Source: Gammaproteobacteria bacterium
GTDB taxonomy: Bacteria; Pseudomonadota; Gammaproteobacteria; Pseudomonadales; Cellvibrionaceae
Assembly (NCBI GenBank): GCA_004172865.1
Contig: SEBV01000002.1
Span: forward strand, 186,001-250,000
Length of the DNA stretch: 64,000 nt
Direction: 5' to 3'
A model generated the notes under the pieces. It saw only the letters and a program-made list of their open reading frames with translations, searched no databases and had not been told where the DNA came from. Shown here in pieces: positions 1 through 64,000 of the stretch (its first letter is position 1; each line of letters starts with the position of its first letter). The position numbers were made by a program, and so were the translations under genes.

Positions 1-671
1 CCGGATGCCATTTCATGGAGCGAATCGGAAACACGATTTATGCTGTCGGTAATCGAACGACTGACCACCAAACTAGATATCACCAAACCCAAAATCGCCA
101 CGCCTGCAATAACGCGAGAAACCGTATTAGCTACTTGTGATTCATCCACAGTTCTCCGAATTGAATCGGCAAAAACGACTTTGTTTTTTTCGCGCATTGA
201 TTCAAGCGATTTTTTTAATTCGTCTAGACGTTTTGCGTTGGCGGCAGTTTCAACTCCCACCTTGGTCATATCGACTGAACCTTTAATAAATTCATGTGCT
301 ATTCGTGTTGCAGTGTCGTGCCATGTAACTAATAATTTTTCAATGTCGACTTCCTGGGTTTTTAATTCATCGCTCAGGCCGGCCAAAGTGTTGAGATTTT
401 TGCGAATATTTTGGTAGTGCTGCTCGGCAACCTCTAACGCCTGTTCATCGCCCGTAGTGACAGAGCTATTAATTTGTTGCTCCATGAGCAACAAGTCACC
501 AAGGTTAATCGTAGTTAATTCCAATGTCGGATAAAGTCGCAATTCGACGTCTTTGAGGCGTGCGCTATTGCCGCGCTCAACGATCATTGTGTAACCCTGG
601 CTGACAACAAACGCCAAAATACTAATGGCTACTAACAACATCAATTTTTGCGAAATTTTTAAAGACAGCAT
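1..671 (-). CDS. Methyl-accepting chemotaxis protein, N-terminal part (runs off the window)
   Basis: The reading frame starts with an ATG at 671 and stays open to the window edge, giving the first 223 residues. There is a first membrane helix at about residues 8-28, a periplasmic sensing region of roughly 155 residues rich in predicted helix, a second membrane helix at about 185-205, and then the start of a HAMP domain (SRSITDSINRVSDSLHEMA). This is the front half of a chemoreceptor that would pass a ligand signal to CheA/CheW through a cytoplasmic signalling domain lying outside the window. A histidine kinase or diguanylate cyclase with the same front end cannot be excluded. The ATG is preceded by a G-rich stretch (GGGTGGGG). 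The ligand cannot be read from sequence. Confidence 0.82.
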   Translation of the reverse strand, partial: MLSLKISQKLMLLVAISILAFVVSQGYTMIVERGNSARLKDVELRLYPTLELTTINLGDLLLMEQQINSSVTTGDEQALEVAEQHYQNIRKNLNTLAGLSDELKTQEVDIEKLLVTWHDTATRIAHEFIKGSVDMTKVGVETAANAKRLDELKKSLESMREKNKVVFADSIRRTVDESQVANTVSRVIAGVAILGLVISSLVVSRSITDSINRVSDSLHEMAS

Positions 672-693
672 TGCCCCACCCTGGAATTAAATG

Positions 694-710
694 CTTATAA
701 AAATTATAAG
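694..710. promoter_or_regulatory. AT-rich inverted repeat upstream of the chemoreceptor gene
   Basis: CTTATAA and TTATAAG form a perfect 7-bp inverted repeat around AAA, 23 bp before the chemoreceptor start. It could be an operator or a weak hairpin in the leader. In AT-rich DNA it could also be chance. Confidence 0.25.
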
Positions 711-832
711 TATTAGGTTTGGGTATAGCAGCGGAGTTATAGCGAAGCAATTTTTTAACCATCAAAGATTGCGTATATAGCAAATTAATGTAAAAAATAT
801 TTATGAGCGGCGCTAAAAGAAACAAAAAATAA

Positions 833-854
833 AAAGCCCGCGATAGCGGGCTTT
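833..854 (-). terminator. Intrinsic terminator of the sigma-factor operon
   Basis: AAAGCCCGC and GCGGGCTTT form a 9-bp stem with a GATA loop. On the minus strand it is followed by a T-rich run. It lies 68 bp past the stop of the last gene of the DUF6249/sigma/membrane-protein operon. Confidence 0.8.
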
Positions 855-921
855 GGAAAAGAATTTAATAGGTAATAAGCGAAACAAATTTTATTAAAAA
901 TAATTTTTTACAATACCGTGC

Positions 922-1272
922 TCAAATTAATTTAAATTGTTTTGCGAACCAAAACGATGCGCCGGAAATAACGGCGAGCATTGTCACCAATCCAATTTGC
1001 ATTAAATTTGTGACTTGAACTGCCACCAAAAAAGACCATAATTTTATTAGAATATTAAGTAGTGAAAATTGGCTGAGCACTAACAGGCTAATAATCATAA
1101 ATGGAATCAAAATAATTAGCCGTTCTTGCCACACACCTAAAGTTTTCGCTGCCGGTAATTGATTCATCACATTGGCAGTGAAATCATTATCTTCTACGTA
1201 AGGTTGAGCTTGCTGCAATTGCTTCTTTAAAAAAATATCGAAGTCATCATGTTCAACTTGATCTTGTTTCAT
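922..1272 (-). CDS. Small membrane protein after an ECF sigma factor, possible anti-sigma factor
   Basis: This 116-residue protein starts MKQDQVEHDDFDIF. It has an acidic cytoplasmic N-terminus of about 55 residues, then two or three hydrophobic helices (about 62-82 and 90-112). I chose the ATG at 1272 because it shares one base with the TGA of the sigma-factor gene and has an AGGT-like site before it; an in-frame ATG at 1290 also exists. The position directly behind an ECF sigma gene, the translational coupling and the short cytoplasmic plus membrane layout are typical of anti-sigma factors. I see no zinc-binding HxxxCxxC motif, so the role is inferred from context only. Confidence 0.7.
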   Translation of the reverse strand: MKQDQVEHDDFDIFLKKQLQQAQPYVEDNDFTANVMNQLPAAKTLGVWQERLIILIPFMIISLLVLSQFSLLNILIKLWSFLVAVQVTNLMQIGLVTMLAVISGASFWFAKQFKLI

Positions 1273-1814
1273 CACGCTACCTGACTCCAAGATGCTAAAA
1301 GAGTTTGCAATTTTTGTTTGCCGCGATTCACATGGGTTTTTAACGTACCCAAAGGTACACCCATAATACTTGCAGCTTCATCGTGTGAAAATCCGTCTTC
1401 AAAGCATAGCCGAATGGCCAGCTGTTGTGCAGGGGAAAGTTGTTGCATGGCGGCTTCCACATCGCGTTTGGCGTCGAACTGTTTAAGCTCGCATAATTCG
1501 GCTTCAATATCTTCGTTGTCATCCAATTCGCACCACTGAATTTTTTTACCGCGCCAGCGATTGGCCGCAATATTAAAAGCAATGCGATAGAGCCAGGTGG
1601 AAAACTTTGATTCAGCCCTGAATGCGCCAAGTGCAGCATAAGCCTTGATAAAAGTTTCCTGCGCAAGGTCGTCGGCCAAATGGGCATCACCATCGCACAG
1701 GCGACGGGCCCAAAGCCGTAATTGCGATTGGTAGCGCAAAACCAGCTGCGAAAATGCGTGCTGGTCTTTTTTTGCAACTACTCGCGCAATCAATTCCTGA
1801 TCGGGAATTGACAT
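1272..1814 (-). CDS. RNA polymerase sigma factor, ECF (sigma-70 family)
   Basis: A 180-residue extracytoplasmic-function sigma factor. Region 2 lies at about residues 22-95, with DDLAQETFIKAYAAL and FSTWLYRIAFNIAANRWR, which bind core polymerase and the -10 element. Region 4 lies at about 125-175, ending in the helix-turn-helix AASIMGVPLGTLKTHVNRGK that reads the -35 element. The length fits the family. The start is an ATG with AGGA upstream. It sits 5 bp behind the DUF6249 gene and overlaps the following membrane-protein gene by one base, so all three are probably co-transcribed. The inducing stress is not evident from sequence. Confidence 0.93.
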   Translation of the reverse strand: MSIPDQELIARVVAKKDQHAFSQLVLRYQSQLRLWARRLCDGDAHLADDLAQETFIKAYAALGAFRAESKFSTWLYRIAFNIAANRWRGKKIQWCELDDNEDIEAELCELKQFDAKRDVEAAMQQLSPAQQLAIRLCFEDGFSHDEAASIMGVPLGTLKTHVNRGKQKLQTLLASWSQVA

Positions 1815-1819
1815 GCTGG

Positions 1820-2602
1820 TTAATCCTGAACCTTATTAACATCAACGGTAAATGGATCGGGATGAGACTGCGCTCGACTGTCAGAAAGCTTCCAAATCAC
1901 GACTTGAGAAATCCCCAACCCGATAAAAATAAAGCCAAAAGCACCGATTTTAATGCCGAACATAATCGTCAGAAACACTAGCCAACCTGTGCCCAGGCCA
2001 ATATTGCGAACACCTTTACGCATAGATTCATCGCTGTGGCTATAAACAACGCCGCCTGCATTAGTTGTGCTTTTTACAATGCGCGGCTCTTCGCCAAGCA
2101 ACAGCTCGATGGGAATATCGCGACCTGCGGCCAGCAACTTATCAATATTCATGTTGATGTTTTGTCGGCGACGGGATTTGGAACGGTAATGCAATATCGC
2201 CAGCAAAATCACCAGCAGCGTGGGGCCGCCAAACAGGATCGCTACAATGACAACCGGCAAGAACACATCAGGGTCAGACAACATATGGCCAAAACTGGCT
2301 TCATCGTGATCGCCAAAGTTTTCGCGCAGTTCATCTACCGCATGCTGGAGCGAATCCTGTGCAGACTCACCTTCAAGCGCTTCGGGCGGCTCGGGAGCAT
2401 CTGGAGGAACAAGCGCCTCGGGCGCATTGGGAGCATCTATTGCCTGCGGCGGAACGGAACTCACCGCCGCCGCCGATTGTCTTGCAACTGGCTTACCTAC
2501 TAACTCGACAGCGTGGCTTTGGGTGAAAAAGAACGGAGAAAACAGCAAGCCAATCAGCGCCAATTTGCGTATTGCCTGGTGAGCGAGTGGGATGATTTTC
2601 AT
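1820..2602 (-). CDS. DUF6249-type membrane protein heading the sigma-factor operon
   Basis: A 260-residue protein. I start it at the ATG at 2602 because that gives a signal peptide (MKIIPLAHQ..., ending near SHA at about residue 30); a longer frame reaches 2680 but adds a non-signal extension. After export comes a Pro/Ala/Glu-rich segment (about 55-85), a membrane helix (about 110-135), a basic cytoplasmic stretch KSRRRQN, and a hydrophobic C-terminal region (about 200-240) matching the DUF6249 pattern. The function of the family is unknown. Gene order suggests a sensor or regulator acting with the ECF sigma factor behind it, or a target of it. The family name is from recognition, not a search. 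Confidence 0.72.
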   Translation of the reverse strand: MKIIPLAHQAIRKLALIGLLFSPFFFTQSHAVELVGKPVARQSAAAVSSVPPQAIDAPNAPEALVPPDAPEPPEALEGESAQDSLQHAVDELRENFGDHDEASFGHMLSDPDVFLPVVIVAILFGGPTLLVILLAILHYRSKSRRRQNINMNIDKLLAAGRDIPIELLLGEEPRIVKSTTNAGGVVYSHSDESMRKGVRNIGLGTGWLVFLTIMFGIKIGAFGFIFIGLGISQVVIWKLSDSRAQSHPDPFTVDVNKVQD

Positions 2603-2889
2603 ATCTGGAATACTCGTTAAGCTTAGGTGGTAAAAAAACAGGTTTCTGTAAGCACTTACAGTGGTTAATGATATAGACACAGGTTGGAAGATTTTGGATT
2701 CACAGGCTTCTTATTTTTCTCATTTACACCACAGCGAGATCGCCTTTAAGGTGCGCAAAAAACAACAACTTATTCACATCAATCGCGGCGCAAATTAGGT
2801 AGTCAATTTAAAGGACTCTGGGCATACTGACCAGCACTCTTAGCTCAGAGATTCATCTACTCCAAGCCGCGTACACCCAAAGGAAATCT

Positions 2890-4326
2890 ATGACATTTTT
2901 GCGACTCCCGCTCCTGCTTGCCTGCTTATCGCTACCCGCATTCGCCGCAACCAGCACGCCAGCAATTCCGCCGGAACTTAAACCAGAGAGTAACCCGGTT
3001 GCGCCAATTCCACCTTCATCTACCGCCCAACAACTTTATGCGTCGGCACAGAGCGATTTGTTGCAACTGCGTGTGTTGCTAAAAAATGGTCACAGCCAAT
3101 CAGCAGTTGGCTCTGGTTTTTTGATTGGCAAAAGTAATTTGGTGATAACCAACTTTCACGTGGTGTCGCAAATTGCACTTGAGCCGGAAACCTATTTTGG
3201 AGAATTTAAAGATACGCAAGGCAAGTCTGGCGATATTGAATTGCTCGCGGTAGATGTGCAGCACGATTTAGCGGTAGTGCGCGTTAATCGCCAGGGCACC
3301 GGCGTATTCAATCTCACCGAAGTGCCTGCCACGCTCAATCAGGGCGAACATTTGTATTCTTTAGGCAATCCGCTGGATTTGGGCTTCACCATTTCCGAAG
3401 GGACTTACAACGGCGTTAGCCACCGTGGCTTCAGCGATCAGATTATGTTTACTGGCCCGGTTAACCCTGGCATGAGCGGCGGCCCGAATGTAACCGCAAG
3501 TGGCCAAGTCGCCGGTATTAACGTGGCGCACAGACGCGATGGCGAGCTGGTAAGCTTTTTAGTACCCGCAACCTTTGCACAAAAACTTTTTTCGGGAATT
3601 ACTGAAAGCAGTAAACCGCCAGCGGATTTCAAACCGATTATTGGCGAGCAATTACTTGCGCATCAAGCGCTGATGATGGATACCTTACTCGCAACACCGC
3701 TTACACATAAAAACCTTGGCCCCTACTCCGTGCCGGTACGCGAATCCGAGCAAGTGCGCTGTTGGGGAAGTTCAGACACCAAAGGTGAAAAAACTTACAA
3801 TACCGATCAAATTAATTGTGCGATGGAATCAGAATTATTCGTGTCGGAAGATTTGCAAACCGGCAACATTTCTATGAATCACAAATTTGTACAAACCGAT
3901 AAATTAGATCCACTGCGTTTTGCTCTGCACATGGGTAAATTTTTTACCAATCGCGTTAGCGGCAACACCAAAGACGAAAACCTTACCACCAGCCATTGCA
4001 CCGAAGAATTTATTGGTAAGGAAAATTTCAGCAGCCGCGCAGTGGTATGCGTGGAGTCCTATCAAAAATTTGCGGGGCTTTATAATTTTATTTTGTTTAC
4101 CTCCAGCACTGATGAACCGCGCATGAGTTTGCAAAGTCGTTTGATTATTAATGGTGTCTCTTACGAAAACGGGCAGAAATTTATTCAGCAGTTTTTAACT
4201 GCACTTACCAAAAATAAACCAGCCAAAAACGCATCGACCAAAGAAGAAAAATCCGCTCCGAAAGTAGCAAGCGTCGGCACTTCTGCAAACAATACTTCAT
4301 CTAGCAATAATAAGGAGGCGAAATAA
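2890..4326 (+). CDS. Secreted trypsin-like serine protease (S1C/DegP-like catalytic domain, no PDZ)
   Basis: A 478-residue protein with a signal peptide (residues 1-19, ending AFA), a Pro-rich spacer, and a chymotrypsin-fold protease domain at about 50-240. The catalytic triad is visible as H90 (ITNFHVV), D126 (HDLAVV) and S196 (NPGMSGGPN). No PDZ domain follows; instead there is a region of about 220 residues that I do not recognise, then a low-complexity Lys/Ser/Asn tail. The ATG has AGGAAA upstream. The next gene, an FHA membrane protein, overlaps it by one base, so the two are translationally coupled. A periplasmic regulatory or quality-control protease is likely; the substrate is unknown. 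Confidence 0.85.
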   Translation: MTFLRLPLLLACLSLPAFAATSTPAIPPELKPESNPVAPIPPSSTAQQLYASAQSDLLQLRVLLKNGHSQSAVGSGFLIGKSNLVITNFHVVSQIALEPETYFGEFKDTQGKSGDIELLAVDVQHDLAVVRVNRQGTGVFNLTEVPATLNQGEHLYSLGNPLDLGFTISEGTYNGVSHRGFSDQIMFTGPVNPGMSGGPNVTASGQVAGINVAHRRDGELVSFLVPATFAQKLFSGITESSKPPADFKPIIGEQLLAHQALMMDTLLATPLTHKNLGPYSVPVRESEQVRCWGSSDTKGEKTYNTDQINCAMESELFVSEDLQTGNISMNHKFVQTDKLDPLRFALHMGKFFTNRVSGNTKDENLTTSHCTEEFIGKENFSSRAVVCVESYQKFAGLYNFILFTSSTDEPRMSLQSRLIINGVSYENGQKFIQQFLTALTKNKPAKNASTKEEKSAPKVASVGTSANNTSSSNNKEAK

Positions 4327-5306
4327 TGAGCTTCTTTTATTTTGTAGAAATTTTAAATGCGCACGGCGATGTTCAAGCGCGCCACAAATTTACCCAGTTG
4401 CCCGTTCGCCTTGGCCGCAGTTACAACAACGATATTATTTTGGATGATCACCACACCGCCGCAGAACATGCGGTGATTGAATTGAATGAAAGCAATGACA
4501 TTATTATTCGGGATCTCGGTAGCCAGAACGCGATAAAAGTAAAAGGAAAAGTTCAGCCAATTGTTGTCATGAATGGTGACACCAGCGTACAGCTCGGTCA
4601 TACCCACGTACGCGTGCGTGACAGCAATTATGTAGTGAGTGATGAGGTGAACGACTCAGTACATAGCCGCTGGCAAGGCTGGCCAATGTTTTTCTCTGCA
4701 GTATTGATGATCTGCATTCTTTCACTGACGACCTCCTGGTTGAGCGATATCGCCAATAACAAATCGTCGGATTACATTATTGGTGTTGCACAGTGGCTAT
4801 TAGTTGCTGCAGTGTGGTCGGGTATTTGGGCTTTGGCAAATCGTGCCTTTGGTGGCGCTGCTAATTTTACGCGTCATTTATTTACGTTTAGTTTCGGCCT
4901 GGTTTCGCTCACCTTGCTCGACTATCTCTGCATGCTGTTGGCATTTTCGTTCTCGCTGGAATGGTTTACGCAATATCAAACACATTTCCAATTAGCCATT
5001 GTTGCTGTGGTTATTTATTACCATCTGCGCCACATTAATGTTCGCAATCGCAAAATGTTTAAGATTGTTTGTGCGAGTCTGGCAATTGTAGGTTCCAGTT
5101 TGAAGTTGATGAGCAACTATCAAGCAACCAATCAATATACCGATGAGCTCTACATGCATGAAATTTTGCCCCCATCATTCCGCGTAAGCCGCAATCACAG
5201 TCTTGAAGAGTTTGATAAATCCATTGCCAAACTTAAAACGGATATTGATTCTGAGCGCGAAAAAGCTCTCAAAGAAAAAGCCGATAAAAATTCGGCTAAG
5301 AAGTAA
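4326..5306 (+). CDS. FHA-domain membrane protein
   Basis: A 326-residue protein. Residues about 10-95 form a forkhead-associated domain, recognisable by the GRSYNNDI strand, AEHAVIELN and the DLGSQNAIKVKG segment. FHA domains bind phosphothreonine. About five hydrophobic helices follow (roughly 117-245), then a charged coiled-coil-like tail ending in Lys/Glu-rich sequence. The start codon overlaps the protease stop (TAATG) with a strong AAGGAGG site 8 bp upstream. A cytoplasmic phosphopeptide reader anchored in the membrane and coupled to a periplasmic protease suggests signal transduction across the membrane. No Ser/Thr kinase gene is in the window. Confidence 0.85.
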   Translation: MSFFYFVEILNAHGDVQARHKFTQLPVRLGRSYNNDIILDDHHTAAEHAVIELNESNDIIIRDLGSQNAIKVKGKVQPIVVMNGDTSVQLGHTHVRVRDSNYVVSDEVNDSVHSRWQGWPMFFSAVLMICILSLTTSWLSDIANNKSSDYIIGVAQWLLVAAVWSGIWALANRAFGGAANFTRHLFTFSFGLVSLTLLDYLCMLLAFSFSLEWFTQYQTHFQLAIVAVVIYYHLRHINVRNRKMFKIVCASLAIVGSSLKLMSNYQATNQYTDELYMHEILPPSFRVSRNHSLEEFDKSIAKLKTDIDSEREKALKEKADKNSAKK

Positions 5307-5315
5307 ATCATTACC

Positions 5316-6275
5316 ATGAGTGAAGCAGAAAAAAAGCTATCGCTAGAAGTCAGCCGAATTCGTGAGCTAACGCCACGAATTCGCGCTTACGAACTTCGAA
5401 GCACAATAAATACCGAATTGCCTCTGGTCACTCCCGGTTCGCATCTCACGCTTCTTTTTAAAACAAAAATCGGAAAAATTGAGCAGCGACATTTTTCTAT
5501 TTGTAGCAATCCCAATCAACGCGATTTTTATGAAATTGCCATGTTGCATGAAGAATCTGGCAATTCGGAATTCGTGTTCAATGATGTTGCTGTCGGCAGT
5601 CAATTTGAATGCAATATCCCAAGCAATAATTTTCATATTCATGCAGATGCAAGCCCGGCAGTATTAATCGCAGGCGGAATTGGAATTGCGTCCATCATTA
5701 GCATTGCCTATACACTTTCTGCACGCGGTCGCCGTTTTAGTTTGTACTATGCTGGTCGCAGCAAAAACGAAATGGCATTTGTGGATGAACTGCAAAAAAA
5801 CGTTGCGCGTCACGTCCATTTTTATTCTGCTGCCGATGATCAGCGTTTGGACATTATGCAAGTATTAGCGGACGCTCCAGGCAATGCTTATTTTTATACC
5901 TGCGGCCCGCAAAAAATGTTGGCTGATATTGAAACATCTGCGCGTCTGCTCGGCATTGCGAAAGATCGAATTCAGCAAGAATATTTTTACTCGCAGGAAC
6001 AAGCAAGCGATAAAGCGGTCGTACTGGAACTTGCTTACAGCAATAAACTGATCCACACCAAACCCGATCAACCTTTACTTGCTGCTCTGCGCGATGCGGG
6101 AGTCAATGTAAATTTCGACTGTTGTGTAGGCGATTGCGGAACCTGCGCGGTAAAAGTATTGGAAGGCGAACCGGAACACCGCGATCACGTATTGAGCGAA
6201 GCGCAAAAGGCACAGGGTTTTATGTGCGTATGTGTCTCTCGTGCGAAGAGTGAAAAATTGGTGCTGGCACTTTAA
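5316..6275 (+). CDS. Flavin reductase with C-terminal 2Fe-2S ferredoxin domain (phthalate dioxygenase reductase type)
   Basis: A 319-residue NAD(P)H-dependent oxidoreductase. An FNR-like flavin-binding barrel fills about residues 1-100 (RHFSICSNP is the flavin contact), an NAD-binding domain about 105-220 (IAGGIGIASIISIA; YTCGPQKML), and a plant-type ferredoxin domain the last 85 residues. Cluster cysteines are C269, C274, C277 and C304 or C306. This order matches vanillate demethylase or phthalate dioxygenase reductases. It starts 9 bp behind the FHA gene, so it is probably in the same operon, yet no oxygenase subunit is nearby. The electron acceptor is therefore unknown. Confidence 0.88.
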   Translation: MSEAEKKLSLEVSRIRELTPRIRAYELRSTINTELPLVTPGSHLTLLFKTKIGKIEQRHFSICSNPNQRDFYEIAMLHEESGNSEFVFNDVAVGSQFECNIPSNNFHIHADASPAVLIAGGIGIASIISIAYTLSARGRRFSLYYAGRSKNEMAFVDELQKNVARHVHFYSAADDQRLDIMQVLADAPGNAYFYTCGPQKMLADIETSARLLGIAKDRIQQEYFYSQEQASDKAVVLELAYSNKLIHTKPDQPLLAALRDAGVNVNFDCCVGDCGTCAVKVLEGEPEHRDHVLSEAQKAQGFMCVCVSRAKSEKLVLAL

Positions 6276-6421
6276 GATAGCACTTGCATCACACTTTGAC
6301 TGAAAGCGCCTTCGCCTTATTGAATGAGAGCATTGAACGAGGCTACTGCTTAGCGTAGAGTCGCTACTCAATGCTTGTGACCTTACAAATTTTCCAAGTT
6401 ATATTTATCGAGAATACTGTC

Positions 6422-6727
6422 ATGAAAAAATTTAATTTTATCTCTGCAATGTTAATAACTCTTAGCCTTGCGCTTTCAAGTGTTGCCTTCGCAGATACAC
6501 CGAAAAAAACTGACAAAAAGAAAGCTCATCACACAACAACGCAGCATGCAACCAAACAAGCAAGTGGTAAACAAACCGCCGCAAAAGCTACTACAAAAAA
6601 ATCGACCAAACAAAACGCGGCCAAACCACATACAGCGAAAAAATCTACAGCGACTCAACATGCCGCTAACAGCAAAACTCACTCCAAGAAAAAAGTTAAC
6701 AAAACCAAAACTCATACTGCCGCTTAA
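6422..6727 (+). CDS. Secreted Lys/Ala/Thr-rich low-complexity protein
   Basis: A 101-residue protein starting MKKFNFISAML with a clear signal peptide (cleavage near AFA-DT, residue 21). I chose this ATG because the in-frame upstream extension to 6371 does not look like a signal sequence. The mature part is almost entirely Lys, Ala, Thr, His and Gln, with recurring AAK, KKST and TKK motifs, so it is strongly basic and probably disordered. Histone H1-like or acid-shock-type proteins look similar, but the signal peptide places this one in the periplasm or outside. It might bind polyanions. It is followed by a good terminator and seems to be a single-gene unit. Confidence 0.6.
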   Translation: MKKFNFISAMLITLSLALSSVAFADTPKKTDKKKAHHTTTQHATKQASGKQTAAKATTKKSTKQNAAKPHTAKKSTATQHAANSKTHSKKKVNKTKTHTAA

Positions 6728-6782
6728 GTTAATTCGTTCAATTTAATTTTTATCTCGTCCGCACCGTCTTTTTCTTATCGAT

Positions 6783-6810
6783 AAACGCTGAATAATCTAA
6801 TTCAGCGTTT
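6783..6810 (+). terminator. Intrinsic terminator after the Lys-rich protein gene
   Basis: AAACGCTGAAT and ATTCAGCGTTT pair over 11 bp with a 6-nt loop, followed by TTTTGCTTTT on the plus strand. The rest of the 320-bp gap to the stomatin gene shows nothing I recognise apart from that gene's ribosome binding site. Confidence 0.8.
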
Positions 6811-7047
6811 TGCTTTTCACATCAAGCCCTTTCAAATCGCGCCTCACGCTAAATGGCAAAATGCTACTCACCGCCTAAACTTCAAGTCAATGTGGTAAAT
6901 CAATTCGTTTATTACCGCCTTCAAATGGTGCATGCCACTTGCAAGATACAACCTAATACTTATATTCTCGCGCCAGCAGCTATTTCATTTACATTCATAC
7001 TTCTAATAAATTTATTTTATCACTACGAAAACCTAAGGATTCAAATC

Positions 7048-8016
7048 ATGGACTCACTCATCGCGTTTTTATCTAATCCAACATTCTGGATCGCCGCCGT
7101 CTTATTATTTACCCTTAAAAAAGGCGTTCACTTTGTACCGCAAAACCGTGGCTACGTCATTTATCGCATGGGTAAATACACCAAAACCCTAAGTTCGGGG
7201 TTGAACTGGATTATTCCTTTTTTCGATTCAATTGCTGCTGATCGCAATTTAAAAGAGCAAACATTAGTGGTGCCGCATCAATCTGCGATCACTAAAGATA
7301 ACGTTGCACTTATGATCGACGGCGTGTTGTTTATTAAAGTTATTGATGCAGCCGCAGCAACCAACAACATCACCGATTACAAACTCGCAACAACACAATT
7401 AGCCATGACTTCCATGCGTAATGCCATCGGCACCATGGAGCTGGACGAGTGCTTTCAAAATCGTGCCGCCATCAATGCCGAAATTCAAAAGGCTATGCTC
7501 GAAGCTACTCAACCTTGGGGCATTTTAGTTTTGCGTTTTGAATTGTTAGAGATAACAATTCCAGCCTCTATCAAAGAAGATATGGAAAGACAAATGTCAG
7601 CTGAGCGTCAAAAACGTTCTGCAATTCTGACTGCGGAAGGTGAAAAAGCTGCTGCGATTGCGAAAGCAGAAGGCCACAAAGCCTCCATCGTTTTGGAAGC
7701 AGAAGCAGCGCGCGAACAACAAGTACTCGCGGCAAAAGCGAGCAAGGAATCACAAACGCTTGAAGCCGAAGGTAAAGCCGCTGCGATAACTTTGGTTGCT
7801 GCCGCCGAAGCTGGCGCACTCAAAACAGTAGGTGACGCTGCCGCAACGCCCGAAGGTAGAGTTGCCGTTAGTTTCAGCCTTGCGCAAGGCGCGATTGATG
7901 CACACAAAGCCATCGCCAAACAAAGTACCGTGGTATTAACCGATGGAAAAACTGGCGAAAATATTGCGAACACAGTTGCACAAGCAATGGCAGTGTCCTC
8001 GACAATTAAAGGTTAA
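7048..8016 (+). CDS. Stomatin/prohibitin (SPFH) family membrane protein
   Basis: A 322-residue protein. An N-terminal membrane anchor (about residues 8-22) is followed by the SPFH domain (about 28-190, with VPQNRGYVIYRMGKY, GLNWIIPF, and VLRFELLEITIP) and an Ala/Glu-rich coiled coil (about 190-290). I start at the ATG at 7048, which has a TAAGGA site; a longer in-frame extension to 6853 lacks family similarity. SPFH proteins form membrane-microdomain scaffolds and often pair with an NfeD protein. That partner follows 11 bp downstream. The length and order match the QmcA/stomatin group. Confidence 0.92.
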   Translation: MDSLIAFLSNPTFWIAAVLLFTLKKGVHFVPQNRGYVIYRMGKYTKTLSSGLNWIIPFFDSIAADRNLKEQTLVVPHQSAITKDNVALMIDGVLFIKVIDAAAATNNITDYKLATTQLAMTSMRNAIGTMELDECFQNRAAINAEIQKAMLEATQPWGILVLRFELLEITIPASIKEDMERQMSAERQKRSAILTAEGEKAAAIAKAEGHKASIVLEAEAAREQQVLAAKASKESQTLEAEGKAAAITLVAAAEAGALKTVGDAAATPEGRVAVSFSLAQGAIDAHKAIAKQSTVVLTDGKTGENIANTVAQAMAVSSTIKG

Positions 8017-8027
8017 GGAGCAAAATC

Positions 8028-8486
8028 GTGATCGAATATTTTGCAGAACATCAGGATTATTTTTTCTACGCTATTGCCGGTATTTGCTTGCTGGTGGAAT
8101 TGGGATTGCTGGGAATTAGTGGGCCATTATTATTTGTTGCCTTAGGCAGTTTAATTACCGGCATTTTAATTTCAGTGGGATTAATTCACGCCTTTAGCAT
8201 TGCAATAGTCATGCTTGCGGGAGTTTCTATTGCAAGCGCGGCATTGCTGTGGGCACCCTTAAAGAAATTACAAAATAAAGAAGTTGGCCCTGAAGTTAGT
8301 AGCGATATGGTGGGAAAAGTTTTGCCAGTGACAGCACGAATTACACAAACCGACGGTCGCGTTGCTTATTCGGGTCTGGATTGGTTGGCGCGATTGGATA
8401 GCGCTCAAAGCGAGCCCGTAGAAATAGAAAGCAGAGTAGAAGTAACCAGTGTTGATGGAACGATTTTAATCGTTAAATCTATTTAA
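8028..8486 (+). CDS. NfeD-family membrane protein
   Basis: A 152-residue protein with a GTG start behind an AAGGAG site. Two or three hydrophobic helices (about 12-75) are followed by a C-terminal OB-fold-like beta domain (about 95-150, with GKVLPVTARITQTDGRVAYSG). This is the short NfeD form, lacking the serine-protease domain. It is the usual operon partner of a stomatin-like protein, and its soluble domain is thought to contact that partner at the membrane. A strong terminator 17 bp downstream closes the operon. Confidence 0.88.
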   Translation: MIEYFAEHQDYFFYAIAGICLLVELGLLGISGPLLFVALGSLITGILISVGLIHAFSIAIVMLAGVSIASAALLWAPLKKLQNKEVGPEVSSDMVGKVLPVTARITQTDGRVAYSGLDWLARLDSAQSEPVEIESRVEVTSVDGTILIVKSI

Positions 8487-8502
8487 GCTAAATGCTTCAA
8501 GA

Positions 8503-8540
8503 AAAACGGCTGACAATTAAAATTGTCAGCCGTTTTTTTT
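8503..8540. terminator. Strong bidirectional terminator between convergent genes
   Basis: AAAACGGCTGACAATT and its reverse complement form a 16-bp stem with a 2-nt loop. T runs exist on both strands. It ends the stomatin/NfeD operon and the small minus-strand gene facing it. Confidence 0.88.
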
Positions 8541-8552
8541 ATGAATGATTAA

Positions 8553-8768
8553 TTAGACTTTTGGTTTGTTCTTTCTCCAAAGCCAGAAACTAAAAAGTGC
8601 TATAGCCGCACCCAACCCCGCTTGCAGTAAGTTAAACCACAGTTGCTGATCTTTGGTTAAGCCATTGATAAAAGTTTTGTAATAATAAATAGCCATAGGA
8701 AAAAGATAAGCCGTGCCAATGGTAAGAAGAATGGCAAGCAGAACGGCGATAATTCGGATTTTCAGCAT
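8553..8768 (-). CDS. Small two-helix membrane protein, unknown function
   Basis: A 71-residue protein with two hydrophobic helices (about 3-28 and 45-64) and a basic tail WRKNKPKV. The ATG at 8768 is preferred over an upstream TTG. I do not recognise a family. It is monocistronic, convergent with nfeD and shares the terminator with it. Confidence 0.55.
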   Translation of the reverse strand: MLKIRIIAVLLAILLTIGTAYLFPMAIYYYKTFINGLTKDQQLWFNLLQAGLGAAIALFSFWLWRKNKPKV

Positions 8769-8889
8769 AATAAATATCAACAACGAACGACGTTTAAGAG
8801 GGCTGCTAGCTTAGTGGGTGATAGAGGCTTAGGCAACCATTCGTAAATTTAACGGTTTTATCTTTTCCGCGAACTTTTACATAAAAAAA

Positions 8890-8911
8890 GGGAATCACTT
8901 TCGTGATTCCC
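8890..8911 (-). terminator. Terminator of the first di-heme oxidoreductase gene
   Basis: GGGAATCAC and GTGATTCCC form a 9-bp stem with a 4-nt loop. On the minus strand it is followed by seven T residues. It lies 34 bp past the stop codon. Confidence 0.85.
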
Positions 8912-8945
8912 ATTAAGCACTGCAGGTTTAAGTGTTAGTACAAAA

Positions 8946-11678
8946 CTAAAGTGAGTTTATAAATTTCACTAGGGCATCTTTGTCGCTGGAGGAAAGCCTT
9001 TCGTAGGCTTGTTCTGCATTTAGGCCTTCGCCGCCATGCCAACGGATGGCTTCATCGATGGTGCGTGCGCGGCCATCGTGAAGGTAATTCGCGTTGGGTG
9101 TGCAGACTTTGTGTCCATCAACACCATAAGGAAGACCGTCGGTATTTTCAGGGCCAGTAACGCCGCCAGTGACGCACGGTGATAGACCTACACTCCAGAG
9201 CGGAGCGGTACGCCATTCGGCGCCACTGGCTTGGCCTTCGGCGAGATTATCCGCAAGCCCTGCGCCCATGTCGTGCAACAACAAGTCGGTATAGGGGTGA
9301 ATAGTTTGGCTACGCAATTCCGTTAAAGGTGCAAAACTTGAGGTGGTGAAAGTTGGAGTATGGCAAGCCGCGCAACCAGTGGTCGTAAATAGGTTTTTGC
9401 CTTGGATAACGGCAGCACTTGCGTAATCACGTTGTGAGCGAACACCTAATAAGGAAATGTATTTCACCAGATTCGTTAAATGGGTTTCACTCAATTCCGA
9501 TCCGGTAGTATTGCCGCAGTTGCTTTGTGCGGAGCCACAATCTGGTTTTGGCAATACGCTGGTCATCACCCCCATATCAGTATTTAACGCAGCGGCAACC
9601 TGGTGACGAACGCTAGTAGTCGCCGCTTTGTAGCCGAAACGACCAAGGCGAACTTGCCCGGTTACGGGGTCAGTAATTTTTTGTGCTTTGCCTGAAATGC
9701 CATCGCCATTTGCATCGTTTTCGTCAGCGAGCGCCAAGACTGCAGATTCAGGAATCGCTTCCAACAATCCCATACCGACCAGTTGCGGAGCGATGCGCGC
9801 TGAATATTGTGCAGGTGCGCCACGTTCGAATTGGAAGTTGGGTTTACGTAAACCGTTAACTTCGGTGAAAGAAGAAATCGATACATTTCCCTCACCAGAT
9901 GCAACGCCATTTACGTTGTTTGGCTGAAGCACGCGACCAATAGAGGACGATGGATTACCGGCGCTATCGCCCACTTTGAAGACCCATTTCGTCAATGGCT
10001 CACCTATAGCCGCGACCGCCGCGCGACCGTTGCGGTTATGGCATTGAACGCAGGATGAATTCACATAGTTGGGGCCGGCTTTACCAACCATCTCGTCAAA
10101 AACACCGTTCTCTTCCGACTCGTCGTGGTGGCCGTTGGTGAACTCGGTATGCGCAAGGCGACGACCCAAAACAAAGGGTTGGCCGTTGCCGTAACCCAAA
10201 CCGTAAGTCATCTGCATAAAGTGATCTGCAGGTTCTGCCGAGGTTTGGCGATTGAGACTGTGGCTGCCGCCAGTCAACGCAGCGGTGGGCATTTCAATTG
10301 AATCACGCTGATAGGTTTTGCCGCCCACAAACGGATTCATATCGGTCACGTCCCAAGGTACGAGCCCTTTGCCAACGATGTAGAGAAAAGTACTACCGTA
10401 ATAGTGATTGCGGCCTCTCAACAAAGTAGAACCATCAAGAAATAAGCTGATTTCAAACTCCAGCTTGTCGCCGATTTTGATGGGATTAAAACCGCCACGA
10501 CAGTTGATAGTGGATTCTTTCCAGTAATGGGTTTGGTCGATCACGTTCATCACACCGTTGCCGCAGAACTCAGCCAAAGTGTTGTTGCCGAGATACCACC
10601 AGCGGTTTTCTGCCTGGAGATCGTCAAGTTTGCCCAAGGTGGTAACGTTCATTCTGACGGTGGTGCCGCCCTTAGCGACGTAATCGACAATCTCAATGGC
10701 GTCGGTCCGGGTTTCCCAATAGAACGGTAGATAGTGATCGTGCAACTGGAAGTGGTTTTCTTTAGCGTGACGGTCACGAGCACGGTCAGAAAAGCGCGTG
10801 ACTAAGGCATCACCGCGATCAAACTGAATCACCGGTTCCAAAGCGGTAGAACTGTTAAATAGCGGCACTATAGTACCGAGCGCAACTGAACTAACCGAGC
10901 TTGCAACACTCGCCTTTGAGGATGCAATACTAGCTTTAGAGGATGCAACCGCCGAGCTAACGACTGACGCAACGCTCGCTTTCGAACTCGCAACGCTGGC
11001 CTTGGAAGTCGACGCAGTAGAACTCGCTGGCGTCGAAGAAGCGCCTACCGTGCAGCAATTAAATTGCGCCCAGGCCGTATCGGTTTGACCGCCTGCAGCA
11101 ATGCCAATAGTGAAGAAGAAGCGCACAACCGCGCCCGCGGGAATGCTAGTGATGCTGTAGGTATTGGTGTTATCCGCGTTATGCGTCATGCGGATATTGA
11201 GTTGGCTGCCGCCGTTGATGGTGTAATGAACATCGGCCCAGGGCGCATTGTTAGCAAAAAACTGCGCGCTGGAACTGGTGAGAATTCGATAGCCGTTGCC
11301 CGTGCTGGGCGCGGTGCTACTTGCTGAACTTGTCGATGAACTCACCACCGCGCAGCAACTAAATTGTACCCAGGCGGTATCGGTTTGACCGCCAGCCGCA
11401 ACGCCAATCGTATAGGAATATCTAACCGTCGCGCCCACCGGGATCGCACTTAAGGTGTAGGTATTAGAATTGTCCGCATTGTGTGTCATGCGAATATTTT
11501 GTTGCCCGCCACCATTAACGGTGTAATGAACATCCGCCCAGGGAGCGTTGTTTGCGTAAAGTTTCACACTTGAACTTGAGAGCACTGTGTGGCCGCTTTG
11601 CGCGAACACACTGACGCTGCCCATGAGCAATAAAAATCCTACTAAATAGCGCAAAGGTTGTTTGAAAAGACTAAGCAT
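8946..11678 (-). CDS. Secreted di-heme oxidoreductase with two N-terminal beta-sandwich (CBM-like) repeats
   Basis: A 910-residue protein. The ATG at 11678 has a perfect AAGGAGG site and opens a signal peptide (MLSLFKQPL..., about 26 residues). Two copies of an ~85-residue module follow (about 28-112 and 128-212), each with NNAPWADVHYT(V/I)NGG and NIRMTHNADN; they resemble CBM56-type beta-glucan-binding domains, at low certainty. A poly-Ser/Ala/Lys linker (about 213-260) leads to the catalytic part. Heme-binding CXXCH motifs lie at C543-H547 (CVQCH) and C769-H773 (CAACH), as in the di-heme oxidoreductase (DHOR, DUF1111) family related to MauG and cytochrome c peroxidase. About 250 residues between linker and first heme (from IQFDRGDALVTRFSDRARD) are shared only with the paralogue at 12346-15876. 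It probably acts outside the cell on or near a polysaccharide. Confidence 0.85.
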   Translation of the reverse strand: MLSLFKQPLRYLVGFLLLMGSVSVFAQSGHTVLSSSSVKLYANNAPWADVHYTVNGGGQQNIRMTHNADNSNTYTLSAIPVGATVRYSYTIGVAAGGQTDTAWVQFSCCAVVSSSTSSASSTAPSTGNGYRILTSSSAQFFANNAPWADVHYTINGGSQLNIRMTHNADNTNTYSITSIPAGAVVRFFFTIGIAAGGQTDTAWAQFNCCTVGASSTPASSTASTSKASVASSKASVASVVSSAVASSKASIASSKASVASSVSSVALGTIVPLFNSSTALEPVIQFDRGDALVTRFSDRARDRHAKENHFQLHDHYLPFYWETRTDAIEIVDYVAKGGTTVRMNVTTLGKLDDLQAENRWWYLGNNTLAEFCGNGVMNVIDQTHYWKESTINCRGGFNPIKIGDKLEFEISLFLDGSTLLRGRNHYYGSTFLYIVGKGLVPWDVTDMNPFVGGKTYQRDSIEMPTAALTGGSHSLNRQTSAEPADHFMQMTYGLGYGNGQPFVLGRRLAHTEFTNGHHDESEENGVFDEMVGKAGPNYVNSSCVQCHNRNGRAAVAAIGEPLTKWVFKVGDSAGNPSSSIGRVLQPNNVNGVASGEGNVSISSFTEVNGLRKPNFQFERGAPAQYSARIAPQLVGMGLLEAIPESAVLALADENDANGDGISGKAQKITDPVTGQVRLGRFGYKAATTSVRHQVAAALNTDMGVMTSVLPKPDCGSAQSNCGNTTGSELSETHLTNLVKYISLLGVRSQRDYASAAVIQGKNLFTTTGCAACHTPTFTTSSFAPLTELRSQTIHPYTDLLLHDMGAGLADNLAEGQASGAEWRTAPLWSVGLSPCVTGGVTGPENTDGLPYGVDGHKVCTPNANYLHDGRARTIDEAIRWHGGEGLNAEQAYERLSSSDKDALVKFINSL

Positions 11679-11820
11679 TTTTGCCTCCTTCCCTATCACA
11701 GAGACGCCACACTGAACTCGCGCGTGCAGAAAACTACCCATAACCGTAAAACGGCCATGAAGCCCTGACGATCCATGACAAAGCAATTAAGATTTCGGGC
11801 ACTAACTTGTGGACGCTGTA

Positions 11821-11897
11821 ATTTAAGGAACTATTGATTTAAGGAACTTTAATTAAAGGAACTTTGATTTAACGAACTTTTGATTTAAGTAACGTTA
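11821..11897. repeat. Tandem repeat, five imperfect 15-16-bp units
   Basis: Five head-to-tail units of the form ATTTAAGGAACTTTTG start at 11821, 11837, 11852, 11867 and 11883, with one to four changes each. They lie in the predicted leader of the di-heme gene at 8946-11678, between its promoter and start codon. The paralogue's leader lacks the array. Copy number may vary between strains. Confidence 0.8.
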
Positions 11898-11985
11898 TAA
11901 ATCAGTGATTGATGATTGAACGCCTTGGCCGCGACATTGGCTTTGGCAAGTTATCTTTATTGTTGTTAAAACACGTTCTACCGAG

Positions 11986-12003
11986 GGCGAATATCGTTTC
12001 ACC
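11986..12003 (-). promoter_or_regulatory. Conserved leader hairpin or operator of di-heme gene A
   Basis: On the minus strand GGTGAA-ACGATA-TTCGCC can form a 6-bp stem (one G-U pair) with a 6-nt loop. The same element stands before the paralogous gene at 16066-16083 and differs only at two loop bases. It begins about 27 bp after the -12 element, so it would be at the very 5' end of the transcript. Confidence 0.5.
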
Positions 12004-12030
12004 ACGCAAACATACTGGCACAGGCTGGGC

Positions 12031-12045
12031 GCAAATACCGTCCCA
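12031..12045 (-). promoter_or_regulatory. Sigma-54-like promoter of di-heme gene A
   Basis: The minus strand reads TGGGACGGTATTTGC. Against the sigma-54 consensus TGGCACGRNNNTTGC there is one mismatch and the GG-to-GC spacing is exact. It lies about 350 bp before the start codon. The same element with one further change precedes the paralogue. Confidence 0.55.
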
Positions 12046-12146
12046 CTTCAACGGCATTTTTAACATGGGATAGATGCAAAAAAACTGGAACACTGGCACA
12101 GCCCAATGATTGTCTAGAGCATCAAACGGTTATTTGACATAGGTCA

Positions 12147-12210
12147 CAAGCTCCAGCTTGGACGGGTAAATTGGCTAGTCCTGTGGTATGCGTTCGCAAG
12201 CTGGAGCTTG
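12147..12210. repeat. Inverted-repeat pair of palindromic 14-mers
   Basis: CAAGCTCCAGCTTG at 12147-12160 and CAAGCTGGAGCTTG at 12197-12210 are exact reverse complements, and each is itself a near palindrome. The bases after each copy also match in direct orientation (GGACGGGTAA and GGGACGAGTAA). This looks like a small dispersed intergenic repeat. It is followed at 12226 by GGAGG and an ATG that meets a stop after three codons. Confidence 0.6.
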
Positions 12211-12308
12211 GGACGAGTAACTAAAAGGAGGAATTATGCAAATTTAGTATCGCCGGAAATCTCGGCTGTGAATAGATTTGTGCGGGTGACTAAATCAGTC
12301 AAAAAAAA

Positions 12309-12326
12309 GGGGCACCTGAGCGCCCC
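12309..12326 (-). terminator. Terminator of the second di-heme oxidoreductase gene
   Basis: On the minus strand GGGGC and GCCCC flank a short loop, followed by TTTTTTTT. It lies about 20 bp past the stop of the gene at 12346-15876. Confidence 0.75.
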
Positions 12327-12345
12327 AAAAAGGAAGAACAACTCC

Positions 12346-15300
12346 CTACAAAGAATTTAAGAACTTGATCAGTGAATCCTTATCACCCGCCGACAAGCGC
12401 TCGTAAGCTTGCTCTGCCTTTAACCCTTCGCCGCCATGCCAGCGAATGGCTTCATCAATAGTGCGTGCGCGGCCATCATGCAGGTAATTGGCGCTTGGGG
12501 TGCAAACTTCGTTGCCATCAACACCGAAAGGAGTACCGCCGGGCGCGCCAGTTACACCGCCAGTCACACAAGGCGACAAACCAATTCCCCACAATGGCGG
12601 CGTGCGCCACTCCGCGCCACTTGCCAAACCTTCACCCAAATTATCTGCAAGGCCAGTTCCCATGTCATGCAACAACAGGTCGGTATAAGGATGGATGGTT
12701 TCATTGCGCAACTCGGCGAAAGGCGCGTAAGCCGAGGTTTTAAACGTCTCGGTATGGCACGCCGCGCAGCCCGTTGATGTGAATAGCGCCTTACCTTGAA
12801 TAACCTGGATATTGGCATAATCGCGTTGCGAGCGAACCCCCAACAAGGCGATGTATTTCACCAGATTTGTTAAATGCGCATCCGACAACTCTGAGCCGGC
12901 ATTACCGCAATTGCTTTGCGCAGATCCGCAATCAGGCCGTGGCAGTACCGATGTCATCACCCCCATATCCGTATTCAAGGCGGCAGCGACTTGATGGCGA
13001 ACGCTTGTGGTCGCGGCTTTATAGCCAAAACGGCCCAATCGCACGTCGCCGGTCACTGGGTCAGCCACCTTTTGCGCTTTACCGGAAATGCCATCGCCAT
13101 TTGTATCGTTCTCGTCTGCAAGTGCCAAAACTGCGGACTCAGGAATTGCTTCCAGCAAGCCCATTCCCACCAATTGCGGTGCTATACGCGCGGAATATTG
13201 CGCCGGAGCGCCGCGCTCAAACTGAAAGTTGGGTTTGCGTAAACCGTTCCCGAGATCGGTGAAGGAACTGATAGTCACATTGCCTTCGCCCGAACCTGCG
13301 CCATTAACATTTTGCGGTTGTAGCACTCGGCCAATTGCTGGAAATGGATTACCTGCGTTATCGCCCACCTTGAAAACCCACTTGGTCAAGGGCTCGCCGA
13401 TAGCGGCAACCGGCGCGCGGCCGTTGCGGTTATGGCATTGCACGCAGGATGCGTTAATGTAATTTGGCCCCGCTTTACCCACCATTTCGTCGAAAATTCC
13501 GTTCTCTTCCGATTCGTCATGGTGACCATTGGTAAATTCGGTGTGGGCTAAACGGCGCCCCAATACAAATGGCTGGCCGTTGTCGTAACCCAAGCCGTAA
13601 GCCATTTGTATAAAGTGATCGTCGGGCTCGGCAGAGGTTTGGCGATTCAAACTATGGCTGCCGCCCAACATGGCGGAAACGGGTAGCTCAATGCTGTCGC
13701 GTTGATAGGTTTTACCTTGCACGAAGGGGTTCATGTCGGTCACATCCCAAGGTACGAGTCCTTTACCCACCACATAAAGGAAGGTGCTGCCGTAGTAGTG
13801 ATCGCGCCCGCGCGGCAAGAAATTTTTGTCGAGGAACTGGCTAATCTCAAATTCGAGCTTGTCGCCTACCTTAATCACGCGGAAATTTTCGCGGCAATTG
13901 TTGGTATTTTCTTTCCAGTAATGGGTCGTATCTATCACGTTCATTACGCCGTTGCCGCAGAATTCCGCCAGAGTATTATTGCCGACATACCACCAGCGAT
14001 TTTCGGCTTGCAGATCATCCAGCTTCGCGAGCGTGGTTACGTTCATGCGAATCGTGGTGCCGCCTTTGGCAACGTAATCGATGATTTCGATAGACGCGGT
14101 GCGGTTTTCCCAATAGAACGGCAGGTAGTGATCGTGCAATTGGAAATGGTTTTCCTTGGCGTGACGGTCGCGAGCGCGATCAGAAAAGCGCGTGACCAAC
14201 GCATCACCGCGATCAAACTGAATCACCTGTTCTAACGCCGTTGTATTGTTAAACAACGAAACGATATTGCCCAAAGGAACCGAACTAGCGGAAGACGCAA
14301 CACTATTTGCCGCGCTGCTAATCGCCGGTGAAGAACTTGCAGATGATTTACTGCTGCTGGTCGCAACCGCCGAACTGCTGGTGGCAGCTTTGCTACTCGT
14401 GGTCGCCGTGCTGCTCGCTTTACTGGTGGACGCCGCGCTACTCACGCTGCTTGTGGTGCCACCAGTGCCGAAGACTTTCAATTCATATATCGAGTAGCCA
14501 TAACCATTGCCCACACTGCGCGCCGTACCAAAAATACGAACATAACGATAATTACCGGTTACAGCATTGGTATCCGTGCGATTGCCAAAAGTGCCGCCCG
14601 TGATGGCTGCCAAAATAATCCAGTTAACATTATCGTTTGACCCTTGTACTTGATAGCTACCGGCGTTGGCAGCCTCCCAGTCGATAACTACGCTACCTAA
14701 ATTGTAGGCTTGACCAAGATCAACACTGATCCAGCTTGGGTCTATACCTTGGCTAGATTCCCAACGGCTGCCCGCATTGCCATCAACTGCATTCGCCGCC
14801 GCCTGCAATGCCGTGCTTGCTACGGCTGTGCGCCCCAATGCCAGATTAAGGGTTGGCGATACGCTTGAGGCCACTGAATTGCTAGAAGACTTACTGCTAG
14901 CTGCAACCGAGCTACTGGTAGCCGGCTTGCTGCTACTTGTGGCGGCAACGCTGCTTGCAACGCCACCTGAGCCAGCCACTTTCAACTCATAAATAGAATA
15001 ACCCCAGTTATTGCCCACACTTCGCGCCGTAGCGTAGATACGAATATATCTATAGCTGCCGGTCACCGAATTGGTATCAGTGCGGTTGCCAAAAGCACCG
15101 CCGGTTTTGGTCGCGAGCGTAGCCCAACTGGTATTGTCATTTGAACCTTGCACTTGATAGTTAGCGGCATTGGCGGCCTCCCAATCAATGGTGACTGTAT
15201 TCAGGTTGTAGCTCGCACCCAAGTCGACACTGATCCAGCTTGGATCTACTCCCGCGGTAGATTCCCACCGCGTTCCCGCATTGCCATCAACCGCATCCGC

Positions 15301-15876
15301 CGCCGCTTGCAACGCAGAACTGGCGGTCGCTGGGCGGCCCAACGCCAAATTAGCGACAGGAATTCCCGTTGACGACGCACTGCTCGACGGTGTGGATGAA
15401 CTGCTTGAAGCCACCGCGCCGCCATAGATTTTTAGCGACCAGATTGAATAACCGTATTGGCTGGTGCGCGCCGTACCGTAGATACGTACGTACCGATAAC
15501 TGCCAGTGACGATAACCGTATCGGTACGATTGCCAAAAGTGCCACCAGTTTTGGTAACGAGCGTCGCCCAGTTGGTGTTGTCGTTCGAGCCCTGGATTTG
15601 ATAAGTAGCAGCATTGGCGGCTTCCCAATCCAACGCCACGCTTGTCAAGGCGAAGCTTGCGCCAAGATCTACCTTAATCCACGAAGGATCAGCAGATGCG
15701 GACTCCCAACGAGTACCGGCATTGCCATCCACCGCATTAGCCGCAGGCTGAACTGCCGTGCTCGCGGTAGCCGTTTTATTGAGAGCAAGATCCACTTGGG
15801 CGTAGAGAGGCGCGCTCCCCAACAGCAGCGCGAGCGCCACCAGCGAATAGAAATACTTTTTGGTTGATGCAAACAT
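12346..15876 (-). CDS. Secreted di-heme oxidoreductase with three F5/8 type C (CBM32-like) domains
   Basis: A 1176-residue paralogue of the gene at 8946-11678. The ATG at 15876 is preferred because GGTGGAG lies just before it; an upstream GTG overlaps that site. After a signal peptide (to about residue 27) come three discoidin/F5-8C modules (about 28-150, 175-305 and 345-470), each with (A/S)VDGNAG(T/S)RWES, SWI(K/S)VDLG and YRY(V/I)RI. Such modules (CBM32) usually bind galactosides or other glycans. Poly-Ser linkers separate them. The catalytic part is nearly the same as in the neighbour, with heme motifs at C811-H815 (CVQCH) and C1037-H1041 (CAACH). The two genes thus carry one redox core behind two different binding front ends. 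Confidence 0.86.
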   Translation of the reverse strand: MFASTKKYFYSLVALALLLGSAPLYAQVDLALNKTATASTAVQPAANAVDGNAGTRWESASADPSWIKVDLGASFALTSVALDWEAANAATYQIQGSNDNTNWATLVTKTGGTFGNRTDTVIVTGSYRYVRIYGTARTSQYGYSIWSLKIYGGAVASSSSSTPSSSASSTGIPVANLALGRPATASSALQAAADAVDGNAGTRWESTAGVDPSWISVDLGASYNLNTVTIDWEAANAANYQVQGSNDNTSWATLATKTGGAFGNRTDTNSVTGSYRYIRIYATARSVGNNWGYSIYELKVAGSGGVASSVAATSSSKPATSSSVAASSKSSSNSVASSVSPTLNLALGRTAVASTALQAAANAVDGNAGSRWESSQGIDPSWISVDLGQAYNLGSVVIDWEAANAGSYQVQGSNDNVNWIILAAITGGTFGNRTDTNAVTGNYRYVRIFGTARSVGNGYGYSIYELKVFGTGGTTSSVSSAASTSKASSTATTSSKAATSSSAVATSSSKSSASSSPAISSAANSVASSASSVPLGNIVSLFNNTTALEQVIQFDRGDALVTRFSDRARDRHAKENHFQLHDHYLPFYWENRTASIEIIDYVAKGGTTIRMNVTTLAKLDDLQAENRWWYVGNNTLAEFCGNGVMNVIDTTHYWKENTNNCRENFRVIKVGDKLEFEISQFLDKNFLPRGRDHYYGSTFLYVVGKGLVPWDVTDMNPFVQGKTYQRDSIELPVSAMLGGSHSLNRQTSAEPDDHFIQMAYGLGYDNGQPFVLGRRLAHTEFTNGHHDESEENGIFDEMVGKAGPNYINASCVQCHNRNGRAPVAAIGEPLTKWVFKVGDNAGNPFPAIGRVLQPQNVNGAGSGEGNVTISSFTDLGNGLRKPNFQFERGAPAQYSARIAPQLVGMGLLEAIPESAVLALADENDTNGDGISGKAQKVADPVTGDVRLGRFGYKAATTSVRHQVAAALNTDMGVMTSVLPRPDCGSAQSNCGNAGSELSDAHLTNLVKYIALLGVRSQRDYANIQVIQGKALFTSTGCAACHTETFKTSAYAPFAELRNETIHPYTDLLLHDMGTGLADNLGEGLASGAEWRTPPLWGIGLSPCVTGGVTGAPGGTPFGVDGNEVCTPSANYLHDGRARTIDEAIRWHGGEGLKAEQAYERLSAGDKDSLIKFLNSL

Positions 15877-16065
15877 AGTTGTCTCCACCCTGCTTACAAA
15901 ACGCAGCCAAATAACAGTGCAATGAAGCGAACACCGCCGTAAAAATACGCGACGCCAAACAGCACACTGTTAGATAAAGGTGTTTCTTGTAGAAGGTTGT
16001 AAATGATTTAACGCCGGGCTGGATAAGCCATAGCAACTTATGGTTATTGTTTGTTAAACACTGCA

Positions 16066-16083
16066 GGCGAATAGAGTTTCACC
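16066..16083 (-). promoter_or_regulatory. Conserved leader hairpin or operator of di-heme gene B
   Basis: On the minus strand GGTGAA-ACTCTA-TTCGCC repeats the element at 11986-12003. The stem bases are identical; only two loop bases differ. The distance to the -12 element is within one base of that in the paralogue. Confidence 0.5.
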
Positions 16084-16109
16084 ATTTCACAACTTTACCC
16101 AATCGTTTG

Positions 16110-16124
16110 GCAAATACCCTCCCA
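16110..16124 (-). promoter_or_regulatory. Sigma-54-like promoter of di-heme gene B
   Basis: The minus strand reads TGGGAGGGTATTTGC, two mismatches from TGGCACGRNNNTTGC with exact GG-to-GC spacing. It is the counterpart of the element at 12031-12045 and lies about 230 bp before the start codon. Confidence 0.5.
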
Positions 16125-16483
16125 CTTGCAACACAATCCAAGCAACCTAAAAACATGGGACAAGGAGGCTTTAAAAAATTTAACCGTACCTCGTACTAGA
16201 TCGACGCTTAAACGCCAGACCTTAAAAGAATTTGCTTCACATTGACCCACCAACAATTAACTTCCGCTTAAATATTATTATTTTGGTGCATAAACAATTG
16301 AAAATTAAGATCCATAGCTGTGCCAACAACCCATAGCAAAGCCCTAATTTCGCGCATATTTCCGCGTTATAAGCTCTTAGCTTAGGATCAACCACGTGGA
16401 ATAGATGAAGGAATAGGCACTAAGCGGCCTGCACTTGCGTGATTAGCAGTTCTTTAGGTACATCTGCCATTATTTCCGGTAAG

Positions 16484-16499
16484 TGGCATACCACTTGCA
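16484..16499 (+). promoter_or_regulatory. Sigma-54 promoter of the nitrate reductase fusion gene
   Basis: TGGCATACCACTTGCA matches the -24/-12 consensus TGGCAC-N5-TTGCA with one transition. A start of transcription near 16511 would leave a short leader with CCGGAG before the ATG at 16530. A TGGTGC half-site at 16283-16288 could belong to an NtrC site, but I see no complete palindrome. Confidence 0.65.
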
Positions 16500-16529
16500 A
16501 AACTCCAGGCAATCCGGAGTTTCGCAGCT

Positions 16530-19500
16530 ATGTCTTCTATCCCCACTAAAACCGTCAAGTCTGTATGTCCTTATTGCGGGGTAGGCTGCGGTATGTTGCT
16601 GGAAACGGATGGCAAAAAGGTTATTAAAGTCAGCGGCGATAAAAAGCACCCCACCAATTTCGGCCGCTTGTGCACCAAGGGTTCATCGAGCGCACTCGCC
16701 TTAACCAACTCCGGTCGTATGGAATCCGCTTTTGTCCGCAATGATCGCAGCCATGAGCCGATCAAAACGGCAATGGACGAAGCCATCACCAACACCGCAA
16801 AACGCTTGCGTGAGATATTGGATAAACACGGGCCGGATGCTCTGTCATTTTACGTTTCCGGGCAGATGTCCATCGAGTCGCAATACCTCGTTAACAAACT
16901 CGCCAAAGGTTACGTGCGCACCAACAATATCGAATCCAACTCACGCTTGTGCATGGCGAGTGCAGGCGCGGGTTACAAACTGTCATTGGGATCAGACGCC
17001 CCGCCCGGCTCCTATCAGGATTTCGACAAAGCCGATTTGTTTTTCGTAATTGGCGCCAACATGGCGGACTGCCACCCGATTTTATTTTTGCGGATGATGG
17101 ATCGCGTTAAAGCTGGTGCAAAGTTAATTGTGGTTGATCCGCGTCGCACATTGACTGCCGAAAAGTCCCATTTGTTTATGCAAATCAAATCCGGCACTGA
17201 CTTGTCGCTGCTAAATGGCTTGCTGCATCTGCTCGTTAAAAATGGCAAAACCGATTCGGCGTTTATCGAAAAATACACCCAAGACTGGGAAACCATGCCT
17301 GAATTTCTGGCCGATTACACGCCCGAAAAAGTCAGCGAAACCACCGGCATTCCAGTAGCCGACATACTCAAAGCCGCCGACATGCTTGGCGCTGCACCCG
17401 AATTTATGACCTGCTGGACCATGGGTTTAAACCAAAGTACCCATGGAACCTGGAGCACCAACGCTATCTGTAATTTGCACATGGCGACCGGCAGAATCTG
17501 TCGCCCCGGCAGCGGGCCTTTCTCGTTAACTGGCCAACCCAACGCCATGGGCGGTCGCGAAATGGGCTATATGGGCCCCGGTTTGCCAGGCCAACGCAGT
17601 TTATTGGTAGAGAAAGATCGCGTTTTTGTTGAGGACATGTGGGAGATCGAACCCGGCACCATTAGCACCAAAGTCGGCAAAGGTACGGTCGATATGTTTG
17701 AGCGCATGGCAGCGGGCGAGATCAAAGCCTGCTGGATCATCTGCACCAATCCGGTTGCCACAGTTCCCAATCGCAAAATCGTAATCGAAGCCCTGCAACG
17801 CGCCGAAGTTGTAATCGCGCAAGACGCTTTCCTCGACACCGAGACAAATCGCTATGCCGACATACTTTTGCCCGGCGCGCTCTGGGCAGAAGCCGAAGGG
17901 ATCATGATCAACTCCGAACGCAATATCACGCTAATGCAAGAAGCCGTCAGCCCGCCCGGTGATGGATTGCCCGACTGGCAAATCATCGCCCGCGTTGCTT
18001 GCGAGATGGGTTATGAACAAGGTTTTAGTTTTAACTCCGCATCCGAAGTCTTCGAAGAAATCAAACGCAGTTACAATCCCAAAACTGGCTACGACTTACG
18101 CGGCGTAAGCTACGAACGCTTGCGCGAAACGCCATTGCAATGGCCTTGCCCAAGCAACGACGGCGATGACCGCAATCCGATTCGCTATTTAAATGATGGC
18201 ATTAGCCAAACCCTAAAAATCCATGAAGATGGCAGCAAGCCCGATTTAGTTTTCGCAACCGATTCAGGCAGAGCGATATTTTTCGCGCGCCCGCACGTAA
18301 ACCCCGAAGAAATGCCTGATAAAGAATTCCCCTTTATCCTCAACACCGGTCGTCTGCAACACCAATGGCACACGCTAACCAAGACCGGCAAGATCGCCAC
18401 GCTTAATAAATTAAATCCGGGGCCGTTTATTGAAATCCATCCCGAAGACGCGGCTGAATTAGGTGTTAAAGATAAAGACAAAGTAGAAATCCGCTCCCGT
18501 CGCGGCTACGCCATTTTGCCAGCCGTCGTGACAGATCGCGTCCTACCGGGCGGTTGTTTTGCGCCCTTCCACTGGAACGATGTTTACGGGGAACACCTCA
18601 CCATCAACGCCGTCACCAGCGATAAAGTTGACGCAATTTCACAACAACCCGAACTCAAAGTCTGTGCCGTTATGCTTACGCGCGTTAATGTCATCGCAGA
18701 AGAAAGTCCTCACAATTTCCAAAGTGCCAGCGCCGCAAAACGCCCCGCACTTAGCGCACTCAGTCAGGAAACTAGCATGCCGCTTATCACTGCTTTTGCC
18801 GAGACGATTGGCGTCATCCAATCGGCAGCGCCAGAATTGTCTAGCGAAGAAAAACGCTATCTCGATGGCTACATTGCCGGATTAAAAGCCAGTGCTAATC
18901 ACATCAATACTGTGCCGAGCATTCCAGCGGATGCACCCATTCATTCGAACAATCGCGTATGGATTAACGGTTTACTCGCGGGCATGTTTAGCAGTGTTTT
19001 GCCGTTTCATTTGGTGTCTGCTCGCAGCCTTGAGGCTCCGCAAAACGACAGTACAAAACCTAAAATCAGTTTGCTCTGGGCATCGCAAACTGGCAACGCC
19101 GAAACACTCGCTGAAAAATTTGGCATTGAATTAAAAAATAATGGTTGGGATGTAAAACTTAGTGCGATGGACGATTACACGCCCGCCAATCTTACAAAAG
19201 AAAGCCACGTACTTTTTATCACCAGCACTTTTGGCGATGGCGATTCGCCCGACAACGGCCAAAATTTCTGGACGCAATTAAAATCTGAAAGTGCGCCTGC
19301 ATTAAATCATTTGCAGTTCGCGGTACTTGCGATTGGCGATTCCAATTACGATCAATTTTGCGGCCACGGCAAAAATTTATTTGCACGCATACAAGCGCTC
19401 GGTGCCCAGCCTTTAATAGATCGCCTCGATTGCGACACGGATTTTGATGAGCCATCAACACAATGGTTTGGAAAGTTACGCGAACAATTGCAAGTCGTTT

Positions 19501-21164
19501 CCAGCGCAGAAAAATCCACAAGCATAACGATACAAAGCAAACCGAAGCTCGATTTATTATGGGCATCGCAAACCGGCAACGCAGAAGAGCTCGCGCAAAA
19601 ATTTGCAGCACAACTGAAAGCAGCGGGTTGGGATGTAAACCCACAATCCATGAACGATTACTCCGTAGAAAAACTCGCGCAAGATAAACACATTGTATTC
19701 GTCACCAGCACCTTCGGCGATGGCGATGCGCCCGACAACGGCGGCGATTTCTGGAGCCAACTCAACAGCGAAACTGCGCCGCGCCTTGAACAACTTGAAT
19801 TCGCTTTATTAGCGCTTGGCGACTCCAGCTACGACCAATTTTGCGGTCACGGCAAAAAACTTTTTTCGCGCCTTGAAGCACTCGGTGCAAAAGCATTAAT
19901 TGAACGAGTAGATTGCGACACAGATTTTGAAACACCGGCAGCGGAATGGTTAGCTAAACTCAATAAAATATTGAGCAATAAAACTGCCGCGCAAGGTTCA
20001 ACACCAATGGCCTCACCTGCCGGAGAACTCGCCAAAGCAACTGTTAGCGCTTACAGCAAAACCAATCCTTATCCATCGCGCTTAGTGATAAACAAAAAAC
20101 TAAGCACAGAAGGATCGAGCAAAGACGTTCGTCAATTTGGTTTTGATTTGGGTGATTCCGGCATCACTTACGAAGCGGGCGATGCACTCGGCGTGTGGGC
20201 TAAAAACGATCCTGATTTAGTGTTTGAATTAGCGCAAACGATGCAATTTAATGGCGACACGCCGGTACTCGTTGATACGCAAGAAAAACCATTGCGTTTC
20301 GCACTACTGGATAATTTTGAAATTTGTCGCCCTAGCAATGAAATGCTGAATTTTATTGCCGAACGCACCCAAAGCAAAGATTTCAAAAAATTACTCGCGG
20401 GCGATAAAAAAGAATTACAAGATTGGTTGTGGGGTCGCCAACTTGTGGATGTGCTACAAGAATATCCAGTGCGCTGCGCACCAGAAGAACTTTTACAAAA
20501 CCTGAAACGCATTCAACCGCGCTTGTATTCCATTTCATCCAGCCCAAAAGCGCACATCAACCAAATTCATCTCACCATATCGGCAGTGCGTTACAACCGC
20601 TACGGAAAAGTCACGCGTAAAGGCGTTAGCTCAACATTTTTAGCGGATCGCGCTGAAGGAATTAATGTTCCAATATTTTTACAAGCCAGCAAACATTTTC
20701 ATGTTCCCGCAAATGGCGACGCCCCCATGATTATGGTTGGCCCCGGCACTGGAGTTGCACCTTTCCGCGGATTTTTGCACGAGCGGCAAGCGCGCGGTGA
20801 TAAAGGCAAGAACTGGCTATTTTTCGGGGAACAACACGCTGCTACCGATTTTTATTATCAAGATGAATTACAACAATTTCAAAAAGATGGCGTGCTCACC
20901 GAATTAAGCCTCGCGTTCTCGCGCGATCAAACGCAAAAAATTTACGTGCAAGATCGCATGCGCGAACACGGCCAACAAGTGTGGGAATGGCTGGAAGAAG
21001 GCGCGTATTTCTGCGTATGTGGTGACGCCAGTAAAATGGCAAAAGATGTCGATAATGCGCTACGCGATATTATCCAACAATACGGAAAATTTGATGAAGC
21101 CGAAACCGCAAATTATATGCGTAAATTAAATATGGATAAGCGTTATGTGAGGGATGTATATTAA
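16530..21164 (+). CDS. nasA: Assimilatory nitrate reductase fused to two flavodoxin domains and a CysJ-like FAD/NADPH reductase
   Basis: A 1544-residue single-chain enzyme. Residues 1-710 are a NasA-type catalytic subunit: a 4Fe-4S site (C13, C16, C20, C48) and a molybdopterin-guanine-dinucleotide domain, with the cofactor-capping C-terminal domain at about 590-710. A linker (about 730-840) is followed by two flavodoxin domains in tandem (about 844-990 and 1005-1150), each with LLWASQTGNAE, STFGDGD and GDS(N/S)YDQFCGHGK. Then comes a CysJ-type FAD-binding domain (about 1180-1385, RLYSISSSPK) and an NADPH-binding domain (about 1395-1544, MVGPGTGVAPFRG), ending RYVRDVY. It should reduce nitrate to nitrite with NADPH in the cytoplasm. 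Single-flavodoxin fusions of this type are annotated in related bacteria; the second flavodoxin is unusual. No nitrite reductase or transporter gene is adjacent. Confidence 0.92.
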   Translation: MSSIPTKTVKSVCPYCGVGCGMLLETDGKKVIKVSGDKKHPTNFGRLCTKGSSSALALTNSGRMESAFVRNDRSHEPIKTAMDEAITNTAKRLREILDKHGPDALSFYVSGQMSIESQYLVNKLAKGYVRTNNIESNSRLCMASAGAGYKLSLGSDAPPGSYQDFDKADLFFVIGANMADCHPILFLRMMDRVKAGAKLIVVDPRRTLTAEKSHLFMQIKSGTDLSLLNGLLHLLVKNGKTDSAFIEKYTQDWETMPEFLADYTPEKVSETTGIPVADILKAADMLGAAPEFMTCWTMGLNQSTHGTWSTNAICNLHMATGRICRPGSGPFSLTGQPNAMGGREMGYMGPGLPGQRSLLVEKDRVFVEDMWEIEPGTISTKVGKGTVDMFERMAAGEIKACWIICTNPVATVPNRKIVIEALQRAEVVIAQDAFLDTETNRYADILLPGALWAEAEGIMINSERNITLMQEAVSPPGDGLPDWQIIARVACEMGYEQGFSFNSASEVFEEIKRSYNPKTGYDLRGVSYERLRETPLQWPCPSNDGDDRNPIRYLNDGISQTLKIHEDGSKPDLVFATDSGRAIFFARPHVNPEEMPDKEFPFILNTGRLQHQWHTLTKTGKIATLNKLNPGPFIEIHPEDAAELGVKDKDKVEIRSRRGYAILPAVVTDRVLPGGCFAPFHWNDVYGEHLTINAVTSDKVDAISQQPELKVCAVMLTRVNVIAEESPHNFQSASAAKRPALSALSQETSMPLITAFAETIGVIQSAAPELSSEEKRYLDGYIAGLKASANHINTVPSIPADAPIHSNNRVWINGLLAGMFSSVLPFHLVSARSLEAPQNDSTKPKISLLWASQTGNAETLAEKFGIELKNNGWDVKLSAMDDYTPANLTKESHVLFITSTFGDGDSPDNGQNFWTQLKSESAPALNHLQFAVLAIGDSNYDQFCGHGKNLFARIQALGAQPLIDRLDCDTDFDEPSTQWFGKLREQLQVVSSAEKSTSITIQSKPKLDLLWASQTGNAEELAQKFAAQLKAAGWDVNPQSMNDYSVEKLAQDKHIVFVTSTFGDGDAPDNGGDFWSQLNSETAPRLEQLEFALLALGDSSYDQFCGHGKKLFSRLEALGAKALIERVDCDTDFETPAAEWLAKLNKILSNKTAAQGSTPMASPAGELAKATVSAYSKTNPYPSRLVINKKLSTEGSSKDVRQFGFDLGDSGITYEAGDALGVWAKNDPDLVFELAQTMQFNGDTPVLVDTQEKPLRFALLDNFEICRPSNEMLNFIAERTQSKDFKKLLAGDKKELQDWLWGRQLVDVLQEYPVRCAPEELLQNLKRIQPRLYSISSSPKAHINQIHLTISAVRYNRYGKVTRKGVSSTFLADRAEGINVPIFLQASKHFHVPANGDAPMIMVGPGTGVAPFRGFLHERQARGDKGKNWLFFGEQHAATDFYYQDELQQFQKDGVLTELSLAFSRDQTQKIYVQDRMREHGQQVWEWLEEGAYFCVCGDASKMAKDVDNALRDIIQQYGKFDEAETANYMRKLNMDKRYVRDVY

Positions 21165-21167
21165 AAA

Positions 21168-21191
21168 AATCCCCAGACCAGCTGGGGATTT
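21168..21191. terminator. Bidirectional terminator between nitrate reductase and DUF5610 genes
   Basis: AAATCCCCAG and CTGGGGATTT form a 10-bp stem with loop ACCAG, flanked by A and T runs on both sides. It serves two convergent genes. Confidence 0.87.
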
Positions 21192-21208
21192 TTAATTTAA
21201 GGTGTTAA

Positions 21209-22438
21209 TTAAGCGGCAGCAACATCTTCAGGTTTTTTCGGTACATTTAAAGCGAGAATACGTTCCAGAAATTGCGACAAAGCACTAGGCGCTTCGTTTT
21301 TACTTTCTGCCTGATCAGCCATTTTTTTGGTTAAATCCAATAGCAATTTATGTGGGTCAGCAAATTCACCGGCCACATTTAAGGTTGCCAATACATCTTT
21401 AATAAAATCGCCCACTGGCGCCAATTGATTCGCTAAACTGGTTGATTGCGAATCATCATCTTGCGCAACTGCGCCATAGGCTTCTGCTACTTGCTGAATT
21501 TGTACTTGCGATAAATTAAGCGAATAGTTTGCAATTTGTTGATCGTCATAACCCAGGCTTACAGCCTTATCAAACACCTCATCCAAATTGCCCGCGTAAA
21601 ATTGATCGGCAAGTTTATCGACACGGCCAAGTAATTCGTTAATTGCTTTTAATTCATCGTCATTTAAATCGCCATCAACAGATAATTCAAAATTACTTGC
21701 TGAACTTTTACTGCCATTCACAGAAACGCCATTGCTATCGCGACTAGCTCCTACGCTGACACCTACACTGGAAGACGCACGAATACTTACTTTGTCGCCC
21801 TCTTTGGTTGTTAATTCAAACTTAAAATCACGTGCTTCGGCGTATTCATACAACCCCTGCTGAACCGCGATATTGTTAACTGCTTTAGGCGCAGTTATCG
21901 CAGATGAAGATGCAGGTTTGTTTGTCGTTACGGTAGTTGATTCAATAAATTTTGAGCGCAGCGCATCAACACCATCCAATACTTGTTTATAAGTATCAGC
22001 GACGTCAGCTGCAACTTCTGGAGAAAACTGACTTAAAGCCTTTAGCTGCTCCGCCGCTTCTGCAAAACCTTTTTTGAAGCCTTCAAGACCAGCATCCAAA
22101 CGCGATTGCAATTGCTCTTGCGTCGCGCCTTCTGCAACGTCCATCTTTAAACGACGATCGATAAATCCCAAAATGGTGGTGGCTGCTTTAGTCGCCGTCA
22201 TGGGCTCATTGTCGGTATAGGCCGTTAAGGATGCCCCGCCCTTGCCTGCAATTTTTTCGTAAGCTTGAGTTAATACGCGAGTAACCAGCTGCAATGCTGA
22301 TTGACGCTTGTCCGTGCGGGTAGACGCAGCGTCATCGGGAACAGGCGTCGATGATTTTAATTGCGGACGTACCTGATCTTGCTTGGTCGCCAAGGTAGTA
22401 GGTAGAAGCGCGCCAGAAGTGATTGAGGATATAGCCAT
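21209..22438 (-). CDS. DUF5610-type protein
   Basis: A 409-residue protein without a signal peptide or membrane helix. The N-terminal half holds a helical region (about 45-165) with TILGFIDRRL, AGLEGFKKGFAEA and EQL, which I recognise as the DUF5610 pattern. The middle is Ser/Thr-rich; the C-terminal half is acidic and helical, with LSVDGDLNDDELKAINELLGRVDKL resembling an EF-hand-like or helix-loop-helix segment. The role of the family is unknown. It is a single gene with its own terminator. The assignment is from recognition only. Confidence 0.72.
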   Translation of the reverse strand: MAISSITSGALLPTTLATKQDQVRPQLKSSTPVPDDAASTRTDKRQSALQLVTRVLTQAYEKIAGKGGASLTAYTDNEPMTATKAATTILGFIDRRLKMDVAEGATQEQLQSRLDAGLEGFKKGFAEAAEQLKALSQFSPEVAADVADTYKQVLDGVDALRSKFIESTTVTTNKPASSSAITAPKAVNNIAVQQGLYEYAEARDFKFELTTKEGDKVSIRASSSVGVSVGASRDSNGVSVNGSKSSASNFELSVDGDLNDDELKAINELLGRVDKLADQFYAGNLDEVFDKAVSLGYDDQQIANYSLNLSQVQIQQVAEAYGAVAQDDDSQSTSLANQLAPVGDFIKDVLATLNVAGEFADPHKLLLDLTKKMADQAESKNEAPSALSQFLERILALNVPKKPEDVAAA

Positions 22439-22977
22439 ACTGCACCTGACTGGTTAAGGAGCGTTAAAGGAGATTATTGCTATATTCGACATCGGCAGAA
22501 TTCTTTAAACCTAAAAGACTTTTTTGTAACACCAGGGCTATTTTTTATAACTCAAAAACCAGACTTGGGTAAACAGCAGCTGCAACAACATAAATTGATT
22601 AAAATCAAAACAGAAAAACTACACTCTATGAATACAAATTTAAAATTTAAAAAATTAATTTTATAAATAGACTTTGCTTCAAAATGTTGTTTAAAAACTA
22701 AGTCAGTATCAACTCAAGACAATTTCGATTTTACAGAAAAATAACTATTTCTTGGCGTGCTTTAAACTCCGTACAGGAATAGAGAAGTGCGTTTTGAAAA
22801 CGATAAAAATAATAAACTTCTAGGTAAAAAATGCTTATTTAAAATTACGCTTTAATTTGCGAGCCTGCAGAAAATTGATTTTATTTCCATTACAAAATCT
22901 ACTCTAAACATTTGCCAAGCAAATAAAACCTATAAATCATACATTTAAAACACTCTAAAAAATTTGTTATGGTCATA
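22439..22977. other. AT-rich intergenic DNA upstream of the candidate small RNA
   Basis: About 540 bp with very low GC and no open frame that looks coding. I recognise no repeat, RNA gene or remnant. It probably holds the promoter of the minus-strand DUF5610 gene. Confidence 0.5.
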
Positions 22978-23006
22978 TTGACAATAAAAAGAATGACGCC
23001 TAGTAT
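22978..23006 (+). promoter_or_regulatory. Near-consensus sigma-70 promoter for a candidate small RNA
   Basis: TTGACA at 22978-22983 and TAGTAT at 23001-23006 are separated by exactly 17 bp. Transcription would start near 23013. No protein gene begins within 650 bp downstream, but an intrinsic terminator does lie downstream. Confidence 0.6.
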
Positions 23007-23012
23007 GCAAGT

Positions 23013-23222
23013 ACACCAAGCAACAGATTGAAATCAATTGCGGCGCTAGTCTAAAAATAAATCGTCCATGTTATTTGATTTCTCAGGTGCAAAATTTCTC
23101 GGCATGTAAAAACTGCTCTATCTCAATTTAATCAAATTACTGCAAAGTTCACCGTGTTTGTTAAGCGTTTGTACTGGAGCCTTCGGGCATTGGAGCATCC
23201 ATTTTGGATGCTCCGTTTTTTT
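23013..23222 (+). ncRNA. Candidate small RNA, about 210 nt
   Basis: The stretch is bounded by a near-consensus promoter (22978-23006) and a perfect intrinsic terminator (23192-23222). Inside there is only a 13-codon frame (ATG at 23069) without a ribosome binding site. I do not recognise it as 6S, tmRNA, RsmY/Z, Spot 42 or another known family. It could be an independent small RNA or a prematurely terminated leader of the TonB-receptor gene. Confidence 0.45.
23192..23222 (+). terminator. Orphan intrinsic terminator
   Basis: GGAGCATCC and GGATGCTCC form a perfect 9-bp stem with a 5-nt loop and then seven T residues. No protein gene ends upstream on this strand for 2 kb. Confidence 0.87.
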
Positions 23223-23345
23223 ATTGCATCAAAATTTCTCCATAAAAAAATATTTATATTTGAAAAAAATTTTCCCTCGCATGTATCTTAAATACCCACT
23301 TTTTTAACTATTTTTTAAAAGCCAGATAATTCTATGGATGCGCGA

Positions 23346-23374
23346 TTGACACTCAGAATTCGTTATAGTATTAA
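23346..23374 (+). promoter_or_regulatory. Sigma-70 promoter candidate for the TonB-receptor gene
   Basis: TTGACA at 23346-23351 and TATTAA at 23369-23374 are separated by 17 bp. The start would be near 23381, giving a leader of about 320 nt. Confidence 0.5.
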
Positions 23375-23386
23375 TGACAATATCAA

Positions 23387-23398
23387 CTAGTGCACTAG
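23387..23398. promoter_or_regulatory. Perfect 12-bp palindrome, candidate repressor operator
   Basis: CTAGTGCACTAG lies just downstream of the predicted start site. That position fits a LacI-type repressor site, as seen for many sugar-linked TonB receptors. The regulator is not identified. Confidence 0.45.
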
Positions 23399-23607
23399 AG
23401 TTTTTGACGACTAAAAATAACCATCGCTAGCTTGATAGCCCTATCCAGGGGGCAAAGATTTACCAGTTTTAGTTCAGAGACAGGTGAGATGAGCAAGCAT
23501 TAATTATAAAAAATGCGCTCAAAAAGAACTTAGGTTTCCGCTCAAAAGAGAAAGGAGATCAGGTAGCAGAAGTACGAATGCTCATAAGAGTCATGCCGTA
23601 TCAATGC

Positions 23608-23640
23608 TTCCTGCAAGCGCTAATTACTGGCTTGCGGGAA
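23608..23640 (+). promoter_or_regulatory. Leader hairpin upstream of the TonB-receptor gene
   Basis: TTCCTGCAAGC and GCTTGCGGGAA pair over 11 bp (one G-U) around an 11-nt loop, 62 bp before the start codon. No T run follows, so it is not a terminator. It could affect mRNA stability or translation. Confidence 0.45.
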
Positions 23641-23701
23641 ATATTAAGGCCATTCAATAAATGGTTTTGAATCTAATAACAATCACTGGAGGCATAGTCT
23701 T

Positions 23702-26700
23702 ATGCTTAATATTTTACAAAAAAACTTCAGAGTAAAACCGCTAACAGCAGCCGTTGCATCAATCATCGCTTTAACTGCAAGCTCAATGACTTTTGCGCAA
23801 GAAGAAGCTGATGAAATCGTTGTTACTGGTATTAAGGCAAGCTTGAAACAAGCGATGGATATTAAACGTGATTCAGCCGGTGTGGTTGATGCGATTAATG
23901 CCGAAGACATGGGTAAATTCCCCGATACTAACCTTGCAGAATCTTTGCAGCGTATTACCGGTGTTTCTATTGACCGTACTAACGGTGAGGGTTCAAAAAT
24001 TACCGTTCGTGGTTTCGGCCCTGATTACAACATGGTGACCCTGAACGGAAGAACCATGCCAAGCGGTAGTGCTTACGGTGGTAGTTCAGGTGCTGACGCA
24101 TCAACAACCGGTGGTAACTCCCGTGCATTTGATTTCTCCAACCTGGCGTCTGAATCAATATCAGGCGTAGAAGTGTACAAAACAGGTAAGGCTAATATTG
24201 CAGCAGGTGGTATTGGTGCAACTGTAAACATTAAAACTGCTCGCCCATTAGATAATTCAGGCTTTAAAGCCTCTATTGGTGGTAAAGCCGTAGCAGACAC
24301 TACCAATCGTACCGGTAGCGATGTAACTCCAGAAGTTTCTGGTTTAGTGAGCTGGTCTGATGACGAGTCCAAGTTTGGTGTGTCTTTGACTGCCAGCTAC
24401 GCGAAACGTGACTCAGGGTACACCGGCGCTACCGTTAATGATTGGTCCGTGGATACATGGCTTGGTGCGGACAATAACACGCTGTGGAACATCAAGGCTA
24501 ACGATCCTGCTTTTAAGAATGCGCCAGCAGTTGGCCAGCTCTACTCTCGCCCGAATGACGTTCGTTATAGTTTCGCTGATCAAGAGCGTGAACGCACTAA
24601 CGCACAATTGACATTGCAGTATCGTCCTATCGAAAACCTAACCGCTACCTTGGACTACACTTACGCGCAAAAAGATCAATCTGAACATCGTGGCGAAGTC
24701 ACTACCTGGTTGCAAAGAGGTGCGTACACCACGCTGGTTGAGTTTGATAACTCTACTATCAAGACTCCAAAATTCATTAGTGAAAATTATGGCGCCGTAG
24801 GCGCTGCATTTGACACTGGCTTTTCCCAGCAATACCGCGAACAGCAAGATAAGCTTGAGTCAACGGGTTTAAATCTTGACTGGGCCGTTAATGATCAATT
24901 AACGGTAACGCTTGATGCGCATCACTCAACCATGGATAGCTTGCCCACCGGCCCAGGCCACTCAGGCGAGTTGGACGTAGGTGTTGGCTCGGTTGTTAAA
25001 ACCAGCGCAAACTGGCAATTCAGTGGCAACGACATCCCAACCTGGACTCAGACTAATAATGGCGATCTGGAACAACACCTTAGCTCATCTGTTATGCGTG
25101 TATGGTCCGTTGAGCAATTGTCCACTGTAGATGAGGGTAGAGTTAATGCTAAGTGGAAGTTCGATGATGGCGGTAGCTTTGATTTCGGTCTTGAGCGCCG
25201 CGAAATGAACTCAAACACCATTAATTACAATGGTAACAACCCTCAGATCCTGGGTGGTTGGGGTGCATCGGCTCCAGGCGAGTTCCCTGCAGGATTGTTC
25301 ACACCTTTCGATGTGGCTGGCGAGTTTAAAGATGCAAGCACGGGTAATTCACCACACATCGGTTTCCGTGCTGACGCACGCCAGCTGGCTAACTTTCTGG
25401 TAGGCAAATATAATGGCGAACTGCTGCCTAAAGTAAACCCCGAAGACCCCGATGAAAAACCCAGATACGAGCCAATAGGCTACATTGGGATAGAAGATAC
25501 TCAGGTTCCTGGCCAGGTTCGCAATAGCAAGAGCAACAATGAAGTTGAAGAAAATACCGATGCGTTTTATTTCCAGCTAGGTAACAAAGGCACAATAGGT
25601 GGCATTGAAGTTGATATGCTGGCTGGTTTGCGCTATGAAAATACCAAACAGGTTTCATCCTCAGATACTCCATTGCTGGATCGCTTCGTGTGGGCATCTG
25701 ACAACGACTTTACACCCGTTAGCGGGCCTGTAGGCGCTAAAGTCAGCGTCAATAATGACTATGATGTGCTGCTTCCAAACCTGGATTTGTCAGCCAAGCT
25801 GACTGATACTCTTGTAGCCAGGTTCTCCTATAGCAAAACTATCGCTCGCCCAAGTTTGTCAAATCTCGACGCATCTGTTTCCGGTTATAGCATTAACGGT
25901 TCAACCCTAAACGGTGTTTCCACCAGCGTTAAAGCAAATGCAAACACCCCAACACTGCAACCATTGGAATCGAGCAACTTTGACGTATCTGTAGAGTGGT
26001 ATTTTGATGATGCCAGCTATTTATCTGCCGGCGTGTTTCAAAAACAAGTTAACAACTTCGTAGGCAACGAGAAAACAACGAAAACCATTGGTGACATTCG
26101 CGACCAAACTTCAGGCCCACGCGCGCAAGCGGCTCTTGCTGCACTGAAAGCGAATGGTTTTTCAACCGATGACCCACATATTTTCGCAATGATGAACTTC
26201 TTGGCTCATCCAGACGTTTGGGGTGCACCTGCTAGCATGACAGACGCCGACGTGGTCGAATTGAACAGCACCAAGGCGGAGTATCAAATCCTTCCAGCTG
26301 CTGATGATCCTTTAATGAAGTTCGCTGTAACCGCACCCGTTAATAACCATGAAGCAAAACTTTATGGTGCTGAGTTTGCGGGTCAACACTTCTTTGGTGA
26401 AACTGGCTTTGGCTTGCAGGCTAACTACACCATCGTAAGAGGGGATGTGAAATTCGATAACTTAAACATTGATGCAAACCAATTTGCGTTATTAGGTCTT
26501 AGCGATACTGCAAACCTGGTGTTTATGTATGAAAAATATGGTGTGGAAGCTCGTGTTGCTTACAATTGGCGTGATACCTACCTCAGCAGAACTAACTGGG
26601 GCGCTGGCAACCCAGGCTACATTGAGGCTCACTCACAAATTGATGCGAACGTGACATACCATATCACTGATAATTTGGCTGTATCTCTTGAAGGCATAAA

Positions 26701-26806
26701 CATCACCGGAGAAGATCGTCGTGAACATGGTCGTAACGAAAACATGATGATTGGCTATGACGACTTGGGTGCTCGTTACCAAGCGGGTGTGCGTTACAAC
26801 TTCTAA
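23702..26806 (+). CDS. TonB-dependent outer-membrane receptor (Xanthomonas/Caulobacter type)
   Basis: A 1034-residue receptor. A long signal peptide ends near residue 30 (SMTFAQ), then EADEIVVTGIKASLKQA forms the TonB-box and plug entry. The plug (about 50-170) has DTNLAESLQRITGVSIDR and ITVRGFGPDYNMVTLNGR, hallmarks of the large TIGR01782-like family, and a 22-strand barrel follows, ending in the aromatic C-terminus GVRYNF. GGAGG stands 8 bp before the ATG. Members of this family import carbohydrates or their breakdown products. The five genes behind it are a typical companion set, although a terminator separates them. Confidence 0.93.
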   Translation: MLNILQKNFRVKPLTAAVASIIALTASSMTFAQEEADEIVVTGIKASLKQAMDIKRDSAGVVDAINAEDMGKFPDTNLAESLQRITGVSIDRTNGEGSKITVRGFGPDYNMVTLNGRTMPSGSAYGGSSGADASTTGGNSRAFDFSNLASESISGVEVYKTGKANIAAGGIGATVNIKTARPLDNSGFKASIGGKAVADTTNRTGSDVTPEVSGLVSWSDDESKFGVSLTASYAKRDSGYTGATVNDWSVDTWLGADNNTLWNIKANDPAFKNAPAVGQLYSRPNDVRYSFADQERERTNAQLTLQYRPIENLTATLDYTYAQKDQSEHRGEVTTWLQRGAYTTLVEFDNSTIKTPKFISENYGAVGAAFDTGFSQQYREQQDKLESTGLNLDWAVNDQLTVTLDAHHSTMDSLPTGPGHSGELDVGVGSVVKTSANWQFSGNDIPTWTQTNNGDLEQHLSSSVMRVWSVEQLSTVDEGRVNAKWKFDDGGSFDFGLERREMNSNTINYNGNNPQILGGWGASAPGEFPAGLFTPFDVAGEFKDASTGNSPHIGFRADARQLANFLVGKYNGELLPKVNPEDPDEKPRYEPIGYIGIEDTQVPGQVRNSKSNNEVEENTDAFYFQLGNKGTIGGIEVDMLAGLRYENTKQVSSSDTPLLDRFVWASDNDFTPVSGPVGAKVSVNNDYDVLLPNLDLSAKLTDTLVARFSYSKTIARPSLSNLDASVSGYSINGSTLNGVSTSVKANANTPTLQPLESSNFDVSVEWYFDDASYLSAGVFQKQVNNFVGNEKTTKTIGDIRDQTSGPRAQAALAALKANGFSTDDPHIFAMMNFLAHPDVWGAPASMTDADVVELNSTKAEYQILPAADDPLMKFAVTAPVNNHEAKLYGAEFAGQHFFGETGFGLQANYTIVRGDVKFDNLNIDANQFALLGLSDTANLVFMYEKYGVEARVAYNWRDTYLSRTNWGAGNPGYIEAHSQIDANVTYHITDNLAVSLEGINITGEDRREHGRNENMMIGYDDLGARYQAGVRYNF

Positions 26807-26830
26807 TTCTTATTTAAGGTTGTTAACATC

Positions 26831-26860
26831 AAAAAGAGCCGCTCCTGAGCGGCTCTTTTT
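26831..26860 (+). terminator. Terminator after the TonB-receptor gene
   Basis: AAAGAGCCGCTC and GAGCGGCTCTTT form a 12-bp stem with a 2-nt loop and T run. Read-through or a separate promoter would be needed for the genes downstream. Confidence 0.87.
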
Positions 26861-26904
26861 TATATTTCACTCATAATAATTTTTGGCTTACGGGTAAGGT
26901 TTGT

Positions 26905-27669
26905 ATGCAAAAAATAGAAGTACTCAATAATATTACTCACGAACAGCTGAAGATAAATCCAACATTTTCAGCAGAGCTAGGCGACAACATCGTCAGTACG
27001 GTTACTTTTTTGACCGAATTATCACAAGTTCAAAAAGAATATCCCATACTCTGCCGTAAAGATGCGGAGACAAATGAATACCAAGCGGTTGTATTCTTTG
27101 GTTTTGAAAAAGATGAAAATTTATTTTTGACTGAAATGAAAACTACAGTTCAAAAACATTTAGGCTGGAATGCAGAATATGTGCCCGCTGCTGTAGCGAG
27201 AGGCCCATTTTCAATTGGTATGCATCGTGAACTTGTGGATGGATTAGAAACACATAATGCGATGGTACATGTTGACTTGAATCATCCTAAAACAAATTAT
27301 GAGAATGGTCCCAAGCTGTTTTTAGAAAATGGTGGGCAGAGTCCATACCTTAACCACATTTCCAAGACCCTTGAGATTATCAAGGATGGCATGCATCTAA
27401 CAAAATTAATGTTTGATGCTTTCAATAAATATCAGTTATTAGATTCTGTCGTTTTGGATATAGAATTTCAGAATCAAACTAAATTAAAAATCTCCGGATT
27501 TGAAACCATAAATACTGACAAATTATCTCAGCTAAATGGTGCCGCGCTTGAAGAGCTAAATAAATCAGGTTTTCTCCAAGCCGCTTATCTTATTGCTGCA
27601 TCCATGTCTAATATCAGAAAATTAATTGATTGGAAAAACCGAAAGCTTGCAGCGGGTGATGCTAATTGA
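26905..27669 (+). CDS. SapC-family protein
   Basis: A 254-residue protein without signal peptide. The pattern VTFLTELSQVQKEYPILCRKD, YQAVVFFGFEKDENLF and YVPAAVARGPFSIG is that of the SapC family, named after a Campylobacter S-layer locus gene but found mostly next to TonB receptors in proteobacteria. Its biochemical role is unknown. AAGG precedes the ATG. The next gene overlaps it by 4 bp with a TTG start, so the set is translationally coupled. Confidence 0.87.
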   Translation: MQKIEVLNNITHEQLKINPTFSAELGDNIVSTVTFLTELSQVQKEYPILCRKDAETNEYQAVVFFGFEKDENLFLTEMKTTVQKHLGWNAEYVPAAVARGPFSIGMHRELVDGLETHNAMVHVDLNHPKTNYENGPKLFLENGGQSPYLNHISKTLEIIKDGMHLTKLMFDAFNKYQLLDSVVLDIEFQNQTKLKISGFETINTDKLSQLNGAALEELNKSGFLQAAYLIAASMSNIRKLIDWKNRKLAAGDAN

Positions 27670-28691
27670 CACTGAAAAAAACAAAGATTTTGCATGGATT
27701 TGATTCACAGAATATTCCAAAAGAAGTAATTAATTCTGCAGAACCTGTTGTTTTTAAACAATTGGTTGGTGATTGGCCTATGGTTCAGGCTGGGCGAATC
27801 TCTGATCGAGCATCAGTTGATTATCTAAAGTCATTTTATAATGGTAATCCTTCGACTGTTTGTAAAATTCCCGCCAAAAATAACGGCAGGATGTTTTACA
27901 ACGAAAATTGCACCGAGCTTGATTACGAAAGTTTTAAAGGACGTATCGACGAAACCCTGGATGCTATTTTGGAAGGTGTAGATCAAATAGATAGCCCAGC
28001 TTATTACATTGCCTCAAATATTATTGATACGCATCTACCAGGATTTAGCGATAACAATAATATTGTAATTCCGAGAGTTGCGCATGCTGACGCAATGGAC
28101 GAAAGAGTTAGCATATGGATTGGTGGCGCAACTACAGCCACTTGTCACTTTGATGCATTAGACAATATAGCGTGTTGTGTTGCGGGTAAGCGTAGATTTA
28201 CGCTTTTTCCACCAGATCAAATAAGCAACCTATATCCAGGACCACTAGAGCCAACGCCAGGTGGGCAAGTCATTAGTTTGGTTGATTTTAAAAATCCTGA
28301 TTTTAAAAAGTTTCCTAAATTTAAAGATGCACTGTTGGCCGCGCAAGTGGCCGAGCTGGAACCGGGCGATGCTTTATATATCCCCAGTATGTGGTGGCAT
28401 CATGTAGAGAGCCTCACGCATTACAATATTTTGGTTAATTATTGGTGGGAAGATGCTCCATCTTTTTTAACGTCAGGCATGAACGCGCTCTATATGGCGA
28501 TGCTTGGAATCAGAGATAAATCCGCTCACGAGCGAGAAGGCTGGAAGCACATTTTCAATCATTATATTTTTGATGGCGCAGAAAAATCTAATTCTTACAT
28601 CCCTGCTGAAGCGAGAGGCTTTTTACAAACACTGGATAGACTTGGCGTAAGAAAATTAAGAGCGTTTCTTATTAATAAATTAAATCGTTAA
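27666..28691 (+). CDS. Cupin-like (cupin_8/JmjC-type) Fe(II)/2-oxoglutarate oxygenase
   Basis: A 341-residue protein with a probable TTG start overlapping the SapC stop (TTGA). The double-stranded beta-helix core spans about 120-265. The metal-binding triad is visible as H161-x-D163 (CHFDALDN) and a distal His at about 245-246 (WWHHVESL), and AGKRRFTLFPPDQ is the typical strand after the first site. Relatives hydroxylate amino-acid side chains of proteins or small molecules. It is encoded between SapC and a flavin halogenase; the substrate is unknown. Confidence 0.87.
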   Translation: MTLKKTKILHGFDSQNIPKEVINSAEPVVFKQLVGDWPMVQAGRISDRASVDYLKSFYNGNPSTVCKIPAKNNGRMFYNENCTELDYESFKGRIDETLDAILEGVDQIDSPAYYIASNIIDTHLPGFSDNNNIVIPRVAHADAMDERVSIWIGGATTATCHFDALDNIACCVAGKRRFTLFPPDQISNLYPGPLEPTPGGQVISLVDFKNPDFKKFPKFKDALLAAQVAELEPGDALYIPSMWWHHVESLTHYNILVNYWWEDAPSFLTSGMNALYMAMLGIRDKSAHEREGWKHIFNHYIFDGAEKSNSYIPAEARGFLQTLDRLGVRKLRAFLINKLNR

Positions 28692-28701
28692 TCCTCATAA
28701 A

Positions 28702-30213
28702 ATGATAAATAAAAAAATGCCAAATAAAAAAATGAAAGTGGTTATTGCTGGAGGCGGCACAGCTGGCTGGATTGCGGCAGCAGCACTTGCGCATCAAATG
28801 GGCGAAATTCTCGATATTACCTTGGTGGAGTCACAAGAAATAGGAACAATTGGTGTCGGAGAAGCCACCATCCCACCTATGCGCACTTTTCATAGATTGC
28901 TAGGCATCAATGAACAGGAATTTATGCGCGCAACCAATGCTACTTTTAAACTTGGTATTCAATTCGAAAACTGGGAAAAAATTGGTGGCAAATATTTTCA
29001 CTCTTTTGGCATCACCGGCAAACAAACGATAGTTACCGACTTTATTCATTTTTGGCTTAGAGGTCGAGAACTGGGAATAGCCCAGGAATTTGGTGATTAT
29101 TGTCTTGAATTTAAAGCGGCGCTAAAGAATCGCTTTTCAATCAATGAACAAGCAAAAGTAAATTATGCATTTCATTTGGATGCTGGCCGCTATGCAAGTT
29201 TTCTTAGAGAGCGTGCTGAAGCTCGCGGTGTAAAACGCTTCGAGGGAAAAATAGCACAAGTAAAACAAAATCCAGAATCAGGCTTTATTACTTCACTCAA
29301 AATGGAATCAGGTCAAGACATACCGGGTGACTTATTTTTAGATTGCACTGGTATGCGCGGTATATTGATCGAACAAACTTTACAAACAGGATTTGAGGAA
29401 TGGGGGCATTGGCTACCTTGCGATAGCGCTATCGCAATCCAAACCGAATCCACTGGCCCTGCGGTTCCCTACACAAAATCAATTGCACATCATGCCGGTT
29501 GGCGCTGGCAAATTCCTTTACAGCATAGAGTTGGAAATGGAATAGTTTTTTCTAGTCAGCATTTATCTAAAGATGAAGCCCTCAACATGTTGCTGTCGAG
29601 CGTGGATGGAAAAGGTCTCACCGAACCCAACGTCATAAAATTCAAAACTGGAAGACGCAAAAAATCCTGGAATAAAAATTGTATTGCTATGGGTCTGGCT
29701 TCCGGCTTTTTGGAGCCATTGGAATCAACCAGTATTCACATGATCATGACGGCGGTAACTCGTTTACTATTGTTGTTTCCTCATGGTGAAATCAAGCAGT
29801 CAATTGTGGACGAGTATAACTCTCAAGCTGAAAGCGAATTTATACGAATCAGAGACTTTATTATATTGCACTACAAAGCGACTGAGCGCGACGACAGCCC
29901 TTTTTGGCGCTATTGTAAGGACATGGAAATTCCTCATGACCTAATGCATCGCATTAATCTTTTTAAAGATTTCGGTAGATCCAATCAGGTTGAAGGTGAA
30001 TTATTTCGATTAGATTCCTGGACCCAAGTTATGCTCGGACAAGGAATTATACCCGCGTCGTACCATCCCATTGTTGACTTGATGCCTGAACGCGACCTGC
30101 AACTATTTTTGAATAGCATCGCCACTGATGTTGATAAAAATATAGCCATGATGTCGACACATCAGGATTTTCTTAAGAAGTATTGCCCTAGTGTTGTAAG
30201 CAACATAAAATAA
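28702..30213 (+). CDS. Flavin-dependent tryptophan halogenase family protein
   Basis: A 503-residue protein. The FAD-binding GGGTAG motif is at residues 17-22, the catalytic lysine is K83 (ATNATFKLGI), the WxWxIP signature appears as GWRWQIP near 260, and the acidic partner of the lysine as EPLESTSIH near 340. These are the residues that make HOCl-derived lysine chloramine in PrnA-type enzymes. A flavin reductase would be needed. Close relatives beside TonB receptors have uncharacterised substrates, so tryptophan is not implied. An alternative start is Met11; I keep the first ATG. Confidence 0.9.
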   Translation: MINKKMPNKKMKVVIAGGGTAGWIAAAALAHQMGEILDITLVESQEIGTIGVGEATIPPMRTFHRLLGINEQEFMRATNATFKLGIQFENWEKIGGKYFHSFGITGKQTIVTDFIHFWLRGRELGIAQEFGDYCLEFKAALKNRFSINEQAKVNYAFHLDAGRYASFLRERAEARGVKRFEGKIAQVKQNPESGFITSLKMESGQDIPGDLFLDCTGMRGILIEQTLQTGFEEWGHWLPCDSAIAIQTESTGPAVPYTKSIAHHAGWRWQIPLQHRVGNGIVFSSQHLSKDEALNMLLSSVDGKGLTEPNVIKFKTGRRKKSWNKNCIAMGLASGFLEPLESTSIHMIMTAVTRLLLLFPHGEIKQSIVDEYNSQAESEFIRIRDFIILHYKATERDDSPFWRYCKDMEIPHDLMHRINLFKDFGRSNQVEGELFRLDSWTQVMLGQGIIPASYHPIVDLMPERDLQLFLNSIATDVDKNIAMMSTHQDFLKKYCPSVVSNIK

Positions 30214-30218
30214 AATCT

Positions 30219-31517
30219 ATGAAGATAACAGATTTCAATTCAATACTCGGCGATAGCTCTTCTGAAGAAGCCCACACACCTACAAACTTAAATGGGCGCG
30301 AGCTTCAGGAACTTTTAAATCCAATTTCCTGCGAAGAGTTTGTGAATTCTTATTTCGCGCGTGCGTCATTGAACTTGGAAGGACATCCGCAAAAGTTTGA
30401 CCATATTTTCAGTTGGGAAAAACTGAAGCAAGCTCTTGCGAGAGGCCAGCACATAGCAGATGGACGCTACAACATAACGGCATCGTTTACCGCTGGAGAG
30501 GATTCCAGCAATACGCGACGCATGATGCAAGCGAATCATAATCAAGTGATTGAGCTGCTAAATGCTGGCGCAACTATTTGCATCACCAATATCCACATGG
30601 CTGATCCATCTCTCGCCCAATGGGCCCAGGCAATTCGCACGCAACTTAATTTTACTGGCACTGTAGGCGTAAATTGTTATGTCTCACCGGATGGTTCTGG
30701 ATTGCCCATGCACTATGACAAAAGAGTTGCCACGACTCTTCAGATCGCAGGAAAAAAGCGATGGAAGTTTTCCGTTGAACCAGCAAAAGTCTGGCCCAAT
30801 AGTAATGAAGTATTCCAGGAGGGAGAGACCGGAGATGATGTCGGGAAATTACCTGCCGACATGGAATTTCGTGAAGTGGTGTTAAATCCCGGGGATCTAC
30901 TTTGTCTGCCCGCCGGAGCTTGGCATTCTGCTCGCGGCATGGGATTTTCATTGGCTCTCAATCTTTATTTTGCGCCACGTAACCTTTTTGATCAGTTCAT
31001 CCCGCTACTTCAAAACTTTGCAACCTCAAATGAATATTGGCGCGGCGGCCCGCCTGCAACATTGGGGAAAATTCAGGGAAAAATGCCGCAGACAGTTTCG
31101 GAGTACATGCGCGAACGCCTAGACGAATTTCACAAGATGGCGCTGGAGGTTATTGACAGCCCAGATGCCCTAACAGAGTCCTGGCTGACGTCGTTGACAC
31201 AAGCTCCATCGACAGGCTGGCAACCCGTCCCCATGCTACCAATACCTGAAGTCACAACGGAACAACGGTTTCGAGTTGAATTGTCGTCGCTTCGCTTCGT
31301 TAAATTTCAAGACAAACTGATTGTACCTTGTGACAATGGTTTGCTTAGATTTCCAGCTGTGTTAGAGCCTGTTCTCAAACGACTCTCTACTGAGCTTTCG
31401 AGCTTTACGATACCCGAGGTTCTCACGTGGCAAGAAAAGCCAGAGAGCTGCTCCACCAATGAAATGATGTCTTACCTAAAAATTTTATATCAAAACGGAA
31501 TTCTTAAAAGAGTATAA
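30219..31517 (+). CDS. JmjC-domain (cupin_4-like) oxygenase with C-terminal extension
   Basis: A 432-residue protein. The JmjC core covers about 45-260, with iron ligands H165-x-D167 (MHYDKR) and H236 (GAWHSARG) and the strand AGKKRWKFSVEP. The architecture resembles ribosomal-protein hydroxylases (YcfD/NO66 type), with a C-terminal winged-helix-like region from about 340. It starts 5 bp after the halogenase stop. It is the second oxygenase of the cluster. The substrate could be a protein or peptide. Confidence 0.84.
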   Translation: MKITDFNSILGDSSSEEAHTPTNLNGRELQELLNPISCEEFVNSYFARASLNLEGHPQKFDHIFSWEKLKQALARGQHIADGRYNITASFTAGEDSSNTRRMMQANHNQVIELLNAGATICITNIHMADPSLAQWAQAIRTQLNFTGTVGVNCYVSPDGSGLPMHYDKRVATTLQIAGKKRWKFSVEPAKVWPNSNEVFQEGETGDDVGKLPADMEFREVVLNPGDLLCLPAGAWHSARGMGFSLALNLYFAPRNLFDQFIPLLQNFATSNEYWRGGPPATLGKIQGKMPQTVSEYMRERLDEFHKMALEVIDSPDALTESWLTSLTQAPSTGWQPVPMLPIPEVTTEQRFRVELSSLRFVKFQDKLIVPCDNGLLRFPAVLEPVLKRLSTELSSFTIPEVLTWQEKPESCSTNEMMSYLKILYQNGILKRV

Positions 31518-31654
31518 TGAGCCGTGTAGCACTACCAATTACGGATGTAATTTTCTTGTCAAAATTAATATAATTCTCAAAACTCAATTACTCATCCATA
31601 TAGATTTCATTAAACATTACAAAAGCAGCTTGTAAAGTCTTGAGCAACGCATCC

Positions 31655-32371
31655 ATGCAAGATAACTTAAAGCCTCAATTGCATTCCTCATTCACCTATC
31701 AAGATTTTTTGGTTGGTAAAGAAAAAATTCCGTTAATTGTTATAGATGATTTTATAAAAGATCCACAAGCGTTAATTAAGTTTTGCATTGATGCAAACAG
31801 TTTTAATAATGCCGATAATTTTTATCCCGGGTTACGTATGCCTGGGCCAGAATTATATGTTCACGCGATTCATTATTATCTCGGCGACCTTATTGAATCT
31901 GCATTTGGCATTAGGAAAAATAATTGGTTAGGCGGGCGCTCTGTTTATTCAATGGTTATCACTCAACCAAATGACATGAATGAACAGCAATGCATTCCGC
32001 ATGTAGATTCTTTTAAGTATGACAGCGTGGCTTGTGTGCATTATCTTTGTGATGCGACACAAGGCGGAACCTCTCTCTATCGTCATAGAAAAACCGGGTT
32101 TGAAAAAATTGATGAAAGTCGAGTAGAGTACTTTAATAAAACCGCGCTAGAAGAGGGCGTGTTAGATATTCATCCCAAGACTTACATGAATGGCTCAACT
32201 GACTTTTTTGAACAAATTGCCTGTGTAGACGCTAAATTTAATCGCATGGTAATTTACCCTACGAATGTATTGCACTCAGGCAATATTGCGCCAGATTTTA
32301 AATTTGATCCAAACCCTGCTACCGGACGATTAACGCTTAATTCCTTTATCTATGGTAAGCCAGCCGAATAA
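31655..32371 (+). CDS. DUF6445 protein, possible third Fe(II)/2-oxoglutarate oxygenase
   Basis: A 238-residue protein. I use the ATG at 31655; an in-frame TTG lies at 31640 and neither has a good ribosome binding site. It matches the DUF6445 pattern: PLIVIDDFIKDP near the start and an oxygenase-like triad H116-x-D118 (PHVDSF) and H207 (VLHSGNI) followed by an Arg (GRLTLNSF). A prolyl-hydroxylase-like fold is likely. A gap of 137 bp separates it from the JmjC gene, so it may have its own promoter, but this protein family is a recurrent companion of SapC/halogenase sets. Confidence 0.78.
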   Translation: MQDNLKPQLHSSFTYQDFLVGKEKIPLIVIDDFIKDPQALIKFCIDANSFNNADNFYPGLRMPGPELYVHAIHYYLGDLIESAFGIRKNNWLGGRSVYSMVITQPNDMNEQQCIPHVDSFKYDSVACVHYLCDATQGGTSLYRHRKTGFEKIDESRVEYFNKTALEEGVLDIHPKTYMNGSTDFFEQIACVDAKFNRMVIYPTNVLHSGNIAPDFKFDPNPATGRLTLNSFIYGKPAE

Positions 32372-32593
32372 ACTTTCTGCTAAAAAATCTGCAAACTATT
32401 TCAGTTGGATTGAGCTTTAGAAATAGCCTTTTGTGAAATCTTAAGACTAAATCTCATAAGTCGTGCTTTGAGAATTTTTGTTAGTGCTTTATCTATAAAT
32501 CCTCGGAAAAATCTAAACCCAACTATTCCTTTGCTAGGCTGCTTTTTATCGACCCGCTATAATCGCGCCTTCGTTAAATAAAGGTGTAAAAGC

Positions 32594-33373
32594 GTGAGTA
32601 AGATTTTGCTAGGTTTATGTGTGTTAGTGCCCGCCTCTGCCAGCTGGGCCATTTCTAATATTGAAAACGAGCGTCCTAATTTGCCCGACGAGGGACTTTC
32701 CGGCTCGCTAAGAATTGGGCTGAATGGCAAAACGGGAAATCAGGAAGAGCGTTCCAACGAAGGTGGTGCGAAAATTATTTATCGTTCGGGCGATGAAATT
32801 TTTATGGCGTTGGCCGAAAAAGAATACGGCTCAACGCTCAAGGTTAAAACCACGGATAAAGATTTTTTACATGGCCGCTGGATGCATTTATTGGATGATC
32901 GCTGGGCAGTTGAAGGTTTCGCACAATGGGAAAAAGATGAGTTCGATAATTTAACGTCGCGTACATTAGCCGGTGGTGGTGGCCGTTATCTGATTGCAAA
33001 AAAGCAGGATGTTTATTCGCTCGCGCTTGGCCTTGGTGGTTTTTACGAAATAGAAAAACAGAATTTAGTTTCTTACCAGGAAACCAATCGTCTCTGGCGA
33101 ATCAATACTTATTACACCTATAAATATCAACTCAACGAGCAAGTAAGCCTCGTTAACACGACTTACATCCAACCTAATACGCGGGATTTTAGCGATGTTC
33201 GTGTGCTATTTGACTTGGGTATTAGCGTAAAACTGACCAACAGTTTGGCCCTACAATTGGCTTACAGAATTAATTACGACAGCGACCCCGCAAAAAATCT
33301 TTTCGTTGACCCACCAATTGATAACTTTAAAACCAATACCGAATACAAAACCGGTGTGTCTTACAGTTTTTAA
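32594..33373 (+). CDS. Outer-membrane beta-barrel protein, unknown function
   Basis: A 259-residue protein with a GTG start behind AAAGGTG. A signal peptide ends near residue 19 (SWA). The mature part alternates polar and hydrophobic residues in strands and ends with an aromatic residue (GVSYSF), as outer-membrane barrels do. It resembles DUF481-type porin-like proteins, but I am not sure of a family. It stands alone between the DUF6445 gene and a shared terminator. Confidence 0.65.
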   Translation: MSKILLGLCVLVPASASWAISNIENERPNLPDEGLSGSLRIGLNGKTGNQEERSNEGGAKIIYRSGDEIFMALAEKEYGSTLKVKTTDKDFLHGRWMHLLDDRWAVEGFAQWEKDEFDNLTSRTLAGGGGRYLIAKKQDVYSLALGLGGFYEIEKQNLVSYQETNRLWRINTYYTYKYQLNEQVSLVNTTYIQPNTRDFSDVRVLFDLGISVKLTNSLALQLAYRINYDSDPAKNLFVDPPIDNFKTNTEYKTGVSYSF

Positions 33374-33387
33374 ATCTCATCAAAAAA

Positions 33388-33409
33388 AAGAGCGCCCTAA
33401 GGCGCTCTT
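33388..33409. terminator. Terminator between the barrel gene and the LPMO gene
   Basis: AAGAGCGCC and GGCGCTCTT form a 9-bp stem with a 4-nt loop. The better T run is on the minus strand, so it mainly ends the LPMO transcript. Confidence 0.82.
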
Positions 33410-33429
33410 AAAATTACAACTTCAACTCG

Positions 33430-36258
33430 TTAATTACATACCGCACCTGTTACTACAGGTTTTTCGGCTGGCGTATTAGGAACGCCTTTGCTAGCACCAA
33501 ATCCAAACTGCACTGATTGACCTGGTTGGATTGTGCCATTCCACGCAAGATTCGACGCACTGTATGGATTAGTGCCTGTCACCTGAGCGTTAAAGTAAGA
33601 CACAACTGACGTTCCGTTCGCGTATTTCCAACTCACATTCCAACCGTTGATTGGTGTGGTGCCATTGTTTTTAATCACAATATTCACCTGCGCCGCGGTA
33701 TTCCACTCGCTCTCCACTACGTAAGAACAATTACCGGCAACCGCAACGGATGACGAGCTTGATGATTTCAGGCTTGAAGCAACTGAACTGCTTGCCACCG
33801 AACTTTTGCTGGAGCTTGATGCAACACTGGCAACAGAACTCTTGCTTGAGCTGGTCGCAACTGCAGAACTTTTGCTTGAGCTTGAAACCGTCACGCTGGA
33901 TGACTTGGAGCTTGAAGTCGATGAAGTGCTAGTGCCGCAACCGATTGGCTGGGTAGAAACCACAATGTCATCCATCCACACGTCAGAGGTCGCATTATCG
34001 AAACTATGGAAACCAAACATCACGTAGTTGAATTTATCACTCATCCAATTAGCGCCAATTGCGCCATTGTTCCAGTCAGCATCGGAAGTAATGGAATGCA
34101 CCAAAGTACCGTTTACCCACATATATAGTTGGTCATAGGCGGTGTCGGCATAGAGCGCAGTTTCCACGCAATACCAGGTGTTTGGTGATAGTTGCGGGCC
34201 GCTGTACCACTTACTCATGGTGGGAGCTATGTTATCGGTAGGCGCATCGTTGGTTCCCAACACGCCTTTGATTTGGCCGACACGAACTTCGTTGTTGGCA
34301 TCTTTGGTTTTCTTGATACCCATGATGTGCTCGTGATTATCCGCTGCATCATTCCCCATTTTCTTCGCAAGATTCACGTAAGCACGCATATGCAAACGCT
34401 GTGTTCCCGCCGGCAATGCGCGCACGATTTCCGCCAATCCACCTTTAAAGTGAATGGATTTAGTACCTGAATAAGCTTTGGTGTTATCAATCAGGGCGTA
34501 GTCAGTACCGCTGGTGGTATTACTGTTGTTGTAAATCCAGGACAGGTAATTATCCCAACCGGCTGGCTGAGTATTTATCGCGCCGCTTTCAAAGTTATCT
34601 TGAAAGAGTACGCCAGCGCCGGTTGTACTTGAAGTGCTGGAAGCAGTTGATACTGCGGATGATTTACTTGAACTGGCTGGCGATAACGAACTTGCTGAAC
34701 TAGCAGGCGTTGAGCTTGCTGCCGAACTCGCTGTAGATGAAGCTCCACCTACCACACCATAAGGCGCTGGTTGTGCGGCACAAGTTACGCTGGCGATACA
34801 GTTTTTATTGTTCTCCCAACCCCAACCCGATGCAGTCGTTGTACACAATGGATAGAGGGTGCCGTACCAGTTGCATTGCGCTGGGCCAGATGGAACCGAG
34901 CTTGATGATTTGCTGGATGCGGCCGCAGAACTTGATGAAGAACTGGAAGACGCATTCGCCCCAACTACATTCACAAATGCACTTATGTAGTTGCTTGGCA
35001 ACGCAGCGTAGACACGATTGCTAGTGGCGTTTTGCGCCGGTGCTACTACATTATTCGCCAACACACCGATCTGGACTTTACTGTTCACACCGTTAATCGC
35101 TTGCGCCAACGCATATGGCCAGGCGGTGGCAGCGCTATTTGCTGAGGTGATGGTTAATGGTGTAGCTGGGAAATAAGTATCCACACCGCTTGAATCCACA
35201 GTACGTAACTGCACTTTGTCACCAACACTTAAGGTTTGTGATTTCGCAGTGAGTAAACCCAAATCCTCAAAGCTATAAACGCCGCTGGGAACATGGGTAA
35301 ACGAAAGGGTTTTGCTGGCTGAATTGGTACCGTTGCTAACAGTCAAACGAACCGTTAACGCGGTTTGGGCCGCCGGTGCCTGCAAGGTCAAAGTAGTGGA
35401 TGCTGCAGTAGTGCTAGAGAAACTGTAAAGCGCAGCATTGGGTGATTCCACCGCCCATTGGTAAGTCAAATTAGTTCCAGTTGAACCGGCTGCGCTAAAT
35501 GCGATAGTGGTTGCACCAGTAACAGTAGCCGCAGATGGAGTAGCAGCAATGGCAGCCGTTACCGGATTGCTCACGCCGCTAAATGCCAAGTCGACGCAAC
35601 CGTGGAAGCGTTCATAAGTCACCGGTTGACGGCCCCATTCACCGTACATGACGTGGTGACCGGTACGTGCGGGAATAGTACATTTGGTGGTGAAATGCGC
35701 GCTTGCCTCATCCGGAATTACATCAGGGTTAGCATTGGGCTTGGTATTGTCATAAGGCAAAACACAAAAAGGTGTTGCCTCGAAATCGCTCCAGGTCAAC
35801 GCCTTGGTGGGCGAGAACACGAAGTCAGATTTGGTAATCCAGTAGCGGAATTCGAGGGTGTCGCTAAAGTGCGGGCCCCAGGAAATATTCCAGATGATGT
35901 CTTGCTTACCGGCGGTAATTGGGTTGGTTGGCCATTCCATAGGAACGTCCCATGGCGTTACCGCGCCCTTCCAGGTTTCGCTATCTGCACTACACACATT
36001 CGTTGGCAAGGGCGATACAACGGACACCCCCAAATTATGGGTGAGCACGCTCATAAAGCTGTAACCGGCGATTGAATTCACCGCAAACGCGGTACCACAA
36101 GCCGGGTATTTTGCAGTGCCGTTGGCAACTTCATCAGGCTTGGTTACGGCGCCGCAAAACCAGTTACGTGATGCAGGGCTTTCCATCAAACCGTGAGCAA
36201 AACTGCCTGCCGAAAGCATCAGCAAACACAGGCCGATGACATATTTTTTTAATAACAT
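33430..36258 (-). CDS. Modular AA10 lytic polysaccharide monooxygenase (AA10 - Ig-like - CBM10 - unknown module - CBM2)
   Basis: A 942-residue secreted enzyme. The signal peptide ends at A21, so H22 becomes the N-terminal histidine of the copper site; H130 (WGPHFSDTLEFRYW) is the second histidine-brace residue and F218 the likely axial residue. The AA10 domain covers 22-230. A PKD/Ig-like segment (about 230-335) and another unassigned domain (to about 440) follow, then a CBM10 (CNWYGTLYPLC to the next Cys pair, about 460-495), a module of about 190 residues (from FQDNFESGAINTQPAGW, jelly-roll or laminin-G-like), and a C-terminal CBM2 (about 843-942). Poly-Ser linkers join the last modules. 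CBM10 and CBM2 point to cellulose. AGAGGT precedes the ATG. Confidence 0.92.
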   Translation of the reverse strand: MLLKKYVIGLCLLMLSAGSFAHGLMESPASRNWFCGAVTKPDEVANGTAKYPACGTAFAVNSIAGYSFMSVLTHNLGVSVVSPLPTNVCSADSETWKGAVTPWDVPMEWPTNPITAGKQDIIWNISWGPHFSDTLEFRYWITKSDFVFSPTKALTWSDFEATPFCVLPYDNTKPNANPDVIPDEASAHFTTKCTIPARTGHHVMYGEWGRQPVTYERFHGCVDLAFSGVSNPVTAAIAATPSAATVTGATTIAFSAAGSTGTNLTYQWAVESPNAALYSFSSTTAASTTLTLQAPAAQTALTVRLTVSNGTNSASKTLSFTHVPSGVYSFEDLGLLTAKSQTLSVGDKVQLRTVDSSGVDTYFPATPLTITSANSAATAWPYALAQAINGVNSKVQIGVLANNVVAPAQNATSNRVYAALPSNYISAFVNVVGANASSSSSSSSAAASSKSSSSVPSGPAQCNWYGTLYPLCTTTASGWGWENNKNCIASVTCAAQPAPYGVVGGASSTASSAASSTPASSASSLSPASSSKSSAVSTASSTSSTTGAGVLFQDNFESGAINTQPAGWDNYLSWIYNNSNTTSGTDYALIDNTKAYSGTKSIHFKGGLAEIVRALPAGTQRLHMRAYVNLAKKMGNDAADNHEHIMGIKKTKDANNEVRVGQIKGVLGTNDAPTDNIAPTMSKWYSGPQLSPNTWYCVETALYADTAYDQLYMWVNGTLVHSITSDADWNNGAIGANWMSDKFNYVMFGFHSFDNATSDVWMDDIVVSTQPIGCGTSTSSTSSSKSSSVTVSSSSKSSAVATSSSKSSVASVASSSSKSSVASSSVASSLKSSSSSSVAVAGNCSYVVESEWNTAAQVNIVIKNNGTTPINGWNVSWKYANGTSVVSYFNAQVTGTNPYSASNLAWNGTIQPGQSVQFGFGASKGVPNTPAEKPVVTGAVCN

Positions 36259-36945
36259 AAAAACCTCTACCGAATAGATGATTGATATTGCGATTGCTAA
36301 CTAAAAACTGCCTTCATCTGAAGACATAGCAGCGCTAAATATTTAGGTCATCCACATCGCAAATATGTTGTTCAACGATTCGCACAGCAATGAATCCACA
36401 GCGCTGAACAATTTTTATAATCACTACGTGAATGCAACAAGGTTTTATGAGGGCAGACTAGCGGGCGTTAGCTCGATAATTCACACGCAAAGCAAAACGC
36501 ACTAGTTGCAAGCGCAAATAGTCAACGTTAAAAACCTTGTGTAATTTATCTAGCCAAACAATATGAGGAACATCTATGGCGTATCGCCTAATTATTATAG
36601 TCCGCCGTTGAGGCACAACGGAATTTGCGTAGCTTACGCCTCCGCGACAAATTGCCACAGGGGTTTAAACGACAAATAAAAAAATTGTCGTCAGTTTGTG
36701 ACTTAATGAAAATAAAATCACTAAAATTTTCAGATGTGAAAAAATCAGCTCACTGATAATAAAAGAACAGCTTATAAAAACAAAAAAACGAATCGATTAT
36801 TTTAAAAATAAAATATCGGTCTATTCCTACAACTCGTTGATTTTACTCAACTGTCGTAAGCGTAACAGGCAAAAGTCGTAAAGATGTCGTAACCTATTAG
36901 CCTACACCAACCTAGTATTGGCACTGCAACCGTTAGGAATTTCAA
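36259..36945. other. Intergenic region upstream of the LPMO gene
   Basis: About 690 bp between divergent genes. It must hold both promoters. At 36371-36410 GTTCAACG and CGCTGAAC bracket an imperfect inverted repeat. At 36630-36645 GCGTAGCTTACGC is a near palindrome inside a short stretch of higher GC that could be a decayed dispersed repeat. A 66-codon minus-strand frame at 36458-36658 has no ribosome binding site or family signal, and I do not call it. Confidence 0.5.
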
Positions 36946-37407
36946 ATGATAGTACGCACACTCCGCCTCGAACGCGGTTGGTCACAAGAGCAATTAGCGC
37001 AGATGTCAGGATTAAATATCCGCACCATCCAGCGCATTGAAAGTGGCCAAAAAGCGGGACTGGAATCATTGAAATCTCTAGCGGCGGTTTTTGAAGTTGA
37101 TCTTTCACAACTTAATCCTCAGCAGGAGCCACCCATGAATCAAACCACGAATCCCGATCCGACTAATGCCACAGAAAATTATCATTTAGTCGAGGAACCG
37201 GTTTACAACTTCAAGCAAGCTAGCGCAAAAGTATTAATTCTGGGCGCGCGATTTTTACTGATCTCAATAATGATGTTTGCTATCAATCTCACCACCAGCC
37301 CTCACCATATTTGGGCGCTGTGGCCAACAGTTATTATGGGAATCGTTTTTTTATTTAGATGCGTGGATAAATTGGTCATTGATGCTTTAAAAGCTCAGCA
37401 GCGCTGA
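36946..37407 (+). CDS. XRE-type helix-turn-helix regulator with a two-helix membrane domain
   Basis: A 153-residue protein. Residues 3-57 are an XRE/Cro helix-turn-helix (LRLERGWSQEQLAQMSGLNIRTIQRIESGQ). A hydrophilic linker follows, then two membrane helices (about 95-115 and 122-140), the 2TM layout seen in small membrane-tethered regulators. The targets are not known; its own promoter and the LPMO upstream region lie in the same intergenic space. Its 3' end overlaps the convergent AraC gene by 32 bp. Confidence 0.83.
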   Translation: MIVRTLRLERGWSQEQLAQMSGLNIRTIQRIESGQKAGLESLKSLAAVFEVDLSQLNPQQEPPMNQTTNPDPTNATENYHLVEEPVYNFKQASAKVLILGARFLLISIMMFAINLTTSPHHIWALWPTVIMGIVFLFRCVDKLVIDALKAQQR

Positions 37408-38281
37408 AAGCATCCGCAGCGTCTTGGATAAATTCTGGTGATGAATTGTTTTTATTCTGAATTGGCTGAGCTGCAGAATTAACCGCCGCAGAAACTTGCA
37501 AATATTGCATGGGCGCAGCACCAGTAATTTGTTTGAACACCGAAATAAACGCACTCAAACTATCGTAGCCAACAGCTAGCGCAACCTCGGTTACCGAGTT
37601 GCCCGAACTCAATAATCTAATCGCCTGAATAACGCGCGCGCGTTGCCGCCATGCAACAAACGACATGCCCGTCTCTACGCGAAATTTACGAATCAGCGAG
37701 CGTTGCGCAAGGTTTATGGTGGCTGCCCATTCTGCCAGATTACGGCAGTCAGCCGGGTTTTCGACAATGAGCTGCGCCATGATTCGCAGGCGATTATCTT
37801 GCGGAACGGGCAGATGCAAATCATCGCGTTCGGCGACAAGGATTTCATCTTTAAGCACATTCCATAAGTTTTTTGTGGACTCTGAATTAATGTCGGATCG
37901 CGACATTTTTTCAAGCAACGCATCGATTAACGGATTGGTTTTTATAATTGCAATATCGTCTGGCATAGACGCGCAGTATTCCTCACTCGCCAAGACGACA
38001 ATTCCCTCAATCTCACCGCGCGAACGCACGCCGTGTGCAACCCGCGGCGGAACCCAACAGGGATGCTGCGGCGTCATCAACCATTCACCAAACTCCGTAA
38101 CGTAAACCGCCGTTCCGCGCAGCAGCATAAAAAATTGCCCTTCCGCATGGCTGTGTAACCCCATGCTGTAATCCAGCTTGTGCGTAAACTTGCGACTACC
38201 TAACATCACTTCTGCCTCTGGATATTTTTTGGCCGAATATAGCACTAACTTCGGCCACATTGCGATAGCAGGCCAACTCAC
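37376..38281 (-). CDS. AraC-family transcriptional regulator with N-terminal cupin
   Basis: A 301-residue protein. A cupin-like sensing domain fills about 20-120 (LHSHAEGQFFMLLRG), and two helix-turn-helix motifs lie at about 185-275 (NLAEWAATINLAQRSLIRKFRVETG and ALAVGYDSLSAFISVFKQITG). The start is a GTG with AGG upstream; an ATG seven codons later is an alternative. It is divergent from a DUF1579 gene 82 bp away, which is its most likely target. Confidence 0.86.
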   Translation of the reverse strand: MSWPAIAMWPKLVLYSAKKYPEAEVMLGSRKFTHKLDYSMGLHSHAEGQFFMLLRGTAVYVTEFGEWLMTPQHPCWVPPRVAHGVRSRGEIEGIVVLASEEYCASMPDDIAIIKTNPLIDALLEKMSRSDINSESTKNLWNVLKDEILVAERDDLHLPVPQDNRLRIMAQLIVENPADCRNLAEWAATINLAQRSLIRKFRVETGMSFVAWRQRARVIQAIRLLSSGNSVTEVALAVGYDSLSAFISVFKQITGAAPMQYLQVSAAVNSAAQPIQNKNNSSPEFIQDAADAFSAAELLKHQ

Positions 38282-38363
38282 TTCAAACCTATACTGAATT
38301 CCACTTCACGCACTTCGACTTTATTAAGCATGTTCACAGGAATGATTTGGTAGAGGATAGAAA

Positions 38364-38843
38364 ATGACGCATCCCGATTCACATCCCAATGCATTTAAAT
38401 TATCGCTTTTTATCGGCAACTGGGCTGGCACAGGTGAGCTTTTCGCCACGCCCTGGAGCCAGGCAGCTAACTGCGAAAGCCTGTGGCATTTTGGTTTCGA
38501 TGAAAGCGGCTTAAATTTAATTCACGACTACCGCGAAAATCGCACCAATGGCCAACACTTTAACGGCCACGGCGTTTTTAATATCGCGCCGGACACCAAA
38601 GAAGTTTTGTGGTTTTGGTTCGATGATTTTGGTTTTCCGCCGCTCAACCCATCGCGCGGGAATTGGGATCTGGACAAACTTATCCTTATTAAAAAAACAC
38701 CGCGAGGAATTGGCCGCTCAACGTTTATCTTCAAACACAAAATATTCGATTATTTTATTGAGACGCAACCTGCAGGGCAGGAATACTTTTTACCGGTGAT
38801 GCGCGGAGAGTTTAGAAAGATTCCGCACATCGAGCGCTATTGA
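38364..38843 (+). CDS. DUF1579-like protein
   Basis: A 159-residue protein with no signal peptide. The N-terminal KLSLFIGNWAGTGELF and the repeated beta strands fit the DUF1579 group, small lipocalin- or nitrobindin-like barrels of unknown ligand. It is transcribed divergently from the AraC regulator and is probably controlled by it. It lies 3 bp from the end of the convergent PilZ gene. Confidence 0.65.
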   Translation: MTHPDSHPNAFKLSLFIGNWAGTGELFATPWSQAANCESLWHFGFDESGLNLIHDYRENRTNGQHFNGHGVFNIAPDTKEVLWFWFDDFGFPPLNPSRGNWDLDKLILIKKTPRGIGRSTFIFKHKIFDYFIETQPAGQEYFLPVMRGEFRKIPHIERY

Positions 38844-38846
38844 AGA

Positions 38847-39260
38847 TCATATATCTGGCTGATCAAAGTTTGCTGCGAAGCGAGTAATCCATTCATGCGC
38901 TGCCTCCTCCGAGGTTAGGTTTCGTCCCACCTCAGCAAGCTGTTGGCGATACTCCTCAATCTGACACACCTGCTCAACCATGCGCACGCGAAAATATTCG
39001 TCGTCATTCGCAAAACGCACACCCACTTCAAAACCGTCTGGCTGTTGGCTACGCCGCCACACAATAATCCCTGCACCTTGATAATCCGGCGTTACATGAG
39101 AAATTGTTAAATCAACAACAGTACCAACCTTTACCGGAATATCCGTAAAAAAACACAGGCCACCGGCGCTTAAGTTATTCACCATCACCTCGGCAGAATT
39201 TTGCGCGCCGGTAAAGACGTGGATGGGAATTGATGTTGGATGGCGAATGTAATTACGCAT
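38847..39260 (-). CDS. PilZ-domain protein (c-di-GMP receptor type)
   Basis: A 137-residue protein when started at the ATG at 39260, which has GAGGAC upstream; a GTG at 39311 would add 17 residues. The c-di-GMP signature is complete: RNYIR near the N-terminus (RxxxR) and NNLSAGG about 30 residues later ([D/N]xSxxG). A C-terminal helical extension of about 45 residues is acidic. It probably reports cyclic-di-GMP to a motility, adhesion or secretion partner not identifiable here. Confidence 0.82.
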   Translation of the reverse strand: MRNYIRHPTSIPIHVFTGAQNSAEVMVNNLSAGGLCFFTDIPVKVGTVVDLTISHVTPDYQGAGIIVWRRSQQPDGFEVGVRFANDDEYFRVRMVEQVCQIEEYRQQLAEVGRNLTSEEAAHEWITRFAANFDQPDI

Positions 39261-39494
39261 AATGCGAGTCCTCAACAATGCCTGGCTAATATCTTTGCTA
39301 GCCTCAGGCACCTCAGCTTTTTAAAGTGTAAGCCACGAATTATCAATATGTAGAATCAGATCGCAATGAAACTGCGGACTCATTAGAACAAACCGATTTA
39401 AATTGGGTTCAGCTAAGGTGCTGTATGGTGAACTGCTAATTATGCCGTTAGCGTTTAAGTGCTACAGGAAAATTCATTTACAGAGGGAATACAG

Positions 39495-40091
39495 ATGTTC
39501 AACCAACCTAAACTGAAGAAAATCACTCGCGCAATATTGATAATTTTTGCAGTCGGAATGAGTCAGAAGTTAATCGCAAATGAATGCGACCACTACAGAG
39601 AGGAGATTGAATACTACCAACATTTACGCGGCATCGGCGGCAATGCGGATGAGATGAATCGCTGGACTGCCATTGGCCATGATCTGGAAGACAAATATTA
39701 CAGATGCAGTCGCGACACCGACATAAATCCAACCATGGAAACAGCATCAGGCGAGAAGCCAACGTCAGAACCAGTTCGGGTAAAGCGCGGACATTCACCC
39801 ATGCGCGGCAGCTCATCCAATGACTCACAATTACAGAGCCTGATAAAAACCTGCAATTACTGGATTGAAGCCAGTAACGAAAATCTCACGCAAGACAATA
39901 TTAACTTTCGCGATACTGCATGCCGCGCCGTAGATAATTACAATCAGAACAACGAATTGGGCTCGACTAATTCATCACCGCAACCACAAGCGGTGAGAAC
40001 ATTAAAAGATTGTATTAAACCTAAGAACCTCATCGACAGTGATGTAAACGCGTGCATGCAGGGAAATTTGGAGCCGAGATGGAAAAAATAG
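39495..40091 (+). CDS. Exported protein of unknown function
   Basis: A 198-residue protein. The ATG at 39495 has AGAGGGA upstream and opens a signal peptide (MFNQPKLKKITRAILIIFAVG..., to about residue 29). The mature part is hydrophilic with six cysteines (including CDHYREE, YYRCS, CNYW, CRAVDNY, CIKPK and CMQG), which may form disulfides. I do not recognise a family. Confidence 0.6.
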   Translation: MFNQPKLKKITRAILIIFAVGMSQKLIANECDHYREEIEYYQHLRGIGGNADEMNRWTAIGHDLEDKYYRCSRDTDINPTMETASGEKPTSEPVRVKRGHSPMRGSSSNDSQLQSLIKTCNYWIEASNENLTQDNINFRDTACRAVDNYNQNNELGSTNSSPQPQAVRTLKDCIKPKNLIDSDVNACMQGNLEPRWKK

Positions 40092-40106
40092 TCGGTGACT
40101 ATTTTT
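40084..40106. terminator. AT-rich bidirectional hairpin over two convergent stop codons
   Basis: AAAAATAGTC and GACTATTTTT pair over 10 bp with a 3-nt loop. It overlaps the ends of both converging genes. The stem has few GC pairs, so strength is uncertain. Confidence 0.5.
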
Positions 40107-40596
40107 CCTCTGCGGTTGTTTGTTCAGGATCAACCAAATCGCCGCGCAATTTAATTTGCAGGCCTTTCAAAAAATTGCGCAAAATTTGGGTTTGGCATTC
40201 GCGATAATTTTTATGATCCTGACGACGGAATAAAGCGCTTAATTCATGTTTGCTGATTGCAAAGCCCGCCAATTCCATCACTTCTAAAATATTTTCTTCT
40301 TTAAAGTCCAACGCGATTTTTAATTTTCTAAAAATAATATTGTTGTTAAGACGAGTTTCAGCTTCAGGTTGAACACCCTCTTTTTTGCCGCGTTTTTTAT
40401 TAATAAATCCATTTAAAAACACAGCTAATTGCTGATCGCTCAACTCTTTAAAATCTGGCTTGTCATCTGTTTTCAGCCAACTGCTAACTTGCTCGCGTGT
40501 TACTACCAAATCCGCCTGTGCAAAAATATCTATCATCTTTGAATCGCTAAGATCAAAAATAAAGCGAATGCGGCGAAGTATGTCGTTATTGGTCAC
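40099..40596 (-). CDS. DUF1456 (YehS-like) protein
   Basis: A 165-residue protein with a GTG start behind AGGA. It has the two repeated halves of the family: NNDILRRIRFIFDLSD with SSWLKTDD..., and LNNNIIFRKLKIALDFKEENILEVMELAGF with LSALFRR. The linker contains KKRGKKEG. The function of YehS is unknown. It is a single gene convergent with the exported-protein gene. Confidence 0.87.
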   Translation of the reverse strand: MTNNDILRRIRFIFDLSDSKMIDIFAQADLVVTREQVSSWLKTDDKPDFKELSDQQLAVFLNGFINKKRGKKEGVQPEAETRLNNNIIFRKLKIALDFKEENILEVMELAGFAISKHELSALFRRQDHKNYRECQTQILRNFLKGLQIKLRGDLVDPEQTTAEEK

Positions 40597-40711
40597 AGAA
40601 GATTCCTAGGATTAATTGAGAAGTGCGAAAGTAATTTGAAGGCAGGTAAAACGAGGTTGCCATGATAACGGGTATGGCGCTCCCTATCAGCTGATTTTTT
40701 AGAGGGATTAC

Positions 40712-40759
40712 ATGCGTAAAATATTGGTCTTGGTCATGGCGCTAGACATAGAACCCTAA
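40712..40759 (+). CDS. Possible 15-codon micro-ORF
   Basis: ATG at 40712 with AGAGGGA upstream encodes MRKILVLVMALDIEP and stops at 40759, right before a hairpin. It looks like the front of a signal peptide cut short, so it could be a decayed gene, a leader peptide or chance. Confidence 0.22.
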   Translation: MRKILVLVMALDIEP

Positions 40760-40767
40760 AAAAAGAA

Positions 40768-40791
40768 AAAGCCAGCAATTACGCTGGCTTT
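40768..40791 (-). terminator. Terminator of the DUF4142 gene
   Basis: AAAGCCAGC and GCTGGCTTT form a 9-bp stem with a 6-nt loop. On the minus strand a T-rich tract follows. It is 20 bp past the stop. Confidence 0.82.
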
Positions 40792-40811
40792 TGATACATC
40801 ACTGATGGCCA

Positions 40812-41342
40812 TTATTTAGTGGCCAACAACTCATGATTATTACTTTGCTCAACCATTGTCTGCGCCATATAAAGCTCGCGCATCAGTACAGGTAATTGAG
40901 CTGTAGCATAATGCTTCAGCGCTACATCAGCAGACTCGGCCGCCATGCGAAAGAGGCTTACAGCCTTTTTACGCTCCAGCGATCGCATTTCCACATAGGC
41001 AGGGTCAAATGCCTTGCCATTGCGTTGAAAAATATAAACTCTTGCCTTGGCTTGTAGCTCAGCATCGCTATACATCTGCAAATGCTGTTCTTTAGCAAAG
41101 GTACGCAAACTGTCGAGTGCAGCTTGTTGTTCCGCAATCATAGCTTGCGCATAAGCCTTAATATCAGCATCTGACGACTTGTTTAACGCGATTTTAGCTG
41201 TTTCAACTTCCGAAATACTTCTTACTGCTGCAACATCAACGAACTCCTGACCGGTAAGAACCGACGACGCCAGGGACACTTCGCAAAACAAACTACTCAC
41301 TAACATCATCACGCCAGCGGGTATAACTTTGAAACAATTCAT
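40812..41342 (-). CDS. DUF4142-type exported protein
   Basis: A 176-residue protein with a signal peptide (to about residue 25, SLAS). The mature part is a ferritin-like four-helix pattern: FVDVAAVRSISEVETAKIAL, DIKAYAQAMIAEQQAALDSL and SADVALKHYATAQLPVLMREL. This is the DUF4142 arrangement; the metal ligands of true ferritins are not obvious. The periplasmic role is unknown. AGGCG precedes the ATG. Confidence 0.82.
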   Translation of the reverse strand: MNCFKVIPAGVMMLVSSLFCEVSLASSVLTGQEFVDVAAVRSISEVETAKIALNKSSDADIKAYAQAMIAEQQAALDSLRTFAKEQHLQMYSDAELQAKARVYIFQRNGKAFDPAYVEMRSLERKKAVSLFRMAAESADVALKHYATAQLPVLMRELYMAQTMVEQSNNHELLATK

Positions 41343-42231
41343 GTAGTAACGCCTATATAAAGGGACGTTCCTGATTAAGTTAAAAGTAAATGATCCTTTA
41401 TTTCTCTATGTTGATTGGTTTTCATTCATTTTTACGTACTTGAGTGTCACATGGATCATCCAAAATGACGTTTAAATCAAATACTTTTCAATTATAGACT
41501 AAATATGCGCCATTATTGTTGATTTTGACGCCAAAATGCAAACTATTGTCCACTAAACTGAACGCAGTCAGATTTGTGATAAGAGTCTTTAAAGATTTGC
41601 TTTTAACGTCAGAAGCCAGGCACAACAGGTAGCTAACGCCACCATTATTGCGCATGAAACAACATTCACAAGAGAGTAAAACTACTCATTATTCGGAGGG
41701 GTTATTACACAAAAATGACTGGACATTTACAGTCTTCGGGCACTAGCACCAAATGAAATGATTGGTTTGAAGAGGAATGAGGATGGAAAATATAAATGTG
41801 AGAAAAAATTTATGCGTCATCCACCAGTGACTGTAGCAGTAAACTTGTCGATAAAATGATTAATTTTCTAATCACTTCTAAATAAAAAATTACATAAATT
41901 TTATTAAACGCTATTAATGGCACACCAACATGCATTTAAAAAAATTTCTTAGATCGTTGACTTATAATAGTTGAAATCCAGGTAAGAATTAAAATTCACC
42001 ATTCAAAACTGCTTTTTAAAATATTCACTGAATAAATAAATCTATTTTTTATCTAATCGAATGTTCAACGCTATTTATATGTTTAAACAGTCTAACCAAA
42101 AAAAGGCAATAAGCTGTTGCTTGTAATATCTTGTAATAGGTAATCACCGAATTGGAATGTTAATTTAAACGCTAAGGGATTTATTTTTAATCTGACGTGA
42201 TTGAAATAATTAGGCTACAGCAGGAGTTTTT
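41343..42231. other. Long AT-rich region upstream of the pilus cluster
   Basis: About 890 bp without a convincing gene. Two short frames (30 codons from 41654, 15 codons from 41783) lack support. The last 230 bp belong to the tandem duplication described at 42000-43885 and probably hold the pilus promoter. A shared TGACGYGATT sits 30-40 bp before both major-subunit genes. Confidence 0.5.
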
Positions 42232-42774
42232 ATGAAGAGCTATTCTTCTATTTTCACAGGCGCAATTTGTTTCCTTTCAATAGGTTTTTCTACCCATGCT
42301 TTTTCAGCAACTGTCACAGGTAATTTAGGTGTTGTCGCAATAGTTGGCGCAGGCTGCCAAGTAAACGCGAGCAACGTGACTGCAGGTATTGTCAATTTTG
42401 GTTCATTAGATTTCGGTAGCATTAATACCATCGGCAACCAAACTATTGATGCACAAACTACTGGTGCCGGTAACGGTAGCATTGTCATGGAATGTTCTAA
42501 CGGTACAACTTTTAATATATCGCTAGATAACGGCCAACACTTTGCAAGCAGCACAAGATCGATGGTGAATGCAGGTAATCCTGCAGTACTACTCGCTTAC
42601 GGTCTTTATCAAAATGTAGCGCGAACAGTTCCCTGGACCACAAGCAGTCCCTTAACGGGAACGGCAAGTGGTGCCCCAGCAACCTTCCCCGTATACGGGC
42701 GAATTCCCCCAGGCCAAACGGGTATAACCTCTGGCACTTACAACGACACAGTTCAAGTAGTTGTTACTTGGTAA
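42232..42774 (+). CDS. Spore coat U (SCPU) domain pilin, first copy
   Basis: A 180-residue subunit. A signal peptide ends near residue 26 (AFSA); the mature part is one SCPU domain with Cys pair GAGCQVNA and MECSNG, the strand FGSLDFGSI and C-terminal strand YNDTVQVVVTW. Such subunits polymerise by donor-strand exchange into archaic Csu-type pili. AGGAG precedes the ATG. It is nearly identical to the gene at 43209 and is probably a major pilin. Confidence 0.87.
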   Translation: MKSYSSIFTGAICFLSIGFSTHAFSATVTGNLGVVAIVGAGCQVNASNVTAGIVNFGSLDFGSINTIGNQTIDAQTTGAGNGSIVMECSNGTTFNISLDNGQHFASSTRSMVNAGNPAVLLAYGLYQNVARTVPWTTSSPLTGTASGAPATFPVYGRIPPGQTGITSGTYNDTVQVVVTW

Positions 42775-42810
42775 TTGTGAACATCTGTAGCGTGTAAGAT
42801 AAAATTGTTG

Positions 42811-42891
42811 ATGGAACAATGGATTGTACTATTGGTTTTTCTACTGCGGAAACGCATATGAGCGATCAAACATTAGCAGCATCTACAACTG
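42811..42891 (+). pseudogene. Truncated copy of the third pilin gene
   Basis: ATGGAACAATGG...CTACTGCG and then ATCAAACATTA match the start of the pilin gene at 43789 with substitutions and indels. The frame stops after 16 codons. It is the broken tail of the first unit of the tandem duplication. Confidence 0.7.
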
Positions 42892-43208
42892 AGAGACAAA
42901 ATATATCATTGATGCCTATGCATTTTTGATGGGTGTAAACTATTTAATTATTTTTCGAACGAACAATTCAAAGAGTGATTATTTTTAACTGAAAAAATAA
43001 TTTTACTGTTACATAAATAACAAAAAAATTATTTCATAATTTCCAATCATTTTTATATCTTTAAATAGTCTAAGTATAAAAATGCAAATTTTAGGTTCTT
43101 TGTGTAACCTTTGGTAATAAGAACAGATTAATTGTAATCATATTGTTATTGTAAATAACAATTTTTTATTTGACGCGATTTAGCGAATGGATATTAACAG
43201 GAGTTAAT

Positions 43209-43751
43209 ATGAGAAACTCTGTTTCGATTTTTTCAGGAATTATTTGCTTTATTTCACTGGGGTTTTCAAGCGCCGTACATCCAGCAACAGTGACAGGTAC
43301 TTTAGGTGTCACCGCTATTGTAGGTGCAGGTTGCCAGGTGAATGCAAGCAATGTGACCGCAGGTATTGTTAATTTTGGTTCGCTGGATTTTGGCAGCATT
43401 AACACAATTGGCAATCAAACTATCGATGCACAAACTACTGGCGCAGGTAATGGCAGCATCGTAATGAATTGTTCTAATGGTACAACGTTCAATATAGCGC
43501 TGGATAACGGTCAACACTTCGCAAGCGCCACAAGATCAATGGTGAATGCGGGCAATCCTGCGGTATTACTCGCTTACGGTCTTTATCAAAATGTGGCGCG
43601 CACAGTTCCATGGACCACAAGCAATCCTCTTACAGGCACAGCGAACGGTGCACCCGCCACCTTCCCGGTATACGGACGTATCCCTCCAGGCCAAACGGGT
43701 ATAACGGCCGGTACATATAACGATACAGTTCAGGTTGTTATTACCTGGTAA
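43209..43751 (+). CDS. Spore coat U domain pilin, second copy
   Basis: A 180-residue near-duplicate of the gene at 42232. The ATG at 43209 has AGGAG upstream; an in-frame extension to 43170 is not coding-like. The mature sequences differ at only a few positions (for example ATVTGTLGVTAIVG instead of ATVTGNLGVVAIVG), while signal peptides differ more. It stands 37 bp before the third pilin gene. Confidence 0.87.
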   Translation: MRNSVSIFSGIICFISLGFSSAVHPATVTGTLGVTAIVGAGCQVNASNVTAGIVNFGSLDFGSINTIGNQTIDAQTTGAGNGSIVMNCSNGTTFNIALDNGQHFASATRSMVNAGNPAVLLAYGLYQNVARTVPWTTSNPLTGTANGAPATFPVYGRIPPGQTGITAGTYNDTVQVVITW

Positions 43752-43788
43752 TTGCAATTAACTGTTTCGCGTGAAAATGGAATCCTAA

Positions 43789-44319
43789 ATGAAACAACAA
43801 TTGATTGCATTGTTGATTTTATTTTTTTTCTACTGCGCAAATACATACGCGCTGAATGATCAAACATTATCGGCTGCTGTGACTGAAGTAAAAATTGAAG
43901 TGGTAAACGGCTGCACATTAAATAATGTGAGCACTGGTGTAGCTACGGTTGGCACTTTAAATTTCGGCGAAATTTACAAATTAAATTCGCTGCGCGACGC
44001 AAATACCACTGCGGGCAATGGCAATATTGAATTGCGCTGTACGCCCGGAGTAACTGCAAAAATTACTATGGGTGTAGGTCTTTACGGTAGCGATGTTAAT
44101 AACAGAAAAATGCGTATAACCAGTGGCACAGCAACATTAAATTATCAGCTATACACGACGGCTGGTCGTACTACGGTATGGGATAACACTGTCGGGGTTT
44201 CAATTCTTTTCAATAGTGATACCACGCAATCAATTCCTATTTACGGACGCGTGCCAGTACAAACAACACCGCTTAGCGGCCCCTACAGCGATCAGGTTGT
44301 GGTGACGGTAACCTATTAG
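43789..44319 (+). CDS. Spore coat U domain pilin, divergent minor subunit
   Basis: A 176-residue protein with a signal peptide (to about residue 21, NTYA) and one SCPU domain (NGCTLNNVS, LNFGEIY, LRCTPGV, final VVVTVTY). It is clearly related to but well diverged from the two major-type pilins. By position it corresponds to a minor or adaptor subunit of Csu-type operons. The chaperone gene starts 50 bp later. Confidence 0.84.
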   Translation: MKQQLIALLILFFFYCANTYALNDQTLSAAVTEVKIEVVNGCTLNNVSTGVATVGTLNFGEIYKLNSLRDANTTAGNGNIELRCTPGVTAKITMGVGLYGSDVNNRKMRITSGTATLNYQLYTTAGRTTVWDNTVGVSILFNSDTTQSIPIYGRVPVQTTPLSGPYSDQVVVTVTY

Positions 44320-44369
44320 TACTTCCTTGTGACTAGAAAGTGTTAGTCAGGTTATAGCATGGAGTTTTT

Positions 44370-45128
44370 ATGAAACGGCTCATAAGTTTCTGGATAATAG
44401 TAATAGCAAATATTTCTCCCGCATTTGGTTCCAACTTGGGAGTTTGGCCCATAAACCCGCGCATAGATTCGCCCGCGTCTTCGACGTTAATTTGGGTAAA
44501 AAATAATAATAAAAATGAAACTGTGATGCTGCAGGCTCGCGTTTTTTTATGGAGCCAAATTGACAACGACGACAAATACGATCAGCAAGATGAATTAGTT
44601 ATCAGCCCGCCTATTGTTGAAGTTAAACCAGACTCACAACAAATTTTCCGCGTGATGAATCGTAAAGGACAGATCGCAACAGGCACTGCAGAGAAAAGCT
44701 ACCGCATATTAATTGATGAAGTCCCCAAAGAAGACAGTAATCAAAGTTCACAACTGCAATTTCAAATGCGCTATTCACTTCCTCTTTTTGTAGGCCTTCC
44801 TGAAGGATTTGTTAATAAGCCTATGGCTGAACGCTTAAAGGCGATGGCTACAACTTTAAGTTATCGCGTCGTAAAAGAACCTATTCCGGCTATCGAAATT
44901 ATTAATCAGGGGCCACTGCACGCGCGCTTGAGCAATCTCAATATTTACAATGAAACAATAGCGGATAAAAGTTTTCAAATAAACAAAGGACTTTTCGGTT
45001 ATGTCTTACCTAATTCGGTGAAACGCTGGCCACTTGATAAGGAGCAATTGGCAGCTATCACAGAAAGCAATATAAAAATTAAATTTGAGCAGGAGCACCA
45101 GGAGCTACACCTTGATGCGGCCAAATAG
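44370..45128 (+). CDS. Periplasmic pilus chaperone (PapD/CsuC type)
   Basis: A 252-residue protein with a signal peptide (to about residue 20, AFG). The two Ig-like domains are recognisable: GVWPINPRIDSPASSTLIWVKN in the first, QIFRVMNRKG, and YRILIDEVPKE before MRYSLPLFVGLP, the subunit-binding strand. It should cap pilin subunits in the periplasm and deliver them to the usher. GGAG precedes the ATG. The usher gene overlaps its end by 14 bp. Confidence 0.9.
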   Translation: MKRLISFWIIVIANISPAFGSNLGVWPINPRIDSPASSTLIWVKNNNKNETVMLQARVFLWSQIDNDDKYDQQDELVISPPIVEVKPDSQQIFRVMNRKGQIATGTAEKSYRILIDEVPKEDSNQSSQLQFQMRYSLPLFVGLPEGFVNKPMAERLKAMATTLSYRVVKEPIPAIEIINQGPLHARLSNLNIYNETIADKSFQINKGLFGYVLPNSVKRWPLDKEQLAAITESNIKIKFEQEHQELHLDAAK

Positions 45129-47436
45129 ATTATGGCCAATATTTATCTATCTAATGCTCTGCTATTTCCAAAATAGTGCGCGAGCAGACGATACGCTTTA
45201 CCTTGAAATTATTGTAAACGGCCGAAACACCAATCATATCGCGCAAATTATTCGCAAGGAAAATGAATGGGAAATATCACCGGGTGACTTGGCTGCGCTC
45301 GGCCTCAAGCTGGACATCACCACAACCGAACCGATTTTATTAAGCAGTATTAATATTACTGACGTTGTTTACGATACCGAGTTACAACGACTATTTTTAA
45401 CAGTGCCTGCTAATTTATTGCCAGTACAATATTTTAAAGCAAACACCCCCACCCTGGAAAATTCCAAGCCCAGACGCGATACAGGTGCGTTTATTAATTA
45501 CAATCTAGTATCCATTTCTGGAAATATGGATGCAGACATGACATCCGCATGGCATGAGTTACATTTTTTTAAAAATGATTTTTATCTTGTCAGTAGCGGA
45601 ATTTTACAAACGAATAGCGATAAATACTCTACTTCGGGCTACACACGTTTTGAAACTTACTATCAAACTGATAGCGAAGAAGATATGCAGACCATTACGA
45701 TTGGCGATGTCATCAACTCAACGCCAACCTGGGGCCGAAGTGTACGTATCGGCGGCATAAGAATCGCGCGCGACTACGAATTAAACCCCGCACTAATCAC
45801 TTATCCCTTACCAGAATTTTACGGCGAGTCGGCTCTACCCGGCAGCGTAGATTTAATTATTAACAATCAATTGCGCTGGCGCGATCAGGTAACGTCTGGT
45901 CCGTTTTTGATTAACATGGTTCCCTACATGTCGGGCGCGGGAGTTGCGCAAGTTATTACGACAACGCCACAGGGGCAACAAATTCAGCAGTCCGTAAATT
46001 TTTATGTCACCAATGAATTATTAGCACCGGATATGTTTGACTACGACGTGACGATTGGATTTAGACGTAAAAATTTCGGCTTGGAATCTAATTCCTATGC
46101 CGAGCTTCCAGTAATTAGTAGCAGCTTTCGCTACGGTGTTAATAAATATTTAACACCGCAATTGCTAATACAATCAGGTGAAGGCTTGCAGTTGGGTGGT
46201 GCGGGTTTAACATTTCTTGCAGGCAATTATGGCGTGGTGGATGTCGCGGCGACCTCCAGTCATTATCGCACTCCAAATGGAATTACGGATCACGGTGAAC
46301 AGGCCAGCTTATCCTACGATTATTCGTATAAAAAAATTGGCATCAATGCCAGCTACTTGCACCGGTATGGAAATTATCGTGACCTTGGCACGCAGGATGA
46401 AGTTAGTTTGAACAGCGCACTGAATAACGTGCAAATGCAACTGTCACTTTCATTTCACGATAATAAATTGGGCGGATTCAATCTCGGTTATTTTCGTTTA
46501 ATTAATCGCGAACAAGAAGAGCGCTCCATTGTTAATTTTTCGTGGAGTCGTTATTTTTTAAAAGGCATTACGGCTTTTTTCAATATCAGCCATACGCTTT
46601 TTGATAAGAGTGAAAATTCATTAAGCTTCACACTCAGCATTCCATTAGGCGAACGCGGGCAAGTTAGCAACACAACTCAACGCGACTCAACGGGCGACAT
46701 GCATAGTCAGGTACAAGCAATGAGCAACGCTCCCTATACCGGTGGCTTTGGTTGGGGGTTGAGCATGGACGACAGCAAAGAAAAAAATCGTTATCTCGAA
46801 GGCAATTGGCGAACAAAATATGTGGATGCGTCATTGAGCACTTATCACGGTGGTGATCAAACTCAATACACGGCGACATTAGACGGTGCGTTAATTTTGA
46901 TGGATGGCGATATTTACGCAACGCATTATGTGAACGATGCATTCGCCGTCGTCGACGCAGAAGAAAAAAATGTTCCGGTTTTATTTGGCAATCAATTGGT
47001 AGGAAAAACAGATTCGCATGGAAAATTATTAGTGTCGGATTTAAATAGTTACCTTGAAAATCGAATTTCTATCGACCCTATGCAATTGCCAGCAAATGCA
47101 ATTATTGAATCCATAGAACAGTTAGTCGTGCCGCGCCGCAACGGTGGGATTCATGTTGAGTTTCCGATACGTTTCTCGCAGTCCGCCATCGCAACTGTGG
47201 TGACGCAAGATGGGCAACCCTTGCCAGCTGGCGCTATTTTAATGGATCGCGATAGCGAGAAAAATTACACCGCCGGTTGGGACGGCGAAGTGTATCTCGA
47301 AAATCTTGAAGCGCCCTTAGTGCTTTTCTGGGCTGACGGGGAATGTTTTGCAACACTGCAACCCTCTGCCGATAAAACCGCTGCCCTTCCAAGACTTGGC
47401 CCTTTTATTTGTGAACCAGCGGGGGACCGCAAATAA
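45115..47436 (+). CDS. Outer-membrane usher (FimD/PapC/CsuD type)
   Basis: A 773-residue usher started at the ATG at 45115, which has AGGAG 10 bp upstream; an in-frame TTG at 45085 is less likely. A signal peptide (to about residue 24) precedes the N-terminal chaperone-binding domain, the 24-stranded pore with plug (from about 130 to 620; GDVINSTPTWGRSVRIGGIRIARD is typical) and two C-terminal domains (LFGNQLVGKTDSHGKLLVSDL...). It secretes and polymerises the pilins. The next gene overlaps its stop by one base. Confidence 0.92.
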   Translation: MRPNRLWPIFIYLMLCYFQNSARADDTLYLEIIVNGRNTNHIAQIIRKENEWEISPGDLAALGLKLDITTTEPILLSSINITDVVYDTELQRLFLTVPANLLPVQYFKANTPTLENSKPRRDTGAFINYNLVSISGNMDADMTSAWHELHFFKNDFYLVSSGILQTNSDKYSTSGYTRFETYYQTDSEEDMQTITIGDVINSTPTWGRSVRIGGIRIARDYELNPALITYPLPEFYGESALPGSVDLIINNQLRWRDQVTSGPFLINMVPYMSGAGVAQVITTTPQGQQIQQSVNFYVTNELLAPDMFDYDVTIGFRRKNFGLESNSYAELPVISSSFRYGVNKYLTPQLLIQSGEGLQLGGAGLTFLAGNYGVVDVAATSSHYRTPNGITDHGEQASLSYDYSYKKIGINASYLHRYGNYRDLGTQDEVSLNSALNNVQMQLSLSFHDNKLGGFNLGYFRLINREQEERSIVNFSWSRYFLKGITAFFNISHTLFDKSENSLSFTLSIPLGERGQVSNTTQRDSTGDMHSQVQAMSNAPYTGGFGWGLSMDDSKEKNRYLEGNWRTKYVDASLSTYHGGDQTQYTATLDGALILMDGDIYATHYVNDAFAVVDAEEKNVPVLFGNQLVGKTDSHGKLLVSDLNSYLENRISIDPMQLPANAIIESIEQLVVPRRNGGIHVEFPIRFSQSAIATVVTQDGQPLPAGAILMDRDSEKNYTAGWDGEVYLENLEAPLVLFWADGECFATLQPSADKTAALPRLGPFICEPAGDRK

Positions 47437-48428
47437 TGCGTGCATGGTCTGCCCCATGGAAGTTCTCGATCTACATTTTTGTATTGCTGCTTACATCCCT
47501 CGCAACGCAACACGTCTTGGCGGCAACCTGTAATGCTTCAGCTGGTACTACTCCCGCTATTTTTGATTACGGAAGTGCCGCATCTCAGAATGTACCGGCA
47601 GGCGGACTATCTCCCAATGCTTCAGCGGCATCCGGCTCCTTTAGCGTGTCCTGCTCAGTAACACTCACGATAGGCTTATTAAGCACTACCAGCTGGATAC
47701 GCTACACCGCCCAAAACGCGCTAACCCTGAGTAACGGCACCGATACAATCCCCTACACTATCGCCAGTAATTCCTCCTACACCCCGTCAATTACCGCATC
47801 CGGGGGAAGTGTTGGCGGCCCAACCGGCTTTGCATTACTAAGTTTGGGAATTTTAACGGCTGGCCATACCGATGTTCCCCTTTACGTGAAAACACTGTCG
47901 ACCACGATATGGCCAAGCGCTGGCACTTATACCGGAACCCAAATATTGGCAGTGGACGGCTCCATATGTACAGGCCTGGGCTTACCTGGGGTATGCGCGG
48001 GTAGCACACCGATTACCTCAAACGTAACTTTTACGATGAAACTAGTGGTGAGCAAAAGTTGTGAATTTGTTAGCACGCCAACGTCGGTAGATTTTGGAAT
48101 TGTTAGCTTTCTATCGAATGCAGCAACTAACATCCAACTGAATGCCAGCTTGCGTTGCACGAATCAGGAGGATTATTTGCTGTATGTCGATAACGGTAAT
48201 AATTACAGCAGCGGATCGCGTTACCTGAAGAGCCCTGCTGGCAATCAAATCGCCTATGAGATTTTAAAGCCTTTAACAACCCTGCCACTCGGAATATTGA
48301 CGCCACTATCTCGATTCGGAACTGGTGCCAGCGAAGCCGTTGCATTTCCCTTGCGAATCACCACCGGCCAGACCACTCCGATAGCAGGCGTGTATAAAGA
48401 CAACGTGCGGGTGGTTATCGAGTATTGA
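47436..48428 (+). CDS. Two-domain spore coat U protein, probable pilus tip adhesin (CsuE-like)
   Basis: A 330-residue protein with a long N-terminal hydrophobic signal segment (to about residue 32, VLAATC). Two SCPU domains follow (about 30-185 and 195-330), each with a conserved Cys near its start (CNASAG; SKSCEFVSTPTSVDFG) and a C-terminal strand (final NVRVVIEY). A two-domain last gene is the tip adhesin in Csu-type operons. The ATG overlaps the usher stop (TAATG). It ends the operon. Confidence 0.86.
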   Translation: MRAWSAPWKFSIYIFVLLLTSLATQHVLAATCNASAGTTPAIFDYGSAASQNVPAGGLSPNASAASGSFSVSCSVTLTIGLLSTTSWIRYTAQNALTLSNGTDTIPYTIASNSSYTPSITASGGSVGGPTGFALLSLGILTAGHTDVPLYVKTLSTTIWPSAGTYTGTQILAVDGSICTGLGLPGVCAGSTPITSNVTFTMKLVVSKSCEFVSTPTSVDFGIVSFLSNAATNIQLNASLRCTNQEDYLLYVDNGNNYSSGSRYLKSPAGNQIAYEILKPLTTLPLGILTPLSRFGTGASEAVAFPLRITTGQTTPIAGVYKDNVRVVIEY

Positions 48429-48466
48429 CCGAAGTGCCATTGCAGCACTTAGGCAACATTGAAAAA

Positions 48467-48784
48467 TTAACTAGCGACTCTCACCCAACCAACAAGTGGA
48501 GCAAGCAAGCGTGGACGCAGAGTAAAGGTGAAAGCCACAATCAACGCGGATGCCGCCAGCAGCATTATCCAGACCAGCGATGCCATTGTAGGATGATCTA
48601 CCGCGAGGCAAAAAAGCAGAGAAGCAAATACCGATGCACCACCGAGATAACGTAATAAGCGGACTGTTTTTTCAGATACTTTGTCGCTACGCACTTGCTT
48701 CCAATGCGCTTCCATCGCGAGTGCCAGCCAGGCCATTCCCAATACACAAAGCAGTATGGCAATCAATAACAACACATTAGCCAC
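48467..48784 (-). CDS. DUF3325 membrane protein
   Basis: A 105-residue protein with three hydrophobic helices (about 3-24, 47-65 and 68-88). DUF3325 proteins accompany PepSY-type iron-related membrane proteins. It overlaps the end of the PepSY gene by 8 bp and is the last gene of that operon. Confidence 0.8.
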   Translation of the reverse strand: MANVLLLIAILLCVLGMAWLALAMEAHWKQVRSDKVSEKTVRLLRYLGGASVFASLLFCLAVDHPTMASLVWIMLLAASALIVAFTFTLRPRLLAPLVGWVRVAS

Positions 48785-50465
48785 GTTGAACCTCCGGCTC
48801 GGTGAGATTTAAGCCTTTCGCGATATAAGCGCCCTGCTCTTTGCGGCGTAGATGACGCGCAGCGATAAATGCTAAGGCACCACTCACCAATATCGATAAA
48901 TCCAAACCGGCGACAGGCCAATAACCTTCGCTCAAGGTTTTAATCAAATGATCGCCAGTAGTCGCCCAATTAAGCAGTACCGTGACAGGCGCGAGTATCG
49001 CCAGCGCAAGACATTGCTCACGCCACGCAGGATTTAATTTTCCCTTGGCAACCGGGCCGCTGCGCAAGAACGCATGCGTCATTGCTAACACCCAACTACC
49101 CCAGAAAAAATACTGTTCAAGGCTGCTGCGGATCGGCCAGCCGCTCGGCAAAGTCTCGGGTATCAACCGGTTGGCAATTAAAATACCCAGCGTCGCCACC
49201 AACATACCGGTCACGGTGGTAACGGCTAATGAGTCAACCACGCGGCCCATTTGACTACCCTCTTTTGCGTATTGGCGTTTGCGCTTTTCCACAAAGAAAA
49301 TAAAACCGGTAGCGATACACACGCAACCTGCCAAACCGCCTAACACGTAAAACCATCGCAATAACCAGTGCTTGAAATGCTGTAGGTGTAAACCCGTCAG
49401 GAATTCACTGACCTTATGGACGACAGTTTCCGGTGGATCTTCACGCAATAATTCACCCGTGCTCGCCTTGAAATGAATACCTTCACCGGTCAATGCAACG
49501 CGGTCGGTGCCTGAGCGATAGACGCTCACATAACCGTTGGCATCGCCAGGATGAGTAACCACAAGAAAGCCAACGTCGCCCGCCATACCTTTTTCCGCCC
49601 AGCGATGTTGCGCGTCCGCCACCATGGCATCCACAGAAGCAAGTGATGCTGCAACTCCTGAACGCTCTGCTGGCAAGCCAGTTTCCTTAGCTTCCAAAAC
49701 TTCGTGTTGATCGTGCAGCTGCTTCATTTGCGTATGGGCAACCGGAAAATAAATCCCGGCAAAAATGACTAGGCCAGTAAACGCAAAAAAGAAATGAAAT
49801 GGCAACGCGACTACGCCAGTCAGATTATGCAAATCCAACGTGCTGCGCTGCGTGCTTTTCTTGGGGCGGAAAGTAAATAACTCGCGGAAGATTTTGCGAT
49901 GCATAACTACGCCGCTCACCAGCGCCGCGAGCATGATCAACGAGGAGAATCCTACAATCCAATAACCCAGACTCATCCACTGAAAATTCAGGCTGTAATG
50001 CAAGGGATAGAAAAATCCGCTGCCAATTTTAAGTTGATCATTTGACAGCGAAACGCCGGTGCGTGGATCTATAGTGCGATCAGCCCATACAGTCGCATCA
50101 GGTTCTTTGGCGTTTGGCACTTCATAGCCTGCATAAATACCCAATACCGGGTCGCGGTGCGTGGTGTAAGCACTCCAACTTTTTACTGTGTCAAAGTGGT
50201 CGGGCATAGCAACGCCATACTGAGCACCCGCAAATTTAATCGCCGCTGCATCGGGCTGCATGGTTTCAAAAATTGGCAGCAACAACTTATCAAACGACGG
50301 CATGGGCTGCGGCGCAAAACGCGATTCTGGAATTGCCCAACGGTCGATCTCGCGGTCAAATACCGAAAGTGAACCGAAGAAAAATACAGCCATCAGCACA
50401 AAGCCCAACACCAGGCCAAACCAGGTATGCAACCACGCCATGGACAAACGGAAATTCTGGAACAT
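48777..50465 (-). CDS. PepSY-associated TM protein, probable siderophore-iron reductase or utilisation protein
   Basis: A 562-residue inner-membrane protein. The ATG at 50465 has GAGGAGG upstream and is preferred over a TTG overlapping that site. The first helix (MAWLHTWFGLVLGFVLMAVFFFGSL) is the PepSY_TM signature, followed by a periplasmic loop, helices near 165-195, 215-240 and 370-400, and four more helices in the C-terminal third. Histidines within helices could bind heme. Relatives (FoxB/PiuB-like) help release iron from siderophores. It lies in an operon with DUF3649 and DUF3325 genes behind a Fur box. Confidence 0.87.
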   Translation of the reverse strand: MFQNFRLSMAWLHTWFGLVLGFVLMAVFFFGSLSVFDREIDRWAIPESRFAPQPMPSFDKLLLPIFETMQPDAAAIKFAGAQYGVAMPDHFDTVKSWSAYTTHRDPVLGIYAGYEVPNAKEPDATVWADRTIDPRTGVSLSNDQLKIGSGFFYPLHYSLNFQWMSLGYWIVGFSSLIMLAALVSGVVMHRKIFRELFTFRPKKSTQRSTLDLHNLTGVVALPFHFFFAFTGLVIFAGIYFPVAHTQMKQLHDQHEVLEAKETGLPAERSGVAASLASVDAMVADAQHRWAEKGMAGDVGFLVVTHPGDANGYVSVYRSGTDRVALTGEGIHFKASTGELLREDPPETVVHKVSEFLTGLHLQHFKHWLLRWFYVLGGLAGCVCIATGFIFFVEKRKRQYAKEGSQMGRVVDSLAVTTVTGMLVATLGILIANRLIPETLPSGWPIRSSLEQYFFWGSWVLAMTHAFLRSGPVAKGKLNPAWREQCLALAILAPVTVLLNWATTGDHLIKTLSEGYWPVAGLDLSILVSGALAFIAARHLRRKEQGAYIAKGLNLTEPEVQRG

Positions 50466-50494
50466 GGAAGTCCTCCTCAATCAAATAATGTTGG

Positions 50495-50785
50495 TCAGAC
50501 CAATAAGTGTTGGATAAAAGCGCCGGCAGCCGTCATCAGCAAGCCACCGCTGAGCAAAATCAGCCATACGCGATTAACGCTGGCAGCAGAAAATGCCCAC
50601 AAGAATACGGTTAGATAGACCAGGAAACTAAGAATGCTGGAGAGCGCTTCCGCATCATGAAACTCCGCGCCCAAGCCGTAAGAACCGGCCAAAACCAATG
50701 CGAAAAATCCCCAAATAAACACATAGCCACCGAGCACCCCGGCACCTATACGTGAAACAACCTGGCGAGTTGATATTGCAGACAT
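50495..50785 (-). CDS. DUF3649-type small membrane protein
   Basis: A 96-residue protein with three hydrophobic helices (about 15-35, 47-67 and 73-93). It heads the PepSY operon, 29 bp before that gene, and matches the DUF3649 companions of such operons. The exact role in iron use is unknown. Confidence 0.78.
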   Translation of the reverse strand: MSAISTRQVVSRIGAGVLGGYVFIWGFFALVLAGSYGLGAEFHDAEALSSILSFLVYLTVFLWAFSAASVNRVWLILLSGGLLMTAAGAFIQHLLV

Positions 50786-50816
50786 GAAACGGGAGCCTCT
50801 TCTAACATCATTAGCA

Positions 50817-50835
50817 GTAAATGATAACTATTCGC
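50817..50835 (-). promoter_or_regulatory. Fur box upstream of the PepSY operon
   Basis: GTAAATGATAACTATTCGC matches 13 of 19 positions of the Fur consensus GATAATGATAATCATTATC, including the central ATGATAA and ATT. It lies 32 bp before the start of the first gene, as expected for iron repression. Confidence 0.65.
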
Positions 50836-51060
50836 ATATTATGTTAGATGAGCTTATCAATGCAATCCTGACTATTATATCAATCGGATTTTGCTTTACA
50901 AAAAAGGTCTTCTTTTTATACTTAGTTCAGCAAAAAAACGGCGCCAAAACCTAATCAACTCTAAGGCAATGACGAAATAGGAAGGAAGCGAAGCGGCTTC
51001 AATAAAGATAGGTAAATGAAGAATAGAAGATGAAATTTATATAAACGACCATAAATAAAA

Positions 51061-51088
51061 AACCCGAGATTCTCGCGAATCTCGGGTT
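51061..51088 (-). terminator. Terminator of the tRNA-Phe gene
   Basis: AACCCGAGATTC and GAATCTCGGGTT form a 12-bp stem with a 4-nt loop. On the minus strand a T-rich tract follows. It lies 8 bp beyond the tRNA 3' end. Confidence 0.87.
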
Positions 51089-51095
51089 TTGTATA

Positions 51096-51171
51096 TGGTG
51101 CCCGGTCCCGGAATCGAACCAGGGACACGAGGATTTTCAATCCACTGCTCTACCGACTGAGCTAACCGGGC
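51096..51171 (-). tRNA. tRNA-Phe (GAA)
   Basis: A full 76-nt cloverleaf is present. The acceptor stem is GCCCGGT/ACCGGGC, the D arm GCTC-AGTCGGTA-GAGC, the anticodon loop TTGAAAA (anticodon GAA), the T arm CCTGG-TTCGATT-CCGGG, and CCA is encoded. The anticodon stem GTGGA/TCCTC has a T-T mismatch at the second pair (28-42), where relatives have a normal pair. Confidence 0.96.
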
Positions 51172-51262
51172 ATTACGGGCTGTGATGTAACTCGGCAGCT
51201 CCGTAAGAGGCGCGTATTAAACCTGCTTGGGGTTTGTGAGTCAATACCGCGGAAAAGAAAAA

Positions 51263-51283
51263 ATCCCTTTTTTATCAAGGGTT
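51263..51283 (-). terminator. Weak terminator candidate after yggX
   Basis: On the minus strand CCCTT and AAGGG pair over 5 bp around a 7-nt loop and a T run follows. The stem is short. Confidence 0.4.
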
Positions 51284-51320
51284 AATTAAATATTCTGCCA
51301 ATTGGGTGTTTATTGCGCAA

Positions 51321-51596
51321 TCAGGTTTTTGATGGCGGAACATAACCATCCGCCTGGTCATATTCATCGCCAGACAGGAACTTGACCATTTGTTCATTGA
51401 GGTAAACGCGCGTACCCATATCCATCATATTGAGGCGCTTTTCATTGATGAGCATCGTCTGGTGCGCCATCCATTCTTGCCAGGCCTTTTTGGAGATATT
51501 GTCGAAAATATCCTGCCCTTTAGCGCCTGGATAGGGCAGCAAGTCGAGGCCTTCAAGCTCTTGTTTATACTTACGGCAAAAAATGAGTCGAGCCAT
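51321..51596 (-). CDS. yggX: Probable Fe(2+)-trafficking protein YggX
   Basis: A 91-residue protein of the usual YggX length and sequence: [24 protein letters not shown], then [19 protein letters not shown] and [12 protein letters not shown]. It protects iron-sulfur clusters against oxidation and may move ferrous iron. It follows mutY by 51 bp on the same strand, the classic gene order, which fits because MutY carries a 4Fe-4S cluster. Confidence 0.96.
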
Positions 51597-51647
51597 GGTG
51601 ATTCCTGTTACGCGCAGACTAAATAAGGGCGCGCATTGTATGTTGGA

Positions 51648-52748
51648 TTAGCGTCGCGGGTCTAACTGGCTGAGTTTTTCCAGCAGCTTTTTCACCGGTG
51701 CCGCCAAACCCAAGGCTTCCGGCTCGTGCAAGCTATACCAATGATTACCGCCGCCTGCGATACCCTGCGAGGTTTTACCGAGCTGGATTAAGACCGGCGT
51801 GATGTCTAAATGATAGTGACTAAAGGTATGGCGGTAGCTGTTCCAAATTTCACTATCGACAACTTTGCCAAAATGATCGCGCGCGTGAAGCGCTGCATCG
51901 GCATCAATCGCCAACTCGGGGAAACTCCACAATCCACCCCAAATACCGTGTGACGGACGCTGCTGCAATAAAATTTCACCGCCCGCATTGCGCAACATTA
52001 ACAGCTGCACGGATTTTTCTGGCAAATCTTTTTTCGGTTTTTTACCGGGGTAGCGAGTCTGTTCACCTTGGGCGAAAGCAATACAACCGGATTGTAGCGG
52101 GCAAGCTTCACACTTGGGTTTGCTGCGCGTACATACGGTTGCGCCCAAATCCATCATGGCCTGGGTGTAATCATTGCAGCGTTTTTTCGGCATGTATTCT
52201 TCTGCAATTTCCCACAGCTGATTTAAGGTTTCGGTCTGCCCTGGCCAACCATCTACTGCGTGATAACGTGCGAGCACACGCTTTACATTGCCATCCAAAA
52301 TCGCAGCGCGTTTTTGAAAAGCAATGCTAACAATTGCACCTGCCGTTGATCGACCAATGCCTGTCAACTCACTCAACTCTTGAACGGTACTTGGAAATTC
52401 ACCACCGTATTGCGCAACGACGGTTTGCGCGCAGCGATGCAAATTGCGCGCACGCGCGTAATAACCTAAACCGGTCCACAAATGCAAAACTTCATCGATA
52501 GGTGCAGCAGCCAGGCTTTGCACATCGGGAAACTTTTTTGTGAAGCGTTCAAAATAAGGAATTACTGTGGCGACTTGCGTTTGCTGCAACATGATTTCTG
52601 ACAACCACACGCGGTAGGGCGTAATGTTTTGCTGCCAGGGTAAATGTTTGCGTCCATGTTTGTCGAACCACTTTAAAACGGATTGCGAAAATGTAAATGC
52701 TTTTAATGTAGGTGCTTTTGATATAGGTGCTTTTAATGAATTTGCCAT
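51648..52748 (-). CDS. mutY: A/G-specific adenine glycosylase MutY
   Basis: A 366-residue DNA repair enzyme that removes adenine mispaired with 8-oxoguanine. The helix-hairpin-helix glycosylase domain (about 25-230) contains [18 protein letters not shown] with the catalytic Glu, the hairpin [17 protein letters not shown], and the catalytic Asp region MMDLGATVC. The 4Fe-4S cysteines follow the C-x6-C-x2-C-x5-C pattern ([17 protein letters not shown]). The C-terminal NUDIX-like domain (about 240-360) reads 8-oxoguanine. The N-terminus has an odd short repeat ([13 protein letters not shown]). The start touches the stop of the asmA-like gene. Confidence 0.96.
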
Positions 52749-54886
52749 TATTGAGATTTTTCTTCTTTTTTCTTAAAGAGATTTTTTAGCGCATTCTTAG
52801 CTTTGTCGGCACCACCCTCGCCCAATTTTTCTTCCAGCTTTTTCTTCAACTCAGTTTTTTTAGCGTCAACTTTTTCGCCGTATTTTTCGCGCAGTTTATA
52901 TTCCGCAAAATCTTTTACAACGGCATTCAACATATCTTTATCAGGGCGGCAATCTTGTGCAGGGTTAATCTCCGCATAGTCGCCTTTGCAGCGCAATAAA
53001 CTCATGCTGCGCTCTGCCCAATAGTTACTGGTTACGGCGCAACCCTTAGCGCTGGTAGTAATGCTGTTGGCGGTGTCGCCAGCATCTCTAACTAATTTTA
53101 ATGGCAGTGAAAAATCATAGCTGCCGCTTGCCAAATTAATATTGCCGGTAGAACTCAGCAATAATTTTTCAACGCCCGCATTCAGCGTTTCAATAGTGAT
53201 GATGCGTTTTGCAATGCTGATCTTTCCAGTTAATTCGCGCAATTCTGTATAGGCGTTCCAGGTTTGTGTTGGCTCTTCGGCGCGATTCACCAAGGCAATA
53301 AATTTACAAAACTGCTGTTCGATATTAATGGGCGCCAAACGCATTTTTGCACCGGAGAAAGTAGCGTTAGCGACCAATGATTCCATGATTTGGTTTTTGG
53401 TTATACCCACGGTTTGCCCACGCGCATTAGCTTGAATAGCACCGCTGAGATGCACGCTTTTATCCAGTTTTTTCACCTGCAAAATGGGCGCGACTTCAAC
53501 ATCTTGTACAACCGTTTCAAATTGAATTTGCGCCGCAGCGTTGCGCGAATCCACCTGAGCTTTCTGGTGGACATTTCCTGAGTAAGCGTTTGCGCTAAGC
53601 TGTTCCTGCAATACGCCATTTTTAGCATTAAGCGTTAAAAGTACTTTGTCTAACGCCAGCTCAAAAATACCAAATTTGGCGAAGCCTAGTTTTGCATCCA
53701 CATTTAACTTACGCAACAACTCTACGGGAATTAACGGCTCATCACCTGTTGCGGTTTTCGCAGCCACTGGAACCTTCTCTGCGGCTTTGGGCGCGAGGTA
53801 ATCATCCACATTAATTTCATCGCCTTGTAAATCGAGCGCAATTTCCTGACTCGCAAAATTATTTATGGCCAAGCTGCCTTTGAGATGGGTCTTATCCAAT
53901 TGCAAGCTAAGCGCGCTGAATGCAAAACGCTTTTTGTCACCATTAAAATCGCCACCTAAGCTAAATTCACTTAACGCTTTTTCGTTCGCTGCTTTATGTT
54001 GCACACCAAAGGCTGCCATCACTTTTTTGAGATTGGTTGTTGGAACTACTAATCGCCCGGTGTAATGCAGATTATTTTTAACGTCATCCAACTTCAATGA
54101 ATACTCAAGCTTTAAGCTCGCGGAGTCTGTTGCGTGAACATCCAAATCTAATTGACCTTTATCAAGCGCAATTGAGTTAATGCCTTCGCCGATAACAACA
54201 TTGCTGTGGAGTTTGGTTTTTACCGTGATAGGAGTTGATTTGGTTTTGGTTTGACTAATTTCTGTTTCCGCTGAAAAATCCACTTCAAAGGAATCGCCTT
54301 TCAGATTAACGTCATCCATATCCAGATTGATTTTAGTCAGTGCAAATTTTTGCCCGCTACCCAAATTGTTGTAAGTCACCTGACTATTGTGAAGGCTGAT
54401 TTTTTCGATAGAAAGATTTAAATCATTCGCGCCAGATGATGAATTTTTTGGTTTTTTTTCCGCGACAACCTGATCGCGTTTCTTGATAAGTTTTTCCCAA
54501 TTGCCAACGCCCTGCTCATCCACTTCCAAATCAATAACAGCGCCATCAACTAGCACGTGCTTCACCTGAAAATCGCCTTGCATTAACGGAATAAAGGCAA
54601 TTAAAAAGCTGGCTTTTTTAACATCCGCAATAATTTTATCCGGCGTTTCAACACCGGCAACAGACACTTCGTCAACTGCCAAACCAATCGCGGGCCAAAA
54701 TGCCCAATGCAAATCGCCACGCATGGTGAGTGCTATACCCTGCTCTTGCGCAATGGATTGGATACGCGGTTTGAAAGTATTGGCATCCACTAAAAATGCC
54801 AAAATAATCACCGAGCTAATTAAAAACGCAAACACGTAACCGATAATTTTAAGTGCAGGTTTTATAGCCAATTGTCTCTCTCCCAT
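52748..54886 (-). CDS. AsmA-family protein
   Basis: A 712-residue protein. One membrane helix at about 12-32 anchors a large periplasmic region of repeated beta strands. The AsmA N-terminal pattern ([48 protein letters not shown]) and the C-terminal AsmA_2-like part ([31 protein letters not shown]) are clear; a Lys/Glu-rich coiled tail follows. Relatives bridge the periplasm and move or sense lipids. A TTG five codons after the ATG has GGGAGAGA at ideal spacing and may be the real start. It is coupled to mutY. Confidence 0.88.
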
Positions 54887-55081
54887 TCTTCATATTTTTT
54901 TCTGATTCGTTCTAGTATGCCCGTTTTGCACACCGGTGTAATGACAAGGACATTAGCGGCAAATCAAAAGTTCTTAATCTGGTTTTCAAATAGTCCTGAT
55001 TCAACTGGAACAAGCCAGCCCTGATCGTTAGAATAGCGGCCGTTTCTTTACCCTCCTTTTTCTCATATTTTGGGGCTCCTC

Positions 55082-56170
55082 ATGGGTTTTAAAACCGCTC
55101 TTTATGCTACTCATCAAGCCATGAGTGGCAAGCTGGTTGATTTTGGCGGCTGGGATATGCCGTTGCACTACGGCTCGCAAATCGAAGAACACAATTATGT
55201 GCGCACCGCATCGGGTATGTTCGACGTCTCACATATGACCGTGGTGGACGTTAAAGGCGCAGATGCCAAGGCCTATCTTCAATATTTACTCGCCAACGAT
55301 GTCGCCAAAATTGAAACCATTGCCGGCAAAGCACTTTACAGCGGCATGTTCAACCCTGAAGGCGGCGTAATCGACGACCTCATTGTTTACAATATGGATG
55401 GATGGTTCCGTACGGTAGTGAACTGCGGTACCCGCGAAAAAGATTTAGCGTGGATGAACAAAATCGCCGCCGATTTCGCAGTAGGGCTGACTGAACGCGA
55501 CGATTTAGCCATGGTTGCCATTCAAGGCCCGCAGGCAATTGCACTCACAAAAACCGTCGTGTCAGCGCAGCGCAGCGCCCTAATCGATAGCCTGAAAGTA
55601 TTTCAGGGACTTGCAGATGGTGATTGGTTTATCGCTCGCACGGGTTATACCGGCGAAGATGGGCTGGAAATTATGCTGCCTAACGCAGAAGTCGTAGCTT
55701 TTTGGGAAGCATTAAACGCTGCAGGAGTGCCTGCATGCGGCCTCGCAGCACGTGATACTTTGCGACTTGAAGCCGGTATGAATTTGTACGGCCACGAAAT
55801 GGATGACAGCGTATCGCCCCTCGCAGCCAATATGGGCTGGACGATTGCCTGGCAACCTAGCGACCGCAATTTTATCGGTCGCGCTGTTATTGAGGCGGAA
55901 AAAAATGCTGGCCCAGCCTCCAAATTGGTAGGATTGGTGCTGCGCGAACGCGGCGTTATGCGCGCAGAGCAAGTTGTCACTGTTGAAGGTACTGAACAAA
56001 AAGGTGTGATTACCAGTGGTACTTTTTCACCGACTTTAGGCTATTCTATAGCCCTCGCTCGCGTACCCGTGAGCATCGGCAACCAATGCCATGTCGACAT
56101 GCGCGGCAAGCAAGTATTAGTGGATGTGGTTGCGCCCAGTTTTGTGCGCAACGGCAAAACGTTGATTTAA
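55082..56170 (+). CDS. gcvT: Aminomethyltransferase (glycine cleavage T protein)
   Basis: A 362-residue T protein of normal length. It has [34 protein letters not shown] at the start, the SGMFDVSHM motif, [14 protein letters not shown] and [16 protein letters not shown]. It transfers the methylene group from the lipoyl arm of H protein to tetrahydrofolate and releases ammonia. The ATG at 55082 is preferred over an in-frame TTG at 55070. gcvH follows 156 bp later; gcvP is not in the window. I see no glycine riboswitch upstream. Confidence 0.95.
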
Positions 56171-56326
56171 AGAAAGACTTAAAAGAATTATTTTTAATTA
56201 AACACCACCGGAGGCATGGATGCCGACGATGAGCGTGTAAGGGTCTATCCACAGCGTGTTTTGAATTGAAAATAATTCTTTGACGACCGAATAAACATTA
56301 TCAAATTTTAGAAACAGGAAAATATC

Positions 56327-56719
56327 ATGAGCGACATCCGCAAAGAATTGAGATATCTCAGCAGCCACGAGTGGGCACGCGTTGAAGAAGACGGCACCGT
56401 AACTATCGGCATTACCGACCACGCGCAAGATGCCTTGGGCGATGTAGTATTTATAGAAACTCCAGAAGTTGGCAGTCACGTTTCTGTTGGCGAAGAAGCT
56501 GGCGTTGTTGAATCAGTTAAAGCGGCCTCAGATATTTATTCATTGGTGAGCGGCGAAGTTGTTGCTGTTAACGAATTACTTGCAGATTCACCCGAAACCG
56601 TTAACGGTTCACCTTACGACGACGGTTGGTTTTTCCGCGTGAAGCCGGATAACCTGGCCGAATTAGAAGAAGCATTGGACGCACATGATTACCGTGAATT
56701 GATTGAAAGCGAAGAATAG
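56327..56719 (+). CDS. gcvH: Glycine cleavage system H protein
   Basis: A 130-residue lipoyl carrier. The lipoylated lysine is K65 in [11 protein letters not shown], and the rest ([46 protein letters not shown]) fits the family. It shuttles the aminomethyl group between P, T and L proteins. AGGA lies upstream of the ATG. A strong terminator follows. Confidence 0.96.
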
Positions 56720-56741
56720 ATTTTGCTGGAAAATTAATTAC

Positions 56742-56770
56742 AAAAAACGCAGCCTAGGCTGCGTTTTTTT
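56742..56770 (+). terminator. Terminator after gcvH
   Basis: AAAAAACGCAGCC and GGCTGCGTTTTTTT form a long perfect stem with a TA loop and T run. The sequence is symmetrical and may also act on the convergent gene at 56797. Confidence 0.9.
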
Positions 56771-56796
56771 ATTTTCAGAATTTCTTGAGGAGAAAA

Positions 56797-57261
56797 TTAA
56801 TCCACAATCGAAAACGTTTTTAAATTCTTCGCCGCGTTACGCAAAATGCCTTGATCCTGCTCACCACGCACACCGCTAAATGCCAATATTAAACGCTCAC
56901 CGCTTGTAGTTTTCGCTTCAAGACCGCCGAGCCAACCTATAAATTCCGGGTGCGGAATACCAAAATATTCCGTATCCAATTCACCGTTATACACCAGCTT
57001 TTCATAAGCGCCCGTTGCATAACCCGTGCGCCAAACCTGCAAGGCTTTTTTGGTAGCGATCTGCGCAACTTGACGTTGACGTACGGGATTACTGCCACCG
57101 TACATTCGCAAAATAGTATCGCCCGCTGCATTCATTACGCACAGTACGCAGTTACCCATTGAGTTTTGCATATCTTCCGGTACCGATAAAACCTCGGGCA
57201 ACAAACGGTCTACTTCATCGCCAATAGCATTTGCCAATGTTTGAAATTCAAGTCTATTCAT
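56797..57261 (-). CDS. Conserved protein, possibly GlcG/HbpS-like fold
   Basis: A 154-residue cytoplasmic protein. Of two ATGs (57267 and 57261) the second has AAGG at better spacing. Segments QIATKKALQVWRTGYATGAYEKLVYNGELD, GIPHPEFIGWLGGLEAK and LILAFSGVRGEQDQGILRNAAK recall the layout of GlcG/HbpS (DUF336) proteins, where a glycine-rich strand before (Q/E)D is followed by a helix. That link is tentative. It lies downstream of tsaE and nnrDE on the same strand, 65 bp away, and may share their transcript. Confidence 0.6.
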   Translation of the reverse strand: MNRLEFQTLANAIGDEVDRLLPEVLSVPEDMQNSMGNCVLCVMNAAGDTILRMYGGSNPVRQRQVAQIATKKALQVWRTGYATGAYEKLVYNGELDTEYFGIPHPEFIGWLGGLEAKTTSGERLILAFSGVRGEQDQGILRNAAKNLKTFSIVD

Positions 57262-57326
57262 AATCATGCCTTGATTATCGTATTAAAATTTATAGGGAGT
57301 TTTGAGGTGTGACAGATTTAAAATAA

Positions 57327-57782
57327 TTAGAAATTAAAATTATTAGCGGTGAGATAAATACGACGACCTTCACCTTCGACTTTTACGTCGATCAACACAT
57401 CAGGCTTTGGCAAAACGCCTTCGCCGCGCTCGGGCCATTCGATTAAACAAATGCTGCCATCAGAAAAATAATCGCGAATGCCCATGTACTCCAATTCTTC
57501 TGGATCACCCAAACGATACAAATCGAAATGGTACACGCGGCGGCCAGCAAAAATATATTCCTCAACCAAGGTATAGGTTGGGCTCTTAACCGCGCCCGCA
57601 TGACCAAACGCACGCAAAATTCCGCGCGACAAGGTAGTTTTACCCGCACCTAAATCGCCATTTAAAAAAATGCATTGCGAATTTTTTTCTTGCGAAAAAG
57701 CACGACCTAAACGTTCACCGAAAGTGACCATATCGGATTCGTTGTCGATAAAAAACTCTTGATGATTTAATGCGGACTGCAA
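57327..57782 (-). CDS. tsaE: tRNA threonylcarbamoyladenosine biosynthesis ATPase TsaE
   Basis: A 151-residue P-loop protein. The Walker A motif is NGDLGAGKTTLSRG, followed by VKSPTYTLVEEY and YHFDLYRL, all typical of TsaE. With TsaB and TsaD it makes t6A at position 37 of ANN-decoding tRNAs. A TTG start gives the normal length. It follows nnrDE by 5 bp, the common gene order in gammaproteobacteria. Confidence 0.95.
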   Translation of the reverse strand: MQSALNHQEFFIDNESDMVTFGERLGRAFSQEKNSQCIFLNGDLGAGKTTLSRGILRAFGHAGAVKSPTYTLVEEYIFAGRRVYHFDLYRLGDPEELEYMGIRDYFSDGSICLIEWPERGEGVLPKPDVLIDVKVEGEGRRIYLTANNFNF

Positions 57783-57787
57783 TCTAT

Positions 57788-59287
57788 TTACTCGCTCAAC
57801 AACTGACTAACATAGGGAATGATATCCGTCGCGATTAAACCGCGTTGGCCGATTTTTTCGACCGCTAAATCTGCCGCGCTTGCGTGCAGAACTGCACCGA
57901 GTTGTGCAGCTTCTTCCACCGACAAACCTTGTGCGATAAGTGCGCCGAGGATACCGCTGAGTACATCGCCCATACCGCCGGTTGCCATGCCGGGATTGCC
58001 GTCTGTTACTACGCCGGCAATTCCAGATTCACCCAACACCAAACTGCCTGCGCCCTTCAAAATTACTGCGCCGCCAAATTTTTCTTGCAGCTTGGTGATG
58101 TTACTAAAACGTTCAGCGTTGATATCACTTGCGGTTACGCCCAGTAAGCGACCCGCTTCGCCGGGGTGCGGAGTGAGCAGCCAATTGGTACGAGGAGCTG
58201 CATCTGGCAGCACCCGGCCTTCCGCCAGAATATTGAGTGCATCTGCATCCACCACCATGGGCAAGCCAGACGCGGCGGCTTTTTGCAGCAATTGTTCAGA
58301 CCAGGGCGACCGGCCAAGACCGGGGCCAATCACAATCACTGTTGGCCGCACCAATGCAGCTTCCAATTCCTGACCCGACGCCACACCACGCGCAATAATT
58401 TCCGGGCAGCGAGTAAGTATTGCTGTAACGTGCTCAGGCTGAGTCGCCACACTGACCAAACCGGCACCAGCGCGAACTGCAGCTTCCGCCGCCATGATTG
58501 CTGCGCCGCCGTAACCTTTATCGCCGCCAATAACCAACACATGGCCGAAGTCGCCTTTGTGAGCATCTGCTTTTCGCGAGGGCAATAAATCGAGCAAGTC
58601 GATTAAGTAAAGCTGTTCTGTCGTAGGCGTTTCTGCGGTAAAAATCTCGTCTGGAATCGCTAAATCCGATAAAACTATTTCACCGCACACTGCTGGACCA
58701 CGCCCGGTAAGTAGCCCGCGCTTGATACCGATATAAGTGATAGTGAGATCTGCATTTACCGCAGCGCCGTGCGTTGCGCCCGTGTCGCCATTGAGGCCCG
58801 ATGGAATATCTATCGCCAATACTGGCAAGCCGCTGTCATTAATATGTTGGATAGCCGCCGCAAATTCCGGGCGTACATCGCCTTGTAAACCTATGCCTAA
58901 AAGCGAGTCCACGACCACGCCTGCGGTGGGTGCGATTGCATCGGCAAAAGCGATTACGGGCACGCGTTCCTGCACGGCAAATTCGTATGCTGTGCGTGCC
59001 TCACCGGTTAACTTATCGCCCGCCGTGAGTTGAATAACTTGCACGGGAATCAAACGTTGCGCCGCCAGGGCCGCTAATACATAACCATCGCCACCATTTT
59101 TACCTGCACCGCAATAAACGGTAATAAGGTCGGGCGCGGGGTAACGCTCCAACAGCAAATCAAAGGCAGCGCGACCAGCGCGTTTCATCAATTGAATGCC
59201 GGGAATACCGCTGGCAATAGCGGCGGCATCCAGCGCGTAAACTTGGGAAGTCGTGTAAAGGGCACTGGTAGCGGCGGTAATCTTCAT
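57788..59287 (-). CDS. nnr: Bifunctional NAD(P)H-hydrate repair enzyme (epimerase and ADP-dependent dehydratase)
   Basis: A 499-residue two-domain enzyme. The N-terminal YjeF_N epimerase (about 1-215) has VYCGAGKNGGDGYVLA and the substrate-site DIPSGLNGDTG. The C-terminal ribokinase-like dehydratase (about 230-495) has GDFGHVLVIGGDKGYGGAA, VIGPGLGRS, LLTPHPGEAGRLLG and the phosphate-site NPGMATGGMGDVLSG. It repairs hydrated NADH and NADPH. It is co-transcribed with tsaE. Confidence 0.96.
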   Translation of the reverse strand: MKITAATSALYTTSQVYALDAAAIASGIPGIQLMKRAGRAAFDLLLERYPAPDLITVYCGAGKNGGDGYVLAALAAQRLIPVQVIQLTAGDKLTGEARTAYEFAVQERVPVIAFADAIAPTAGVVVDSLLGIGLQGDVRPEFAAAIQHINDSGLPVLAIDIPSGLNGDTGATHGAAVNADLTITYIGIKRGLLTGRGPAVCGEIVLSDLAIPDEIFTAETPTTEQLYLIDLLDLLPSRKADAHKGDFGHVLVIGGDKGYGGAAIMAAEAAVRAGAGLVSVATQPEHVTAILTRCPEIIARGVASGQELEAALVRPTVIVIGPGLGRSPWSEQLLQKAAASGLPMVVDADALNILAEGRVLPDAAPRTNWLLTPHPGEAGRLLGVTASDINAERFSNITKLQEKFGGAVILKGAGSLVLGESGIAGVVTDGNPGMATGGMGDVLSGILGALIAQGLSVEEAAQLGAVLHASAADLAVEKIGQRGLIATDIIPYVSQLLSE

Positions 59288-59481
59288 AAGAAGCTCAAAT
59301 AGGGGGCGAATGACAGGAATGGTGGGCGATTATACGCAAGTTGGCTGGGCGGGCGAAGCTGGAATTTATCTGCGCAAAGATTCGCGCGACTCACTAATTA
59401 AACCTATAGTAATTAAATCCAGTCAGATGCGTACCAAGATGACGCCCACCCAAGCCCAATCCAGATAATAATTTTCACTCA

Positions 59482-61260
59482 GTGACCACCCAAGCGATGC
59501 AATCAACGTTCAACCTGCAAAACATTATTCACGGCGACGCACAGCAGGTCGGCGAGCTTTTTCACGCGGCTGCAACGCCCTCACCAGCGTCGACTTTGCG
59601 CATAAGCACAGCAGAAAAAGTGTGTGGCTATTTATTAAAAGACGATCAATTCGATTCAGCACTTGCAGCGCATATCCACAAAATACAATCCTCAATTGCG
59701 CTGCAGATTGGGCAAGACGATACATTTTATTGCGCGCCGGATCACCTGCTGCGCAACATCATTAACTTGATCATTACTCGCGGACGAACCTGGTACGCGC
59801 GCGACTCAAAATCCAGCCAACAATTTATGGAGAAGCTAGCGCTTTTAACGCAGATTTTTAGTTCGGCAAATCTTGAACAAATACAAACGAATTACAATGA
59901 ATTTCAGAATTGGCTGGATGCGGAAGACAAGCGCGCTGCCATGCTCGAAACGCGGTTGTGCGAGACCGAAATAAATTCATTCAAAATCCTCACCGCAGAA
60001 TGTAAGGTGCTGGATTTAATTAACGCGAATATCGCGCAAAAACCATTTCCAATTGAATTACATTCTGAACTTGTATCTATTCTAAAAAGTGAGTTGCTAC
60101 ATTCCTCTCTCACTCTCGGCGCTGACAACCCGTTTTGGAAATTATGGCAGCGCTTACTACCAGTGCTGAGCCAAGTTTTTAAATCAATAGCGGCTGAAAC
60201 CTTAAGCGATGAAGAAACACAAAGGCTTTACCACACAGTTCCTGCATTATTGATTGAACTTGAACGCAGCTTGGAGATTCACACCAGCCACCCGGACTCT
60301 TACCGAAAATGGGTTGAAAACCTGAGCACGCAATTAATGCTCACTATTAAAAAGCAACCAATTCACTGCGAGCTTTTCAGCGCACTTAATTACCCGGAAG
60401 GCTTTAATAATCTCAAAGCGCGAGTGACTAATGATTTGCTACAACAAACTAATAATATCCAGCAAGGCGACTGGATTTTATTTTCCGGCGAAAATGACAC
60501 TACAATTCGCTGCAAACTTGCATTAAAAAATACCGAAACGCATCAATTTTTATTTGTTGATAACAATGGTCGCAAGGTGATGAATAAAAGTGTGCAGGAT
60601 TTTGCAGTGTGCCTTTCAACCGGTATCGCAAAAAAGATCACATTGCATAACATTGAAAACGTTATTGAAAGAACAATTCAGGCGCTTATCGACTTACAGC
60701 AACAGAAGAAACTTCAGTTGCAGGCAAACGCTGCGAAGTTGGCTGAGGCCGCAGAATTACAAAGGCAAGCTGAATTAGATCGCAAACAGCAAATAGAAGC
60801 AGAAGAAAAGCAACGTATTGTAGAAGAACTTAACGCTCGCAAAGCGGCTGCACAAAAAGCTCTTGCCGAAGCTGCCGCTATTGCAGAAGAACGCGCACTG
60901 CGCGCTGCAGAACTGGCACTGCAACAAGAGCGTGAACGCTTGAATATCGAAGCTGCGCAAAATGCTGAAAATTTACAACGCATTCAACTCGCCAATATCA
61001 ATATCAGCGCATTGAATCTCGGTGCTCGCGTGGAAATTATTCAAAACGGCGAACCTGTGCGGTGCAAATTAGCAGTGATTATTGCCGCAACCGGAAAATA
61101 TATTTTCTCAGATAATATCGGCCGTAAAGTTGCTGAATTTCAACGCGAGCAATTAGTACAAGCGCTACTTAATAATCAACTGACCTTACTTAATAACGGT
61201 GATAGTTTTGACGATCAACTCGTCAAAGTCATTCGCGGTTTACGCAAAGATATTTCCTAG
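59482..61260 (+). CDS. DUF1631-like protein paired with a PilZ gene
   Basis: A 592-residue cytoplasmic protein started at a GTG (an ATG five codons later is possible). The first 310 residues are helical and resemble DUF1631 (FYCAPDHLLRNIINLIITRGRTWY is the equivalent of the HPxRxLL segment). Two related beta modules follow: about 325-380 (GDWILFSGENDTTIRCKLAL; FLFVDNNGRKVM) and about 510-565 (GARVEIIQNGEPVRCKLAVI; YIFSDNIGRKVAEF). Between them runs an Ala/Glu/Gln-rich coiled coil (about 405-495). The beta modules may be degenerate PilZ-like folds. A PilZ gene starts 8 bp later, so c-di-GMP signalling is the likely setting. Confidence 0.72.
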   Translation: MTTQAMQSTFNLQNIIHGDAQQVGELFHAAATPSPASTLRISTAEKVCGYLLKDDQFDSALAAHIHKIQSSIALQIGQDDTFYCAPDHLLRNIINLIITRGRTWYARDSKSSQQFMEKLALLTQIFSSANLEQIQTNYNEFQNWLDAEDKRAAMLETRLCETEINSFKILTAECKVLDLINANIAQKPFPIELHSELVSILKSELLHSSLTLGADNPFWKLWQRLLPVLSQVFKSIAAETLSDEETQRLYHTVPALLIELERSLEIHTSHPDSYRKWVENLSTQLMLTIKKQPIHCELFSALNYPEGFNNLKARVTNDLLQQTNNIQQGDWILFSGENDTTIRCKLALKNTETHQFLFVDNNGRKVMNKSVQDFAVCLSTGIAKKITLHNIENVIERTIQALIDLQQQKKLQLQANAAKLAEAAELQRQAELDRKQQIEAEEKQRIVEELNARKAAAQKALAEAAAIAEERALRAAELALQQERERLNIEAAQNAENLQRIQLANINISALNLGARVEIIQNGEPVRCKLAVIIAATGKYIFSDNIGRKVAEFQREQLVQALLNNQLTLLNNGDSFDDQLVKVIRGLRKDIS

Positions 61261-61268
61261 GAGCCACA

Positions 61269-61625
61269 ATGACTACTGAAGAACAGCGCCAGGAATATCG
61301 GTTGGAAACGCAATTGACGGTATTTATTGAATTGGGCGACGAGCAAGAAAATCAAGCCAATATTATGATTAGCCGAAGCCTGGATATTTCTGCCAATGGC
61401 CTACGCGTCATTACTGACCGCGAATTAATTCCCGGCAGCATTTTACGCAGCTGCGTGCAAACGCAAGATATCGCCAAACGTTTCGTATTGATCACCGAAG
61501 TAAAATGGATTCAACCCTGGCAAGGAACTGGAGAATTTTTAGTAGGACTTGCGCTATTTGATTCGGAAAGCTCAAACATACAGGAATGGAAAGAATTTAT
61601 TGCGCAGGAATGCCAAAACGATTAG
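61269..61625 (+). CDS. PilZ-domain protein
   Basis: A 118-residue protein made of one PilZ domain. The c-di-GMP site is intact: RQEYR at residues 7-11 and DISANG about 30 residues later. AGGAGCC lies just before the ATG. It is tightly linked to the DUF1631-like gene and probably works with it in the response to c-di-GMP. Confidence 0.87.
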   Translation: MTTEEQRQEYRLETQLTVFIELGDEQENQANIMISRSLDISANGLRVITDRELIPGSILRSCVQTQDIAKRFVLITEVKWIQPWQGTGEFLVGLALFDSESSNIQEWKEFIAQECQND

Positions 61626-61665
61626 TAATTTAAATAATTAGCGTCAAGAAAGTTGGAAGAGATGG

Positions 61666-62490
61666 ATGCTTAAGCAATATTTATTTTTATTACTATCACT
61701 CGTGTTCATCAGCGCCTGCCAATCCACGCGCACTAGCCAACCATTTAATTGGCCAAATAATGCTTCAGTAGCGACTGCACAGTTTAAACATATGGTAGTC
61801 ACGCAAGCCGGCAATAAAAATACCGAACGCTTACACGTGTATGTGGAAGGCGATGGTCTGCCGTTTCGCAATCGCTTTCAAATTTCTACCGACCCAAGTC
61901 CGCGCAATCCCATGATGTTGCAATTAATGGCGCAAGATAAAACTGAAAGCCTGTATCTGGGCCGCCCCTGCTATTTCACGAACTCTAATCCATTAATGGC
62001 CGATAATCTGTGCGATTATCACTATTGGACAGATGCGCGCTATTCAGATGCAATCGTGACGAGTATGACCAATGTTTTGCGACAACAGATTGGCAATCAT
62101 CACTACAACGGAATTACTTTAATTGGCCACAGTGGTGGCGGCGCTCTAGTGATGCTTATGGCAGCACGCATGCCGGAAGTGGATCAAGTAGTAACGCTAG
62201 CTGGAAATTTAGATACAAAAGCCTGGACGCGCTATCATCACTTCAGCACGCTCAAGAATTCTTTAAATCCCGCTGACCTGAATAAAACTGTGTTGCCTGC
62301 GCGTCAACTTCATTTTATGGGCGATAAAGATGACAATATTCCACCAGTATTGATGCAATATTTTTTGACGAGAATTGGTCAGCAGGGAAAAATACTGGAG
62401 GGTGCTGACCATAATTGTTGCTGGCAATTGCGATGGCAGGAATTACTTTTACAAATAGATAAGCAAATTGCAAATGATGAAAATCGTTAA
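61666..62490 (+). CDS. Lipoprotein of the alpha/beta-hydrolase fold
   Basis: A 274-residue protein. The signal peptide ends in a lipobox (FISAC, Cys18), so it should be a lipoprotein. The hydrolase features are VYVEGDG (oxyanion strand), the nucleophile elbow GHSGGGA, an acidic residue in MGDKDDNIP and H in EGADHNCCW. The catalytic triad therefore appears complete. The substrate is unknown; an esterase or lipase is likely. It starts 40 bp after the PilZ gene. Confidence 0.78.
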   Translation: MLKQYLFLLLSLVFISACQSTRTSQPFNWPNNASVATAQFKHMVVTQAGNKNTERLHVYVEGDGLPFRNRFQISTDPSPRNPMMLQLMAQDKTESLYLGRPCYFTNSNPLMADNLCDYHYWTDARYSDAIVTSMTNVLRQQIGNHHYNGITLIGHSGGGALVMLMAARMPEVDQVVTLAGNLDTKAWTRYHHFSTLKNSLNPADLNKTVLPARQLHFMGDKDDNIPPVLMQYFLTRIGQQGKILEGADHNCCWQLRWQELLLQIDKQIANDENR

Positions 62491-62585
62491 ATGAAAAATT
62501 AGAAATAAAATTCAGAATATCCACAGAATGCTCTGAATTAAATTTACTAGTATCAATAATTTTCAAAATAAGTGACTACGCAAAA

Positions 62586-63181
62586 TTATTTACTAACGTT
62601 AATAACGACTTTCCCAAAATGTTGTCCGGCCTCTAAAAATGCATAAGCTTCAGGCGCCTGACTAAAAGGAAATTCGCGATCAACAACAGGTTTGATGTTA
62701 TTCAGTGCAACAAAATTAACCAGTTCTTCAAGCGCTTTACGTGGGCCCACATAAATTCCGAGTAATTTTCGTTTTCCGCCAATCAAAGAAAATGGCTGAA
62801 ACTCGCCACCGAATCCGCTGACACCACCGATAATCGCAACGCTACCGCCCATGCGCGTTAAATTCACAGATTGTGCGAGCGTACCGGTTCCCGCCAACTT
62901 CGAGTATCAAATCTACACCGCGCCCATGTGTTAATTTCAATACTTTAGCTTGCCAATCCGGCGTCGCGCGGTAATTGATGGTCGCGGTTGCACCTAACTC
63001 TTTTGCGCGTTCTAATTTTTCATCGCTGGATGACGTGATAATGCTGTACAGGCCTGCGGCTTTTGCGATCTGCAATGCAGCGACAGATACACCGCCCGTG
63101 CCGAGTAATAAAACAGAATCACCCGGCTTCAGGTTTGCCTCCCAAAACAATGTTGTCCATGCAGTCGCTGCAGTGGCGGGT
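62586..63181 (-). pseudogene. Zinc-type alcohol dehydrogenase/quinone oxidoreductase remnant, N-terminus deleted and frameshifted
   Basis: Reading from about 63181 down, the frame resembles residues from roughly 120 onward of a medium-chain dehydrogenase: IPATAATAWTTLF, GDSVLLLGTGGVSVAALQIAK (the NAD-binding GxGxxx region), LGATATINY and VDLILEVGG. An extra base in a G run near 62888-62893 then shifts the frame, and the remainder continues in another frame (TGTLAQSVNLTRMGGSVAIIGGVSG to the stop at 62586). The first third of the enzyme is missing. The gene is dead. Confidence 0.85.
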
Positions 63182-63415
63182 ATGGGATTGACATGGCTTC
63201 GGTGCTGGCTGGTTGCGCATTATCTGCAACGCGGCGAATTGGAAATGGTATTTAACTCCACGCAAGTTGCGCCGACAGATGTCTATGTCGTGTGGCCAAA
63301 AACAAAATATCTCACCGCAAAAACGCGTTTGGTTATTGATACGTTAGTGGAACAAACCCCGCAGCGAATGTCGCACAGCTATTACAGCAACACGACTCAA
63401 ACCAGTGCATTTTGA
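63170..63415 (+). pseudogene. LysR-type regulator remnant, only the C-terminal part left
   Basis: From about 63170 the plus strand encodes AGMGLTWLRCWLVAHYLQRGELEMVF, then VYVVWPKTKYLTAKTRLVIDTLVEQ, which is the end of a LysR effector-binding domain, stopping at 63415. The DNA-binding N-terminus and most of the sensor domain are missing. It joins the dehydrogenase remnant head to head at about 63170-63181. Confidence 0.75.
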
Positions 63416-63466
63416 GCGCTCAGCGATGTGAATGCATTAGCTGCCGCAGATGTGGAATAAATTCAA

Positions 63467-63498
63467 AAAATCCCGAGAATAAATCTTGCCGGGACTTT
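63467..63498 (-). terminator. Hairpin with minus-strand T run
   Basis: On the minus strand AAAGTCCCG pairs with CGGGATTTT (9 bp, one G-U) across a 14-nt loop and is followed by a T run. No minus-strand gene ends here within the window; it may be left over from a lost gene. Confidence 0.45.
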
Positions 63499-63683
63499 TG
63501 CTTTGATGTCATAAGGATCATGCAAGCGTCGAAACAATCCGCAAACTCAAGCCGCCGCTTAGCTCCGGTTTACGCCATTCAACTGCAATTCCGGCCACTC
63601 TCACGAATTACAAAACTCGCAACCAAAAGCCCCTTTAACCTATAACCTCATTAGTTAATCCCATGAGGAAAAAGGAGCTGAAT

Positions 63684-64000
63684 ATGTTGTGCAAAAAGAA
63701 TGGTGGCTACATAGCAATTATTATCGGTATTTTTGTGGCGTGTTTTGTTGCCAATAAATCCAATGCAGAGAGTTTTGAAGGGCTAGATGTAAAAGCTGAC
63801 GGTAAAGGTGAAGCGGTTATTTTTATTCCGGGATTAAACAGCGCATCGTCAGTATTTACAGATACATGTGCAGCTATTAAATCCAATCATCAGTGCCACT
63901 TAATTCAATTGCCGGGCTTTGCAGGATTAGCGCCGATTGCATTGGATAATCAAGACTTCTTAATTAGCATGCGCGATAAAATTGAAAATTATGCGCAGAA
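63684..64000 (+). CDS. Exported alpha/beta-hydrolase, N-terminal part (runs off the window)
   Basis: The frame opens at the ATG at 63684 with AAGGAG 6 bp upstream and continues to the window edge (105 residues). A signal peptide or anchor (IAIIIGIFVACFVANKSNA, to about residue 28) precedes a hydrolase start: AVIFIPGLNSASSVF is the oxyanion-hole strand and CHLIQLPGFAG the next strand. The nucleophile and the rest lie outside. An ATG seven codons upstream is in frame but badly placed for the ribosome site. Confidence 0.82.
   Translation, partial: MLCKKNGGYIAIIIGIFVACFVANKSNAESFEGLDVKADGKGEAVIFIPGLNSASSVFTDTCAAIKSNHQCHLIQLPGFAGLAPIALDNQDFLISMRDKIENYAQ

Follow-up and report, generated by a model that had tools for sequence, protein, structure and literature searches.

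Modular di-haem DHOR proteins of a Cellvibrionaceae bacterium and their possible role in the breakdown of beta-1,3-linked glycans

The closest described counterpart of the two proteins analysed here is Xyn65 of Gilvimarinus xylanilyticus, a secreted 1,3-xylanase with the architecture GH26-CBM31-CBM6-Big-DHOR that was found in large amounts among the proteins secreted on 1,3-xylan and for which an oxidoreductase activity on the glycan was suggested, according to excerpts of the original report (PMC9638140). A search of the open-licence PMC literature returned no other DHOR protein with carbohydrate-binding modules (CBMs), which is no proof of absence. RoxA, an extracellular di-haem relative of the bacterial CCPs of ~70 kDa, is described in the available part of its source as cleaving an insoluble polymer oxidatively (PMC6311187), and serves as a precedent that supports an attack on a polymer by an extracellular di-haem protein of this kind. 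CBM56 modules occur in the beta-1,3-glucanases BH0236, BglH and PsLam81A, and the CBM56 of a GH81 enzyme boosts curdlan hydrolysis, as excerpted from PMC9609564.

The window, i.e., the entire stretch of 64,000 nucleotides that was analysed, contains two adjoining minus-strand genes that are tandem duplicates and whose open reading frames were confirmed: gene A (8946-11678, 910 aa) and gene B (12346-15876, 1176 aa). The frame of gene A is open up to 11786, its likely start being the ATG at 11678, which is preceded by AAGGAGG; for gene B the likely start is the ATG at 15876. Both products have signal-peptide-like N-termini (in A, MLSLFKQ...VSVFAQ at 11598-11678, read by eye), suggesting that both are secreted. 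Protein A consists of two CBM56 modules (11376-11594 and 11076-11285; two stretches of Pfam PF22184, 3.1e-42), a Ser/Ala-rich linker (10881-11042) and a C-terminal core of 646 aa (8949-10886), and its CBM56 assignment follows from both the profile and kinship with the modules of solved beta-1,3-glucanases. Those glucanases, like PsLam81A in the part of PMC9609564 available, are hydrolases, whereas in A the homologous modules are joined to a di-haem domain. Protein B carries three F5/8C modules (15430-15753, 14980-15312 and 14476-14808; Pfam F5_F8_type_C, 3.1e-58 over the three stretches), a Ser-rich linker (14323-14457) and a core of 642 aa (12349-14274). The type of an F5/8C module does not fix its glycan, a point that we counted against a beta-1,3-glycan reading. 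The same genome encodes a third modular copy with two F5/8C modules (48% identity, 39% over a longer alignment) and a single plain DHOR.

Each core consists of a DHOR half (PF06537; 2.3e-68 in A and 1.4e-66 in B, or 231 and 225 bits against a curated cut-off of 22) preceded by a beta-sandwich N-domain of ~205 residues (10272-10886 in A). Exactly two CXXCH motifs are present in each protein, CVQCH (10038-10052 in A, 13432-13446 in B) and CAACH (9360-9374 in A, 12754-12768 in B). The N-domain has no Pfam match; its AlphaFold model (pLDDT 87.9) retrieved CopC as the top Foldseek match at an insignificant E of 0.08, and H40 is the sole histidine invariant across 49 N-domains. The original prediction of a secreted, carbohydrate-targeted pair of di-haem proteins, with a shared core, two CXXCH motifs each, different binding modules and Ser-rich linkers, agrees with the alignment, the Pfam, profile and fold matches and the protein sequences themselves. 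The two cores, described there as nearly identical, are indeed shared, but at 548 identical columns out of 645 (85%) they are better called closely similar.

Comparison of the core with solved structures placed hydrazine synthase gamma, a bacterial CCP and MauG closest among the best 50 of 520 Foldseek matches, a remote likeness with TM scores by target of 0.35-0.48. The C-terminal haem half of the core aligns with CCP-type proteins in a profile match (E 1.3e-11), while the alignment of the N-terminal haem half with CCP profiles is usable at the CXXCH only, and PF03150 (CCP_MauG) has no match in A or B at E <= 0.1 and none in the genome. The fold and C-terminal profile matches support the placement of A and B among the di-haem proteins of the MauG/bacterial-CCP superfamily, with both haems predicted. 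In contrast to MauG and CCP, the proteins carry CBMs and the N-domain, and the core has His in place of Met or Tyr at the likely C-terminal axial position; His617 (RWHGGE; 9036-9038 in A, minus strand) is the candidate second ligand of that haem. RoxA, which had been named with MauG as a comparison, was absent from those best 50 matches and from the sequence matches listed, and on these matches membership of the RoxA/RoxB rubber oxygenases was rejected; A and B also differ from these in their CBMs and in the polymer concerned. In RoxA and RoxB, O2 is stably bound at the N-terminal haem and peroxidase activity is absent.

Both CXXCH motifs as well as H538, H603 and H617 are conserved in 49/49 cores. 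A degenerate DHOR that has lost its redox function and persists as a mere binding or scaffold domain is one of the options raised for Xyn65 in the accessible text of PMC9638140, but with the haem motifs and many further residues invariant in all 49 cores, from several phyla, we consider such decay highly unlikely for A and B.

A phylogeny of the haem part, calculated with a single method (FastTree), separated the long cores, defined by the N-domain ahead of the DHOR part and including A and B, from the plain DHORs: 28 of the 31 "short" sequences form one clade (support 0.998). The other three are L095, L103 and L069, the last being a fragment of a long core. Plain DHOR/DUF1111 proteins share the di-haem half and its two CXXCH motifs with A and B, but were mostly of 447-541 aa in our sample, lacked modules and branch separately. 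The long-core branch spans Gammaproteobacteria, Planctomycetes, Verrucomicrobia, Fibrobacteres and Myxococcota, and at least one of four searched modules was detected on 62 of 85 distinct proteins of this branch, in a partly hand-picked set, with none on the remaining 23. The original view that DHOR proteins usually lack such modules thus does not hold for this branch. The DHOR of Xyn65 would also belong here, judging from its size (~180 kDa) and genus in the partial source (PMC9638140); it resembles A and B in combining DHOR with CBMs, but has a beta-1,3-glycan hydrolase in the same chain (GH26, acting on 1,3-xylan), whereas neither A nor B includes a hydrolase domain, their modules being CBM56 and F5/8C, respectively.

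The nearest relative of A (L010, 91%) has F5/8C and CBM56 together, as do many homologues from the same genus. The duplication originally proposed for A and B stands, but the accompanying exchange of N-terminal modules is made unnecessary by this co-carriage and was dropped; descent from an F5/8C-CBM56-core ancestor by loss and amplification appears to be a better fit to the sequences.

The separation of the long cores from the plain DHORs also bears on haem or iron acquisition, in which the polysaccharide would simply be a waiting place. DUF1111 proteins adjoin imelysin-like iron-uptake genes, as far as the excerpts of PMC3143127 go, and the plain DHOR of our genome has a TonB-receptor gene and a solute-binding-protein gene as neighbours. 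Imelysin itself was rejected as a neighbour of this plain DHOR, the two upstream genes matching the solute-binding protein and the TonB receptor. Given the distinct branch of the long cores and the abundance of glycan hydrolases in the gene contexts examined, an iron-related function of A and B seems very improbable.

As originally noted, a modular LPMO lies about 18 kb away: the gene (33430-36258; LPMO_10 profile, 7e-33) is separated from gene B by 17.5 kb that contain nitrate reductase and DUF5610 genes as well as a row of TonB-receptor, SapC, cupin and halogenase genes. This proximity had led to the proposal that the proteins supply AA10 LPMOs with electrons or peroxide, or take them away. 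Within Cellvibrionaceae core and LPMO did occur together, with LPMO_10 in 49 of the 56 genomes that have the core versus 24 of the 64 that lack it, kinship being ignored, and the same direction was seen among relatives (19/23 vs 8/34) and in a named set (11/34 vs 1/15, p 0.08). Across phyla, by contrast, 23 of 34 carrier genomes had no LPMO_10 and 11 had one; two genomes with the core (G005, with four N-domain matches, and G010, with two genes) yielded no LPMO match. No LPMO_10 match was located within 20 kb on the same contig for any of 92 cores sampled from Cellvibrionaceae, and the distance in the window itself (22-25 kb, match to match) was the shortest in that sample, contig ends being ignored. 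LPMO_10 was also absent from the 23 families detected in 64 extensions. AA10 enzymes act on chitin or cellulose, while CBM56 and GH16 point to beta-1,3-glucan. The constant co-occurrence or linkage expected of an AA10 redox partner was not found, the coupling as first stated is weakened, and we regard it as improbable; taken as a whole, the earlier interpretation is partly supported.

Our analysis of relatives revealed a link to beta-1,3-glycan hydrolases instead. Profiles built for this study detected a GH16 domain fused to the core in 16 distinct relatives, a count that draws partly on proteins chosen by length; 15 of them also carry CBM6 or CBM56, and the ExDxxE motif is kept in all 16. Of 13 fusions that were scanned, 11 were also recognised by Pfam GH16 or SKN1_KRE6, Pfam GH16 being unseen at E 1e-4 in the other two (L166 and L171), and the two fusions compared with solved structures matched laminarinases best (4.6e-49 and 3.3e-28). 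In one relative (L167), genes for GH16, GH16-CBM6-CBM56-core, a protein of the Pfam Beta-lactamase family and GH81-CBM56 follow one another on one strand. At least 8 of the 92 cores had a GH16 match no more than 5 kb away, where about one would be expected assuming five GH16 genes per genome; for A and B there is no GH16 neighbour, the nearest match on their contig being ~178 kb away. At the genome level, GH16 was present in 31 of 34 long-core genomes across phyla versus 5 of 15 plain-DHOR genomes (in at least one of the 31, G060, solely within the DHOR fusion), and in Cellvibrionaceae in 54/56 genomes with the core versus 27/64 without it. GH81 was likewise found in 22/56 versus 7/64 Cellvibrionaceae genomes overall; as an independent marker it was set aside, being weak outside the genus (7/38 vs 4/61, p 0.10).

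The GH16 fusions, neighbours and genome co-occurrence favour beta-1,3-glucan over an LPMO partnership, and the modules of A and B likely target a beta-1,3-linked glycan. Because relatives in several phyla are fused to or adjoin enzymes that cut beta-1,3 linkages, A and B probably perform redox chemistry on beta-1,3-linked sugars such as laminarin. The best overall explanation, put forward tentatively, would be a secreted beta-1,3-glycan-targeted di-haem oxidoreductase that works beside hydrolases. The CBM56 and F5/8C modules (CBM6 in relatives) would anchor the protein on a laminarin-like, curdlan-like or fungal beta-glucan, or on 1,3-xylan for the one published relative, where the core may act alongside GH16, GH81 and GH26 hydrolases. 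The N-terminal haem would take O2 or H2O2 and the C-terminal haem, probably His/His-ligated, would pass electrons on; these electrons would come from the substrate, either the glycan that the modules bind or compounds linked to it, whose oxidation would open the glycan for the hydrolases. Direct oxidation of the glycan by the di-haem core is plausible but somewhat less likely than not; we know of no haem enzyme that cleaves a polysaccharide oxidatively.

The same anchoring would be consistent with a peroxidase that removes H2O2 at the polymer surface, shielding the hydrolases, with the polymer as a docking site rather than a substrate and the H2O2 being produced by other oxidases or in the defence of algae, plants or fungi. 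Pfam labels the DHOR family a putative peroxidase, the proteins belong to the CCP/MauG superfamily, and Q429 (49/49 cores) and D437 (47/49) could form a peroxidatic pair, although this guess by eye is unsupported by the profile alignment. A small redox protein feeds bacterial CCPs, according to the available part of PMC10094543. Two of 71 neighbours encode PSCyt3 (DUF1588), presumably cytochrome-related, and no other donor appeared among the 25 of 81 and 25 of 97 neighbour families listed, a coverage that makes the missing donor a weak argument. Protection from H2O2 is in our view a rather unlikely role, if a serious one.

Algae and fungi store much of their carbon in beta-1,3-glucans and build walls from them, and the bacterial LPMOs described so far are not known to attack these polymers. 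The occurrence of a conserved di-haem domain in one chain with laminarinase-type domains in several bacteria, and with a 1,3-xylanase in the published case, suggests an overlooked redox step in the breakdown of beta-1,3-glycans and gives the DHOR family concrete candidate substrates. That these proteins form a widespread class of secreted di-haem polysaccharide oxidases, attacking beta-1,3-glycans oxidatively with O2 or H2O2, is doubtful on present sequence evidence; if true, it would provide a haem counterpart of the copper LPMOs: these attack cellulose and chitin, and the di-haem enzymes, often sharing a chain with the hydrolase, would have the equivalent role on laminarin, curdlan, fungal glucan and 1,3-xylan.

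Genes A (8946-11678) and B (12346-15876) are both on the minus strand, arranged head to tail. The open reading frame of gene A spans 8946-11786 and opens with TTG, but translation probably begins at the ATG at 11678, with AAGGAGG just before it and a signal-peptide-like stretch just after; the ATG at 15876 is likewise the probable start of gene B. As originally predicted, the modules number two of CBM56 type in A and three of F5/8C type in B; each protein also has Ser/Ala-rich linkers and, at its C-terminus, a core containing two CXXCH motifs. The cores are indeed shared, but "nearly identical" overstates a match in 548 of 645 columns. The 5.25-Mb genome (229 contigs) also encodes a plain DHOR of about 450 residues and a third modular copy, which bears two F5/8C modules and shows 48% identity in the genome search and 39% over a longer BLAST alignment. 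A DUF2167 gene (L007:9695-10612, plus strand) lies immediately 3' of this third copy.

Other genes of the window include a divergent one starting about 650 bases from the gene B start (16530-21164, plus strand), which encodes a 1544-residue chain combining a molybdopterin/Fe4S4 nitrate-reductase-like part, two flavodoxin domains and a CysJ-like FAD/NAD part. A gene row at 23702-31517 (plus strand) comprises a TonB receptor, SapC, a cupin, a tryptophan-halogenase-like protein and a JmjC/cupin protein, and an unusual 942-residue LPMO chain (33430-36258, minus strand) joins LPMO_10, GbpA_2, CBM10, a Cip1-like core domain and CBM2.

In the tree of haem parts (FastTree, 127 sequences, midpoint-rooted), A clusters with its nearest relative L010 (91% identical) and L039, and B falls outside that group. 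The order F5/8C then CBM56 is found in L010 and in many homologues of the same genus. The simplest account is that an ancestral gene of the form F5/8C-CBM56-core was duplicated before this genome and that of L010 diverged, with A then losing F5/8C and doubling CBM56, and B losing CBM56 and tripling F5/8C. The duplication proposed originally is thus retained, but the subsequent exchange of N-terminal modules gives way to loss and amplification. Running counter to so neat an origin, no module is recognised by Pfam or by our home-made profiles in L039, or in L011 and L012, which come next in relatedness.

The same tree separates the long core from shorter DHOR proteins: a single clade (support 0.998) holds 28 of the 31 short-class sequences, the others being L095, L103 and L069, a fragment of a long core. 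Our scan of named genomes kept the best 80 loci of at least 481 stretches encoding a relative; together with earlier loci these yielded 69 proteins with a full-length core, window A included. By record title, several being metagenome bins, carriers include Microbulbifer, Pseudoalteromonas, Colwellia, Teredinibacter and Gilvimarinus, as well as Planctomycetes, Verrucomicrobia, Fibrobacteres, Archangium and Corallococcus. Archangium lansinium has two tandem long-core genes with short extensions (L083:7763-11821). Among 120 Cellvibrionaceae genomes, the N-domain was detected (E <= 1e-20) in 56, representing 15 of 32 genera, with ten matches in one genome (G119).

The Pfam DHOR match covers the later part of the core, while the first ~205 residues, the N-domain, form a beta-sandwich in AlphaFold models (pLDDT 89.5 and pTM 0.92 for the whole core; pLDDT 87.9 for the N-domain alone). 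The N-domain model had no match among solved structures at E <= 0.001, the best being CopC (E 0.08). Structural comparison of the whole core, as advised with the original prediction, revealed a remote likeness to hydrazine synthase gamma, gonococcal CCP and MauG (three matches at E <= 0.001, E 6e-5 to 6.4e-4, TM by target 0.38-0.41), with TM by target up to 0.48 in other MauG comparisons. A profile of 49 cores aligned with CCP-type proteins of 17 loci in the C-terminal haem half (118 columns, E 1.3e-11); in the N-terminal half, nothing aligned past CXXCH. His617, present in 49/49 cores, falls on a column occupied by Tyr in 13 of the 17 CCP-type proteins (His in three, Lys in one), which in turn aligns with the Met ending the same helix in solved bacterial CCPs. 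This Met is taken to be the E-haem ligand, which in gonococcal CCP is Met280 (PMC10094543). Because His617 reaches the E-haem Met position through this Tyr column, it is reasonable to predict that the C-terminal haem of the core is His/His-ligated, as in RoxA, although RoxA achieves this through residues of its own (PMC6311187).

The modules joined to the core point towards glycans. The Pfam scan covered 64 N-terminal extensions of more than 70 residues (window B included; six of the 69 proteins fell short of that length and were excluded): F5/8C was assigned to 29, CBM56 to 23, Lipoprotein_15 to 13, CBM6 to ten, GH16 to five and LPMO_10 to none (0/64). Home-made profiles, run on an enlarged set of 85 distinct proteins (89 minus four duplicates), detected at least one of CBM56, F5/8C, CBM6 and GH16 in 62 and none of the four in 23. 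GH16 occurred in 16, which is not a frequency because the set includes proteins selected for length. All 16 retain ExDxxE, and Pfam recognised GH16 or SKN1_KRE6 in 11 of the 13 scanned (all but L169, L170 and L176), with no GH16-family match at E 1e-4 in L166 and L171. In L046 and L043, the GH16 portion is matched best, among solved structures, by laminarinases. One or two units of Lipoprotein_15, a "secreted repeat of unknown function", lie shortly N-terminal of the core in L017, L029, L042, L045, L046, L059, L167, L172 and L175. Two G119 fusions, L166 and L177, combine F5/8C, CBM56, a PA14 domain and a GH16-like part (confirmed by Pfam in L177 only) ahead of the core.

GH16 accompanies the core both within the family and across phyla. 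It was found in 31/34 long-core versus 5/15 plain-DHOR named genomes (48 of the 80 loci plus G000; raw counts, kinship ignored), although in G060 at least, the sole match is the DHOR fusion itself. Similarly, and again ignoring kinship, GH16 occurred in 22/23 genomes with the core versus 9/34 without among 57 relatives (core called at ~300 bits), and in 54/56 versus 27/64 of the family sample (E <= 1e-15). CBM56, often part of the DHOR protein itself, was present in 21/23 versus 3/34 relatives, and GH81 (E <= 1e-10) in 22/56 versus 7/64 of the family sample, weakly outside the genus (kinship ignored in both). Separate-ORF GH16 genes lay within 5 kb of at least eight of 92 cores (of 93 hits in the family sample), where chance would give about one in 92, assuming five GH16 genes per genome and ignoring kinship and contig ends. 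At L167, genes on one strand encode GH16, GH16-CBM6-CBM56-core, a Pfam Beta-lactamase-family protein (L167:8900-9991, plus strand) and GH81-CBM56, in that order, and GH16 genes diverge from the core gene at L179 and L180. Named long-core loci had 147 neighbours of <1500 residues no more than two genes away, of which 131 were scanned (those of five distant or tandem loci excluded). GH16 matched 3/60 and 2/71 of these (among 25 families listed out of 81 and 25 out of 97) and Exop_C 4/60 (among the 25 listed), so that further families, LPMO_10 included, may also occur there.

The original prediction offered, as one idea, that A and B are redox partners of LPMOs. Ignoring kinship, LPMO genes do occur with the core in Cellvibrionaceae (49/56 versus 24/64 in the family sample, E <= 1e-10; 19/23 versus 8/34 relatives), an association to be expected of polysaccharide degraders. 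Across phyla, however, LPMO_10 was found in only 11/34 long-core versus 1/15 plain-DHOR genomes (raw counts, kinship ignored), and none lay within 20 kb of the 92 family-sample cores (contig ends ignored).

A published relative from Gilvimarinus xylanilyticus, Xyn65, has the architecture GH26-CBM31-CBM6-Big-DHOR. This strict endo-1,3-xylanase was expressed in E. coli BL21(DE3) and makes up 82.3% of the four 1,3-xylanases secreted on 1,3-xylan; its authors state that DHOR was previously unreported in GHs, and propose that it may act on 1,3-xylan as an oxidoreductase, or else have a binding or stabilising role (PMC9638140). The principle of combining DHOR, CBM and hydrolase is therefore already in print for this single protein. 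For CBM56-, F5/8C- or GH16-bearing DHORs, our search of the open-licence literature found no paper, which is no proof of absence. Elsewhere, DUF1111 proteins adjoin imelysin-like proteins tied to iron uptake (PMC3143127), and two fatty-acid enzymes, a di-haem dioxygenase and a diol synthase, kin of RoxA and CCPs (PMC4496055), are another precedent for the superfamily carrying out oxygenase chemistry. The A/B core represents a real branch, conserved and modular, within a haem family about which little is known, and its targets are most likely beta-1,3-linked glycans.
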